DNA from: Bryoerythrophyllum caledonicum
Lineage: Eukaryota; Streptophyta; Bryopsida; Pottiales; Pottiaceae
NCBI GenBank assembly: GCA_963971425.1
Contig: OZ020519.1
Span: 14,152,028-14,216,027, forward strand
Direction: 5' to 3'
Length of the DNA stretch: 64,000 nucleotides
Below, in pieces: positions 1 to 64,000 of this stretch. The notes under the pieces were generated by a model. It was not told the DNA's origin, did not search any database, and worked only from the letters and a program-made list of their open reading frames with translations. The position numbers and the translations under genes are program-made. The stretch's first letter is position 1. Every line of letters starts with the position of its first letter.

Positions 1-488
1 ATAATATTCAAAGTCACTCTTGGTACCCAAGTTATTCTTTTCACGAAGAAGAAGTCAATAATTATCACAAAAAATGACAAATTTAACAAGATTTATGGTA
101 TCATTCTTAATAATTCTCCATATTTTGAGACTAGAAAGTGAGTTTTTTTGGGGGAATCAAGTACCAAATTGCAAGAATTAAGATTTTACAAACATGAAGG
201 TTAACATTCAAACCTCAAGTCCCACATGAGGGGATTGGGGATGTTGTTTTTGAAATTTTGTCTTTGGAAGGGTCTAATCATGGACTTTTTAAAAAATTAA
301 AATTTTAAAAAAATTATCTATGAAGGTTTTTTTATTTTTTTTATTTCAAATCCTTTTAAGAGGGGTTGGAATAAATTCGTTAAATTTTGAGTTCTTGGGT
401 CTTAAACCAAGCCTAAATTTTCAAAAGATTAATTATGATAAATTTAAAAATATGAAATTTTAGTATCAATTGAACGGTTTGAGTCCAA
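1..488. repeat. AT-rich repeat-derived sequence, no gene
   Basis: No open reading frame with protein-like composition is visible. A stretch near 15-60 (GGTACC followed by an interrupted AT-rich tract) resembles, on the opposite strand, the GGTACCTTG segment inside the repeats at about 4195 and 53556. The start of the window therefore probably cuts through a member of the TTAA-flanked repeat family annotated downstream. The match is short and diverged. Confidence 0.35.
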
Positions 489-1266
489 TTAACCCCTAAA
501 AGACCGAGTGTCCATTCAAGGGACAAATGAGATTTGGGCATGTTCCTAAAAAAATAAGTTTGAATATACATTTTTGAAAATTATATTGAAAATATAGATT
601 TTGATAAGCTTCACGAGGGTTTTTCTAATTTTTTATTGGATTTACAGGAAAAAAATTATGGCGCTTCAAACATCAAAAGCTCGACTTCTAGACATCTGGG
701 CAAAGTACTGTAGAGCTAAATAGTAATATTGTTTAAGTGAATAGTGCAATTTTTTGAGGCAAATAATAGAGAAAGAAAGTTTCTCGCAGACCTTGTTGAT
801 TTTTCTTTGAAATGCATAGAAACTAGGGCTTTCATTTTTCAAAATCGCTACAAAAATAAGGCCTGGCGCTTTCATCTACATTTTGGATTTTAGATCCAAT
901 AAATATTTATTCATTTAAAACAAATTTTCTATGGTAGAGAAATGGTTGCGTTCTATATCCCTAGTCATTGCAAGACCATTGTTGTGTAGTGGAAAATAAT
1001 GCTTTTATTTTGAGTCATACTACGTTGTCCCTGTTTGCAAAGGGAAGAAAAAAAACTTATTGCACACTTCCAATGCATGTGTCTTTTAATCGGCACGACC
1101 AATGTTAACTAAAAATAATCGAGTGTCTTTTTTGTTGTAGTTAACTTAAAGATCCTATGGTTAAATTTAGTTAAAATATGTTTGCATGAGTTTCATAGCA
1201 TCTCATCTCATACAGACAATGTTGGAGTGGTTTTGGAGAAACATTTCACGGTCCTTTAGGGGTTAA
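489..1266. mobile_element. TTAA-flanked inverted-repeat element, copy C
   Basis: The segment starts TTAACCCCTAAAAGACCG and ends GGTCCTTTAGGGGTTAA, so its termini are imperfect inverted repeats with TTAA at both ends. The same termini occur at 52991-53944 and, degenerated, at 1712-5362. There is no long ORF; the interior is AT-rich and non-coding, so this is a non-autonomous (MITE-like) element. TTAA followed by a CCC-starting terminus is the signature of piggyBac-type insertion, but no transposase is present to confirm this. The TTAA could also simply be part of the TIR. Confidence 0.6.
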
Positions 1267-1711
1267 AGATATCTTTATGTAAGTGTAAAAGGGACTCTCC
1301 TTTTACTTTGCGTCCCCTACTTTACCTCTCATTTTGAAAAGGCAATATGATTCTTTTACTCCATCGCAAATGATCTCTCCTTTGCCCCTCACATTTTGCA
1401 CCACATTTGAGGGTAAGGGATTAGGTATGGGAATTCATATTGACTGGTGTGACTTGGTCCATGGACAATGGAGTATCTTGTAAGTACCATATCTGACACT
1501 TTTATATAATTTATCCCCCAAATGAGGATTCAGTTTGAAGTGTACAAAGTGATGATGGTTCCTAATAACTTTTTCATATGGGACCACGCAAGTTGATCCG
1601 TATGTGCGCGGATTGGTTTTCTCTCAATCAATATAATCTGGTCAAATGAACATACTGATCAATATTGAACAAATGGCTCCACCAACCTGACTGAACCTTC
1701 CAGAATCTTAG
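1267..1711. other. Non-coding, nothing recognised
   Basis: AT-rich sequence between two TTAA-type repeats. I see no ORF, RNA gene or repeat structure that I can support here. Confidence 0.5.
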
Positions 1712-4700
1712 TTAACTCCTAAAGTACCGTGACAAAAGTTCCTCATAAAAACACTTCAAAACTGTTGGATTCTATGTAGTGCAATGAATAAAGAAGGGAA
1801 CACCGTATTTCTGTGACACGGTCGTTGCGGAGCTCGCTCCGTCCCTGCCCGGGCAGCTGCGCGCAGAGAAAAACGTCGTGCCCGATACCCGGGAGATACC
1901 CGGTGAGTCGCTCCGGTCCCGCCCAAACCCTATCCGGAGTAGCCTCATTCTCCCGCTTTTTCTCCGTCTGCATTCTCTCTCATGCTGCCTGCTCCGCTCC
2001 TGCTCCGCTGCTCTGCTGCTCCGCTCCTGCTCCACTCCGCTCTCAATCAACCTCCTCCGCTCTGAATCAACACTCCGGCTCCTACGGTTTTGAATTTTTA
2101 TTTTTGAATTTTTCTTCTTGAAGGGCAAGCTAGGTTCAATTGGAAACTTGACACTCATGTTTTGAAAGTGCATGAACGCATGGATGCAGTGCACGATCCA
2201 CAACTTCTCGACGACATTCCGCTGGAGAAACTCCTGATTCACGCCGTTCCAGTCAATATCATTTGTACTTCAACTCAAATCATCCACTCCAACATCAAGA
2301 TTCCCAACCTCATACCTGTGTACCAAAATGATATCAACAAACAACATACTTTATACAACATACGACAACAATGTTCAAAGAACAAATCAGCATACATCAA
2401 CAATATGTAAATGATATCAACATACAACAAAAATGATCAACAATTTATCACCTACAGCAAACAACAACAATCTTCAACTAGTTATCCACAACAGGAATTG
2501 AACCTGAACGAACCCATCAACCGGTTGATGACCATGGATTTACTTTTCTACCATACCTAGGTCTTAAAATCTCTTGAGGCCAAAAGATGATAAAACAAAA
2601 TAAAAAAGCACAAAAACGACCTTTATTCTGTATCATACCTCGGACTCTACTCCATATCACAAACAGACATGCACACGAAGCTTTCCAAAAATCTTCAGAA
2701 CGCTAAACCTAAACCTGATCCATACACGAGATGCATGCATCATCACTTAAATCACAAACAAGACCACATGAAGAACCTAAAAACCTCCAACAAATATGAA
2801 CAGCAGACATGCACAATGAGCACAGACTGCTGAGATAAAAGACATAACTTACTTGTAGTATAGAGATCCACCGCTACCGGAGCCGTCATGAAGAAGTATC
2901 TTACACACCGATGGCTTGCTGCGAACTCCAAACTTCGACACAGATCAAGACTGAACTTCAACATTTATTTGAAGTCTCTTGCGCGCGGCCAAAGGCGGGA
3001 GGATCTCGTATGGAGCGCTTAGGAGTGCTGCGCCCGTCTCCTTCTCGATTCTCGTCATTAAGTCTTGGAGCACCCGGATTTGCACCAGTTTCTGCCACAA
3101 GAGCTTCTCCTAATAAATACCTGCCACCGACACAGCATGGTGAGGAATGCAGCCTACAGGTGGCTTCTGAAGTTATCAAGTTGGTACGATGGTGCAACAG
3201 GTGCCCAGCTCACCTTGAGGTTTGGGAATCTTGGTGTTGGTGTGGATGATTTGCGTTGGAGTACAAATGATATTGACTGGAACGGCGTGAATCAGGAGTT
3301 TCTCCTGCGGAATGTCGTCGAGAAGTTGTGGATTGTGCACTGCATCCATGCGTTCATGCACTTTCAAAACATGAGTGACAAGTTTCCAACTGAACCTGGC
3401 TTGCCCTTCAAGAAGAAAAATTCAAAAATAAAAATTCAAAACCGTAGGAGCCAGAGTGTTGATTCAGAGCGGAGGAGGTTGATTGAGAGCAGAGTGGAGC
3501 GGGAGCGGAGCAGGCAGCATGAGAGAGAATGCAGACCAAAAAGCGGGAGAATGAGGCTGCTCCGGATAGGGTTTGGGCGGGACCGGAGCGACTCACCGGG
3601 TATCGCCCGGGTATCGGGCACGACGTTTTTCTCTGCGCGCAGCTGCCCGGGCAGGGACGGAGCGAGCTCCGCAACGACCGTGTCACAGAAATACGGTGCT
3701 CCATAAAGAAGGGATCAAAAACTTTAATTTCTAGTTTTGACCGTAGGATGTCAATTTTGACTTGTTAATTTATGTACTCACAAAGTCTCATAATCTCTGA
3801 CTGCACAGATTAAAAGATATCAATGTTTGAAGTCAAACGAATGGTTCATTTTATTCCCTGCTTTGAGTGGGATTAGCAGACTTTGATTTCACTTGGTGTC
3901 AAATTTTTGCACTACACAAGGTCTAAATCCAAAACCAAAGTGTTCAGCATGATGTTAGTATCTTATACATCAATTTTCAGAGGTAGAGGTGTAGCATATT
4001 CAAAACAATTGTGCAAGGAGTGGGGGTTAAAAAACTGCCAATCCATGTTTTAATTTTTTGTGAACTTTATATGTTTTAGGATCATAATCCAAATGGACAA
4101 TGAAAACTTTTTTTTACCACATATTGTTGTTGAAAAAATAAAAAGTAGAAAATATAAAGATCTCTGAGTATTGTGTGGAAAGGAAGAAGTTTTTTTGGTA
4201 CCTTGCCTGATAATGTGTGACAATGTGTGAAAATGTGTGAAGATGTTTAACTTGAGTTAATATGTTGTTTTTCACTAAAGATAAGGTTTTTTTTGACGAA
4301 ATGAAAGGAAAGAATATTACTTGCTAGTATTTAAAATCTCACATTCAATAGAGTGTTCTAGCAAAAGTTTTTGGCGGTGCTCGACATGCCCACTCTCCCC
4401 GTTTGAAATTCAAAACCCCATAAATTTTTCATTAACCTCTGATTGCAAAAAGTCCCGAGGTGGGCTTCTAGTGATTTTGGGTAGCTTTCACTAGTGTCAA
4501 TTTAGATCATGAATTTTTGAAATTTTATCAGAGATGTGTATAAGTTATAGCTTTGTGGGGGAAAAAATAAATTTTGAAACATATTCCCAAAACTAAAGTT
4601 ATTAAGGTTCAAAGTTTAAAACATGGAGTGCGGGCAAGGCGGGCAGGGTATTGTAGTGTTGAATAGTTCTAATGTAGAGCTTGAATAGTACCATTGTAGA

Positions 4701-5362
4701 GCTGAATAGTGCACTTTTTTGTGGCGGGTAGCAATGAAGGAAAGTTCTTAGCAACCTTCATTTTTAAACTTAAAAACACATAGAAATTAAGAATTTCACT
4801 TTATTTGAATTTTTTCAATTAATAGAAGAAGGCAATGATAGTTCTATCCACTGTTCAAATTTTAGATCCAATTTTTTTTTTTAAATTTAAAAAATAAAAT
4901 TGCTTTTCAAAGTAAATTTATGCAATGTGTAGTTGAAAAGTATGCCAATTCTTGAGTCAAAGTAGGTTGACCCCGTCCGTGCAAAGAAGAAAAAACCACG
5001 TTGCACTTTTCAAATGCATGTTTCTTACAATCTGTGCGGTCAAAGTTTAAGAATTTTTTTGAGTGTCACCTTGTAGTAGTGAAATTGAAGATCCTACAAT
5101 TGAAAGTAGTAAAAGGTTGTTTCAATTAGTCTTGCAATGTTGCATCTTAGAGAGGTAGTTCTGAAGTGTTTATGGTGTGAAATTGTCAAGGAAATTTAAG
5201 GGTTTAATGTCAAATTCAGGAAAAATTTGCATTCCCACCATGGTTTTAGTTATACCCTTCTATTGTAAAAATTTCAAAGAGGAATGTTAGAAATTGACAC
5301 CATAGGAACCTCACCAAACTTCCGAAAAGCCCATTTTTGACACTCGGTCCTTTAGGGGTTGA
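1712..5362. mobile_element. TTAA-flanked element, copy A, split by a MULE
   Basis: The left end TTAACTCCTAAAGTACCGTG (1712) and right end GGTCCTTTAGGGGTTGA (to 5362) are the inverted termini of the same family as 52991-53944. The two copies share the interior in the same order: AACAAAAACTTTAATTT after the left end, a GGTACCTTG/TGTGTGACAATGTG region, then TTTTCACTAAAGA. Copy A is interrupted by the 1797-3702 element. Without that insert and its 9-bp duplication it is about 1.7 kb, longer than copy B, which has internal deletions or lacks an insertion. There is no coding capacity. Confidence 0.6.
1797..3702. mobile_element. Non-autonomous long-TIR MULE-type element
   Basis: The element is 1,906 bp and is flanked by a perfect 9-bp target duplication, ATAAAGAAG (1788-1796 and 3703-3711). 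Its ends are inverted repeats roughly 500 bp long (about 1797-2310 against 3702-3200), beginning GGAACACCGTATTT / GGAGCACCGTATTT. The outer TIR is GC-rich and contains GCCCGGGCAGC-type palindromes, in contrast to the AT-rich host repeat. A 9-bp duplication with long TIRs is diagnostic of the Mutator superfamily. The inner ~900 bp has no transposase; translations of the TIRs are long only because the GC-rich arms lack stops. It inserted into TTAA element copy A. Confidence 0.85.
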
Positions 5363-5601
5363 ACCTTGCAATTGCAATTTTTCAGTGACTTCTAGAACAT
5401 TGTTCATATTAAATAGTGCGTGCACAAAAATCATGTGGATCACCAACACTAATTTATATAAAAAGCATGTATGTCCATTTATGATATAATCCAATTTCAA
5501 GCACATGTGTGCTTCTTCAGTTAGTGTAGACATTTGAATTAGTTCGGTCTGTACAATGTAAAAAGAATTGTGTCTTGGTAACTGAATTTCAAAGAGCCTT
5601 A

Positions 5602-6121
5602 GGGCCGCTACACACGTGGCCGAGTCGAGAGTCCGTCCGTCAAAATTTCTATCCAAACTATGGCGAGAGTCCAAACTTTTGGATTAAAAAAAACATTAAA
5701 ATGTATATATTGAAGCGTGTGGGTGGTTGTGGTGTGAAGCTCCAAAGCCCAAATCCAAAGTCCAAATCCCATATCATTACGCCAAAAAAAAATCAGCGAA
5801 AAAAAATCAGCTAAAAAATTCGGCCTCTTTCATCTATCCGTCCAGATCTTGTCATATTTTGATTATTTTATTGAAAGAATCGACGGACTCTTGAAGGAAG
5901 TTTAGTTCGACTAAAAACGGCGTCCCAAATTTTGCTCGAGAGTCCGTCGCCTTGGCGCCAAAACTCTCCAAAAGTACTGCCATGTAGGCACATTGGAAGA
6001 CGACGGCCTTTGGACTTTGGCCTTTGGTGTGAAACCAAGAGGCCGGACTTTGGCCATTCAAGCAATCTCATTGGTGAAAACCGACGGACTCTAGACTCGG
6101 GCGTTAGGTGTGAAGCGGCCC
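5602..6121. mobile_element. PIF/Harbinger-like MITE
   Basis: A 520-bp element has termini GGGCCGCTACACACGTGGCC and, inverted at the right end, GGGCCGCTTCACACC. Homology continues inward through CCGAGTC..AGAGTCCGTC. It is flanked by the 3-bp duplication TTA (5599-5601 and 6122-6124). A TWA duplication with a GGGCC-type terminus is typical of PIF/Harbinger MITEs. The interior repeats the GACGGACTC motif and has no transposase ORF. Confidence 0.7.
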
Positions 6122-6124
6122 TTA

Positions 6125-7220
6125 TGCAGTGCTCAGTTATTTTACGCGCCGTGGACAGGATATCCCCCAAGCTCGGGCTTACCCGAGGTGGGCCCCCGTC
6201 TTAATTGCATGTGCTCATTTTTCTGGCCCTCCCATTTTGGGGGGGTCAGAGGCTTTTTTTGTTTTTGTTTTTTACAAAATTAGGGCCTATGGTCCCAATT
6301 GAGTCTTTAAGTTCCCCTTTGGCTAAATTTAGGGCCCCATTCAAAAACAAAATAGGGGCAAGGTTTTGGCCCCACCACCTCGTCCCCCACCCAGTAAGTC
6401 CGAGCGTGGGGATGTCCTGTCAAATCGGTTTTACGCACTGGTAACTTATTCATGCACATGAAGTAAATCCAAATTTCAAAAGTGACCAACCCAAAACAAA
6501 AGACACCACTGTAGATCACTTTGGATGCATCTTGCCAAGATGGCCACACACCATACATCATGAAGTCTAACTTTAATGGTAATATCATGCTTCTCGTGCT
6601 TCCATGATATGGTAAAAGAACCAAGAACCAAGCCACCACAATATAAATTAGTGGACTTTCGATGATTTGACCTAGAAAGCCGCGCCAAAGCATATTTCTT
6701 CGGCTCCTCACTTCAAATATTTCAAAGAGGTTAACCAACCAATGTACTATATGCCACAAAGCAAAGCAAGTGATGGGGTTCACAAGTGCTCAACAGAGAT
6801 TCTCCCACAACATCCACATGGTGAGTGACGTCACCAGAAAAGCTCGCACTTTGACATATTCCACGGCCCATCCACCAGGCTCCAGCCTGGATCACCCCCA
6901 CAATTGACTTTTGATGCAGCCATGGCAGCTGTGAACAGATGGCCATGACTTCGCCCATAAGCCAAGTAAGCTAAAATCACAACCTCACCTGAATTCAACC
7001 ACAACATGATCGGATTTAATCTCAACCATGGTTTAGAGAAATATCCCCTCCATCGATTAAGATTATAACCCGAGGAACTTCGTGTGAAATGTGGTCAAGT
7101 ACGGATGGAAAGATAATTGCGCGCCTGAGTCAATTAGTGAAGAGATTAGTCTCCTGACCGGACACTTGGTTGAAACAATCAGAAACAAACATGGCTCATG
7201 TTTCAGGTGAGTTGGAGAGG
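6125..7220 (-). other. Intergenic; unrecognised hydrophobic reading frame
   Basis: A minus-strand frame at about 6307-6783 encodes a hydrophobic peptide of up to 158 residues with runs such as IYIVVAWFLVLLP and YSGVFCFGLVTFEIWIYF. Another frame at 6831-7025 reads LWLNSGEVVILAYLAYG. They could be decayed exons of a membrane protein, but neither has a convincing ATG, splice sites or a family I recognise. No other feature is supported here. Confidence 0.15.
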
Positions 7221-7310
7221 TTAACTTAATCGTTACTGAATTAGTCCACTTAATCATTAACTTAATCGTTACTGAATTAACTTAATAGTTACTGAATTAG
7301 TCCACAGTCG
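7221..7310. repeat. Short tandem repeat (TTAACTTAAT..GTTACTGAATTA)
   Basis: Three imperfect copies of a TTAACTTAATCGTTACTGAA-like unit start near 7221, 7257 and 7277. The array sits about 750 bp upstream of the GT106 gene start. No function can be inferred. Confidence 0.5.
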
Positions 7311-8062
7311 CAGCTGCCACTTAAGTACGCGTTTGTGCCTGGAATAAACCTCGCCGCAATCAAAACAGCGTCACAAACGATGGAGGGAGTGGTAGCACGC
7401 GTGTGATATTTTCACTGTTTGCAGGCTGATCTTGACTGTTGTGTGGACGTGGGGAGAATATAATATTCTTCGTCGGGTGGTCATGACGTCGCATGTGCAC
7501 CTTCTGGACGCTAGTGAAAGTGAAGGTCGCAACTAGAAGCGAAGACCTGCACGTGGTGTTGGAGGGGCGGGGCGGGTCCACACATGTAATGAGGAGGTGT
7601 GGTACAACGACAACAACTGCTGCAGCTCATGTGCAACTCCGTTGTACAACGCGCACACCTGCAACGCACCAGTGGGCTGCAGCTCCATCTCCATGACGTC
7701 GGTCGGTCGGTCTCCGAAAACCGGTTGAGTATTCAGCTAGTCATGCTCCCCGCGGCGTTGTGGTGTTGAATTACCTTGCAGTTGATTTAGGCTGTACCTG
7801 TCATGTAGCGACGGTCGCTTCATGAGTTTGCAGTATCGACGTGGTCGAGTCGGTACAGGAGACGCCGTGCTTGAAGACGATTCACAGTTCGGGTTTGGTA
7901 GGTTGTCGATGATGCAGCAGGAGCGTTGGATCTAGCACGCGGTTCTGGTTTCGGCAGCGGGAGTTTTTGTCGTGAGATTAGGCTTCGTGTGGTGGAATTG
8001 GAGTGGCTTGTTTTCGGGTTTTTTTGTTCTGATTCTGAGTTGTGAGGGTGAATTACGCGGCT
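7311..8062 (+). promoter_or_regulatory. Upstream region of the GT106-like gene
   Basis: This GC-richer stretch without a protein-like ORF precedes the glycosyltransferase ATG at 8063 and must hold its promoter and 5' UTR. It contains several ACGT-core sites (for example CATGACGTCGCATG near 7483 and CCATGACGTCGG near 7690), of the kind bound by plant bZIP factors. No clear TATA box was identified. This is positional inference only. Confidence 0.35.
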
Positions 8063-10119
8063 ATGGTGATGAGGAGTGGGGCTCATTCTAGTTCCGGGGG
8101 CAAGAAACAAATGAGTAAACTCTGCGCCTGGTGTTCGAGTTTAGTAGCGACGCTGGTGCACCATGAGTCGCCGCGCAAGCACTCTAGTCTCAAATTCGGC
8201 GGCTGCTACCTGACGGTGCTCACCGTGTTCGCCTGCTTCAGCATGCTCCGCTTGCTTTTCCTCTGGCCGCCTCCATCTCCACCCTGCAATTTGCAACAGA
8301 AACAGTTCCAGGTGGTGTCGACTGATAATGTGCCTCTGGCGCCGCACCGCGTGGAAGCGGCCAACATAACGGCGCGGGAGCGCGCGTTCTGGAGGCAACC
8401 GGAAGGCGCCGGGTACGTGGGGTGCATCGAGTTCAGCGCCGCGTTCCGGCAGGAGTCCGTGGAGGTGGTGGGGCAGCGGGACAAGTACCTGATGGTGGTA
8501 GTCAACGGCGGACTCAACCAGCAGCGCAACCAGATCGTGGACTCGGTTGTCATGGCGCGAGTGCTGGGCGCGTCCCTCGTGGCGCCCATCATGGAAGTGA
8601 ACCAAATCTGGGAAGACGAAAGGTGAGGAAAATCACCACCGCATCTGCAGAAACAAAATCCTTGTTCCAGGTCGCTGAATTACTAGTCTAGACAGTCTGA
8701 GGATCATACTATTTCTCTAGCTACGTCACAGGATTCTCCTCTGAATTGGAGGCAAATTGTTGTTCACCTTCGGAATGCGTCGTCCTCAAGTTTGTTGTGA
8801 TTTTGTAGGGAATTTAGTGAATTTGTTATAATTCAGACACGCATACGAAGTTGAACCTTCGCCTTTGAATATCGCTGAATACACCAACTTTTGTTGTCTG
8901 TAGTGAATTCAGCGATATTTTCGACATGGATCACTTCAAGGAGACGCTAAAGGACGAGGTGCGGATCGTATCCTCGCTCCCGTCCACACACGTGATGATC
9001 CGTCCCGTCGAGGAGAAGCACACGCCGCTGCACGCCAGCCCTCGATGGCTGCGCCAACACTACAACGGCAAGGTAAGAATCTATGAGCTCAACCACAATA
9101 TTTTATTAGCAAAAATTCATCACCTGACGTCGACGTCGTCGTTTCAGATAAGTCGCGGCGGGGTCCTAGTGCTGCGCGGCCTGGATTCACGGCTGTCCAG
9201 GGACCTTCCCTCCGACCTGCAGCGGCTGCGCTGCAAGACGGCCTTCCACGCGCTCCGGTTCGCGCGGCCGGTGCAGGAGCTGGGCCTGCGCCTGGCGGAG
9301 CGCATGTGGACCCAGGGGCCCTACCTGGCGCTGCACCTCCGCCTAGAAATCGACGTGTGGATCCGCACCGGCTGCCTCCCGGGGCTCGGCCCCGACTTCG
9401 ACGCGCAGATCCGCCTCGAGCGAAAGACGCACCCCACCCTGCTCACGGCTCGCGGCGCCAAGATGGGCTTCACCGATAGAAAAATGGCCGGCCTCTGTCC
9501 GCTCACCGGCGCCGAAGTCGCCAGGTATGTGTGTATGTGTGAGCGTGTGCTGCGAGATTTTCCTTGCTTGCGAGCTTGTCCTCTTCGTATTAACTAACCT
9601 GATTATACGTGTCTCGTTGTGTGCAGATTGTTAAAGGCGCTGGGGGCGTCAAATCGGACGAGAATCTATTGGGCGGGTGGTGAGCCGTTTGGGAAGCAGC
9701 TGGCGCTGGAGCCTCTGGAGAGAGAGTTTCCCGAGCTCTACAACAAGGAGAGCCTTGCAACAGCGGCGGAGCTGGCGCCGTTCACAAAGAAGGCGTCCAG
9801 CCTCGCCGCCATCGACTACTTGGTGTGCCTCTACAGTGACGTGTTTTTGCAATCCCACGGCGGCAACTTCGGCCGCGTCATGCAGGGTCATCGTGCTTAC
9901 ATGGGGCACCGCAAGCACATAGTGCCGAACAAGCGGCAAATGATTGCGCACTTTCTCAACTCCACCATGGCACCTTCGGAATTCGATGAGACAATTCGAG
10001 CTCTTCACCAAGACAGAGACGGAAGACCTGTGGTAAACAGCTACAAGAACGTGCTTGCTCACCCTGTCCCCGAATGCATGTGCCAAAAACCAAGCTTCGA
10101 AAATCCTTCCGTGCAATAA
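8063..10119 (+). CDS. GT106 / plant O-fucosyltransferase-like protein
   Basis: Four exons joined at canonical GT/AG sites: 8063-8622, 8904-9072, 9148-9524 and 9627-10119, giving about 532 residues. The first in-frame ATG is at 8063. An N-terminal hydrophobic stretch (YLTVLTVFACFSML, about residue 50) predicts a type II Golgi membrane protein. The lumenal domain has the family signature NGGLNQQRNQIVDSVVMAR, then LALHLRLEIDVW, CPLTGAEVARLLKALG, RIYWAGG and the C-terminal YSDVFLQSHGGNFGRVM. This family holds rhamnogalacturonan-I rhamnosyltransferases and mannan-related transferases, so a cell-wall polysaccharide role is likely; donor and acceptor cannot be read from sequence. All domains and splice phases are intact. 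In the second block the relatives I remember have HLRYE-type residues; here it reads HLRLE. Confidence 0.88.
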
Positions 10120-10577
10120 CAGGTCCTTCGTGTGCAGATAATCATGTTGATACAGAGACGACTACTTGTATATACATCAAGATCTAGTTTTTGTTCTGAA
10201 GACATCAATTCACGGTGAGCATTAACGTGGACTGTATAGATTGCGGAGGGTAAAAAAGTGAGTGTCCATTTGCGGAGATGAGATCATGTTTCTACAGTGG
10301 AAGATTCTGAAATGAGAAAACTTCCATACTATCTCATATACGAAATCACGCATCAAGTTGTGATATGATGCAGCGACTATGCATAAGAGCTGTAACTCTT
10401 CGATGGTAGCTGAGAAGAATGTAGCGTATGGAGCAGATCCCAAGAGAACTGGATCTTGCTTGTTAGTTCAGAGAACATCCTCAAAACTTGACGAGCATTA
10501 CATACGCTCTTCTGCGAAACTCTCCATTCTATGGAAACCTATTTTGCATTTTCTGAGACACGATTTGCATTTCTTCG
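10120..10577. repeat. Duplicated spacer downstream of the GT106 gene
   Basis: The 3' end and downstream flank of the GT106 gene (10070-10577) are repeated, diverged, at about 11850-12240. Shared landmarks include AACAGGTCCTTCGTGTG / AACAGGTTCTTCGTGTG, ATCAATTCACGG and AGATTGCGGAGGGTAAAA. This marks a local duplication whose unit was the GT106 3' end followed by a convergent GT92 gene. There are no coding features apart from the stop and 3' UTR of the upstream gene. Confidence 0.7.
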
Positions 10578-10950
10578 GACACGAAACGCTTTCGCAGCGG
10601 CGAAAACGCGCGCGATCCCCTCGTCACGCTTCCAAGTTGCCAACCGCTTCCAGCTCCGGCACCCCTACCCTGCACGCGTCCCCCACACGGCCCAGCACGC
10701 CATGGAACTGGATCACGCGCGCCTGCGATGCATTCATGTCCACCCCGCCCTCGAGCGGGACCGCAGCCTGGTGCACGCACCCGAGGAGCGTGTACCGCGT
10801 GTTGGCGACCCACTTGCGGCGCCCGTGGAACGCGAGGCACAGCCAGGGGTCCGGGTCGCTCGAGTGCATGTAGGAGCACTCCGGGAGCTTGTCGTGCCAG
10901 AGCATCCGCTCGATGGGGTAGCGGTGGTGGAGCGCGGCAGGAGCGCAATG
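10578..10950 (-). pseudogene. GT92 glycosyltransferase relic (last exon only)
   Basis: The minus strand encodes a diverged copy of the last exon of the GT92 genes. It retains CAPAALHHRYPIERMLWHDK, the DPDPWLCL segment, GRRKWVANTRYTLLG and QAAVPLEGGVDMNASQARV. The upstream exons, including the DXD-containing one, are missing. At about 10950 the homology breaks and runs into unrelated sequence, leaving an artificial fused frame. The 3' portion is also frameshifted relative to the intact copies. It lies in the same order relative to the GT106 3' flank as the intact gene at 12244-13804, so it is the residue of a tandem duplication. Confidence 0.8.
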
Positions 10951-11849
10951 CTTGTGGTCGTCCAGAATAAATACTTGGAAGGATCTGTTGTGGTACCAGC
11001 CAGCGATGATGGACCGGAGGATGGTGAGGAATACCAAAACTGTGGCCGTGTTCCGATCTTCATCAGATGATCTTATTTGTTTGTATTTTTTGAGTACTGC
11101 TACTACTACTGGTAATGTGGATGGCTCTATGTTCAGGCCGGATCGAAGGATTCCAGTCCTGAACATGGCACTTGGGGAACCATCCACAAACTTAGAATAA
11201 GATTTACCGGCTTGTGGAAGTTTCAACTGCTTATTTGCATTCATTCAGTCACTGCCTATTGCGTGTGAAGCAGTTTGTCTTGGACGGGACAGCACAGAAA
11301 CTTCAACTACGGTATGTATAAAAGCTCATATAAATACTCATACAAATTATGTCAGTGTCATGGTTTCATGTAGCCATTTAGTCTGGCACTTTGTGTGTTT
11401 GTTTTGGGAGAGGGTTTTGCAGTGAAGAGGACCTGCTGAAGATGCAAATCGTAAGTAGCCAAAAATTTTACACTTGTTCCAGATCCTGATCCTGCAACAG
11501 TTGAGATATCGTTTGTATGAGGTTTTTTCATAAAAAGTCTTCAATCATTCTAGAGTCCCAAGTTTTCCTAGTTTCCGTAATGATTGAAAACTTTAAAAAA
11601 CGTTGGAACCCTCTGAATCAGTCCTATGATATTTTCTTACTTGGAAGTCCTATCTTTATTCCTTTTCACGCTTGTGGTTTTTCAAATACATCGAATACGT
11701 GCTGCATGACATGGAATCTTTTTAAACAGTGTGTTAAAAGCCAGCTTCAATACCGAGTTGGTTGATTGTGGGAGCTTGTGTTTGCAGCTACAAAAGTGAA
11801 GAAGCACATTTTCTTCGACGTTTCATCAGGCAGCGTTGCCTTAGCCATG
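10951..11849. repeat. Linker segment of the GT92 segmental duplication
   Basis: This non-coding stretch is matched, in the same order but split by insertions, in the distal copy: 10966-11100 with 48046-48175, 11190-11245 with 50748-50807, 11245-11510 with 51990-52256, 11510-11690 with 52608-52790, and about 11697-11760 with 53987-54055. It therefore supplies the empty-site sequence for several insertions. It has no recognisable gene. Confidence 0.75.
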
Positions 11850-12243
11850 GATGTGCAATGGGCCAAACCAAGCTCTGAAAATCTTTCCCTGCGATAACAG
11901 GTTCTTCGTGTGAAAACAATCATGTTGATAGAGAGGCGACTATTTATATGTACATCTAGTTTTTACTTTGGAGATATCAATTCACGGCGAGCATTCACGT
12001 GGAGCATATAGATTGCGGAGGGTAAAAGAGTAAGTGTACATTTGCGGAGATGAGAACAAGGAAGATTCGGAGGAGAGAATACTTTCATACATGAAATCAC
12101 GCAGCCAATCGATATTGGAAGTTGTGTTGTGATGCGGTTAGTATAATTCAGGAGGAGAACATCCTCAGAAGAGAAGCACTACACACAACGAACCCTCTTT
12201 TGAGAAGCTATTTTGCGTGTTCTGAGAGCACACGATCAGCGTT

Positions 12244-13804
12244 TCATCTGATATGAAACGCTTTCGCAGCGCCGAAGACGCGCGCGATTCCCTCGTCGCG
12301 CTCCAAGTTGGCAACTGCTTTCTCCACCACTACGTCCTCGCACACGCTGTCCCTACCGAGAACGCCATGGAAGTGGATCACGCGCGCCTCCGACGCGTTC
12401 ACGTCCGCCCCGCCCTCGAACGGAACCGCGGCCTGGTGCACGCCCCCGATGACCGTGTACCGCGTGTTCGCGACCCACTTGCGGCGCCCGTGGGACATGA
12501 GGCACAGCCAGGGGTCCGGGTCGCCGTGGGTGCACTCCGGGCGCTTGTCGTGCCGGAGCATCCGCTCAACGGGGTAGCGGTGGTGGGGCGTGGCAGGTGC
12601 GCAGCGCATGAAGTCCGCGGGGATGCTGCCGAATGTCACCCACGGACGGTCGCTATGCTTGTGGAGCAGCGTGTCGACCGTCTCGGGCGGTGTGATCTGG
12701 AAAAAATACAGTGGATATTCGTTGTTAGAACATGTCGATTCTTAACGTGACCACGTTCTCTGATCATATTCACCATCAGATCATATACTTACCTGCAAAA
12801 ACTCGTCGAAATCGAAGACAAAGACGTGGTCTGCAAGGTTGCGAGCTCGGAACAGGCAGTCTTGGATGAACAGGAGTTGGTGGTGATACCAGGCCGGGTA
12901 CACTTTCTCGTTATCCTCGCCGCTGTGATCCGTTATGATGAGACGCCCCGCGTCGAGAAACTCCTGGAGAAGGTATCGATCGCCGTCCTTGAGTCCTCCG
13001 ACGTTGTAGAAGAAGAAGAGCGCGTCGCCGTTCCATATGTAGTTGTGGTACACCATCCACGCTTTGACCCATTCACCATTCAGGTGGGTGTGCATCGGAG
13101 GCCCACAAAACGCATACTTGTACGGCTTCTGAAATCAAAACTAATGTCAGCTTAGAGATCAGCAACCACATTGAAAGACCATGCAGCTAGCAACCACTTA
13201 CCTGTAGTGAAGGATTGGCAAACGCCTTCAGGTCCTCACCCTGGCGCTCCTCAAAAACCACAGCCGGAGCGGTTTTGTCGTACCGATGGTACGTCAGCGA
13301 GACGCGAATGACGAGCTCCCCGCCACGCCCGTCCACTCCCACATCCTCACCGAAAGTGCAGTTCACAATGGCCGGAACATACGTCACGCCATTCTCATCG
13401 AACTTAACATAAATCATGCTCGCCTGAGTAGACACAACTACATCAGAGTGCCATTCACAGGTGTGCACCACTCTTCTTTCGTCTCTATCAAGCGGCACTT
13501 TGGAGGAGATCCCCACCACGAAGAAGGCGTTGAGGGAGACGCGGTAGGTGCTGTACTTGATGAAGGCGTAGTGGGGGATGGACGTTGGCTGAAATGTGTG
13601 TTGGAGGACTAATTTTTTGGGAAAGGACACTCTTGACTGTGATGAGAGTATGGACGTGATGCGGTTTGCATTGTAGGAATTGAAGGTTGAAAGAGGGATT
13701 TGGAGGAGGATTGCGAGGAAGAGTGAGAGCAAGATCACTCCGAGAGGACTCTCTATGGGGACTCTGAATGGCTTGCCGGGTTTGATCCCTGGATTCTTCG
13801 CCAT
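12244..13804 (-). CDS. GT92 (DUF23) glycosyltransferase, proximal copy
   Basis: Three exons on the minus strand, 13202-13804, 12793-13128 and 12244-12696, all in phase 0 with GT/AG sites, encode about 463 residues. Residues ~18-40 (VILLSLFLAILLQIPLSTF) form a signal anchor, so a type II Golgi protein is expected. The middle exon carries the GT92 core: KYAFCGPPMHTHLNGEW, WMVYHNYIWNGDALFFFY and the DXD-type metal/nucleotide-sugar motif in FDFDEF. The last exon holds HHRYPVERM and GRRKWVANTRYTV. Plant GT92 proteins include beta-1,4-galactan synthases, so pectic galactan synthesis is the best guess; activity is not proven by sequence. It lies tail-to-tail with the GT106 gene. A near-identical paralogue is at 54203-55768. 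Confidence 0.88.
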
Positions 13805-16532
13805 TGTGGCTCAATGACTTCACGAGTCTACATTCGATCTGAGGCTGCTTATCGATTAAGCGATCAGCCTAGATTATGGGAATGTTACAAGCGAAAAAGG
13901 AGTTCTCTTTCAAGATCGAATCGTAATACATGTAAAGCATCCTAGGTTCTGCAGAGTAACCAAGTCCACAACAAAAATCTGATCAGCTCCAAGTACTTGG
14001 CTCTGTTAACTTCTGCTACACACTCCTCAGCTACATGCTTGAAGCGTGTCAGTCTCAGCACTACTAACATCTCTTCATGAACGCCTGCAAGACGGTGCTA
14101 AGGAAATACAAGACAGAAGGGAGACAATGACTGTGGGACTGGTGAAGCTTATTAAATGACCCTGCAAGTGATGGACCATGCAGCTTACGAGGGGTACCAA
14201 CTTGGAATCGGAGGACGTCGTGGTTCTTGGCGCCCCCCCACAACGGACAAGTTGAGCAGTGCACGGGCGTGCGTGCAAATATGAAATAATAAAACATCAA
14301 ATTCTCAGCACAAATAGCTAAAAGAATTACTATTTGAACCGAAGTGGTTTGTAGGTGACAGTAGGTGCACAATAGGTAGTAGGGTTTGCAGGTAACAGAA
14401 GGTGCACATTACTACAGGTTTTATACAAGTTTGCAGCAGCTTCTCTCGCTTTCATTTGCGGCTCTCTCTCGAGGTAATAAGTTCCCCTTGATTATATGCA
14501 CCAACTTCCCCCACATGTGTTGGTTTCTCTATTCCCTTGTTTTTCTCGATGCAGACATTTTGGTGCTTCAACAAGAGGCGTGCAACAATTTTATTTGGTG
14601 CCTATAATAAATGCCGACGGTGATGCTTTAACAGGTAGAATCTACATTAGCTATGCAAAATCTGCAACCACATACCCGGGGCAGGCCACGGATGTCCTGG
14701 TGCAACAGTAGAAGCAGAACGACGGCTGGCTTGTTGGCATCACGAACACTCTCGAGCTGGCGTTGACAATGAGTGTGCATGTTTTCCTTCGATTTTCTCT
14801 GTAAGTATCGTGGCCGGGGAATGAGACGTTTCCTAAATTCCGTCACTTTGCCCCTTGAGAATCAAACAATCGATGAATTTCTTCTAGGAGATTTTGATAC
14901 ATGAGAGGTGTCCCGTGGAACTTTGAAATGTTATACCAACTATTTCATTTGCTAGCTTTGATGTCAAATTTTTCAAAATATCGAGCGCCTTGGAAGTAAT
15001 TTGTGAAATGACCTTCTCTCGCTCGATTTGAGGAGCATCTTAGGGTTCAGAATGATGTAGATTGTTACGCGTAGTTTTGCCTCTACTGTCCAGTCGGATA
15101 ATCAATTGTAGTTGTGGTCAATAAAGATAATACTAAAGTAGACATGATATGTCAAATCGTTTATTTGCGAGCAACATCAATAGGACGTTGTAGAAAATAG
15201 ACACTACATTACAATCTCGCCTCTTTAGATTCTTGCACTGGACGTTTTTGAGGCGTGCCAGGATGTGTTGTATAGATACTGACGGGTGTTTGATCGTGTG
15301 CAGTTTTTGAAGGACGGCATCGCCAAGCTAAACATTCTTTAATTCTTATGGTTTTGCCATCACTCTTTTGACCCTAATTGTAAAGTTTTCTACTTATCCT
15401 CTTACTAAAAGCCAGGTACGTAATTTCTTGCACTCTAGCAATTTTTTTGTTTTTCTTTATGTTTTTCTCTTTTATCGAGTCTTTTTTTTGGCATATTGGA
15501 ACAAGGTAGCAGCTTAGCTTGAGACAATCTGTTTGTGAAGTTTAGAAGTGAAAAAATGTACGCAAAGAGCGAGATTTCTTTTGCTTAGCCTCTACTCGTG
15601 TGAATGCGAGGAGATGTTGAATACCAATGGGTCCTGAGACTCCTGCTATTGCTTTGTACTTTTATTGTATTCCTGAACTTTGCTTTCCTACATAGCTTAA
15701 CTTTTGGACTTTGGTGCTCGAACATGACGGTGCTCCTTCTCTGGGATAGGCGGACACTGTCGCTTACTTTGTGCTACCGGTGCTCTTGGTCGCTTCACAG
15801 TATGTCTCCATACAGATGATGCAGTCAGCTACTGCAGTACATATCACAACTTGCTGACATTGGATATATCCGGCAATATGAATGATTGTTTGAAAATTCA
15901 AAGTTCAAATGTATGTTTGATCGATAGGGCCTTTGTCCTGATTCAACAAAGTTCAACACATCAGAGTATGGAATCCTTCAACTTAATATTTACAGTTCAA
16001 GATGCTGGTTCGAACGTGAGCTAGTTTAGAGAGTGAAGTGTCCTCACAAAGCAGCACCTTGAGTTGTTGTTGTTGGTGGTGTTGGTGCATGTAGGAGGAG
16101 TCTACTTCTTCCCATATATTTTTTCTGACAGACTAAGGCAATGAGTATTCCTTTAGGTGGGTCAGAGCTAGGGACCTCGCAACTGAGCTGGTGAGGGGAT
16201 ACTTGAAGCTGTAGCAATTGCAGCAGTGAGAGTATTCCTACTACGATGTTCACTATTTAAGGGGAGGAGAGAGGTGGTGGTACTGGTTGTATTGACAGTC
16301 TTGTTTCACTGTCGGTCATGATCTCCATTTGTCTGTATAGTACAATGCCAGCTATTTCATTTTCTTCTACCTAGGGCTATGGAATGCCAACGAAACACAA
16401 CAAGATTGCTTTGTTTTGAGTCAAGGGTTTGCTCTGCCAGTCGAGTGCAACATAAGAAACACTGATTGTTTTTTTATGGTTGATCTTGTTCATTGTTACA
16501 TATGACATTGTAGCTTTGTATATCTATACTTT
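13805..16532. other. Intergenic region, nothing recognised beyond duplicated flank
   Basis: The first ~430 bp (to about 14240) is the 5' flank of the GT92 gene and is shared with 55769-56010, for example around GACGTCGTGGTTC. From 14240 to 16532 I see only short, biased reading frames without splice structure or conserved motifs, plus a TTG/GTTGTTG-rich patch near 16060. I support no gene, RNA or mobile element here. Confidence 0.5.
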
Positions 16533-17998
16533 TTGATTCTTTCCATCTTAACAATGGAAGAACATGGAACTCGAATGCAAAGTTTACAAGGAGTGAGTAC
16601 TTTACCTATATGTCAAGAAGTGGTCGATTGGATGATCATTGATTCGGAACTTAATGGTGAGCACTTGCTGCCATCTAGGACGGTAAGGGCATTTCTAGAG
16701 TACTTTAGAGGTAAGGAGAAAGCCAACAACCAGAAGGCTATGCGATGGAGGGCAGCTCAAGATCAAATTTTACAACCTGGTAATGAGCTTGATTTGTCTT
16801 ACAAGCATCTAATTAGACCCCAACTTGGTGTTGTAGCTCAACACGCTAGAAAAGCTATGAGGGGAAGGGGTAGAAAATGATCTGAGTGGGTTTCTTGGTT
16901 GTATGTGCGATTATTATTAGAGTTTGAAAGGTTGAAATCAGCTGGTTTGAAGTTATCATCTTCAATTTTGCAAAGACTAGCAAAATTTGAAATTGCCAAT
17001 TCCACAAATAGATTCAATAGTAACTATTGCAACCCTAGAGATGGAGGTTTGATTCTTGATAAGATTAATGCGAGGTGGATGCAAACATTTATGGATTTGA
17101 ATGGAATAGTGGTGCGTCAACAGACTGGACGTTTGTCATGTAGTCCCGCAAAAGAGTTGCACATTGAAATGTGCGCAGCTTTCCATTTAGGATTCTTATG
17201 TAGAGGATTCACATTAGGGACTTTTCATGAGGATTTCATGGAAAATATGGACAAGACGCACTTTGTTATTATTTATGACAATGGAAAGACTTGGTTTTCG
17301 AGGGGAGACCCAAGTGAAGTACACAGATGTAGTTTCTGGAGGAGAAAAGGTGACTATGATAGTGAGGATCACTGGCGGCCGTCAAGCAAAGATTTCAACA
17401 CCCATGCTCATATTCACGGAGAAGAATTGCACTTATCCAATTCAAAATGTGCCTGATGACGTGCTTGGAGTTCTCGTACAGCTCCCAGAGGATAGATTGA
17501 TTCTCAGCTTCTACCTAAATCCTTCTCTGAGCGTAGAGCCTATCAATCTGACAGCCAAGGAAGACTGAAGCATGTTTGGGTGTACAAATATAGTGCTCAT
17601 AATTTGACTCCTCAGTTATCTAGAGTTCTTGAAAGAATGCATACAACTCTTTCTTATTTACCGCCTAACACTATACACTTGGTGCAGCCTGCTGATACAT
17701 TAAAATCTCCAAAATTAAAGATAGTTGGAATTCACTATGGAAAGAAAAGAAGATGGAGCTTATAGAAAATGGAGATTGGTAGAACGATGAAAGGTTTGGA
17801 GGAGGTTGATATGTGTTGCAAAACCCTAGAGAGGGGTTTTTCTTAGAATTGGCCACACAAAGTGTTCGACACGTGAATGCACAACGGGATCACCGAGGTA
17901 TTTCATATGCCCGTAAAGGCGTGATTAGATGTGGATTAGCCCTTGACATAGATGGTCAATGGAAAATCTCGCAATTGTTTCCCAATCTGCAAGAATAA
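16533..17998 (+). pseudogene. Pogo/Tc1-type (DDE_1) transposase relic
   Basis: Translated pieces read in order like a pogo-like DDE transposase. An N-terminal helix-turn-helix-like part (16533-17220) includes WRAAQDQILQPGNELDLSYK. It is followed by ENMDKTHFVI (first catalytic Asp), a core with YTDVVSGGEKVTMIVRITGG, and the third block LPPNTIHLVQPAD. The frame is broken by an in-frame TGA at 16878-16880, a frameshift near 17290 and more breaks after 17560. The block that should contain the second catalytic Asp (V-D-N-type) reads VYKYSAHN, so that residue is also lost. The C-terminal VRHVNAQRDHRGISYARKG is retained near 17855. No flanking TIRs or TA duplication were identified. Inactive. Confidence 0.7.
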
Positions 17999-19208
17999 TT
18001 CGTAAACATAGCAACCATTTTGATGGCAAACCAGTCTCCGCACATCTGCATTAAAGGTGAAGATGGAGACTACAACTTTTGGAGGTAGCTGTTTCTTTCC
18101 ATTTCTTAAAGTTTTCATGAATCTATTGATTTCAGCAATTAATTGACATTATTGTGGTTGGTTGTGTGTTTTAGTGTGAGTTATAGAATCTGAATTTATG
18201 CGGAACTAATTCTACGGGCATATGAAATACACTTCATCTGTGTATGTCAGCATTTGGGCACATGTTTTTCCTGTTAAGTTTCATTCTGGAGGCTGTATGA
18301 ATCTATAAATCTTCTCCGGTTTTGAATGATTCTTCTATTGGATGTGTGCAAAAGTTGCATTCGCTTTTCCCGACAATCCTGATAAGGCTGCTTGACTGGT
18401 GGTCGATGGAGAGTCAAGGTGAGAGGTGTATTCTATAATGTTGGAAGTGGGAGTGAAAGTGTTTGACAAAATAATTAATTCACGCTCTTGCGCCAAAGAA
18501 TGTCAACATTGAAGACGATTGAGTCGTTGGATGAGCTCAATTTTGAAGGCGGTTCTGTGATTGTTATCACAACAGAGAATGTAGGCAATATAAGTTGGGA
18601 GCTTGGATCAAGAGTTGCCATGCCTGCATACAAATTGCATACAAATTTTTTATATGAAAAATATCATGCATTCGGAGAATCTGTACAAATTTAAAATTGT
18701 TTTGGTGTTTTCTCTTGTAGTGAGTACACCTTGTAAAAACTTATCCACATCAATAGCCGTGTCATTTGTTTTCAAACAAGCCACACTATTTCTCTTGGAC
18801 ATGATTTGATGTGGATGGAAAATTCAATTGGACCACTTTAATTTGCGTTTAATGAAATTAGTGTAGGAAATTCCAAATAGTCTAGTCTACACTAAATTCA
18901 CAGAACGGTGTAGTTAGAACTTAGTTGAGGTTATAGTTAGCTAATGTTATAAGTTAGTGGCAATATAACTTAGCAGAGGTATAAATTATAGGAGGGATGA
19001 GTGTATCTTGGATGCGGAGCCCATTCTTGGCTATTCTTTTGAAGTATTCTTTCGATCTTCTTTCATTGTCTTTGGAGTGGTGCGCCTCTCTGTCATACTG
19101 TTGGTTTATTCAGTTCTTGCAAGTTCTAGGTTCCACTTGTGTCAACTTATTTCTTAAGGTCCAAAATGTGGCTCTAGACAATTACCTTCAGTTGCTCAAG
19201 GAGTGGCA
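17999..19208. other. Non-coding, nothing recognised
   Basis: Short AT-rich reading frames only. An imperfect inverted pair AAATTAGTGTAG / CTACACTAAATT occurs near 18855-18895. I cannot tie it to an element. Confidence 0.45.
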
Positions 19209-19300
19209 AAAGCTAGGGGATTGCTATTTTGCGTGCCTAGAGCGGTGAGCGGTGAGCCTAGAGCCAAAAAAATTAAATTTGTTTAGGGAGTTTTTTAGAA
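19209..19300. repeat. Left flank duplication and terminal tandem repeats of the giant MULE
   Basis: AAAGCTAGG (19209-19217) is the proposed target duplication. The terminus GGATTGCTATTTTG follows, then two GAGCGGTGAGC units between CCTAGAGC motifs. The partner at 47940-48043 has the same order inverted, with more GTGAGCG units and AAAGCTATG outside. Confidence 0.55.
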
Positions 19301-19659
19301 AAATTAAAGGGTTAGAATATATTTTCTAAATTTAGTAAAAAAAGTGGCTCCTAATGCCGTGAAAAGAGGTTGCTAAAAACCTAGGGATAGACATAGAAGG
19401 ATGTGAATCCATGTACGGAGGGAGTCATTGAAACTAGCCACGAATGACCAATTCAAAGTGAACTTACAAATGACTTGAAGAATTGAAATGAAAATTAACA
19501 TTGCGAAGATTTATTCTTGTGGTACAGGATTTATGACATCTTATGCTATGCCCTTATAGTTCTCGGACTTCTTCTAGTAGTATTCGGTTCTGTATATAAT
19601 AAATTACCAGGTATTGTTTTTGATCTCAAATATTTGTTGCTATTGATTTGATTAGATAT

Positions 19660-20465
19660 GGGTGAGGAAGCGATGTACAAAAATAACTGCCAATTTTGGA
19701 TGAAAACCGGTGGCTCTTGGAGTTACACCGTTTTTTTAAAACAAAAGTGAAATGTAATATATTGTTGAAATGCCATTGTGGATACCTACGCAATGTACTG
19801 TTTAAGAAGCAAAACCTGAATGACTTGTTTCGTCTCATTCCAGCTAAAACTAGGAGCATGCATAAACACATCAACATCGGGATCTAAACCGCAGACAATG
19901 TTGAGGACAAAGTAGAGGTGCTTACAATACATCCATTGTGCGCGTTTGCCAAGGGACTTGTTAGACATGTCTTTGAAAGATGGGCAATCACAACTTGGGA
20001 ACTGACCAATTGAAACCAAATACGTGGAGACGTTGGAAATACTTCTGGACTCAAGCTCAGAATGCATCCTAGAGTTGGTCGCAGCACCATAAGAATCTTG
20101 CAAATTTTGCCAACCACCGACAGTGTAGAGGCGCAGCTGTTATGATCTTTTATAGTCGGTGCATGTGGTTTTCAACGGATATTCTTTCCATACCTCCTAG
20201 TGGGATGCTCTAATGGGTTCATGGACGGAGGATATTCCTCCAAGTCCACAGGAGCAGAAACGTCACATAACAACTTCCTTGGGGACAACTCTAAGCGCTC
20301 AGCGCCGCGGAATCCAGCGTTTTCAAGAGCTAATATTTTCTTACTGGATAATTCGTGCTCATCTTGATGGGCCATACATCTGGATTTCAAGTTTAGACAA
20401 TATCCACTTCCTTCGACTACCTTTCGCGCAACGCTCAATGTCGTCATCGCTAAAGAAGAACTGCA
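19660..20465 (-). pseudogene. MULE transposase, C-terminal part (SWIM zinc finger)
   Basis: This is the 3' half of the transposase gene whose 5' half is at 36838-39848; the CACTA element separates them. Directly after the insertion point the minus strand reads MQFFFSDDDIERCAKG. A frameshift follows near 20350, then LSSKKILALENAGFRG. Further on, YLVSIGQFPSCDCPSFKD continues to a CKH about 20 residues later. That C-x-C...C-x-H spacing is a SWIM zinc finger, the usual C-terminal DNA-binding module of MULE/FAR1-type transposases. The reading frame is broken by the insertion and by internal shifts. It once acted in the nucleus to bind and cut the element ends. Confidence 0.7.
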
Positions 20466-20824
20466 CACTACAAGAAAATCAGCCCAATGTGATTGGATGT
20501 GACTAAGCGCATATGACTGAGTAGTCACCTCAGTCATTGGTTTAGTCTAAAATCAGTCCTAAGAGGGTCCAGTCATGCACTAGTCATATATGTAGTCATA
20601 TTTTTGAGGACCTGGGTGGGAACGGTGTCGTGTTGTAAATTAATATATTGTGTGAAAACATTAAAGATGTTGCTTTGGACATCGGATAGAATATGAGGAG
20701 AAAGATACAAAAGGTTGAGGTCGTGGAGAAATCCACGGTTTGGTTCAATGGGGGATAACCGGAGCTTATTAGTATAACTTGGAAGCTTGCATCTTGTCAC
20801 TGTAGCTCAGGGAAGCGTAGGTGG

Positions 20825-20995
20825 CCGGTTGGCTGCTTATTTCCTGCTTTCACTAGCAAGTACCAAGTTGCAACTATCCAGGCCGTTCAACGAGTTTGAT
20901 AAAGCTCGAACCCGGAACCGACAGGCAACAATCAACGGACCTTGACAGCCAACCAAGTCCGCAACTTGGCGACCATTAGTGGACTTAAGGCGGCT
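20825..20995 (-). repeat. tRNA-like segment in the solo LTR
   Basis: On the minus strand GGGTTCGAGCTTT resembles a tRNA B box, preceded ~40 bp upstream by a TTGGCTGTCAAGG stretch that could be an A box. The full LTRs carry a similar antisense segment at the same relative place (about 25425-25510 and 34120-34205). It is not a functional tRNA gene: no acceptor stem or anticodon arm can be drawn. It may derive from an old SINE captured by the LTR, or act as an internal promoter-like module. Confidence 0.35.
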
Positions 20996-21137
20996 TTATA
21001 CAACTGTTGAGGGACTGTACAATGTCGCGACCTTGTCCTTTAGCCAGATCTTTTGATGCGGGCAACTTTTAGTTTAAATAGAATTATTTATGGCTATTTG
21101 AGTAATTCAGTGAAGGCAAGCTTCTTAAAGAAGTTAC

Positions 21138-21156
21138 TGAGAGATATAAAAAGGAA
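21138..21156 (+). promoter_or_regulatory. Possible TATA box of the solo LTR
   Basis: GAGATATAAAAAGGAAG lies about 75 bp upstream of the ATG of the LTR ORF (21222), a plausible core promoter position. This is inference from motif and position. Confidence 0.4.
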
Positions 21157-21221
21157 GATAGTTTCTTTGCCTCACATGTTTTGCTTCAAGCCAATAGCTT
21201 GGATTGCTTAGAGTTGATAGT

Positions 21222-21644
21222 ATGGATTCTCAAGACCCAGATGAGTGGGAGTTGTCGTTATCACAATTACCGGAGGATCCGTTTCAATCTTCTCAGCCAT
21301 CAACTTCCAGACGGCGAGTGCAAGATGAAGCGGGGCCTTCCGAGCGTCGTGTTCAACCACGTCCAGATCCAAGTCTGCGGCAATTTGCATTTGTGAATCT
21401 ACAACCGGACGCGAGAGCTCTAGTGATTGTATTGGAGGCTGAAGCTTCATTGACGGGTGGCCGTCAGATGGTGTTTGAAGGGTGTTTTGAAAATACCAAT
21501 GAAGGCCAAATGGTGAGTCGCTTTTCTAATGAGATGGGCCATCGTCTTTGGCTTCGAGGGCCGTTGACTTACTTAAGCGATGAACGGAGAGCGAGTTATG
21601 TTTCTGCGGTGCTCCGTCAAATTCTAGAGTTTTTATTCGGTTAA
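21222..21644 (+). CDS. LTR-encoded ORF protein, diverged family member
   Basis: A 140-codon ORF starts at ATG 21222 and lies wholly inside the solo LTR. It aligns along its length with the 152-residue ORF in the young Ty3 LTRs. Shared blocks are LSLSQLP near the N-terminus, a Pro/Arg-rich middle (EAGPSERRVQPRP against EVGPSRPPKQPRV), NLQPDARALVIVLE against NLQQDARALVILLQ, and a C-terminal amphipathic region (GHRLWLRGPL... LRQILEFLF against GHQRWLEGPI... LQRILKFLQ). No signal peptide, membrane segment, zinc knuckle or known domain is visible. Function unknown. Conservation of an open frame in a solo LTR while the flanking LTR DNA has diverged argues that it was under selection in the parent elements. 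Confidence 0.75.
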   Translation: MDSQDPDEWELSLSQLPEDPFQSSQPSTSRRRVQDEAGPSERRVQPRPDPSLRQFAFVNLQPDARALVIVLEAEASLTGGRQMVFEGCFENTNEGQMVSRFSNEMGHRLWLRGPLTYLSDERRASYVSAVLRQILEFLFG

Positions 21645-22199
21645 ATAAAAGTAGAATCCATTCAGTTGTTAATATAAGAGTTTGTTATGTGTTTATGTTT
21701 ATGTTAGATCAAGATCCAAGAAAGAAAAAGAAAAGAAACTAAGAAAAGGTTTGACCGTCTTAGAATTCTTTTGGAACTTCACCTTTTGAAGCCCAATGGT
21801 TGGGGTTTCTTTCCTATCTTATCTTGATAGACTTTAGAGTGCTTTTGGAGGTTAACCAATAGGCTTTAGATGCCCATGTGGCTTAGACGTGGGCTGATGT
21901 GGAAGGATAAGGGGGGGCGACTCTCTTTTCTTCTTGGTGTGTGTTTTTGGTGTGTAGAGAGTGCTGTGAGAAAATTCCCGAGAAGGAAATCGGGCGGTGT
22001 GTACTCGTTTTTCATGAGAATGTTATGAAAGTTTGTGAAGTTGTTCCTTGTAAAGTTGCGCTTCTTTGAGCGGTGTTTTTGTTCAATTTGAAGTTCATAC
22101 GCAAAAGTTATGAGAGATTGAGTGAGGAGTAGTTGGCCGCTACCCAATTAGAGGAGCAGCAACTTCGGGCCTTCACCACGGCTTCGATACTTTGTGTTC

Positions 22200-22640
22200 G
22201 GACTTGAAATTTGAGAGAAGCATTCCTCATTGTATTAGCTTTTTAAGAAGCTATCACTCGACTCATTTAGATGCGCTATGAAAAAGTTATAGCCATCTAA
22301 GTAGAGGAGAGTTCTGCCGTCTTGGAAGTGGGGAGGCGTGAGTTTTAAGCTTACACAACTTTTAGTGAGTAGATTAGTTTGAAGTGAAATTTAGAGAAGT
22401 TGTAGCTTATTAAATTAGCTTTCTATAAAGCTATTATACGGCTCATTTAGAATAGTAATATAGAAGTTATAGCCGCCGAAGTTGGAGAGGGTTTGCTGCC
22501 ATCGACATAAGAAGGCACAAACTTTGAACCTCCATAACTTTTAGAAGGTAGTTTAGAATAACCTGAGATTTTAGAGGGTATTAGCTTATTGCACCAGCTT
22601 TCCAAAAAGCTATAGCAGTTGGCATTTGGCGGCTCAAATC
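22200..22640. repeat. Tandem hairpin repeats in the solo LTR
   Basis: Three degenerate units about 175-195 bp apart share an AGCTTT(N)AAGCTAT hairpin (near 22227, 22422 and 22598) followed by CTCATTTAG- or GGCTC-type sequence and AAGTTATAGCC. The full LTR has the same hairpins near 26955 and 27130. They may be RNA structures in the U3/R region or relics of internal duplication. Confidence 0.55.
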
Positions 22641-22714
22641 ATCTGTGGCATCGATCGGAAGCTCGCAGCTAGTGTGGACAAGAACTTTGGGAGGTCTTTT
22701 GTGTTTTTGAACAC

Positions 22715-22905
22715 TTCAAGACTTGAAGATAAGAAGACATGAAGACTTGAAGATAAGAAGACTAGAAGACTCGCGTATTGTGGCTTGTGGCTTGTTATTC
22801 CTAGCCGGTTTTGGAGGCTCGTTGTCTTTATTTGTTATTCCCAGCCGGTTTTGGAGGCTAGTTGTCTTTCAATTCTGCTTCGTAAACTTTGTTGCGGCGA
22901 AGTGG
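22715..22905. repeat. GAAGA-rich tract and 40-bp direct repeat in the solo LTR
   Basis: A purine-rich tract of GACTTGAAGATAAGAAGA-like units spans 22722-22770. Next come two copies of a ~45-bp unit containing TTGTTATTCC, AGCCGGTTTTGGAGGCT and GTTGTCTTT (22792-22870). In the full Ty3 LTR the corresponding place holds a GTATAC-rich tract instead, so this zone evolves fast. Confidence 0.6.
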
Positions 22906-23285
22906 GGTTAATGGCCCACACGGTCGTGTTTATGTTGTTCCCACCGGTGAGGCGCGATTGCTGGTCACCGTGGGTTTGAAGTTTAGGAGCCAATCTTTCG
23001 GACGGTCAGCTCGTGGTTTGGCTGTCCCGTTTTACCCGTCCGAGGCCGTGGTTTCTTATCACCTACCCTTACCCTTAACCCTTTAGAGCCATCACAGGAT
23101 AGGCCAATGGGGAGGAGTTTGAAGATTGAAGATTGAAGAATGAAGATTAAAGATTTGAAGACAAGAGGATTTGGTGGTCAAGACTAGAGATTTATTTGGA
23201 GACAATCTTTGTTCTTAAACAATTTCTAGCAGCAGCTAGGATCTCCGCGATTTCCCAAAGAAAAACTCTCGCTACTCGACAACGG

Positions 23286-25145
23286 CTACGGGAACGGGAC
23301 ATATGTTCTCCTGCCCGGTTCCCAAAGTCATGCTCTGAGTGCTTACTATGTGTAGTCATAGTAATGTAGTCATATGGTAAGGGTAATTGGTTTATATATG
23401 ACTTATTGTAGTAAGAGAGTTGTTTTGGGTGACTACACGCAGTCATGTAGTAAACAACCTGACTAGTAGTAGTCATATATGTCAATCAGATGATTTTGAA
23501 GTCCTCTACTCGTTGGCTCAATAGGTGAGTGCTGTGAAATTGGAGTAGGTCCATAATCTCCACTTACATAATAACTTCCCTGTTCAACACTACTATGTTT
23601 GCGCGCAAACATTCTAGGATGTCATTTTAGGGCACCATTCTAGAAACACTTTTAAATACACCTTCAAAAATTAGTAACTAATTTGCAAGAGAGTCCAAAA
23701 ACCATGATTCCACTTGCTCTATCTTCCCACTTGCTTTCCAGATGCACAAAATTTCCTTGTAGGCTTAACTTTCATATAGATTTCCCATGCTCACAAAAAA
23801 GTAGGTACGAATATGAATTCTGAAAAGTCATCACGTAGCACAAACCTTCTGTTAGAGCCTTGAATTTGAAGCCGGGGCTTCAACACATCCATGGGCATTG
23901 TCAAAATTGCACTTAGACGTGCATAGTGTAGGAATGACAATCTTGAATAACAATCTCAAAACCTACACTCAACTAGATTTTATCTAATTGGATAAAATCA
24001 CAGTAATATGAGTTGGTCACTGCTGAAATTCTAAGAAGGCAAGTGCACCTTGTTGTACAATATTCTCTACCATTCAACCAACCTCTCTGAACCCTACAGA
24101 CAATCCTGATAGTGCAGTCTCAACACTACAAGAATGGCATTACACTACCTTAATAAAAATAGAATCACACTTGAATCTACCATGCAGGTTGATATGCTCT
24201 GTGACTGCCTCCAATCACATGCACCAAAGAGCTAACTATTGAACACGTTACGTGTTTAAGGATTCTCACTCCTTACCGTCACATGAACCAAAATCATGAC
24301 TTACCTTGGTCAACAGAAAGCATTGGATTGAGTGTTTTAGTGCACAGTCCTACTGAATTTCTAAGAGTACGCGTTCATAAATGATCACCTCGTCCAGACT
24401 GAAAACAACACTCATGTTTCCAAGCTCTTTAGGTGTCGTTCCAGTTACGTCAGGTATCAACCAACTCCCTGCAGTGCCCAACAAAGAGAAATTTACATCA
24501 GAAGCAAAAATCTCAAATGCTAACATTCAAAATCTTGCAAGAGGAAGCTTCTCTACAGCACTAGTGCTGAAATTCTATTCTAAAGGGTACCTCTCATTGA
24601 GAATGATGTTCTGTTAATCAAAAGCTTCCTTCAGGTTGTGATTGGCCAAAAAGCCCGCCTTTGCAATCTGCCTTTGCCTCTGGAAATGGATACCGTCACC
24701 TGCAGCCTTGGTGAAAAACAACAACATCAAGTAAGCCCTTAAGGACCTGGGACTCATTCAAAACTCATAAATCTATCACATTCTAAACCATAACAGATCA
24801 ATGAAGCAGTGTTATCCCTATAAACGTTATAATTTCATGAATGTTAAAAAAATTTGACTTCCCTACAAAAACACAATTGGTAAGACTAGTGAGTGTTATG
24901 TGTTAAGTGTTATAACATGCTCTACTTTCTTCTTTGCTAATTGCACCTCTGTAAGTGTTAATTTTGAAAAAATCAAGGTAATAAAATATGAGAGCATACA
25001 TTTGAAACATGTAATCACATTTATCCCATATTCTTTGCGAACAAGTGTCATATTCTCTCTTATTTAGAGATGCTTCTTCCTTTGGAGTATGACTCAATGC
25101 GTGCAATGTATGACTCAATGTATGACTCAATGTAAGACTCGACGT
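23286..25145. other. CACTA interior with possible captured exon fragments
   Basis: This part of the CACTA element contains many AGTCAT/ATGACTC subterminal-type motifs at both ends. On the minus strand two exon-like pieces occur. One (about 24700-24590) starts after a CAG and reads GDGIHFQRQRQIAKAGFLAN..., with an in-frame TAA, to LNER|GT. A second (about 24480-24365) follows CTGCAG and reads GSWLIPDVTGTTPKELGNMS through VVFSLDEVIIYERVL. They could be transduplicated host exons. I do not recognise the protein. No transposase is present. Confidence 0.35.
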
Positions 25146-25424
25146 TGTCGTGTAAAGAATCGGTTTAATATGTAAATACAGTGTGAAATGGATTGAGAGT
25201 AGTGTTCAGAGCAAATAGAAATAAAACTAAGAAAAATAAAAGTATAGACAAAAGGGAGGGGGGGAGATCAGAGGAATGAAGGGGGAAGAGAAAGGACCGT
25301 GGTTTTAACCACGAAACTTGGAGTCTCTGCATCTTCTCACATGCTCAGGGGGGGTAGGTGGCGCCAACTGGTAGTTTCCTGCCTAGTTTCCACTAGCAGT
25401 GCCAAGCCACGTGGCCATTCGCAT

Positions 25425-25515
25425 GCTCATACGGGTCCAAAGGGTTTCGAACCCGGACCAGTGCTATGGCGCTTGAAGCACTTTACCAGTTGGACTTCCG
25501 CGGCTTGGCGATTAT
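25425..25515 (-). repeat. tRNA-like / SINE-like box inside the 5' LTR
   Basis: Antisense to the element, GGGTTCGAAACCC fits a tRNA B box. Upstream (on that strand) CCAACTGGTAAAGTGC could be an A box. The arrangement is repeated in the 3' LTR and, diverged, in the solo LTR. It is probably SINE-derived and not a working tRNA gene. Confidence 0.4.
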
Positions 25516-25723
25516 CAGAGCATGCTGAAGGGATTTATATCCCTATCCATTGTTTTATATTTTTATTTTATATTTTATTTGAGTGGATTTGATTGAAAAA
25601 AAAAGAGATCACATCTTTGGGAAAGCTTCAAGGTGACGCCTTCTACAAAGTATTTGTGTTATAAGAAGAAGGTTCATTTAGAGCTTCATAAGTTTTATGT
25701 AGTTGTTTTGAATTTTTTTGGAC

Positions 25724-26182
25724 ATGTCTAATTGGAGAGTTTTTTCTGAGTCTCAGGATGAAGAGCTTCAACCAGAGCTTGAGCTAGATTTATCTTTATC
25801 TCAACTGCCGGTTTGTACTCTTCTGCCGCTTAGTCCTGCACCACTGCTTGAGCGTCCACAAGAAGAAGTTGGGCCTTCTCGGCCGCCAAAGCAACCTCGT
25901 GTGGAGCAGCGGTGGCACGGCAATCTTCAACAAGATGCTCGTGCCCTGGTGATTCTATTGCAGGTTGGGTGTGTTGAACCTGGTACTCGAGATGTGACGT
26001 TTGGAGGGATTTTTGAAGGCCTAAATGACAATCAATACTCTTGTTGTCTTAGGCCTGTCAAAGGGAGTCGCGGTCATCAACGTTGGCTTGAAGGTCCAAT
26101 TAATCCATTGATCAAGGTTGCTCGTGCTGACTTTGTTGCTCTTATCCTTCAACGCATCCTCAAGTTCTTGCAGATGGAGTGA
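25724..26182 (+). CDS. LTR-encoded ORF protein (5' LTR copy)
   Basis: A 152-codon ORF starts at the ATG at 25724 (MSNWRVFSESQDEELQPELE), entirely within the LTR. It has an acidic N-terminal third, a Pro-rich stretch (LLPLSPAPLLERPQEEVGP), a basic patch (RPPKQPRVEQRWH) and a compact-looking C-terminal half (NLQQDARALVILLQ, FGGIFEGLNDNQ, GHQRWLEGP, FVALILQRILKFL). It is identical in the 3' LTR and clearly homologous to the solo-LTR ORF at 21222-21644. No known family is recognised. Its position implies expression from the LTR promoter ahead of gag, from both LTRs. Possible roles are transcriptional or silencing-related accessory function; this is not shown by sequence. Confidence 0.8.
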   Translation: MSNWRVFSESQDEELQPELELDLSLSQLPVCTLLPLSPAPLLERPQEEVGPSRPPKQPRVEQRWHGNLQQDARALVILLQVGCVEPGTRDVTFGGIFEGLNDNQYSCCLRPVKGSRGHQRWLEGPINPLIKVARADFVALILQRILKFLQME

Positions 26183-27229
26183 AGTTCCTCTTGAAATTCT
26201 TTTCAAGCTCTTTTAGACATATATTTGATTTTATTTGTTTAGTTTTTAATGTTTCCAAACTTCACCTTGCATGTTAGAAGTTTGGTAGATGAAAGGTAGA
26301 AATAGTTTTCCATTTGGTAGACTTTTGATGCCTTATGGCTAAGATAAGGGATAGATAAGGCTGAAGTAAGCTTAAGGGAGTTAGCCAATGACTAGTTGAG
26401 GCCCATGAGGCGTAGGTGTGGGCTGGTGTTGACTTTGGGAGGAGGCAAAGGGGTCGGGTTCCCCTCTCTCCTCCACGAGAGTGGAGTTTTTCGGTGTGCA
26501 GTTTTTGGAGAGCAAGAGCTCAGTGTGTACTACGAGTTTTACTATGAGATTTTAAGAGCTTGTACATCTTATCGTTGTGGTTTCATAATGATATAGCACG
26601 CTCTATTTGAGATTTGTTTGTAATTTCTATGAGTGTTTGAGTTGGACAGTGTCTGCTGTAAAGAAATTTAGAAGACCGAGATTTCAAAAGCTTGTAGAAA
26701 CTTGTTTATAGTGTTTTTGTTTATGAAATTTGAGCAAGTCAAGTATTATTGTGTTAGTTTTCTATGGAGCTTTGTAACTTTTTATTTAGATTGTTTGAGA
26801 CAAAGTTATGGCTTTGAAAGTGAGAGGGTGTTGAGCTGCCGACTAAATTCAAGAGTGGAAGTAAGCACCAACTTCAACTGAGCATAGAAAACGTTTGGTA
26901 TAGATTCTGAAGATGAATTTTATAGAGAGCTTAGGTGGTGTTATCAGCTTTTTAGGAAGCTATCACTCGGCTTTGGCAAAGCTTGTATGAAGTCAGAGTG
27001 CTCTGTGAAGCAAAGGGAGGTGCAACTGATGCTGAATTTGGGAGTACGACCTTTGACGAGCTATGGACTCTTGACAGTACCTTGTAGAGCTTTAATCTTT
27101 CTTTCCCTCTATTAAGCACTTTGATAGCTTTCCAAAAAGCTAATGCACTCTTGATTTGAAGTGTTTATGCTAATTTGGTGGTTATTTGAAGTTTGGCTAT
27201 TATTTTAGAGGGAGATTCGGGATTTTGAA

Positions 27230-27480
27230 GGTATGTACAAAACTTATACGGTTTTGTATACGGTAGATCGTATTTATACTTTGTACATGTATGTATAAAA
27301 GTATTATACTTGTACGTATAAATCATATATTCGTATAGTATGTTCTACTGTATTTATACATGACAAATACAAGTATTAAAGTACTCTACATGTACATATA
27401 AAAATACTCTACGTATACGGATAGGAATACTCTACGTATACGTACAAAAGGGTATAGATACAAGTATGTATACATGATGC
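27230..27480. repeat. GTATAC/TACGTA palindrome tract in the LTR
   Basis: About 250 bp in which short palindromes (GTATAC, TACGTA, TGTACA, ACGTATACGTA) and ACTCTAC units recur every 10-40 bp. It is duplicated in the 3' LTR (about 35925-36170) and absent from the solo LTR. It could be a protein-binding array or a structured R/U5 RNA. Confidence 0.6.
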
Positions 27481-27593
27481 GTTCAAGGATTAATACTTCT
27501 TATATTATCCTTGTCTTTCATGTCTTAAGTCAAAACTAACTGCAGCAAGAAATCCAGTATTTTCCCAAGGCAAAGACTTCTCTACTCGACATT

Positions 27594-27611
27594 TGGTGCT
27601 TCCACTGAGAG
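27594..27611 (+). promoter_or_regulatory. Probable primer-binding site
   Basis: TGGTGCTTCCACTGAGAG begins 2 bp after the 5' LTR, where a tRNA-complementary site starting TGG is expected. It is not the initiator-Met site (TGGTATCAGAGC). I cannot assign the tRNA without a search. Confidence 0.6.
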
Positions 27612-27644
27612 TAGCTTTGGGGCATTGGTTTTGGTTGAAGCAAG

Positions 27645-30242
27645 ATGGGAGACACGGTTCATGATAAGGAGTTTGGGGGTGGTTCTCGGGAGCCTGGCGA
27701 AGGTTCAAATGTTGCTGGAGAGTTTTTGAGAGCCATGCAGATGCTTATGGATCAGCAATCTGCTAATGCTACAGGACAAGGGGCTACTAAAGCATTGAGG
27801 GATGTTATTGGAAAGGTGGGAAGGTTTGATGGGAAGAATATCACTAAGTTCTTGAGGACCTACACTTGTGAAATGGAAATCTATCAAGTTCCAGAGATCA
27901 GTATGATTGAGACCTTTGACTTAGCAGTTGTTCCCGAGATCAGAGAAAGAGTGAGGCAACTGCATGGGGATGTCCATGTGCATACATGGGCTAGGTTTGA
28001 AGAGAGGTTGAGGGATGAGTACTTTGATGAGGACTCAGAGCGGATGACAAAGGGAGCATTTCTTGAATGGGTGGAGCAACGGCCTGGAAAGCATATGGGA
28101 CCAAGTGAGTTGCTTCGTGAGTTTGAGAGAAGGTTTGGCCAACTTCTATTGTCAGAGAGACGACTGATGGAAGCTCGGAAGTCTGAGATGTTTTTACAAG
28201 CCTCAGATGAAGCCTTAGAAGATAAGCTTCTCATACTCCTTCAAGATGGAGGAGCAGAAGGCGGATTTACCACTGACTGGGAAAGGATGATAGGGTCAGT
28301 GAGTCTCATCTCTAAACAACAACGTGTAAAGTCCAGGGGATTAGGCTCTAGAGTGGGCATTTCAGCTGTAACAGCTCCAAAGGTTCCAGTGTCATCAAGT
28401 GTACCTTTGACAACTACAACACCAGGGAATAGTTCCAAAGGGAGAGTTCTTGATGATAATACACTTGAGGAACTCATGAGGGGCATGAGGGAACTCAAGG
28501 TAGAGATGAATGCTCTTAAGAGGGATCAAAGGCCAAAAGCCTCAGGGCCTTCAACGGGGCAAAGGGATTTTGTGGCGAGATGCATTTGGTGTGATGATCC
28601 CAATCACAAACGTGGTGATTGTGGATCATATGCAGATGCTATGAAGAGCGGCATTATAACTTTCAAAGAAGGAAGAATTAGAGATGCTGCAACAGATGAG
28701 CCTCTTCAGACTAACTTTGGGAAGGGAGGCATGAAGAGATTGATGGAAGAGAAGTTGGGGAGGAACAATACTTCACGTGGGAAGGAAACAGAGACCTACA
28801 CGATTGGGGCTGATTTTAGCACAATCCAAGCTTCTACTTATGCATCTAAAGAGGTGATGGTCAGGGGAGCACAAACCATCAGAAGGTTGACTGGGTGGGA
28901 TGATCCAGTGAATGCTACTACCATCAGAGCCTATTTGATGAGTGAGAATGGGGAGAAGGAACCCCATGATGCATCAGTGGAAGTGAAGAGGGGCAGGGCT
29001 GTTGATGAAGGTGAATCTGAAGAGCCTGCAAACAAGAAGAAACCATCAAGCAACAAAGATGCATCTTCAAAGGAAGGACCAGCAACCAACACAAGGCAAA
29101 GGCAAGAGTCACCACCATATCCAGGTGAGAATACACATTTACCCAAAGACAAGTGGGAAGAAAGAATGGGCAACAAGAAGGGAAAAGGAAAGGAGGATGA
29201 AGCTAAGGGAAAGAGTAAGACACCAGCTTATAAACTCCAATCCGATATTGAATCTTCAGTGGATATGAAGGGCATTTTGGAAGAAAGAATTTTGGATGCC
29301 AAGATAGAGTTTACTCTCAGAGAGGCTCCTGGCATAGCAAAGAAAGATTTCCATGAGCTTATCATTGATGTGATAAAAAGGAAGAGGCAGATGACAGCTG
29401 AAACAGTGATGACAAGGGCATTGGATACTTTGATGTCTAAAGAAGAAGAAGAAGAGATTGGACAAGTGTTTGCCTTGAGCTGTGATAATGCAGGGAATGA
29501 TGACCAGACTAAAAGACAGAGATTTATGTCTCGAGAAACCCAAGATACCAAGGTTGATGTCATGGAGGAGGTTTTGAGTGATGAGGAGGAAGATGAAGTG
29601 TTGCAGATGTTTTTGAGTGATGGAGTGGTTGAGACAAAGGAGAGGAAAGATTCTATCAAGAATCAAAGGAAAATTGTCACAACAGAAGCCAAGGTTTTAC
29701 GATGTGGAGCTGACAAGTCATGGAGACATGATAGTGAAGCCTTGGTAGCATTTACACATCCATTTTGGGCAAGAGCTACCACAGAGACACGTGTAAAGAT
29801 TGGAGATATTGAGGAGCCAATCTTAGCATTGGTGGATCATGGCTCAGAGATCAACATTTTATCGTGGAAGATTTATGAGAAGGGAAAATGGCCAATTGAC
29901 ACCAATCATGGATGGGTATTGAAAGCTGCCAACAATGAAAGAGGCAACTTTTATGGAGCATGTCCAACAGTGGCCATAAAGATTGGTGATGTGGAGGTGG
30001 AGCAAAACTTCTTTGTGCAAAATCAAGGAAGTTATCCCATCATTTTGGGACAGCCATATATCACTGCAACAAGGATGGAGACCAAGGTATTGGATGATGG
30101 CTCACATTATGCCAGGATTCGTAGCCATGATGGTATGAGATCAGTTCAATTTCTCACAGTTAGACCAAATCATGAGAGGCATAGGGACAGACTCAGGGAA
30201 ACTCCCATGGACTATGTCCATGAAGATTTTCTGGATTTCTAA
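27645..30242 (+). CDS. Ty3 Gag-protease polyprotein
   Basis: An intact 865-codon ORF starts at the ATG at 27645, 53 bp after the LTR. The N-terminal ~230 residues are Gag-like (VGRFDGKNITKFLRTYTCEM, FEERLRDEYF, LREFERRFGQLL). A CCHC zinc knuckle, CIWCDDPNHKRGDC, lies near residue 310. A long charged linker follows. The C-terminal ~170 residues are a retropepsin-like protease domain (ILALVDHGSEINIL ... YPIILGQPYITATRMETKV). The active-site triplet reads D-H-G where D-S/T-G is usual. The ORF ends where the pol frame begins in the -1 register, with about 20 nt of overlap, so Pol may be made by frameshifting. It packages RNA and cleaves the polyprotein in cytoplasmic particles. Confidence 0.9.
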   Translation: MGDTVHDKEFGGGSREPGEGSNVAGEFLRAMQMLMDQQSANATGQGATKALRDVIGKVGRFDGKNITKFLRTYTCEMEIYQVPEISMIETFDLAVVPEIRERVRQLHGDVHVHTWARFEERLRDEYFDEDSERMTKGAFLEWVEQRPGKHMGPSELLREFERRFGQLLLSERRLMEARKSEMFLQASDEALEDKLLILLQDGGAEGGFTTDWERMIGSVSLISKQQRVKSRGLGSRVGISAVTAPKVPVSSSVPLTTTTPGNSSKGRVLDDNTLEELMRGMRELKVEMNALKRDQRPKASGPSTGQRDFVARCIWCDDPNHKRGDCGSYADAMKSGIITFKEGRIRDAATDEPLQTNFGKGGMKRLMEEKLGRNNTSRGKETETYTIGADFSTIQASTYASKEVMVRGAQTIRRLTGWDDPVNATTIRAYLMSENGEKEPHDASVEVKRGRAVDEGESEEPANKKKPSSNKDASSKEGPATNTRQRQESPPYPGENTHLPKDKWEERMGNKKGKGKEDEAKGKSKTPAYKLQSDIESSVDMKGILEERILDAKIEFTLREAPGIAKKDFHELIIDVIKRKRQMTAETVMTRALDTLMSKEEEEEIGQVFALSCDNAGNDDQTKRQRFMSRETQDTKVDVMEEVLSDEEEDEVLQMFLSDGVVETKERKDSIKNQRKIVTTEAKVLRCGADKSWRHDSEALVAFTHPFWARATTETRVKIGDIEEPILALVDHGSEINILSWKIYEKGKWPIDTNHGWVLKAANNERGNFYGACPTVAIKIGDVEVEQNFFVQNQGSYPIILGQPYITATRMETKVLDDGSHYARIRSHDGMRSVQFLTVRPNHERHRDRLRETPMDYVHEDFLDF

Positions 30243-33200
30243 ATTGCACACGTGGAGTATGGGGTGCCACGGGTGCAAAAAAATCATCTACTGTTGCAAG
30301 CCCCAATGTACAGAGGAGTGGATACAAGGTTTGGAATTTGACAAAGGATGGATTTATAAGTTTCCAAAAGGTTGAAGATTTGGATTCTATGAAGAGAGGA
30401 TTGACCAAGAAAATGGAAAGAAAATTAAAAAGAGTTGGTGTGATTTTGAGTGATGAGTTTATTTCTGGAGTTGTTGAAGAAGAAGGATTTTCAGATGATA
30501 TTTTACAAGTTTTAGAGACCTTGCAAAGAGAAGTCGGTGAGTCTACTACTATGAGAGTGGAGATTCATTCAAGAAGCTTATATGAAGAAATATTGAAGGT
30601 AGCTGATGAAGTAAGGTTGGTTGGGAGTTATGGCTTGGAAACTGAGGCAATGGTGAACACCAAGTATAAAACTGTAGCAAAGAAAGTGAAGCCTGTGGCA
30701 TTACAATTACCACTAGACTCTGAAGATCATATTAGAAAGGCTGAGGAGGAGCCTGGATTGAGGGAGACAAGAAAAATTGGACACAATTTCACAGAAGAGA
30801 CATTGGCCAAGTTAAAGATTGGAGGGGGTGAGTTTTTGAAAGAACCTGAGAAGATAAGGTTCCGAGAAATGATCTCTAAGCATGGTAAGGCTTTTGCTTC
30901 TTCACCAGATGAGATTGGATGTGTTAATCCAAAGATTGTAGCTCCAATGGTCATTTTTACAGTTCCACATGTGCCTTGGGATTTGAAGCCAATTCCTGTG
31001 CCAAGAGCCTTGCTACCTAAATTGGTGAGTCTATTGAAGGAGAAGATACAGATGGGAATACTTGAACCATCTATGGCTCCATACTCTAACCGATGGTTCA
31101 CAGTGCCAAAAAAGTCTGGGGCTTTAAAATTTATCCAAGACATGCAGCCAGCCAACAAGGTGACAATCAGAAACAAAGGGTCATGACCAATTGTGGATGA
31201 GGTTGCTGAGGCTTTTGCAGGAGATGCCATCTATTCTATTGGAGATCTTTATTCAGGCTATGATCAATTTCAACTTGCATCAGAAAGTAGAGATTTGACA
31301 ACTATGAAGACTCCATTGGGACTTATGAGGATGTGCACATTACGTCAAGGCGCTACTAACTTTGTAGCTCATATGCAGAGTGCCATGAACCAAATCTTCA
31401 GGGAGTTTGTGCCTGAGAAGACTATTCCTTTCGTAGATGACATACCTATCAAAGGTTGCAAAGAAGAGGTCAAAGACTTGACAGAAGATGTTGATGGATG
31501 TAGAAGGTTTGTGAAGGATCACATTGAAGATGTGGAGAAGATCTTAAAAAGGCTTGAAGAAGTGGATTTAACCTTATCCCTTGAGAAGTCCAAGTTTGGA
31601 GTAGATGAGATTGTGGTGGTTGGACATTTGTGTGGAACTTATGGAAGAAAACCTAACCCTGAGAAGGTTGATGCTATTGCTAGGATGAAAGCATGTGGAA
31701 GCATCACTGAAGTAAGGAGGTTTTTAGGAGCTTGTGTCTTTTATCAGATTTGGGTTCCTCATTTTGCTCACATAGCTGAGCCTCTATATAAGTTGTTAAG
31801 AAAAAGGACCAAGTTTAGGTGGGAGCATAAGCAAGAGCTAGCCATGGAGAGTCTAAAGGAGATTTTGAAGTCACCACCAATCTTGAGGCAAGTTGACTAT
31901 GATTGCAACAGACCAGTTGTTACTGTTGACACAAGTCCAATTGCTATTGGTTGGGCTATTGGCCAAGATGAAGCAGAAGGAAAAAGGTTTGTCATCAGAT
32001 TTGGAGCAAGAATTCTCATGGATAGACAAAGAGCATATCCACAAGTGAAGAGGGAGCTTTTGGGGGCACTTACAACTATGAAGGCAGACAGAAATTACTT
32101 AATTGGAGCCAATGTGGTATTGGAAACTGATTGCTTACCATTGTTGGGAATGGTTGCTAATTGTTCAACTCCTGATATTGCCATGTTGAGATGGATAGCC
32201 TACATCAGATCACTTAATCCCATCTTGGTGCACATCTCTGGCAAGAAGAATTCCGTGGCAGATATGTTATCTAGGGCTAGATATATCTGTGAAGAAGAGA
32301 TGGAAACGCAAGAGATTGGTGAAGATGAAGAAGATGAGGGCTATGGATATGTGCAAGCTATTGATGGAGCGAGCATAAGTGATGAAGACCAAGCTTTCAG
32401 AGAAGATCTTTATAGAGGAAAATTAAGAGACATTGGCATCTATTTAAGTACCATGAAGAGACAAGAAGGTTGGTCAGATAAGGCCTTTAAAGGCATTCGA
32501 CACCAATCTTATAACTATATCTCAAGAGATAGTTTCTTATGGAAGAGGCCAAAGAGGAAGGATGGAGTTCCATTGAGAGTGGTGGATGATGAAGAAACCA
32601 AGAGTCAAATCCTCAAAGAGTTTCATGATACACTTTGGGCAGGCCATCGAGGAATTTGGGCCACTTACCATAAGATTAAGGAGAGATATTGGTGGAAAGG
32701 CCTTTACAAGGATGTAGAGGAATTTGTGGCTTCTTGTATTGAATGTCAATTACAATCCAAAGTCAGATACAGAGATGAGTTGCATCCTACCTATCCAGTT
32801 GCTATGCATTTTCAATGGGTGATTGACTTGGTAGCTATGCCATTGGGATTGTGGGGCATGAAGTATCTTGTTTTGGCAAGAGAAGAGCTTTCAAACTATG
32901 TTGAAGGTAGAGCTTTGAGGACCAAGACCACAGAAGGAGTATGTAGATTTATCTTGGAGGATATCTTCAGCAGGTATGGCAGTATTGGAAGGATGAGAGC
33001 TGATAGAGGAGAATTGGATGCAGCAGAAGCCAGAGACTTTTTTCAGAGGTATGGTGTGCGCTTGAAGCTAAGTACTGCATATAATCCCGAGGCTAATGAC
33101 AAAAGTGAGAGAGGACATCCTCCCATTATCAATGCTCTTGTCAAAGCTTGTAGAGGTAAACAAAAGCAGTGGCCAAGACTTCTACCATTTGCATTATGGG

Positions 33201-33796
33201 CTGATAGAACCACTCATAGTACTGTTACAGGTTATATGCCCATTGAGTTGATGTTAGGCCAAAAGCCACTTATGCCTACAGAGGATTCAATACCTACTTG
33301 GATGTTGTTGGACTGGAACGATGGCATTACAAGAGAAAGATTATTGGAGCTTAGAATCCAACAGCTTGAAAGATTGCCTGAGGACCATAGGATTGCATTG
33401 GAAAAATTGAAGGCTTCAAGGTTGAGCAACAAGGAGAGATTTGATAAGACACATCGGTTGAGATCAAAACCTATTGAAGTTGGAGATTGGGTGTTGGTAT
33501 TTGATAGTAGTTTGGAACATCAACACTGTACACTTAGAAAGTTTGCACGGAGATGGTTTGGGCCATATGTAGTGGTCACAGTGCATGATAATGCTACCTA
33601 TTCCCTTCGGGAGTTAGATGGCACACTATTGAGGATTCCTGTAGCAAGAAAACGGATCAAGGCATTCAGAAGGAGAGCCACAGGATTTGCTCTAGAAAAT
33701 GACTCAACTGATCAAAGACCATCAGAAGATCAAGATGAAAAAGATGAAATATCAGATAATGATGGATTAGATGAAGCTGAAGAAGACCAAGACTAA
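30224..33796 (+). pseudogene. Ty3 Pol (RT-RNase H-integrase) with one premature stop
   Basis: One frame is open from 30224 to 33796 except for a TGA at 31184-31186 in the RT domain (NKGS-stop-PIVDEV). A CGA Arg codon in CpG context would be one C-to-T change away. RT motifs follow: IGDLYSGYDQF and PFVDDI. RNase H has VVTVDTSPIAIGW and ISGKKNSVADMLSR. Integrase has the H-H-C-C finger (AGHRGIW ... CIECQ) and a catalytic core with WVIDLVAM, MRADRGE and SERGH. It ends with a GPY/F-like module and an acidic tail. No chromodomain is seen. Apart from the stop, every catalytic motif seems present, so this copy is non-autonomous only by one codon. Confidence 0.88.
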
Positions 33797-33823
33797 ATTG
33801 GCACATACCGGTGGATGTGCAGG

Positions 33824-33838
33824 TTTGGAGGGGATGGA
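33824..33838 (+). promoter_or_regulatory. Polypurine tract
   Basis: The purine-rich run TTTGGAGGGGATGGA directly abuts the 3' LTR start (33839), the expected site for plus-strand DNA priming. Confidence 0.8.
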
Positions 33839-36285
33839 TGTCGTGTAAAGAATCGGTTTAATATATAAATACAGTGTGAAATGGATTGAGAGTAGTGTTC
33901 AGAGCAAATAGAAATAAAACTAAGAAAAATAAAAGTATAGACAAAAGGGAGGGGGGGAGATCAGAGGAATGAAGGGGGAAGAGAAAGGACCGTGGTTTTA
34001 ACCACGAAACTTGGAGTCTCTGCATCTTCTCACATGCTCAGGGGGGGTAGGTGGCGCCAACTGGTAGTTTCCTACCTAGTTTCCACTAGCAGTGCCAAGC
34101 CACGTGGCCATTCGCATGCTCATACGGGTCCAAAGGGTTTCGAACCCGGACCAGTGCTATGGCGCTTGAAGCACTTTACCAGTTGGACTTCCGCGGCTTG
34201 GCGATTATCAGAGCATGCTGAAGGGATTTATATCCCTATCCATTGTTTTATATTTTTTATTTTATATTTTATTTGAGTGGGTTTGATTGAAAAAAAAAGA
34301 GATCACATCTTTGGGAAAGCTTCAAGGTGACGCCTTCTACAAAGTATTTGTGTTATAAGAAGAAGGTTCATTTAGAGCTTCATAAGTTTTATGTAGTTGT
34401 TTTGAATTTTTTTGGACATGTCGAATTGGAGAGTTTTTTCTGAGTCTCAGGATGAAGAGCTTCAACCAGAGCTTGAGCTAGATTTATCTTTATCTCAACT
34501 GCCGGTTTGTACTCTTCTGCCGCTTAGTCCTGCACCACTGCTTGAGCGTCCACAAGAAGAAGTTGGGCCTTCTCGGCCGCCAAAGCAACCTCGTGTGGAG
34601 CAGCGGTGGCACGGCAATCTTCAACAAGATGCTCGTGCCCTGGTGATTCTATTGCAGGTTGGGTGTGTTGAACCTGGTACTCGAGATGTGACGTTTGGAG
34701 GGATTTTTGAAGGCCTAAATGACAATCAATACTCTTGTTGTCTTAGGCCTGTCAAAGGGAGTCGCGGTCATCAACGTTGGCTTGAAGGTCCAATTAATCC
34801 ATTGATCAAGGTTGCTCGTGCTGACTTTGTTGCTCTTATCCTTCAACGCATCCTCAAGTTCTTGCAGATGGAGTGAAGTTCCTCTTGAAATTCTTTTCAA
34901 GCTCTTTTAGACATATATTTGATTTTATTTGTTTAGTTTTTAATGTTTCCAAACTTCACCTTGCATGTTAGAAGTTTGGTAGATGAAAGGTAGAAATAGT
35001 TTTCCATTTGGTAGACTTTTGATGCCTTATGGCTAAGATAAGGGATAGATAAGGCTGAAGTAAGCTTAAGGGAGTTAGCCAATGACTAGTTGAGGCCCAT
35101 GAGGCGTAGGTGTGGGCTGGTGTTGACTTTGGGAGGAGGCAAAGGGGTCGGGTTCCCCTCTCTCCTCCACGAGAGTGGAGTTTTTCGGTGTGCAGTTTTT
35201 GGAGAGCAAGAGCTCAGTGTGTACTACGAGTTTTACTATGAGATTTTAAGAGCTTGTACATCTTATCGTTGTGGTTTCATAATGATATAGCACGCTCTAT
35301 TTGAGATTTGTTTGTAATTTCTATGAGTGTTTGAGTTGGACAGTGTCTGCTGTAAAGAAATTTAGAAGACCGAGATTTCAAAAGCTTGTAGAAACTTGTT
35401 TATAGTGTTTTTGTTTATGAAATTTGAGCAAGTCAAGTATTATTGTGTTAGTTTTCTATGGAGCTTTGTAACTTTTTATTTAGATTGTTTGAGACAAAGT
35501 TATGGCTTTGAAAGTGAGAGGGTGTTGAGCTGCCGACTAAATTCAAGAGTGGAAGTAAGCACCAACTTCAACTGAGCATAGAAAACGTTTGGTATAGATT
35601 CTGAAGATGAATTTTATAGAGAGCTTAGGTGGTGTTATCAGCTTTTTAGGAAGCTATCACTCGGCTTTGGCAAAGCTTGTATGAAGTCAGAGTGCTCTGT
35701 GAAGCAAAGGGAGGTGCAACTGATGCTGAATTTGGGAGTACGACCTTTGACGAGCTATGGACTCTTGACAGTACCTTGTAGAGCTTTAATCTTTCTTTCC
35801 CTCTATTAAGCACTTTGATAGCTTTCCAAAAAGCTAATGCACTCTTGATTTGAAGTGTTTATGCTAATTTGGTGGTTATTTGAAGTTTGGCTATTATTTT
35901 AGAGGGAGATTCGGGATTTTGAAGGTATGTACAAAACTTATACGGTTTTGTATACGGTAGATCGTATTTATACTTTGTACATGTATGTATAAAAGTATTA
36001 TACTTGTACGTATAAATCATATATTCGTATAGTATGTTCTACTGTATTTATACATGACAAATACAAGTATTAAAGTACTCTACATGTACATATAAAAATA
36101 CTCTACGTATACGGATAGGAATACTCTACGTATACGTACAAAAGGGTATAGATACAAGTATGTATACATGATGCGTTCAAGGATTAATACTTCTTATATT
36201 ATCCTTGTCTTTCATGTCTTAAGTCAAAACTAACTGCAGCAAGAAATCCAGTATTTTCCCAAGGCAAAGACTTCTCTACCCGACA
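33839..36285 (+). repeat. 3' LTR of the Ty3 element
   Basis: 2,447 bp, nearly identical to 25146-27591. Differences I see are TGTAAAT/TATAAAT near the start, GCCTAG/ACCTAG, one extra T in a T-run near 34255, GGATTTG/GGGTTTG, a T/G change at the fourth base after the ATG of the ORF, and CTACTCGACA/CTACCCGACA at the end. Confidence 0.95.
34418..34876 (+). CDS. LTR-encoded ORF protein (3' LTR copy)
   Basis: Same 152-codon ORF as at 25724-26182. The only change noticed, T to G in the second codon (TCT/TCG, Ser), is synonymous, so the protein is identical. In this position it would be transcribed only by read-through into downstream DNA or from the 3' LTR promoter, so its integrity mainly reflects the recent copying of the LTR. 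Confidence 0.8.
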   Translation: MSNWRVFSESQDEELQPELELDLSLSQLPVCTLLPLSPAPLLERPQEEVGPSRPPKQPRVEQRWHGNLQQDARALVILLQVGCVEPGTRDVTFGGIFEGLNDNQYSCCLRPVKGSRGHQRWLEGPINPLIKVARADFVALILQRILKFLQME

Positions 36286-36289
36286 ACGT

Positions 36290-36837
36290 ATGACTCAATG
36301 TATGACTCAATGCGTGCAAGATCCCATTACTATGCGCAGTGATAAAACCAATCATGTATTAACTGATACCTCACTACATTTAGTCATACCATTTGGAAGC
36401 TATTTGAGTATTTGTGACTAGGGGTTGCCAAATAGATGCGACTCCAAAGAGTCACGTTCTCCCAACTCAATGAATGACTCAATTTAGTCACCATCTCACT
36501 ACTATGCGTAGTGATAAAACCAGTATTATGTTGACTTATACCTCACTAGAAATAGTCATTCATTCAGTCACTATTTACATATGGATGACTACGTGTAGTC
36601 ATACATACATGACTATATAGAGTCATATGGACCCAAGTCCCACTGCAGGTCCGGTTTTGAGGTCCCAAAACACTGTGGGAACGTAGTATTGGGAACAAGA
36701 AGTGTCCGATATGACCCCCAGTCAGATTGTCCGAAGCGACTAAGTCGAAATGACTAGAAACAGTGCTAGTCACATTTTGGTTTATGCCCAACTGTAGTCA
36801 TAAAACCTAGTCACATTGGGCTGGTTTTCTTGTAGTG
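36290..36837. repeat. CACTA 3' subterminal repeat region
   Basis: Dense AGTCAT / ATGACT / TGACTCAA motifs in both orientations occur up to the terminal CTTGTAGTG. The same motifs lie at 20500-20605 and 23340-23490 and at 25080-25140. This is typical of the transposase-binding ends of CACTA elements. Confidence 0.75.
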
Positions 36838-39800
36838 GCATCTTCTTAATCCTATTCTTCTTGTAGGTGTCCATCATACCTGTGTAAGTCGGGGCAGCAG
36901 TACTTTTCCCGTCTTGTACGATCTTAGCAACACACTTCTTCCTCGTGATGGCCTACAGGGCAAAACACGCTTTCGCAGAGGTTTTAGGGAGTCTAGCAAT
37001 GTGCCATTGTCCCTCATCGCAATCAGATTCTAATATTGCCTTAGGATGATGTACTCGGAAGGAAGATGGTGGACTCGTGGAAGGCATGACTCGTGCTGCA
37101 TCAAGTTCTACACCCGGGTACACGACGTCACTATTGGTCGAAAGGTCTACAAGTTTTGGATTCTTCCGCCTAGTTTGGACATAAGGGCGTGAGATACTCA
37201 TTTTGTCGGGTCGGTGAGGGTCGAATTTGCAACCAAGCAGTAATCAACCTTTCTTTTCACTGTAACAAAGACTTCCTCACCTTCAAGATGAGGATCGCGG
37301 ATGCAAAATTGGGCAGCGCCAGGCATGTTGCTTAACACTTCGTGAAGCACTTTCAAATTACCAGACCAATGCGCGGTTCTTTGGGCCGCACGAAGTCGAA
37401 GTTCTTCTCCTGGCCCGGTTCGAGCCTTCTCACCCTTCAGAAACCCATAATAGGCCACTACTTGCATGAAGACGCGAACCACATCATCGACGGTTGCCAC
37501 ATACAAGTCGTTCCCTCTCTTGCCTGATTGCTGCAACCACTTATTGTCGACGGTCTCCGCTAGATTCCATGAAGGCATCTCAGCCATTTCCGACTCTGAT
37601 AAAGCCTAGAAAACCAAGAACAAAATTACCATTAAGAAAGTGCACCCCTAGCATCAACAAAGACATGAGAAAACTGTAATATGAAGTGTAGGTAGCTTAC
37701 ATGATCCATGAAGCCCCCCCACTGACGGTAGCGGAAATGCCAAAAGACGAGCCATAAGTCTAGTCGGACAAGCCCATCATCGGTCGTTGCTCCACATGAT
37801 AACCACCATGATCGAATCGCTAGGTACTTCGTCTGAGCCTCATCCATAGTTGTGGAATTCTTATACTGTTTGCGAAGCTGCTTGTGTTGGTCTTGAAGGT
37901 CTACTCTGATGTCAACCTTGGTGTGCTTCTCAAGTGATTGGATCCAATGAAAGAGACAGGTCCTTTCTCGATTGTCCATTCGGATGGAGGCGTCACCACT
38001 TCCGTAAGTAATTAGAATAGCATTACAATTTGCCTCTGCGCTCTCGGCCATGAAGCCTTTGAAGTTCACATTTGGCATGTCATGCTTAGCCGCCACTAAA
38101 TTCAAATTGTTCCAGAATACTTGTTATGCAGCGGTATCCTCGGATTGCATGTCACAGACGGCAATAGTCATTACACGGCAAAACGTAGAATCATAAACAT
38201 GAGATGCCATTGTTGTCCATCCCTTGACGCGCTTCACATGGTCGAACATCATCCAAGAGTCTTCCAAATCACCTCCAGGTTGCATTCGGCGCACTAAATC
38301 AACGCCACTACCAGATCCAATCTCTCTCATCTTGAAGATGAAGACCTTGTCGGCGTCTGTACCTTGACCTGGAAACCGGTTCTCCTGGACGAAAGCCCAA
38401 TTGCTAGAGCCTCTAAGTTTAGTAATACTATCCATGACACCAAATCGGCGAAGGTAACAGAATGTCGTAACTTCATTGCGGAGACTAGAGGAGGACATTA
38501 GCTTGACCTTGTCCAAGACAGGGACCAGTTCTTCTAACCCAAAGGCCTTCTGAGAGACACCGTCAGGACAGAGGAGCAATTTTCCAAGGTACTCCTTACT
38601 TGCTTTCAAGACGATGGAGGAGTTTGTAGGAGAAGGAGTCCGTTCAACCTATTCTCCTATCAAGGCCCTAAATTTAGAGGTTTTGTCTCTGCAAATACCT
38701 TTCTTCACTGGATGACGACGAGGTTCCAAATGAACACAAGCACGGGACATATTATTTTGCCCAACTACGTAATACACCTTTGCCAAACAACTATCTATAC
38801 ATGTAGGTGGAAGGTGACAGATTGCACACAGTACAGTTGAACTTGACAGCGGCTCGCACCCTGGAAAAAATGGAGAGGATGAGGTACCCTCCCATAGTGT
38901 CTCACTGAAAGGAGAGGCTCGATTGGGACGATGAAGATAGTTGCAGAGAGGGTTAGTACACCTAAGGTGTCCTAAGCAAGAAGACATCCGAAATGTGAGT
39001 TGATGTTCAGACTTGATGTGAGAAGTGATGGTACGAGTTCAAGCATGACCATCGTGTTTCTTATCTATACCGTAGAGGTGGCCAGCCTTGGAAGAAGAAG
39101 GAAAGTTCCCAAGAGAAGGAAGTTCAAATACAATGTCACCGTCGAAAGTAGGTGGCATGAAGTCAACTTTTTCTATAGTGATGGAGTTGAAATCAAGTTT
39201 ACTAAGGACAGACTTTGATCCACGACGAGAACTTAAATTCTGAAGACAATCCACTATGCTATTTGACGTTGGAACAAAAGAAGATTGAGGGGGGTTAGAT
39301 CTCTGAAGGGTAGCCAAGGAAGGAGGCGATGAACGAGGAGGCAAAACTAGCGGTGTTGATTGAAATGAAGAATTGACATGAGTCAATGGGATGCACTCAC
39401 TATTAGAGTCGTCACTTAAAACATAGACGGTCTCATTACTTGGCTCTATTTTGACCTTTGAAAGCAGGGGTGTGACCCCAGTAGCAGTTGATGATAAACG
39501 AGGCGTCAAAGAAGGTGATGTTGTTCCACTGTTGCTATCGTTTCTGCCATACACTCGGTATTTACCGGCTCTAAGCAACCACATCTCGTCCACGCAGTTG
39601 ACACTACTAATCTGTGCAACTGAATGCGTAATCTCACCCGTGATTGGATCGAATACTTCTCAATCGACATGAACAGTTCTCTCAGTGCTCTTGAATCTCA
39701 ATGCTAGACGACTACGACTCACTGAAGCGAAGCCAGTGTCACCAACTAAAAAAGAAACTGGTACAGCTGATCCCTCTCCTCGAAGCAGGACACAACTACT

Positions 39801-39848
39801 GAGCTCATCGTCTACAGCTGCCATTTCCAGAGAGGTCAAAGTAGGCAA
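36838..39848 (-). pseudogene. MULE transposase, N-terminal and catalytic part
   Basis: From an ATG at 39848 one minus-strand frame runs about 2.1 kb to ~37700 without a frameshift but with four in-frame stops (39660 TGA, 39039 TGA, 38649 TAG, 38124 TAA). In order it has a Ser/Pro-rich N-terminus, a Cys/His zinc-binding region (GHLRCTNPLCNYLHR ... CAICHLPPTC ... RACVHL), and a MULE-type DDE core (HVYDSTFCRVMTIAVCDMQS, NFKGFMAESAEANCNAI, RERTCLFHW, WHFRYRQWGGF). A second exon at about 37200-37610 is joined by AG/GT sites. A further piece (AITRKKCVAKIVQDG) ends at the CACTA insertion, and the gene resumes at 20465. It is the transposase of the enclosing element and is inactive. Confidence 0.78.
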
Positions 39849-40398
39849 GTAATTAAATGTGATGACAATGACCAGAGAGGGGATTCAAGGGAGTTTGTAA
39901 GGAACATATATACTCTGAGTTTCATAGAAGGATCGAAGAAGCCATTATGTGATTCGTGGAGCCGCGTCAAATAATGGACTCTAAACTTGGCGATATGAGG
40001 CCGTCTTTCTTCAATAATGTAAGTCTAATAAAATTGATGACAGTTCCCCCCCCCGAGTCCTTGCTGAAGTTAGACTATCATGTGATTGTAAGACTGCCCA
40101 ATCTCAATCAAGCCAGCGTTAACATTATTCCAAATTGGTATGCCTAATCTTGGAGCTACAATGTCAAGGAATTCTGAAGAGATGGAATAGTAAAAAATTA
40201 ACCTACCGCCGATGTCTTAATGTAGGTGCTTGAAATAAATATTGTTCTATGTATTAAAAGAATCTCATCGAATTCAAATCAAATTAAAGGGGAGAAAGAT
40301 GTAATATACTTAACTTGTTCATCTCACTGATCTGGAACCATAAATAAATGCGGAATGAAAGAGTAGTTGAACGCTAGGGAAAATTCAAATCCCTAATC
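39849..40398. promoter_or_regulatory. Divergent intergenic region between the two MULE gene units
   Basis: About 550 bp separate the start of the minus-strand transposase from the first plus-strand reading frame. No ORF or clear core promoter motif is seen. By position it would have held both promoters. Confidence 0.3.
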
Positions 40399-40863
40399 AT
40401 GAAGAGAAGAGAGAGAAAAGTTTTGTACTTCAGTGATGCTAAGATGTTGAAGAGGAGTAGGCAAATGAGGGAGAAGAAGTCAAAGCCAAGGGATGTCGAT
40501 CGAGGCGACACCGCAAGGGTTCTGAATTTTGAAGATGAATTACAATGCAGTCCAATTATGTGTAGTCAAAGTAGTCCCGAGCTTTCGAATATTGCAGAGT
40601 ATAGAAATGCACCCTGGCGATGATGTGCAAACAAACCCCGTTAGGAGTGGTGCAACTGATTATGAACTTGGTGAGTCCTCATTGTTGCATAATGTCGTTG
40701 TCGATAGTATTTCATCATTTATTTGGTATACGCATGTCTTCGTGAGTTCAGAATCTGGGTCACTCCGATTTGTAGGTATTAAGTCATATCGAGTGTACTA
40801 CACTACTTCCTCTTCTTCCCACACTAGGCGTTTTGTAACTCAAACTACTCACCCTCCATTCTA
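40399..40863 (+). pseudogene. Possible first exon of the MULE accessory gene
   Basis: A Lys/Arg-rich frame (MKRRERKVLYFSDAKMLKRS ... VLNFEDELQ) shifts near 40600 into VRSGATDYELGESSLLHNVVV. The basic start suggests a nuclear protein. Continuity with the downstream exons is not demonstrated and no family is recognised. Confidence 0.3.
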
Positions 40864-41069
40864 GGGCGCGACCATACTTTTTGCCCCACCACTTAGCGAT
40901 GGGGAGGAACGAAACACGGGACATGGACAAGTGCAAGGGTTAGTAGGGAGAGGGAGAGTTCGGGGAGAGGGAGAGTTCGGGGGAAAAGACACTAGGGAGA
41001 GGGACAGACATGGAGAGGGACAGTAGGGAGAGGGAGGATTCGGGACATGCGCTAAGGAGTGGACGTGAG

Positions 41070-41395
41070 AACGAGGGAGCCGTGCCACGCCGCGCCACGC
41101 CGTGCCAGGGAGGGAGAGTTAGTGGATTGGGACAGTAAGTGAGGGAGAGTGGGGGGTGTTCCGGTATCGGAGGGGACAGTCACTACATTCCTGACGCGAG
41201 GGAGCCGCGCTGCGCCAGGGAGGTAGAGTAAGTGGGTCGAGACGATAAGAGAAGGTGAGTTGGGGTGTTCGGATTTTTGTAGGGGACTCTTAATATTGTC
41301 ACTACGCGAGGGAGCCGCGCCTCGCCGCGTCGCGCCAAGGAGGGAGAGTAAGTTGGTCGGGACCGTAAGGGAGAAAGAATTAAGGGTGCTTTGCG
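41070..41395. repeat. GC-rich minisatellite (three units of 110-124 bp)
   Basis: Units begin near 41070, 41194 and 41304 with CGAGGGAGCCG and a CGCC-rich run, then AGGGAGGGAGAGTAAGT-like sequence, and a GGGTGTTC end. The preceding 40890-41040 is rich in AGGGAGAGGGA. No coding potential is seen. It lies between the divergent promoter area and the accessory gene exons. Confidence 0.65.
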
Positions 41396-41964
41396 TTGCT
41401 ACAGATAGGTTGTCTTAACAGTAATGAAGATCAGGGTTTTGTGACCTTCAAAGTTCTTGAGATTCGTATCTCCTTCTGAAAGAGGCTAGGGTTTTTGGAT
41501 TTTGTACGATTTTGTTTGCGTTGTAGTCGAGGTGTGCGACGACGGCGATGTGAGTGAAGCAATCACCGACTCGAGTGGACTTAGAATGGCGGACAAGCTT
41601 CTTAATTTTCCAATTTGTTGAACCTTCATTTTGTTGTTTGTTTGAAGACTTGCGTTGTGCTATCGTTCCCGGCAGCTGCGCCTCTGCGGAGGTGATGCTA
41701 TCTGTATTGACAGTGCCACCTCCGGGGAGGTGCCGCTGTCGGCACCCCCCCCGACGGCCCTCTCCGCATGTAATTTTCTTCATTGTCTATTCGGTACTAC
41801 CTATGACTTTAAGGCTTAAATTCTGTTTCTGTTTCTGTTTGAGAGTTTTCCATCAACCCTGAGACTGGCTCCGACCTTCACGACTTCGAGAATGAAGGTA
41901 CTGTTGGACGTTTTATTTTTTTACTTAAGTTTGAGTTCACTTATTTGAATTTTGGACTATTTTT

Positions 41965-44900
41965 GAGGGATTCCAACGACTAAGACATTAGTCCTTGACA
42001 AGGAGGACATTGTTGATAGTATGAAGCCCATGTCTGCTGTCGAGCTTGGGAAGGAGATTGATGAATTGGTGTTGAATGAGTCCGTGAACACAAACGTGGT
42101 TTTGGAGAGGCTTCCGTTTAAACCAAAGGCTAAATCTAAGTTACATATCCCTCTTTGCAGAATGATTTCATTACCGGTTGTCAGGCCTTTCTTGAAGAAT
42201 GATGTTATCAAACTGGGTGCTCATTTTGTAAGCACAGGGTATATGGATGGCCACGGTGTGTTCTACGTGGCTGTGGAGAACAACAAAGGTAAGACTGTAC
42301 CTGTCTCTATGGCAATATCAGAATCCTGGAGTCCACTCTAGACTAGTGTAAACAAGCGCTTCAAAATCGACTTGTAGAATGATGAGGATTTGAAACAGTT
42401 TTCTGGAATGATGTTCCAGGTCTCGGATGGAAACCACAGATTACAGGCTTGGATGCTTGTAATCAACCGAGATCATTTTAATGACATCAACTGGCATTAT
42501 GCAGTGGAATCTATCATCCTCAATGTGGACGGTCAAGTGGCTCCTCTACTTACAGCTCTTCACCAAGTGAATTGGTATGTTTATTACTCTATATAATTAC
42601 TATCATTTATTGGTGTGATCCTAATTGTTCACTGCAACGTTGTGTGTTTCCTTATCTTGACATCAACTGATTTAATCATCATGGCAGATGAGATATTACT
42701 ATACTTTGCATTAAAACCGGATGCTTTAATTACAATTTACTGCATTTAGGACTTGAGTTCAAGTTACTTGATTGAGAAGCTTAGAGTTTGAGTCAATGAT
42801 TTGTGCTACCAGGCGAAACCATAAATCTCATGTGACAACAAATCTGGTCCACAAGTTATATCGTATTCAGGGAATTGCTGGGCAGCCGCTTGAGTATTTC
42901 GAGTTGCTCGTGGGCAAGGACGAGATCGTGGCAGCTGAGGCAAAGCAAAAGTCAAAAGACAAAACATGGTATACTTTGACATTCAAGTCACTAATCGCAA
43001 TTCATTATCAGGTAATCCGACACCACAATTCACTGTGCTTTACTTTGTATTGTGGATTCGGTTACTTAGTTTTGGTTCGAGTGTGGGTCGCTTTATCCCG
43101 AGTTTTGGTGACTTTGTATTTTGAAATTGAAACCAAATCTTTGAGTTAGTTTTGGTGAATTATTGAGTTTATATTTTTATTGAATTTCTGAATTTATATT
43201 CTGTGAGTGGTTTCGGTGACTTCATGTTGTGGATTTGGTTACTTTGTTTCGGTTAAAGTATGTTTCTTTTTGTTCAGATTTTTGGTGACTTTGTATTTTG
43301 AAATTGAAACCAAAACTTTGAAACTTTCAATAAAAATATAATCTCAATAATTTATATTGTGTGAGTGGTTTCGGTTAGAAAGAAAGACAATAGCATTGGT
43401 GCATAAAGTTTCAAAGTTTCGGCATTATTGAATTTAGTTCATGTTAGTGGTTTCTGTGACTTTGTACTGTGAATTCGGTTGCTTAGATGGATGGAAAAGG
43501 ATTGTGGGGACTAGTGTGATATAATGTAATAAGCATGAGGGGTTGAAAAAAATTTGTTGTCCTTGCTTGAGTCAATCACAAAGTTTCCTTAAGTTTTGAT
43601 CAAATACTCTTTCTTTTACTATTTTTCATGGGTTCTTATTAGTGCACATCATAAAGTTCAGCTACTTCACTACCTAGAATGACCAATACAATCATTGTAG
43701 CAATATGCTCATTCAACCATCTGAGTACAACTTTGCTGAGTTCGGTGGATTAGTTTTGGTGCTTCTAGGAATTGTGTTCTGAATGCTCTTGGATGCATCA
43801 ATGTTGTTGTCCTGCTTTCTATTCGTTTATGTCACCTGAATTTTGCTGACTTTGTTTTGTGACATATGTCAGCTTCGGTGATAATCGGTTTCAATTTTTG
43901 CCTCTGCAGCAAGAGCTTGGTGATGCAGTTGCTCACACGAATAGGAAATTCAAAGAGAAGTTTTCTGACTAGTCATCTTGGACTTCAGCAAAGATTCATG
44001 AGTTCGTTTCTGAACGTGTTGAGAAAGTGAAGGTGCAGCTTAGCTCGGAGCTCAAGAAGCAACTGCCGATTGCGGACCGAAAACATACTCCTGAGTTCTT
44101 ATCACAAGTTCGAATTCACTATGAACACCGCGAAGATGATCATGAGATGTCTCAAGAGAGACTGTATTACCTTGCAACCTCTGCAATGGTTCCCAGCATG
44201 AAGTTAAAATGGTTGGAGCAGTGGAACAAGCCACCTTCTCTACGTGAGCAAGTTCGATTTCCAAGGTCAAAGTTTCCTGACCATGACTTCCGTGACTGGC
44301 TTCACAAGGCAACGTGGTGGTCTCAGGTACTAACTTTTGTGTAACTCATTCTGATTATATTTTGTGCCTTACTTCTAAGTGGTATTGTTAATTTTCATAA
44401 TATGCTATATTTCTAATTGATTGACTTCAATACTGTTGTTTAATTCGTGTTTTTAGCTTTCTAGAGAGACCAAAACACTCTTTGACGGGATTTTATCGGG
44501 CATGGAGGTTTCTATTGACTACTCCTCTGAGAATGGTATGCCCATTTCAACGATATCTGAATACATTGAACAGATGCGCATGCAGCTCTAGGATATTGCC
44601 TTTCAAAATGAATTCAAGGGGAAAGGAGTTCACAAGAATAATCCGCCGAAGAAACAAGTGGGATTGAAGCATGCCATCAACCGCACCCTCTACAGGTACT
44701 TCATGTACATTCTTTTCCCGAGAAAGGCAATCACTAGGACTCTACCATCCTTCTCCAACTACTTGGAGAAGACTAGTGATATGTTTATGTTCACTGAGTA
44801 TATGACAAAGATGTGAGGTCGGGAGCATTGGGAGCGTTGCGGTTGGTATATGGATTGCCCGATGAAGAGGCCACCTTCATTTGATATCGAACTCAGGAAA

Positions 44901-45400
44901 AGTGTCCAGCCATATCTTCTAGGTACATAAATTTTAGTTCCTACAGTCTCTACAGAGGTTGGTGCCAAGAAGACTCGTGTCTCAAAGAGGAAGGCTGCTG
45001 CTGATACCGAGACCGTTGCTAAAGCACAAACAGAGTCCGAGGCCGCTGCAAAGATCAAGGTTGAGTCGATGGTTGCTACATCGGTTGTAGCGAAAGCACT
45101 TGCAGCCGCCAACGCCGAACTAGCCTTCCAACAGGCTCAGCTGATTCTTTCCGCATGAGCTGCCCCCGTTGATGACGTTTAAATGTTAGATTTGGAGTCC
45201 TTGGTGGGCCCAATTCGTTTCAATAGGAGGCCAAAACGATCTCCAGCCAAAGCTTCGAGCGCCTCGAGTCCCCTCTCACAATATTCTAGTATGCTTATCA
45301 AGAAGGTTAATGCTGGTAGAACCTCCCCACCTCTCCCTGCGACTGTCTTCGTGGACAATTCATCGATCTCTATGATCATGGAGTCCTTTTCCGCACATTG
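41965..45400 (+). pseudogene. MULE accessory gene, unknown N-terminal module
   Basis: Exon-like blocks with GT/AG borders are about 41965-42573, 42772-43011, 43910-44325 and 44459-45180, continuing to 45400. Characteristic text: LPFKPKAKSKLHIPLCRMIS, LGAHFVSTGYMDGHGVFYVA, VSDGNHRLQAWMLVINRDHF, AMVPSMKLKWLEQWNKPPSL and HDFRDWLHKATWWSQ. The phrase SDGNHRLQAW is reminiscent of ParB-like DGxHR nuclease motifs, a weak resemblance. Frame is retained across in-frame stops at 42339, 42375, 43970, 44589, 44814 and 45156. An Ala/Lys-rich coiled-coil-like stretch (KAAADTETVAKAQTESEAAA) lies near 45000. It probably joins the methyltransferase-like part downstream into one protein. Decayed. Confidence 0.5.
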
Positions 45401-45630
45401 ACATTCTCCTCTATTTCAAATCAATTCGTTTGTCCTCCAAGTACTTTAGATATTACACTATTACTTCAATTCAGAAGGCTTGCTCTTCATTTCTATTATT
45501 TTTTCATTCTCTTTAGCTCACATAGAATAAGTTTGCAACTCACAATTATCACAATAAATTATCATTCAAACTGTATCCAAACACCCATTGCCTTTGTTCT
45601 CATACAGTGCTGTTGACTTCTGCTTTTATA

Positions 45631-46938
45631 GGCATGAAAGGAGGCCTCCAATTCAGGACGGTCCGCTCACTGTCCTCACTGTGGATTCGACTTGATCTTG
45701 GCAAACATCCCTGACAAGATGCAGGTCCCATCCATCTTGAAGCATACGTTGGACATTCCATCGTGGAATGAATATTTAATTGAGGCCGTCGAAAGCTTGT
45801 TTGAATTTTCGGATTACTTCCTTCATGATTTGGGAGGGATACTGATCTTTGTGCCCGAGGTACCTTCTATCCGGTCTGATGTGTTGTTGTATGCAGGCGG
45901 ATACGATTTTAAGGTCTTCAGAGAATGGTGGGCAATTAATGACTTCCACTTTATCTTGCACATTAATGCAACACTCAAGGTTCAATTTCTGATCTTCCTT
46001 CCAACATTCCAATTGGTTTTAGTTGTTAATTTTGAACTCAGTATTCAATCTCACAACTCTCTCTTGACCTTGGCGTGTTCTGCAATTGCAGTCTCGAAGG
46101 TTCTGTGTGATGTTCTTTGTTCGAGAGAACGTGGATGTGGCAAAGTTTATATTCAACAAGAACGATTCCCTCTCTGAGGTGGGAATGGGCGTGGAAGAAT
46201 CCGACGTTCTTTTCAATTTCACCTCCGCCGGTTCTCAATCCATGCGAGGAGTCGTTCCATGGAGAGGGCCACGTGAGAAGGATACTACCTTCCTCCAAAT
46301 GATGATCGAGGCGTTATCACAGCCTCAAGCAGTTGTTCCGGATGCCTTTGCCTCCACAAGTGAGTCTATTTCAAGTCTTTTGCTAGATAATCAATTATTG
46401 TTATTCTAATATTTTGATTTTCCTCTGTAGAAAATTCCGTGCACGCATGCCAGATGACCGGTCGACATATTGTTGCTCTGGAAAGCGACACTGCCATCTT
46501 TAACGAAAAGTTGAAGGCCCTTTCATTGCCATCATCGGAGACGACAAACCCAACCGAGTCGCCTAGAGTGGCAACTCTCTCAAATGAAGACGTCCCTATC
46601 CGCAAAACCGTGAAATGCAAAAGAATGAGTACGTAAGTTCAACATTTATATGCGTGCAACTCTCTGCCATTTATTGTAAAGAACTCCATGATTACATTAC
46701 CTGATTTCCCTGTGTTATCTGCAGTCTGATTCCTAGGGCGTTTTCTCCACCCAGTGATTTTTTGTTGCCACCTTGCGCCACACACGCTGCTGACATAGTG
46801 GTGTCTACTTCGTCTCCTCGCCATCATACCCGCAATCAGCAATACGATGCCCGTATGGTTTGTTATATGGATGTAGAAGCTGACATCGAATTACATGTCT
46901 TGCCCTCATCTTTCGCCTCTAGTTCTTTTGCATCTACG
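45631..46938 (+). pseudogene. Beta-class DNA amino-methyltransferase-like module
   Basis: Three or four exons after an AG at ~45631. The first reads CPHCGFDLILANIPDKM, resembling methyltransferase motif IV (D-L-I-L-x-D/N-P-P). It is followed by a hydrophobic strand block (FLHDLGGILIFVPE, KVFREWWAINDFHFI). After a further exon (CVMFFVRENVDVAKF) the text DAFASTSENSVHACQMTGRH continues IVALESD, matching motif I of permuted N6-A/N4-C methyltransferases (DPFxGSGTT..AC...GR...G.E.D). The order IV then I is the beta-class permutation. Catalytic (ANIP for DPPY) and glycine residues of motif I are not canonical, so it may bind SAM poorly or be a repurposed fold. It forms the C-terminal part of the MULE plus-strand gene set. 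Confidence 0.5.
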
Positions 46939-46944
46939 TAAGCA

Positions 46945-47940
46945 CTTATTTTGGTTTGACTTGAATTCTGTTTGTACCAAGGCGTTTCAAGGCACCCCTT
47001 CTTTATAACGACCGTGCCCTTCTTGTACTTCCACATATTGTTTTCATATTATGAGTACAAAATGTTTTTTTCCAATCGCTGCCACATACAACCGTATTGC
47101 GTGCTCCAGTTCTATGTTGCGTGTTTATGGAGATAGCTAAAATATATTTTAGCTCTTCTGTGATTCTCTTCTACCTTCTTACATTTGATGATCTCTATAT
47201 CTTGAACTTGCGCTGAGCGGTTCTGAAATTTGTTGTGTCTTTCATAGCATACAAGACCTTCATTTTCAAAGATTTGAATTTGGCACTATTTAGTGTACAA
47301 ACTACTTTAGCACCATACTGATTATTTCCTCTCTAGAAAGGCATTATTACTTTGTATATAAAATGTTATTGTAAAACTGAGTATGTTGCTAATTATTTGA
47401 CCTATAAATTAATAGTAAGAAGTCCTTATTATATTCTCTTACTACATGAGCACTCTAACCTCTCAATTCCACATTTTCTACTATGTAAACAAAGTATCTT
47501 TAATCATTATTATCAGTATCCTAAAGCACTGCATTATCTCCATATCTTTTGCAAAATTTAGGTAATTTGTTAAATACTGTTCTGTAAGTTCATCAATATA
47601 ATTAGGCATATCATTTCATTGGACGCTGGAATAATGATTAAATGAACACAAAAACTGGTTTCATATGAACTTGATGCCAAAAATTTGGATTGATAATGCA
47701 ACGTCACTAATTAAAGGGTGTTCTAGCAATCCACAGTCATAGGGTTCCTACATCCCTCCACAACCTCATCAAGTGTTCCCTTCTCAAAAAGTACCTCCTT
47801 ATATAGAATGGAAAACCAAAAATAATACATAATTTATTGGAACCCACGGCTATAGGCCCTCTACCGTCAACTTTGGCTCTATTATATTCACTTTCCCACT
47901 TGCTTCATGTCTAACTTTATGACTTCCTTTTCCCAAAAAA
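46945..47940. other. Non-coding 3' part of the giant MULE
   Basis: AT-rich, short frames only. Toward 47750-47940 the sequence becomes weakly similar to the inverse of 19300-19440 (for example the GGATGTAGG / GGATGTGAA region), consistent with the inner part of the terminal inverted repeats. Confidence 0.4.
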
Positions 47941-48043
47941 TCCCCAACTTTACCGCTCTAGGCTCACGGCTCACCGCTCACCGCTCACCGCTCTCCGCTC
48001 ACTGCTTTGGACACCCAAAATAGCTTCGTCCGCCAAAGCTATG
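47940..48043. repeat. Right terminus and flank duplication of the giant MULE
   Basis: Tandem CACCGCT units between GCTCTAGGCTCACGG and CACTGCTTTGG are followed by CACCCAAAATAGC and the end at 48034. AAAGCTATG (48035-48043) is the proposed target duplication. Confidence 0.55.
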
Positions 48044-48174
48044 CGATAAATACCCGGAAGGATCTATTGTGGTACCAGATAGCGATGATGGAGCGGAGGA
48101 TGGTGAAGAATACGAAAACTATCAAATCTTCATAAGATGATCTCATTTGTTTGTATTTTTTGAGTATTGCTTAT

Positions 48175-50742
48175 TGTTAATGCAGAATCCTAGGGTTATC
48201 ATTGTATAATAAACACATTCATTTGGTTAGACTTAGATCTAGATCTTACATTGTGTTGCAACGCCTCCGTTGCCTTCTCGCTATCAGCTTCACCCTTGTT
48301 GTATTTTAGGGCTTCGCCTCTTTGCAAACAACATCTTCTCTATTGCACAATCTATCATGGTATCAGAGCACATGTTCTGGCTCTCAGCTAGTGTGAGAGT
48401 AGATATAGATCTGTAGTGCACATCCAGCATGGCAAACTCTGATGAGAGCAACATGGTCGGTGAAGAACCGTCAGAGCTAGGCACTAACACCCCACCACAC
48501 ACCACTCCTAGGAGGGACATAGTAATTAAGATTCCAGAGACTAGTAAATTTGATAGACAAGTGAACTATCAAGTGTGGTCTTGTAGGCTAAATTGCTTAC
48601 TACACAGGAACAATGTGTGGATCTACTACACCAAACCTAGATCTAGAAATGCAGCTGTAGCAGAAAGAGAAGGGAAAAAATCCCCTTGCAGACGATTACA
48701 GACTCAGTCAAGGACTCCTTAATACCCGTTGTATGCAGATTTGAAGATCCGCATCTCCTGTGGAAGACGCTCAAGGACCGCTATCAATCCAAGTCTGGAT
48801 CACGGAGGCTCATGCTGCTATGGAAATTGGTGTCACTGTGGAAGGACGATGGCTCAAGCATGAAACAATATGTTACTGAGGTCAAGGACGTCATGGACCA
48901 GCTTAAGGGTATGGAGGTAGAAATTCCTAAAGATCTATGCACCTTGTTTCTACTAAACTCTTTGTCATCCGAATACAAGTTATTCTGCAGGACACAGATA
49001 GAAAGAGACACCTTACCATATTTTTTGGAGATAGAGCTACGTTTGCTTGATGAAGAGATGCAGCTGAGAATGGACGTAGATAAGGAAGAAGATGCACAAG
49101 CATTGGTATTCAAGAAATAATCACGACATCAAGGAGATTGAGCAAAGAGCCAATATGGGGACAACCGCGATGCTACAAAGACGGCAAGCACTCAACGACA
49201 CTCCCGGGGGCAAGGCGGCAGAGCACGGGAGCAAGGCAGTGGAATGCAAGAGAAAGGCGACAGAGCGTGGGGGCGAGACAACAGAATCCATGGCGACCGT
49301 CGACGCGGCTCCTTCCTTGCTCACAGAAACCCTACCAAGAATCACACCCATGACCACAGCAGGTCCTGTGACCGTGGACATGATCGCAATGGACATGGCC
49401 GAGATTCTAGCGAAGAAGGACAGGAATGCCACTACTATGGCGAGCCTGGGCACTTTGCCCAAGACTGCATTAAGAAGGCCATTGATCGAGTAAAAACATT
49501 GGAGGGCAAGATCAAGTATCAACAACCTCGACATAAAGCGCAAGCAAACAATATATCTAAAGGTAAAAATTCAAAACCCAAATCCAACTCATATCAAAGC
49601 GACAGTGAGAGTGCGGGAAGCGTATTAGAAACATATCTATGTGAGCTCAATGAGATTGAAGCAAACATCACCATAGGTCAAGAGGGACCGCAAGGAGGTG
49701 TTAATCAGACACAAGACATTATTGGTCATGGAACTAGGATGCATAAAGGACAAGAGCACTTGGTATGTGAACTACACCAATTGTTATATGGCCTCAAACA
49801 ATCCGCAATGAACTGGAATTGCAAGATTAATAGGTGGCTTCGCAAACACGGCCTTCAACCGACTCATGCTGACAATAATCTATATATCCTCCTAATCCTA
49901 TATGTTGATGATGTCTTTATTACTTGCAATTTCACGATCAAAATCTCATGGCTTCGGGAAAGGTTCTACTCCCAATGGAAAATTACCTATCTTGGTCTCG
50001 TTTCCAAGTTTCTTGGTATTGAGTGCACATTATCCCCACAAAAAATTAGCATCCATCAAACCAAATGCGCAGAATCCATACTTATTGAATATGGAATGCA
50101 AGACTGCAATCTAACCCAAACGCCTTTACCTGCTGGATTTACGATTTCTGCTCAAACCAACACTCTCAATGTTGATCCTACTAGCTACCAATCCCTTCTC
50201 GGTAAATTGTCCTTCCTAACCACTACACGTCCCGATTTTACTTTTGTTGTCAACCTTTTATCAAGGTACAACTCTGCTCCACGAATGACACATTTCCAGG
50301 CACCGAAACAAATTCTAAAATATGGGCGGGGGACCACATCTCAGGCTCTTTTCTATCCCCGATCTGATACTTTTTCCCTCCTTAGATACAAAGATGCTGA
50401 TTGGAGGGGAGATTTTAGACCAACGTAAGTCCACTAGAGCCTATATTTTCACGATCAACAATACCCCAGTCACGTAGAACACGAAGAAGCAAACATGCAT
50501 TGCATTGTCATCTAATGAATCCGAGTTTTGTTCCTCTGTCGAGGCTACAAAAGAGGCAAGATGGATTCAAGTTATTATTTCAAGAGTTGGGATTTGATAG
50601 GGAAAAACACATTCAGCTCATGAGTGACAATCAAAGCGCAATTAAGATTTCTAAAAATCTTAATTACCAATACTAGTAGCAGTGATCAATTACCAATAGT
50701 AGTAGCAGTGATCAATTACCAATAGTAGTAGCAGTGATTGAT
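48175..50742 (+). mobile_element. Decayed Ty1/copia retrotransposon
   Basis: A ~175-bp 5' LTR starts TGTTAATGCAG (48175). It is followed by the initiator-Met primer site TGGTATCAGAGC (48358-48369). Gag (48429-49120) has the UBN2-type text LLWKTLKDRY and VTEVKDVMDQL, with a frameshift near 48700. The zinc knuckle reads CHYYGEPGHFAQDC, with Tyr replacing the second Cys. Protease, integrase and the N-terminal RT are deleted: Gag joins directly to the RT part with the YVDD box and FLGIECTLS (49690-50400). An RNase H remnant follows out of frame. No 3' LTR is present; the end is a TAGTAGTAGCAGTGAT repeat (50668-50742). Dead. Confidence 0.85.
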
Positions 50743-50807
50743 TATACAAACGTAGAATAAGATTTATCGGCTTGTGAAAGTTTCAACTGTTTTTTTGCAT
50801 CCATTCA

Positions 50808-51989
50808 GGGGTTGTTTACACATGAAGGTTTGGGTTGGAGCCCATAGCCACAAGTGGTACCCTGCTTGAAGGATGAAACCATTGTAAGCGGGGTACCTTC
50901 CATCAAACAAGGGAGTTGTAAGTGGGTTGTGGCCCAAAGTTTAGGTGTAAACCCAAATAGAAGGGTTCTGGCCCATTGTGCACTTGGGCTGAATTTCTAA
51001 GTAATTGTATGAAAACATGCTCTTTTTAGAATTACTCCATAGTCAAAGAAAGATAGAGCAGTTCGAGTACATCCTCGAATTGTTGCTACCATACGCACCT
51101 GTACCTTCAACCAAGCATTTTGACCTTGACCAAAAAGTATGTAAATTGTTAGTTATGCACATGTACAATCTTCATGCAATAGGTGTGCTCTAAAATGCCC
51201 AAGAACATCATTAAAGGCATGAAAATGGACTTGAAAATGTTTGGACAGCACACAATAAATCACAGAAATAGTAGTATAGGAAGGTTTTAATCCAACATTT
51301 GCACACTAGAAGCTAGTAGGCTTGGTGGCTAGAGTAGAGTGAGGCCTTGAAAGGGAGGATAGAGGTGGCCGGTTCGATCCCCGGAGGTGCCATTTTGGTC
51401 ACCACACCGGATCCGGCCGGAATTTGGGGGGAAAGGGGGTCCAATTGGCCCCTCAAGGAGGCTCAAGCACTTTTGCTCTTCAAGATTCCTCTAAGTCAAA
51501 AAATATTGCATATAGGTAGATCCTCTAGAAAATTGATAGATTTCAGTACATACCTTGTTTTTTGGCCGCCTTGGAAAATTCTTCTTCCAATTCTCACGCC
51601 ATGAGCAGTAAATGTAACTTCTTTCTTTGATGAACAGTATTAACGGCAAAGAAGTTGTCAAAAAACTTCAGTTCTGAAATAGTCAAAATCCAGCATTAAA
51701 ATATTATAAATGATTGGCTGAAATAGGTTGTGAAAAATTCTCTGCCGGCCTTCCAGAAATACAACCTCCTAGAGGTTGTAGGAAATAAGTCTCCTTAAGT
51801 TCCGTAAAACACTATTCAAATCTGCCATGTAGGATTCCAACTAGGTTTCTCATCCACGGAGAAAACTTTGGGCCACAGCCCGCATTTTGCTTGATGTAAA
51901 CCCATTTCCGCGGTACCAATTCTTTACTCCAAACAAAACTCGGGAATTCTTTGGGCTCGAGCCCAAACCATCTAGATGTAAACAACCCC
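50808..51989. mobile_element. Tourist/Harbinger-like element with SINE-like insert
   Basis: Ends are GGGGTTGTTTACAC and the inverse GTAAACAACCCC, continuing inward with GGTTTGGG..GAGCCC. It is flanked by TCA on both sides (50805-50807, 51990-51992). The paralogous site near 11250 has ATTCAGTCACT with a single TCA, so the insertion is proven by its empty site. The terminus is Tourist-like, though TCA departs from the usual TWA. There is no transposase ORF in the 1,182 bp. Confidence 0.8.
51318..51400 (+). repeat. tRNA-derived SINE head
   Basis: GGTGGCTAGAGTAG (A-box-like) and GGTTCGATCCCCGG (B box) lie about 45 bp apart, as in RNA polymerase III promoters. The acceptor arms do not pair, so it is a SINE head or tRNA relic, not a tRNA gene. 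The 3' body is not clearly delimited (possibly to ~51500). Confidence 0.5.
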
Positions 51990-52256
51990 TCAGTCACTAC
52001 CTATTGCGTGTGAAGCAGTTTGTCTTGGACGGGAGAGCATAGAAACTTCAACTACGGTATGTATAAAAGATCATATAAATGCTCATACAAATTATGTCAA
52101 TGTCATGGTTTTCATTTAGTCATTTAGTCCGGCACTTTGTGTGGTTTTTTTTTGGAGAGAGTTTTGCAGTGAAAAGGACCTACTGAAGATGCAAATCGTA
52201 AGTAGCCAAAATTTATCACTTGTTCCATATCATGATCCTGCAACAGCCGGGATATC

Positions 52257-52602
52257 CTTGTCACTAGCCAACCTCGAAATTGAGGACTGGCTGGGGCCAA
52301 TCATCGCCGTCGATCTCATTTGAGATGATCCTCGCCGTTGAATTTGAACACTAGAGTATACGCGATATATCCAAAGGAAATGAGTGAACCCATATCAAGG
52401 TAGGAGACCATTAAACAATTGATTCATCAACCTTAAGCGCCCAGCGGGCGCAGGTGGCTACATGGCCTACCAACCAAGGGACAAAACCTTGGCACCCAGA
52501 TCAACGGCCCACAATCGACACAGATTGAATCTTCTCCATCGACGGCCTGATCTTCTCCCAGCCAGTCCTCGATTTCGAGGTTGGTTGGTCGCGAGGGTCG
52601 GA
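52257..52602. mobile_element. Small inverted-repeat element (346 bp)
   Basis: The ends carry inverted copies of CCAACCTCGAAATTGAGGAC TGGCTGGG. The site in the proximal duplicate (near 11505) has a single GATATCGTTTG, whereas here ATATC flanks both sides (52252-52256, 52603-52607). It is a MITE of uncertain superfamily; the duplication may be longer but is imperfect. Confidence 0.6.
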
Positions 52603-52990
52603 ATATCGTTTGTATGAGGGTTTTTTTAATAAAAATTCTTCAATCATTCTAGAGTCCCAAGTTTTCCTAGTTTCCGTAATGATTGAAAACTTTAAAAAAC
52701 TTTGGAACCCTATGAATCAATCCTACGATATTTTCTTACTTGAAGATCCTTCTTTATTCCTTTTCACGCTTGTGGTTTTTCAAATACCGTACTCCAAGGT
52801 CTAGTTCAACAACCTTGTGTCGAATTAATTATTTTTTCCTCGCACAGTGGTTCGGACTTGATGGGTATCACCTAGATATTACACAAGTATCACATAGATA
52901 TTATATGAGTATGACCTTGGCATCACATGGGTATCACCTTAGACAAAATGTATATATTTTCTAAGAAATTCGGACACGGGCCATTTTGAA

Positions 52991-53944
52991 TTAACCCCTA
53001 AGGTACCGTGACAGTTTTACACCAAAAACACTTCAAACTAAATGGATTCTAGCGCAACGAATAAAGAAGGTAACAAAAACTTTAATTTTTAGTTCTGACC
53101 GTAGGATCTCAATAAAGGCTTATTAAGTAATACATGTTCAAAATTTCATAAACTTTGACCGCACGGATTAAAATATTATAGTGTTTGAAGTCAAGCAAAT
53201 GGTTCATTTTCTTCCCTGCGTTTAGTGGATCAGCAGACTTTGACTTCATTTGGTGTCAAAAAATTTCATTACAAAAGGTCTAAATCTATTACCATCTTGT
53301 TAAGCATGATGTTAGCTCCTTACACACCAATTTTTAGAGGTAGAGACTGGGTGTAGCATATTCAAAACAAGTGTGCAAGGAGTGGAGGCTCAAAATTTGA
53401 TAATTCACACTTTATTTTTTTTTGAACTTAATATGTTTTTGATTGATAATCCGAATGGTTAATATGAAGGTTTACATTACATATTGATGTGGAAAAAATA
53501 AAAAGTGAAAAATATGAAGATCCCTAGGTTTTATGTAGAAAAGAAGAAGTTTTTTTGGTACCTTGCCCGACAATGAGTGACAATGTGTGAAAATGTTTGA
53601 CTTGGGTTGATATGCTATTTTTCACTAAAGACAAGAACTTTTTTTTTGTCAACATGAAGGGAAATAATATTACTTGCGAGTACTGAAAATCTCTCTTTCA
53701 ATAGAGTGTCCTATCAAAAGTTTTTGGAGGTGCCCGAGGTGCCCGCTCTCCCCATTTAATATTCAAAACCCTATAACTTTTTCATCAAATGTCCAATTTA
53801 GGTTAAAATGGTTTTCCCACTAAGGTCTTGGTAATGTCTTTCTATAGTAAAAATTTCAAAGAAGAATGTTGGAAATTGACACCATAGGAACATGACCGAA
53901 CTTTCAAAAAGCCCTTTTTGGACACTTGGTCCTTTAGGGGTTAA
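52991..53944. mobile_element. TTAA-flanked inverted-repeat element, copy B
   Basis: The 954-bp segment runs from TTAACCCCTAAGGTACCGTG to GGTCCTTTAGGGGTTAA, with TTAA at both ends. It shares its interior with copy A (1712-5362), including GGTACCTTGCC and the TGTGACAATGTG region. It lies in a stretch (52790-53980) absent from the proximal duplicate. No ORF. Confidence 0.65.
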
Positions 53945-54202
53945 TTATGTACGAAGTAGACCTCCACGTAGGGTACATTAAAAACGTGCTGCATGACATG
54001 GAATATTTTAAACAGTCTGTTGAAAGCCGGCTTCAATACCTAACTGGTTGATTGTGGGATTACCCGCATCACAACACAACTTCCAAAAGAGGAGAACATC
54101 CTCAAAAGAGGAGAACATCCTCAACAGAGGAGCATTACACACAACGAACTCTCTTTTGAGAAGCTATTTTGCGTTTTCTGAGAGCCCACGATCAGCGTTT
54201 CA

Positions 54203-55768
54203 TCAGATATGAAACGCTTTCGCAGCGCCGAAGACGCACGCGATTCCCTCGTCGCGCTCCAAGTTGGCAACTGCTTTCTCCACCATTACGTCCCCGCACA
54301 CGCTGTCCTTACCGAGAACGCCATGGAAGTGGATCACGCGCGCCTCCGACGCGTTCATGTCCACCCCGCCCTCGAGCGGAACCGCGGCCCGGTGAACGCC
54401 CCCGAGGACCGTGTACCGCGTGTTGGCGACCCACTTGCGGCGCCCGGGGGCCGCGAGGCACAGCCAGGGGTTCAGGTCGGCGTGGGAGCACTCCGGGCGC
54501 TTGTCGTGCCAGAGCATCCGCTCAATGGGGTAGCGGTGGTGGGGCGCGGCAGGTGCGCAGCGAGTGAAGTCCGCGGGGATGCTGCCGACTGTCACCCACG
54601 GACGGTCGCTATGCTTGTGGAGCAGCGTGTCTATCGTCTCGGGCGGTGTGATCTGCAATTCAACAGCGGATATCCGTTGTTAGAACATGTCGATTCTTAA
54701 CGTGACCACGTTCTCTGATCATCATCATCGCCATCAGATCATGTGCTTACCTGCAAAAACTCGTCGAAATCGAAGAAGAAGACGTGGTTTGCAAGGTTGC
54801 GAGCTCGGAACAGGCAGTCTTCGATAAACAGGAGTTGGTGGTGATACCAGCTCGGGTACACTTTCTCAATATCCTCGCCGCTGTGATCCGTTATGATGAG
54901 ACGCCCCGCGTCGAGAAACTCCTGGAGAAGGTGACGATCGCCGTCCTTGAGTCCTCCGACGTTGTAGAAGAAGAAGAGCGCGTCGCCGTTCCATATGTAG
55001 TTGTGGTACACCATCCACGCTTTGACCCATTCACCATTCAGGTGGGTGTGCATCGGAGGCCCACAAAACGCATACTTGTACGGCTTCTGAAATCAAAACT
55101 AATGCCAGCTTAGAGATCAGCAACCACATTGAAAGACCATGCAGTTAGCAACCACTTACCTGTAGTGGAGGATTGGTGAACGCCTTCAGGTCCTCACCCT
55201 GGCGCTCCTCAAAAACAACAGCCGGGACGTTTTTCTCGTACCGATGGTACGTCAGCGAGACACGAATGACGAGCTCCCCGCCACGCCCGTCCACTCCCAC
55301 ATCCTCACCGAAAGTGCAGTTCACAATGGCCGGAACATACGTCATGCCATTCTCATCGAACTGAACATAAAGCATGCTCGCATTCGTAGCCACAACCACT
55401 GAATCATCCTCGGGAGAGTGCCATTCACAGGTGTGCACCACTCTTCTTTCGTCTCTATCAAGCGGCACTTTGGAGGAGATCCCCACCACGAAGAAGGCGT
55501 TGAGGGAGACGCGGTAGGTGCTGTACTTGATGAAGGCGTAGTGGGGGATGGACGTTGGCTGCAATGTGTGCTGGAGGACTAATTTTTTGGGAGAGGACCC
55601 TCTTGACTGTGATGAGAGTATGGTGACGCGGTTTGCATAAGAATTGAAGGTTGAGAGAGGGATTTGGAGGAGGATTGCGAGGAAGAGGGAGAGCAAGATC
55701 ACTCGGAGAGGACTCTCTGTGGGGACTCTGAATGGCTTGCTGGGTTTGATCCATGGATTCCTCGCCAT
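54203..55768 (-). CDS. GT92 (DUF23) glycosyltransferase, distal copy
   Basis: Exons 55160-55768, 54751-55086 and 54203-54652, all phase 0 with GT/AG sites, encode about 464 residues. Architecture is as in the proximal copy: signal anchor (VILLSLFLAILLQIPLSTF), HTHLNGEWVKAWMVYHNYIW, the DXD-type FDFDEF, HHRYPIERM, GRRKWVANTRYTV. Differences include two extra net residues in exon 1 (an insertion around SPEDDS and a small deletion before it) and scattered substitutions. Splice sites and the 336-bp middle exon length are conserved, so both copies look functional. A type II Golgi transferase, possibly of pectic galactan, is inferred from family knowledge. Confidence 0.88.
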
Positions 55769-55952
55769 TGTGGCTCAATGATTTCACGTGTCCATCTTCG
55801 ATCTGAGGCTGGTTCTCAATGAAGTGATCAGTCTAGACGTTACAAGACACATGAGAGACATTGATCGTGGAACCGATTCATCTCATGACTTGACCACGTG
55901 ATGGACCGTTCACCTGCAGCTCGTGACGAGCGGTAGCAACTTGGAAACGAAA

Positions 55953-56010
55953 GACGTCGTGGTTCGTGGAAACGTACCACGGGAGTTTTGGCGCCACGAA
56001 CCACGACGTC
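55953..56010. repeat. Perfect 17-bp inverted repeat upstream of the distal GT92 gene
   Basis: GACGTCGTGGTTCGTGG (55953-55969) pairs with CCACGAACCACGACGTC (55994-56010) across 24 bp. The proximal duplicate has only one arm-like sequence (near 14213). Each arm contains GACGTC, an ACGT-core bZIP site, about 190-240 bp upstream of the ATG. Confidence 0.6.
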
Positions 56011-56269
56011 ATTCCATTTTACTTTCCATTTATTTCTTCCCTATTTGAATATTGAAAATGTCAACACACCAGACACCCATACATGATGAAAAGGAAAGGC
56101 CTTCTTTCTTTCAACGGAACAACAGTAAGGTACATGTAGTACAGCAATTTACAAATGGATGTTGCAGATGTGCACAGATGCAGGAAACGCATCCTATCAA
56201 TACGCCATCTCTGCCTTCGGCGCTTCCATCTGCCAAGTAATCACAAATCAGAGTAGCCTTCACAAAACT

Positions 56270-57097
56270 TTAGACGATGCCATCTTTAAAAGGACTGGCT
56301 TCTTGAAGATATTGCAGAGCCATCTTTGTCTGCACACAAAACAACAACCAAGCAATAAGTCATAAAAACAATAGAGCTATTTGTAAAATCACCCAAAGTT
56401 TTGTGAGGAAAGAGTAGTATTGTGTGAAACCAACAAGAGAGCTATGTATGTGTGAGAGGTGCTTACTTGTACATTCTCACGCAACAGGAAACTCTCAATT
56501 GCGTCGTGGAAATCAGGGTCTGGCAGGTAATGCGCACTGTAAGTTGCGGTTGGCAAGTAGCCTCTCTGGATTTTATGCTCTCCCTGTGCACCCGCTTCCA
56601 CTGTTTGCAGCTTCATCTCGATCGCTGCCTCAATCGCCTGTTCATTCACAAAACAATCATCACCCTTCAGCTTCACAAGTCAAAGTCGTAAAGAGCAGAG
56701 GAAGAGTTTGCATAAGATCAACCTTGATGATTATTAGATTGTAGATTGATTGAAAACTCAATTCAGCGGTGAAAAAGAAAAAGAAGAAGAAGAAGAGGAA
56801 GAGGAAGAGGAAGTATCAAGATGAGTTCCTGCTGTAGTTTGTGATAATCGGAAGGTTTGGGAAGGAGAAGTAAGACGAGGATTGACCTGGTAGTAGCAAG
56901 CTTCGAAGTGCAGCGCATGATAATGGGCGTACTCCTTACAGCCCCAGTTGCGACCGTATAATGTGTTCCCACCGATGAGATTGAGCGCCCCGGCAACAAG
57001 CTCCCCTTTGTCCTCGGCCACCACCAAAAGGACACGGTCGCCCATGCGCTCTCCCATTAAGTGGAAGAACTCTCTAGTCAAATACGCCTGGCCCCAT
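56270..57097 (-). pseudogene. FemAB-like N-acyltransferase, 3' exons only
   Basis: Three minus-strand exons with GT/AG borders and matching phases are 56887-57097, 56467-56637 and 56270-56329 (stop TAA). They read AYLTREFFHLMGERMGDRVL, GGNTLYGRNWGCKEYAHYHA, LHFEACYYQ, EAGAQGEHKIQRGYLP and the tail ASPFKDGIV. This is the conserved C-terminal half of the FemAB-like/GNAT family (PF04339-type) found in bacteria and plants, about 145 residues of the expected ~400 or more. No 5' exons are visible in the next kilobases upstream, where another element begins. It is either a truncated relic or the end of a gene with a very long intron. Function of plant members is unknown. Confidence 0.65.
56770..56815. 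repeat. GAA/GAG microsatellite
   Basis: A run of AAGAAGAAGAAG then AGGAAGAGGAAG lies within an intron of the FemAB-like fragment. Confidence 0.8.
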
Positions 57098-57099
57098 CT

Positions 57100-58620
57100 G
57101 TTCCACACCACATGTATCAACATACATGTGGAAAAATACTAGAGAGATGATACCATAAGATTTGACCTCTATTCTCGTTTTTAAACATGAAAATCAGCCC
57201 TAAATAGCTCTATAATCCAAAAAAATCTGTTCAGATCTGAAAGCATAGAAAACATGAGAGCCTTCTCTACTATGCTTCAGAATTCAAGCATGCTGTGAAG
57301 TGCAAGTCAACTGGTTCCTTCAAACACATTGAGAGGCTTCTCAAAGAAATGTTAACCATTCTTGTCACAAGTCAAGCATGCTATGAAAACCTTGATGTCT
57401 GTGACGAACGGAAGAATGTCTTACTTGTTATCTGAGGTATTTCGATAAAAGGAGTAGAACGCGTCCCAATGGTGAGGCTGTTGGCATGTCCATCAGAGCC
57501 ACAGGTGAGTCATTGAAATGGCTGGGATGTAGTTCACAGCCTCATATTAGAATATTGTTGACAAGTCGCAACAAGAGCATCTAGATGCTACGTCAGGATT
57601 GAAGGTGTACTTTGTCGAAAACAATAATGAGTAACTTAAAAACACCATATTCGTTATATTGGGAGATTTAGTGACTCCCAAATTAACACATGTAGATAAT
57701 AAGAGCTAAAGTGCACATCTAAACTCTACAATATGGAGGGATATGAGTTTCCATTAAATTGGGAGGTAATGTTTTCTACAAAAACCCGTAGAAAAATAAG
57801 TACTACGGATAACATTGCATTACGAATCTAACTATAGTATTGAAAAGAAGAACACATTAGTCGACACTTCTTTTATACCACATGTGTTCATTGAATATGA
57901 ATAGCTAAATATTCACACTCGATTCTACTAACCCGGATTAACACCATGCTCCAATTTAGCTAAAAGTGAGCTAAATGACGGACAAATATCCACTTGTAAG
58001 AGAATTAGCTAAACACATTTTGATGAGCCCTTTTTGATTTAAAAGAATTTCAATTCTCCTTGTGGAATACACATTGGCAAAAAATATATATAACGAGTTT
58101 CGAATGATGGTGCTCAGAAGTGGGAAAAAAATTGCACACACTACCTCTTTTCGAACTAAAGTGTCCCCATCACTTAGAGGTGCAATGAACTCAAAAAGGA
58201 AATTCCACACACTTTAGCTCCACTTGACCTAAAGTGCGCACCATTACTAAGTACACTGAACTAAATAAGAAGATTTGCTCACACTTTAGCTCCACTAGAG
58301 CTAAAGTGCGACCCAACATTTACTTTCTATCATTCACCATGAAGGCAATTACTAGTATTATTGGTTTCAAGACTAGAAGCAATTTACCACATTGTTATTA
58401 TAAAAAGAAAATAAAACATACTGCAAATTATCACCGATACACAAAAAGAATGGAGAGAATATTTCATAGCAATCATTGGCATCACATATTATAGTCATAC
58501 AGAGTGGAAATTAATGAAATACAAATATCTATAATCTCAGCACCAATGGATCTAACCATACTACATGAAGTATTACGCATCAGAATCTAAAATCTAGGAA
58601 AAGGAAATCCATTTATCTAA
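57100..58620. other. Non-coding region with inverted GAGCTAAAGTG motifs
   Basis: No protein-like frame. GAGCTAAAGTG occurs at 57703-57713 and 58298-58308, and its inverse CACTTTAGCTC at 58210-58220 and 58282-58292. Thus 58282-58308 is an 11-bp perfect palindrome around CACTA, and 58210-58236 is an imperfect one. Diverged TAGCTAAA motifs occur at 57958 and 58007. The core TTTAGCTC/GAGCTAAA is the same as in the palindrome array on the other side of the adjacent ORF, suggesting these are the two subterminal regions of one element. Confidence 0.5.
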
Positions 58621-58625
58621 GTCTA

Positions 58626-61148
58626 TTACGATTCGGACCTAGCAAGTGCTTCCAAGGAGGCCTTGATAATTGCTACTTGTCCCTTCGGAATTTTTGTAGT
58701 TGAATCTTGCACATGACCTCCATCCCTCTTTGAAGACCTAGGTTTCCATGTTGTCAAGATTGAATCGGTACTCTCCCACGTTATGGCTATCCCCTTTTCA
58801 ATTGTCCAACGAAGGTTGCAATCTGTGTCCCAATCTTTATAGAACTTCATAACATCCCGATCGCGCGATATAGGGTGGAAGAATTGGATACGCATGGTGT
58901 TTGGCATATCCGGGTTAGAATTAGGATCTGAAACTGCTTGAGCTATCCAAAATGGGCGCTCGTCCCCATCACAAGGCCGCAATGCAACAAAATAGCTAGC
59001 AAAAAGATCACGACCAACTCTAAAAGAAGGAGGTGGACGATCGCGCCTTTGGCTAACAAAATGCTCATCTTCACGGTACTCCTCACGAACCTCACCCTCC
59101 GCTGAGAACTCATCTTCAATGGCATGGGCAATTCGCGTCGTCGGCAAAAAGCCATCTACCAATGATATTGGCGTATCCATTGGAATAATCAGAGCAGCTC
59201 TAACATCACGCCAATAATACGAAAAGGGCTCAAAATGCGATCGGGCTTCAACAGACTCCCGAGATGATTGCTCCCAGTGATCGATGAATCCTGAAAGTCC
59301 CTTCACCACCTCATGGAGATGCCGCATCGTAGAAGGCTTCAATGCATTAGGTTCTCCGCGAGGCCATAAAGACCTCCCTTCAGAATCCTCCTTCCACAAT
59401 TTGATGCCACTACCTTTTCCTCCCTTAGGAAGCCAATCCTCATCATGACAAAGGATTTTATACTTCATTACCGGACAACCACTTGAGTCCATATAAAACT
59501 TGAACTGATGAGCCTTTGTATGACCCTCCAAAGCTTCATCACCGTCCGCAATCATACCCCCAATGAACTTCTTAAAGTCAGGAACCTCTTGGATGAGATG
59601 CGGGATTGTGGGAACACTCTCATTTTTCATAAACGACCTCATGAGCAAAGGAATGGTTGGAAAACTCTCCTTCCTCAGTGTCATACTCCAACGTCCAAAT
59701 AATGCATCTATATCATCATGTGTATGACCAACTAGCATAAAATTAACATACACCTCGCGGAAGATGCGTTTTGCAACAAGGAGAGACCAAAAACAGAAAA
59801 CAAATCTATTTTTGTTATCACCAACTGCATTGTCCATTTGTACATTCAATATTGGTGGCAAAGGCCTCCCTGGAACTAGGATATCTTGAATCGGCCCTAA
59901 TGGATCCAAACACATCTCCGCACCTCGTAATACCGCCGCATACAATGGATGAGAACTAGATTCTGGAAAGAGTTGCCGGGACGATGACTTCGGAGGCGCC
60001 ACCAAGTCACGTAATAGTTTTGCGAACGACCCGACCGTGTAATTGGCATCATGGGAGTATAAATAAAGGCCGTAATGGGCGTAACGCTCGTCCACATGAC
60101 CATGGGCAAGCATGCCTGTGATTGCAAGAGGCAACTTCATAAGCCCATCCAGGTGCTTGGTTTTATGTGAAAAAACCGGGGAGGCGGTCTTTGAGTGATC
60201 CATCTTATCATGCATGATGGTAAGAACCTCATGGGGCGACGACTTTGATCGAAATCGGTTCAGGTAGTACAAGTCCCGATGTGAGAAAGCAGAATCAATG
60301 TGAACCTGCATCTTCTTTTGCCATAGCAGTGATGCTTGTGTTCCAGGTTGAGTAAGCTTCTTCTGATCCTGGTATTTGTCACAAGTAGAACAACGGGCAA
60401 AGTTGTCTCCACCTTTCTTGGCATAGTACTCAGGGAAGCTCACACGCCGAATCTTACTCAAGCTTGAGGTTGAGATTGGCGGCAATCCGCAATCAGCGAG
60501 ATGATCATCAAGAAGCGGTATCTGATCCTTCCACTTAAAACTTGCAGGGAGGACCTTTGCCACAGCCTTCTCGCCAGATGGGAGAACACGAGACTTGTGA
60601 GGCATGTGGTCCGCATGTCTATCGAGAATGGCTCCAAGAGCGGCAGTAGCCTCAATCGTATGACCTCTAGGCTTACGCAAACCGGTATTCCCATGGTGTT
60701 GAGCCGCATGACCAGCGGCAGCGTCCTTCGCATTCCGATAGAAAGTACTCGAACTTACACCCATGATTTTCATCCAGGCATGGGCACAAAGATCCACATC
60801 CTCTAGGGTCACAACCTTCCTACCCGCAGCGTCTCTATGAAACTGTCTGTCGATGTCGAGTTTGATATGATTTCTGAACTGCACGATGGTCTCACTGTAC
60901 AAGCGCGTCTGAAGGACTCTTATTTTATCTCTAGGGTAGTGTTGAACACAGTTTTGACTGCAACAACTATTGCTCGCAACAGCGTTAATGGAAAGAGGTG
61001 TCCTGAAGAATTCAGCATTCCTGGACACTGTTGGACGTGTATTCCTTGAGGAATTGTCGTACGAACGGGAGCTCCCACCTAGAAGTCTGTTACGCTCAAC
61101 CAACCAAACATTGTAAATGTCCCTAAGGCAATGATGGAAGAGACTCAC
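58626..61148 (-). CDS. DUF7869-type transposase-like protein
   Basis: A long intact minus-strand frame of about 840 codons; the first listed codon is GTG, and the frame is open back to a TAG at 61197-61199, so the true start or upstream exon is uncertain. In order it has a basic N-terminus, a Cys motif (FARCSTCDKY, about residue 255), then three acidic blocks typical of RNase H-like folds: TIMHDKMDHSKT (~310), NVQMDNAVGDNKNRF (~430) and VGHTHDDIDALFGRWS (~470). A C-terminal basic domain follows. I know such proteins as uncharacterised DUF7869 family members scattered in plants and animals and suspected to be transposon-derived. Palindrome arrays on both sides support a mobile-element origin. 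Unlike most ORFs here it has no internal stops. Confidence 0.6.
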   Translation of the reverse strand: MSLFHHCLRDIYNVWLVERNRLLGGSSRSYDNSSRNTRPTVSRNAEFFRTPLSINAVASNSCCSQNCVQHYPRDKIRVLQTRLYSETIVQFRNHIKLDIDRQFHRDAAGRKVVTLEDVDLCAHAWMKIMGVSSSTFYRNAKDAAAGHAAQHHGNTGLRKPRGHTIEATAALGAILDRHADHMPHKSRVLPSGEKAVAKVLPASFKWKDQIPLLDDHLADCGLPPISTSSLSKIRRVSFPEYYAKKGGDNFARCSTCDKYQDQKKLTQPGTQASLLWQKKMQVHIDSAFSHRDLYYLNRFRSKSSPHEVLTIMHDKMDHSKTASPVFSHKTKHLDGLMKLPLAITGMLAHGHVDERYAHYGLYLYSHDANYTVGSFAKLLRDLVAPPKSSSRQLFPESSSHPLYAAVLRGAEMCLDPLGPIQDILVPGRPLPPILNVQMDNAVGDNKNRFVFCFWSLLVAKRIFREVYVNFMLVGHTHDDIDALFGRWSMTLRKESFPTIPLLMRSFMKNESVPTIPHLIQEVPDFKKFIGGMIADGDEALEGHTKAHQFKFYMDSSGCPVMKYKILCHDEDWLPKGGKGSGIKLWKEDSEGRSLWPRGEPNALKPSTMRHLHEVVKGLSGFIDHWEQSSRESVEARSHFEPFSYYWRDVRAALIIPMDTPISLVDGFLPTTRIAHAIEDEFSAEGEVREEYREDEHFVSQRRDRPPPSFRVGRDLFASYFVALRPCDGDERPFWIAQAVSDPNSNPDMPNTMRIQFFHPISRDRDVMKFYKDWDTDCNLRWTIEKGIAITWESTDSILTTWKPRSSKRDGGHVQDSTTKIPKGQVAIIKASLEALARSES

Positions 61149-61199
61149 ACCGTTTAAGAAGACTTGTTGAATAGGCCAGGACTTAAACGAGTATCTCTA

Positions 61200-61452
61200 C
61201 TCATCAGGAGCTTCGTCTAAAACAAAAGTATTGGACACCTGTACTACAACATTCGAATCCCCAAGAGGACCAGAGGAACCTAGAAGTGCACTGGACCGGA
61301 CATTGCAAACTAACCCCTCTGCAACGCGAACACCTGAACCATTGTGAAACAGTCAGCCCGACCCAGAGACAGCGAGGAATAACATCAATCTCAGGAAGGT
61401 CAAGATTCACGGGAGCGTCAACATGAACATCGTCGCCCTCCGAAGACGACAT
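61200..61452 (-). pseudogene. Upstream coding remnant of the DUF7869-type ORF
   Basis: From ATG 61450-61452 the minus strand reads MSSSEGDDVHVDAPVNLDLP. After a frame change it reads GSSGPLGDSNVVVQVSNTFV and then LDEAPDE-stop, in the same frame as the 840-codon ORF (TAG 61197-61199, CAG-derivable). It may be the true N-terminus broken by mutation, or a first exon with a small intron. Confidence 0.4.
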
Positions 61453-61559
61453 CGTGCATTCCAATGAGATACATATTAAATAACCCTGACAAATAAAAAT
61501 GGGTAAACGCCTTGTAGGAATAGACATTTATGAAGAAGCATAGGAAGAAGGTAATTGAT

Positions 61560-61830
61560 CTCGAATCGAGGTAAGGTCTGGCGCTTGAAAAAAAACTATG
61601 ATTCAAGTGAGCTGACATGGCAGACCAGGTAAATTTAGCTCGACTCGAGGTAAACTCATGCGGTGTAAGATGATAAGTATAAAATTTCATGCAATTAGCT
61701 ATAATCCGAATATGAAATTATTTCACCCTTGACAAAGACAACTAAGCCCGACCCGACCTAAATTTATGACTATCAGACTCATTGTCATTTTAACTCGAGT
61801 CGAGGTAAACAGAAATAGGACATCAGGTAT
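61560..61830. repeat. Degenerate part of the palindrome array
   Basis: TTTAGCTCGACTCGAGGTAA near 61637 and TTTTAACTCGAGTCGAGGTA near 61788 are eroded versions of the palindromes that follow. Other traces (CTCGAATCGAGGTAAG) occur near 61560. Confidence 0.6.
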
Positions 61831-62094
61831 GTCAGTTTAGCTCGAGTCGAGCTAAACTTTCCTTCAAAAGAAGGTCAGACAATTTAGCTCGACTCGAGCT
61901 AAACTATCGATAATAATATTTATCGACAGTTTAGCTCGAGTCGAGCTAAATTGTCCTAGGAAAGAAGGTAAGACAGTTTAGCTCGACTCAAGCTAAACTG
62001 TCAATACAATATTGTAAGACAGTTTAGCTCGAGTCGAGCTAAACTGTCAATACAATATTGTAAGACAGTTTAGCTCGAGTCGAGCTAAACTGTC
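61831..62094. repeat. Tandem array of six ~31-bp palindromes with 46-47 bp period
   Basis: Each unit is a near-perfect inverted repeat with half-site GACAGTTTAGCTCGA around a single central base. Unit starts are about 61831, 61878, 61925, 61972, 62018 and 62064, a spacing of 47, 47, 47, 46 and 46 bp. The last two 15-bp spacers are themselves palindromic (AATACAATATTGTAA); earlier spacers differ. It lies ~680 bp upstream of the DUF7869-type ORF start. Regular spacing of dyad sites suggests a binding array at a transposon end. Confidence 0.85.
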
Positions 62095-62700
62095 CTTCTG
62101 TGATTTTCGGCGTCTTTTTAGGGATTCATATGGTAAAACTCTTCAGCATATGAATTTGACTCTCTGTGTACTACAACCCAAATCTTCCCGTTAGTCGTCA
62201 CGAAGCTCGCAGTGATGCTTCAAAATCACAGTAGCAACTGGAACCACCGCAATAACCCTACACACTGTCACATCCTAATTGCTAGAGACTGTGCACAGAG
62301 AATGCAAGAAGTATACATTGTGTACCTTATGAAGAAGACAACTGGTGCGTTGTTGCCTCGTGCAAGCGCCCTGCTCAACCGTGCGTAACCTGTAGATGTT
62401 ACCCTCCTCAACCTCCGACAGTTCTTCTACCTCCAAGCCTCTCCACAACAACCTTGCACAGCAACCAAAGTGAGAAGGAAAAAAATGAAGAAAGTTTTCG
62501 AGGATCGGCGAGGTCACTCACGGACACACAACCGTTTCAGAATTGGCGGGAGGAAACTTCAAAATTGGCGGGGGGGCTTTTCCACAGCCCCTAAAAAGGT
62601 GCAAATTCGAAATCTTAGCGGGAAACAGAATCAACTATTTCCTGACTGACTAAAATAAGGAAGAGTATATACCTCAAATATACTCGCACATGCGAGTTAT
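62095..62700. other. Non-coding, nothing recognised
   Basis: Mixed-composition sequence after the palindrome array. A minus-strand 80-codon frame at 62275-62517 has no family resemblance or splice context that I can support. Confidence 0.45.
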
Positions 62701-62708
62701 ATACAAGG

Positions 62709-62826
62709 TTTTAGGGTAACGCTCAGGGTTTTGGTTAGGGTTAGGTTTAGGGTTTGGGTTTTTAGGGTTTGGGTTTAGGGTTTAGGGTTTGGTATTTAAG
62801 TTCAGGTTTTAGGGTTCAGGGTTTAG
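62709..62826. repeat. Interstitial degenerate telomere-type repeat (TTTAGGG)
   Basis: About 120 bp of TTTAGGG, TTAGGGTT and GGGTTTGGG variants. Plant telomeres are (TTTAGGG)n, so this is an interstitial telomeric-like tract. Flanks on both sides are ordinary sequence, so it is not a chromosome end. Confidence 0.8.
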
Positions 62827-62846
62827 AGTCCTTGGTTTAGGTGTTA

Positions 62847-64000
62847 TCTTCTGATGTCATTTCATTTCAATATAATAATACTTTGAAGATTCAAGATATT
62901 GACAATTCAACTAAGGTATAGGGAAATGTCGAGAAGATATTGAGATGATTAGAAATAATTTGTATTACAATCCAAATAGGACTTATCTATTATGTTGAAA
63001 TCAAAGACCTTAACAAACAAGTAGCATTAAGAAAAAACATATTTTATGTGCACGTGTATTTTTAGCAAAAAAGTATGTATTCAAACATGCTTTGGACATC
63101 ATTTCTTTGGGGTTTTAAAAATGTGCATCATGTTACTATTTTGTCATCAATTTAGAATGTGCATTCTTTGGCAAGAATCCCAAGTGTCTCCATGGTCTCG
63201 ATTTGGAATTGAAATTGGTTACTAATATTTTGAATTAAAATATTCTATATTTGAGTTCACATTGCATTATCATGAGTTTAGGGTGTGGAAGTCTAAGCAT
63301 GACATGAAAGATGGAAGAATTCTTGACCATACACAATTTATTTCATGTTTTGACGTGAAATTAAAGACTTTGTCATTTGTAACACATAGAGAGTGGAACA
63401 ATATTAAAAGATTTCAACAAGGAACGGAGAGACCTCCTCATGACAAAAAAAGGATAATCAAAATATAAAATATAACCAATACAAAGTGTATCACTTAGTG
63501 CATCAGGCATAATTTAATGTTCGTAATGTAAGTAATTTTGAATTTATTTATACATGCAAAAAAGGAATAATTAGTTTTTGAGCACGTTCTAGTGGTCGCA
63601 AATTATATTTGAAATTCTCAAAATTTTGTAGAAGGATGATAAAAGTCATGAGGCATAATTATTAGTAATTTATTTTCTCAATGAACGTCTTCAATAAAAG
63701 TTATGCGAGCCAAAAGAGAAACTTCTCGATTGCCGGCACGTCGAGCAACCTAAAAAACGTTTTGCTATGACTCAGTATGGAATGTGATATTTTGAATACA
63801 TAGAAGTAATATTAGAACGAATGATATTGTGGAAAAACATGTTATTCTTCTAGTGAAAAATAAGATTACATCCCAATTCATACATTTTCACACATTGTCA
63901 CATATTATTGATTTAGGGTACCAAGAATACTTAGACTTCATATCCACTAAAGACTAAGGGATCGTCATATTTTTTTGTTTTTTTATATTACTATTGGAGA
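62847..64000. other. AT-rich non-coding sequence with a repeat-family fragment
   Basis: No supported gene. At about 63853-63935 the minus strand (GGTACC...TGTGACAATGTGTGAAAATG...TTTTTCACTA) matches the interior of the TTAA-flanked family at 4195-4280 and 53556-53630. A further inverted copy therefore probably extends past the end of the window. Confidence 0.5.

Follow-up and report, generated by a model that had tools for sequence, protein, structure and literature searches.

Long terminal repeats (LTRs) are viewed as regulatory DNA, and those left behind as solo LTRs count as dead remnants. Accessory genes encoded by LTRs are familiar from retroviruses, where they are exemplified by MMTV sag and by nef, which overlaps the 3′ LTR; in both cases viral splicing gives expression of the copy in the 3′ LTR. 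Among mobile elements that regulate themselves, the VANDAL elements of Arabidopsis, which are DNA transposons, encode the anti-silencing protein VANC, and the copy number of Ty1 is controlled by p22, a fragment of Gag. For plant LTR elements, a review of additional ORFs (aORFs) assigns these to the internal part of the element, usually to the stretch from pol to the 3′ LTR, in sense or antisense, and describes maize Grande gene23 as antisense, with nuclear localisation and a promoter of its own reported (PMC7264820). The main text of the review makes no mention of an LTR-encoded ORF. In the open-licence literature, judged by titles and the starts of abstracts, no report of an ORF inside plant LTRs was found, and in four plant papers containing ‘coding LTR’ the passages concerned refer to non-coding LTRs or to coding elements.

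The window analysed here comprises 64,000 nucleotides of the moss Bryoerythrophyllum caledonicum (contig OZ020519.1), and all features described lie on its forward (+) strand. The LTR family names used below (A, B, C, D, D2, E, E2 and H) are labels of the present analysis. The window contains a young element of family A, whose LTRs (5′, 25146-27591, 2446 bp, TG...CA; 3′, 33839-36285) differ in pairwise alignment by five mismatches and one gap (99.76% identity) and are bordered by a 4-bp target-site duplication (TSD), ACGT, at 25142-25145 and 36286-36289. Directly 3′ of the 5′ LTR lies the primer binding site (PBS) TGGTGCTTCCACTGAGAG (27594-27611), followed by a gag ORF of 865 aa (27645-30242; Pfam DUF4100 at residues 446-584) that probably ends in a protease, as assigned by eye. 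Reverse transcriptase, RNase H and integrase are encoded by pol (30338-33796; Pfam and sequence), and a polypurine tract (PPT) read from the sequence (33827-33838) precedes the 3′ LTR. Pfam recovered RVT_1, RT_RNaseH and Integrase_H2C2 in Ty3/gypsy order, with rve slightly under its cut-off (30.1 vs 32.6 bits); the pol of this copy is interrupted by one in-frame TGA (31184-31186). With pol order, TG..CA LTRs, PBS, PPT and TSD all present, the element is a Ty3/gypsy LTR retrotransposon. ARAGORN detected no tRNA in the window, and Rfam gave no match at E ≤ 0.5 over 20000-37000.

Upstream lies a solo LTR (20626-23281, 2656 bp, TSD ACGG), which an earlier note on this DNA had taken for a strongly diverged member of the same family. 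Over 2.5 kb it shares about 99% identity with the family-E loci L014 and L057, and this identity, together with the TSD, rules out an old, decayed same-family copy: it is a young solo LTR of the sister family E.

Each of these three LTRs carries an accessory ORF exactly where the earlier note had located it. The two family-A copies (25724-26182 and 34418-34876) encode the same 152-aa protein, so that both LTRs of the young element are indeed coding, and the solo LTR encodes one of 140 aa (21222-21644). The family-A and family-E proteins are 40% identical (E=6e-25, for a single comparison). Across families the ORF spans 140-153 codons, and its product has an acidic N-terminus, a proline-rich linker bearing a conserved K-Q-P-R or Q-P-R, and a C-terminal domain roughly 84-89 residues long. 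Neither window protein matched a Pfam family at E ≤ 1 or any NCBIfam entry; when each of 83 aligned relatives was scanned separately, Pfam gave just five weak matches, each in one member (E 0.06-0.25), and a PDB profile search returned nothing under E 0.56.

The ORF is not peculiar to the window copies, as homologues were identified in no fewer than seven LTR families of the B. caledonicum genome, among them A, B, C, D, D2, E and E2, and also in Ceratodon purpureus and among environmental sequences. Its position within the LTR is constant in the seven families and in contig L059, a record from outside this genome in which the accessory ORF comes directly after pol, the PPT and the LTR start. 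There the ORF is truncated, and what looks like a gap within the LTR may reflect misassembly. L059 is titled as a cyanobacterium yet carries a Ty3 pol, and we read it as moss contamination; it was the one true relative among 100 pattern matches in prokaryote genome contigs, and none of 74 pattern matches in IMG/VR viral contigs was a relative. The LTR 3′ end CGACA and the same PBS are common to A, B, C, D and E (5/5 families read that far), with one base different in the PBS of E. The expectation that homologues lie in LTRs holds in seven families, but an accessory ORF in every relative is refuted, since it is missing from the three examined loci of the related group H and from two of four further PBS-bearing LTRs. 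Two-domain host-like proteins, P0113 of Ceratodon and P0239, are 68% identical to each other, and the best match to P0113 in the B. caledonicum genome is a decayed stretch (L029); the accessory ORF may have been derived from, or domesticated into, such a gene.

The ORF codes for protein, and purifying selection acts on it between families. Estimated by counting (NG86 with Jukes-Cantor correction, one copy per family), dN/dS among A, B, C, D and D2 was 0.08-0.16, at dS 1.2-2.4, in nine of ten pairs, C-D2 being saturated; many pairs across all families were near saturation and several incalculable. These values are near those of pol pieces (0.045-0.12 where calculable). The rate of change at third codon positions was at least double that at first or second positions in eight of the ten pairs, and this codon-position pattern rules out a conserved non-coding element. 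E against E2 gave 0.21, and either against the other families 0.22-0.39, near saturation and dependent on the alignment (A-E 0.29 vs 0.32 and D-E 0.29 vs 0.24 in two alignments). Selection on the protein, as the earlier note had supposed, is borne out between families A-D2; within families, dN/dS was about 1 among five copies of A and reached 0.86 in B. The related claim, that the protein is conserved while the flanking LTR is hard to align, stands in the main. In complete LTRs of A, B and D (gaps excluded), identity was 67-73% in the ORF against 43-52% in the upstream and 48-53% in the downstream flank, but flank windows of 60 nt at 27126 and at the LTR end equalled the ORF level, and the ORF window at 25806 was no better than the flanks. 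Stop codons, named in advance as a sign against function, do occur in some copies; 44 of 53 family-A matches (the first 53 of 150 scored) and 119 of the 150 family-E matches listed were stop-free, counts biased towards intact copies because they come from best-match lists in which array copies are counted repeatedly and frameshifts are unscored. A fortuitous ORF or a captured, functionless fragment would account for the stops and for a ratio of about 1 among family-A copies, but given the selection between families and the constant place in seven families and L059 we consider it extremely improbable. That a selected gene lies inside the LTR is, in our view, highly probable.

The LTR also contains motifs that could serve this gene. 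Upstream of the ATG, at 99 nt, lies a box, GCTTCAAGGTGACGC (25625-25639; 3′ LTR copy at 34319-34333), which is identical in representatives of A, B, C, D and D2 and absent in E (5/6 families). Exact copies number 283 genome-wide against 0 in a backward control, and 8 of the 12 copies on contig C1 sit just upstream of an accessory-ORF match, among the matches listed. A TATA-like box is found 64-99 nt 5′ of the ATG in all six families, at 64 nt in family A (25660-25665) and as TATAAA at 77 nt in the family-E solo LTR (21145-21150), a class that takes in GATAAAA (D2) and TTTAAAA (B), both weak forms; in C, D and E its sequence comes nearer to TATAAA or TATATA than in A. We designate this region candidate promoter P1. 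A second candidate promoter, P2 (26385-26474), consists in family A of CCAAT (26385), GGCCCA (26400), TGGGCT (26419) and a pyrimidine patch (26459-26474). The P2 module (CCAAT/TGGGCY/pyrimidine) sits about 200-290 nt 3′ of the ORF stop, and its parts recur at similar offsets, four in A, B and D, three in E, two in D2 and none in C. Finally, a candidate 3′ splice acceptor, TGCAG| (27541-27545), lies 46 nt before the LTR end. In the five families read there, a CAG occurs 45-46 nt before the LTR end, and no other ATG intervenes between it and the predicted gag ATG; other YAG sites lie nearby, and a matching splice donor was looked for but not found. Because the TATA, P2 and acceptor positions were chosen after viewing the sequences, the shuffle control overstates their significance.

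Group H provides a contrast within the same genome. Its integrases match at 89-96%, yet the three loci examined lack both the accessory ORF and the P1 box, while retaining the LTR start, U5 and TGGGCT. The H loci end before the LTR end, and the roughly 360 nt unread in L061, judged from the place of the PBS, are too short for the ORF. Among the integrase matches listed, 128 of 150 are 87-96% identical to the group-H reference, many of them in arrays. As H-like matches are abundant, the gene cannot be essential in cis, and the protein may be dispensable. A further TATA-like stretch, downstream of a tRNA-like block in H, could serve that group as promoter.

Our preferred reading, to which we assign a probability of roughly 45%, is that the ORF belongs to a self-contained accessory cassette in U3, with two promoters and a trans-acting product that is a nuclear regulator. 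P1, the TATA-like box mostly accompanied by the conserved upstream box, would drive the accessory ORF, and P2 would most likely start the genomic RNA, which would place P1 and the ORF in U3. The gag mRNA would then be spliced at the candidate acceptor near the LTR end. The product would act in trans in the nucleus, regulating LTR transcription or silencing, and ORF-less relatives may use it or do without it; the nuclear-regulator function, read from the distribution of charge and a short basic motif, is somewhat less likely than not. Its place inside the LTR means that each insertion receives the gene at either end, and that it can outlast solo-LTR formation, as it has in the window. The cassette was probably lost in the H lineage and may sometimes have been exchanged between families: the pol and ORF trees partly conflict, hinting at such exchange, though the ORF side of the conflict is weak (p 0.03-0.04).

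Other functions would account for part of these observations. Since the gene persists in a solo LTR, its dose could track total insertions, as would suit a protein that lowers transposition in proportion to LTR number, full elements and solos together, and from whose control a lineage lacking it, for example H, would break free and expand. The ORF-less H loci and the many arrayed H-like matches agree with this, but a gene that restrains its own element would less readily be kept under purifying selection for long times in several families, and near-identical copies are also present in the ORF-bearing A, B and E, with those of B and E in arrays; we regard self-limitation as unlikely. Somewhat less likely again is an RNA-silencing suppressor or other antagonist of host defence expressed from the LTRs. 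A small, lineage-specific protein, probably with its own promoter and absent from relatives in the same genome, has that profile, but it matches no known family or profile, and its acidic and basic layout suits a nuclear protein equally well.

A comparably low probability attaches to a particle or import cofactor, partnering Gag or aiding import of the pre-integration complex, that the genomic RNA would carry as its first cistron; P1 would then be the genomic promoter, and the ORF would lie in R/U5. The TATA-like box upstream of the ATG in all six families favours this arrangement, as does family C, entirely without P2 motifs. Against it stand the amplification of H without P1 box and ORF, and the downstream P2 motifs of most families.

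Returning to the U3 cassette, we give about even odds to its fuller form, in which the moss Ty3 LTR would be a promoter-ORF unit for a trans-acting regulator, placed upstream of a second, genomic-RNA promoter, passed between families and lost by a coexisting ORF-less relative. Solo LTRs, usually viewed as inert scars, would in that case function as regulatory genes. With a conserved gene inside the LTR, LTR-LTR recombination, a usual route of retrotransposon removal, need not eliminate that gene, and its dose may depend on the number of all insertions and not just on the intact ones. H beside ORF-bearing families amounts to a natural knock-out in the same genome, which makes transactivation, anti-silencing and copy-number control directly testable. 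Short LTR genes of this kind may be missed: a study of transposon transcription in Physcomitrium patens dropped LTR-element assemblies under 1000 nt and solo LTRs (PMC7466625).

Among the described systems, Ty1 p22 would be a counterpart under self-limitation, as an element-encoded, dose-dependent brake, but the moss protein has no significant similarity to its own element's gag ORF (BLASTP, best E 0.63). VANC shares the proposed role of a trans-acting regulator of its own element, a likeness in possible function only, with no family match. The moss ORF resembles sag and nef in lying within the LTR on the sense strand, and differs from them in having no Pfam match for either window protein, in its proposed separate LTR-internal promoter and in belonging to a plant Ty3 element. 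Like Grande gene23 and other plant aORFs, it is an extra conserved ORF beyond gag-pol, lineage-specific and without clear database relatives, and the conserved box and TATA-like motif 5′ of it are a candidate for a promoter of its own. Unlike the plant aORFs, it is in sense and inside the LTR, and so is present twice per element and also in the solo LTR of the window.

The young Ty3 element of family A occupies 25146-36285 on the forward strand, as delimited by sequence comparison, and LTR-LTR alignment places its 5′ LTR at 25146-27591 (+) and its 3′ LTR at 33839-36285 (+), the pair showing 5 differences over 2447 aligned positions plus one gap. Each LTR contains an accessory ORF of 152 codons (25724-26182 and 34418-34876, both +), confirming what the earlier note had read there. 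Directly 3′ of the 5′ LTR stand TT and the PBS TGGTGCTTCCACTGAGAG. Pfam identifies an 865-aa gag ORF with DUF4100 (27645-30242, +), at the end of which the protease was assigned by eye, and a pol with RT, RNase H and integrase (30338-33796, +), broken in this copy by a single in-frame TGA at 31184-31186. The two do not share a frame, and some matches of family B and of H, the ORF-less relatives, have a pol frame open for about 1200 aa; together this suggests frameshift expression.

With each family represented by a single copy in a codon alignment, dN/dS was 0.08-0.16 in nine of the ten pairs among families A, B, C, D and D2 (dS 1.2-2.4), the tenth, C-D2, being saturated, and third positions were at least twice as changed as first or second ones in eight of ten pairs (A-C: 30/26/67 at first/second/third). 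The ORF of L059, a contig outside the window genome, gave 0.09-0.20 against the same five families. Family E gave 0.29 against A and D and was saturated against B, C and D2, while family E2 gave 0.21 against E and 0.22-0.39 against the others where calculable. The between-family ratios and the codon-position pattern therefore mark the ORF as a protein gene subject to purifying selection, of somewhat lower strength than in pol, pieces of which gave 0.045-0.12 where calculable. The expected dN/dS well below 1 thus holds between families but not within family A, where five copies gave 0.94-3.8, from 5-17 changes, a pattern of neutral decay after insertion; elsewhere the within-family values, where calculable, were 0.28-0.86 (B), 0.56 (C), 0.17 (D), 0.19-0.30 (D2) and 0.16-0.46 (E). 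Stops, whose frequent occurrence was to have counted against the proposal, are in the minority among the best-scoring matches, a set that favours intact copies: 44 of 53 such matches were stop-free for family A, as were 119 of 150 for family E, counted by hand with frameshifts unscored and array copies counted repeatedly.

That the ORF is more alike than the surrounding LTR DNA is true overall and fails locally. In a comparison of full-length A, B and D LTRs, with gaps left out, it is 67-73% identical, against 43-52% before and 48-53% after it, but alignment windows at 27126 and at the LTR end are as alike as the ORF, and one at 25806, inside it, does not rise above its surroundings. A second comparison over five families, in which scoring gaps as mismatches lowered the flank values, also showed the ORF to be more alike than either flank.

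The LTRs hold a selected protein gene that is missing from close relatives and that most families surround with conserved motifs. Families A, B, C, D and D2 share an identical box, GCTTCAAGGTGACGC, at a distance of 99-131 nt 5′ of the ATG. All six families have a TATA-like box 64-99 nt 5′ of the start codon (in weak form in B and D2), family E having the TATA without the GCTTCAAGGTGACGC box. Exact GCTTCAAGGTGACGC copies number 283 genome-wide, against 0 for the backward sequence as control, and eight of the 12 on contig C1 lie directly upstream of a listed ORF match. Beyond the ORF stop, four motifs return at closely matching distances: CCAAT (192-211 nt), RGCCCA (208-233), TGGGCY (234-245) and a pyrimidine patch (276-279). 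Families A, B and D have the full set, E has three of the four, D2 has two and C has none. With windows chosen post hoc, 0 of 2000 shuffles per family gave three or four parts of this module, and moving it to eight shifted positions never brought together more than two, and these only in E. The module looks like a TATA-less plant promoter and is a candidate start of the genomic RNA (P2). In A, B, C, D and E an acceptor-like CAG precedes the LTR end by 45-46 nt, with other YAG sites nearby, and in all five the next ATG downstream is the one predicted to start gag; a matching donor was looked for and none was found. If the leader of family A stays unspliced, 29 ATGs fall between the ORF stop and gag. 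We infer that the upstream boxes (P1) would drive a short mRNA encoding the protein, in both LTRs of an element as well as in a solo LTR, that P2 would start the genomic RNA, which would place P1 and the ORF in U3, and that the gag mRNA would be spliced. A U3 block with a GGTTCGAACCC-like stretch, common to A, E and H (25340-25510, 20830-20980 and the H loci L060-L062), does not align with B, C, D or D2; by eye it looks antisense tRNA-derived. ARAGORN and Rfam gave no match in the window.

The solo LTR (20626-23281, +), flanked by the 4-bp duplication ACGG, carries its ORF at 21222-21644 (+). This ORF is indeed homologous to that of family A (40% identity between the A and E proteins), but the earlier note's strongly diverged solo LTR of the same family is better classed, by its identity of about 99% over 2.5 kb to L014 and L057, two loci with LTRs of elements elsewhere in the same genome, as a young LTR belonging to a sister family, E.

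Searches of the window genome (437 Mb, 894 contigs; best 150 scored matches per protein) placed many ORF matches in pairs or chains spaced about 8.1-9.0 kb, as expected if the ORF stands at both element ends. Families A, B, C, D, D2, E and E2 were fetched from it, and the five whose LTR was followed to its end (A, B, C, D, E) finish in CGACA, with the same PBS next to it. As assembled, contigs C6, C14 and C9 bear long head-to-tail arrays of single units at even spacing: 18 PBS sites about 8005 bp apart at G000 C6:19709548-19851624, the source of L061; an 8442-bp unit with 6 ORF matches at C14:15859725-15902390; and an 8982-bp unit with 5 at C9:11202073-11238420. The units appear as if neighbours shared LTRs, and tandem LTR-retrotransposon structures are described as common in plants (PMC11899658). 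Every locus fetched for families C, D and D2 comes from a small unplaced contig (e.g., C101, C435, C681, C836); these contigs may represent regions that are hard to assemble, centromeres for example, or belong to another moss.

Of the candidates from the protein collection, 118 of 149 proved to match the A protein, and for the E protein 330 of 412 did, 120 of them listed; the named eukaryotic matches among those listed are from Ceratodon purpureus, and three with bacterial MAG names are probably contamination. L059, one DNA contig outside the window genome with the ORF after pol, reads pol (75% identical to the window element's), PPT, LTR start, a one-mismatch GCTTCAAGGTGACGC box, a TATA-like stretch and the ORF.

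A genome search with the L059 integrase end gave 2599 candidates, and 128 of the best 150 scored were 87-96% identical to it (counted by hand). The three H loci, L060, L061 and L062, fetched from matches of 96, 89 and 89% identity, have the LTR start, TGGGCT at 555-561 nt and, in two of three, CCAAT at 460-465, and the L060 U5 is about 80% identical to family B. They contain no GCTTCAAGGTGACGC box and no protein trace (tblastn best E 0.5), and P0062, a protein close to the L059 ORF, had no match at them among those listed. Four more LTRs were chosen at PBS sites outside the ORF match lists. Two have an E-like ORF, with a stop in L063 and intact in L064 (family E2); L065 and L066 (C6:841100-843300, C2:8141100-8143300) share the PBS, have no ORF match at E<=0.1 and no DNA similarity to other LTRs at E 1e-8, and are perhaps further ORF-less families.

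The pol tree unites A+D and B+C+L059 (support 100/99 each), with E and D2 between, whereas the ORF tree joins B+L059 (100/97) and, less firmly, A (93/91), with C, D and D2 lacking a settled placement and E far apart. The ORF data reject both pol clades weakly, A+D at p 0.029 and B+C+L059 at p 0.043, and the pol data reject C+D+D2 (p 5e-8), a grouping that the ORF tree does not firmly support either. The simplest reading is that the cassette was lost in H, with some recombination exchange between families, to which the ORF tree points weakly; fast change of the E protein could account for part of the conflict.

The accessory protein has 140-153 aa (16-17.6 kDa). Its N-terminal 30 residues carry a net charge of -5 to -7, its proline-rich linker contains K-Q-P-R (Q-P-R in E), and its C-terminal domain is 84-89 residues long. 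Because of this layout, our leading and still tentative reading (probability about 0.4) is that it acts as a trans-acting nuclear regulator; roles as a self-limitation factor, a silencing suppressor or a particle cofactor remain as alternatives. Two protein-collection entries of 231-299 aa, P0113 (Ceratodon KC19_5G095800) and P0239, the latter with an extra N-terminus, each hold two copies of the LTR-ORF domain, are 68% identical between the two sources, and possibly represent a host gene, either domesticated or ancestral. Their best match in the window genome, L029 (C7:6641715-6642293), has seven stops.

MMTV sag and nef are retroviral LTR genes and, to our knowledge, the nearest to the moss ORF in position. 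Pfam gave the accessory protein no family match to these or to Grande gene23, and among open-licence papers, judged by titles and abstract starts, no report of a plant LTR-encoded gene was found. In a review (PMC7264820), additional ORFs of plant elements are placed in the internal region, and gene23 of Grande is reported to encode a nuclear protein and to have its own promoter. Gene23 is the nearest plant analogue in kind, although, as described there, it is internal and antisense, whereas the moss ORF lies inside the LTR.
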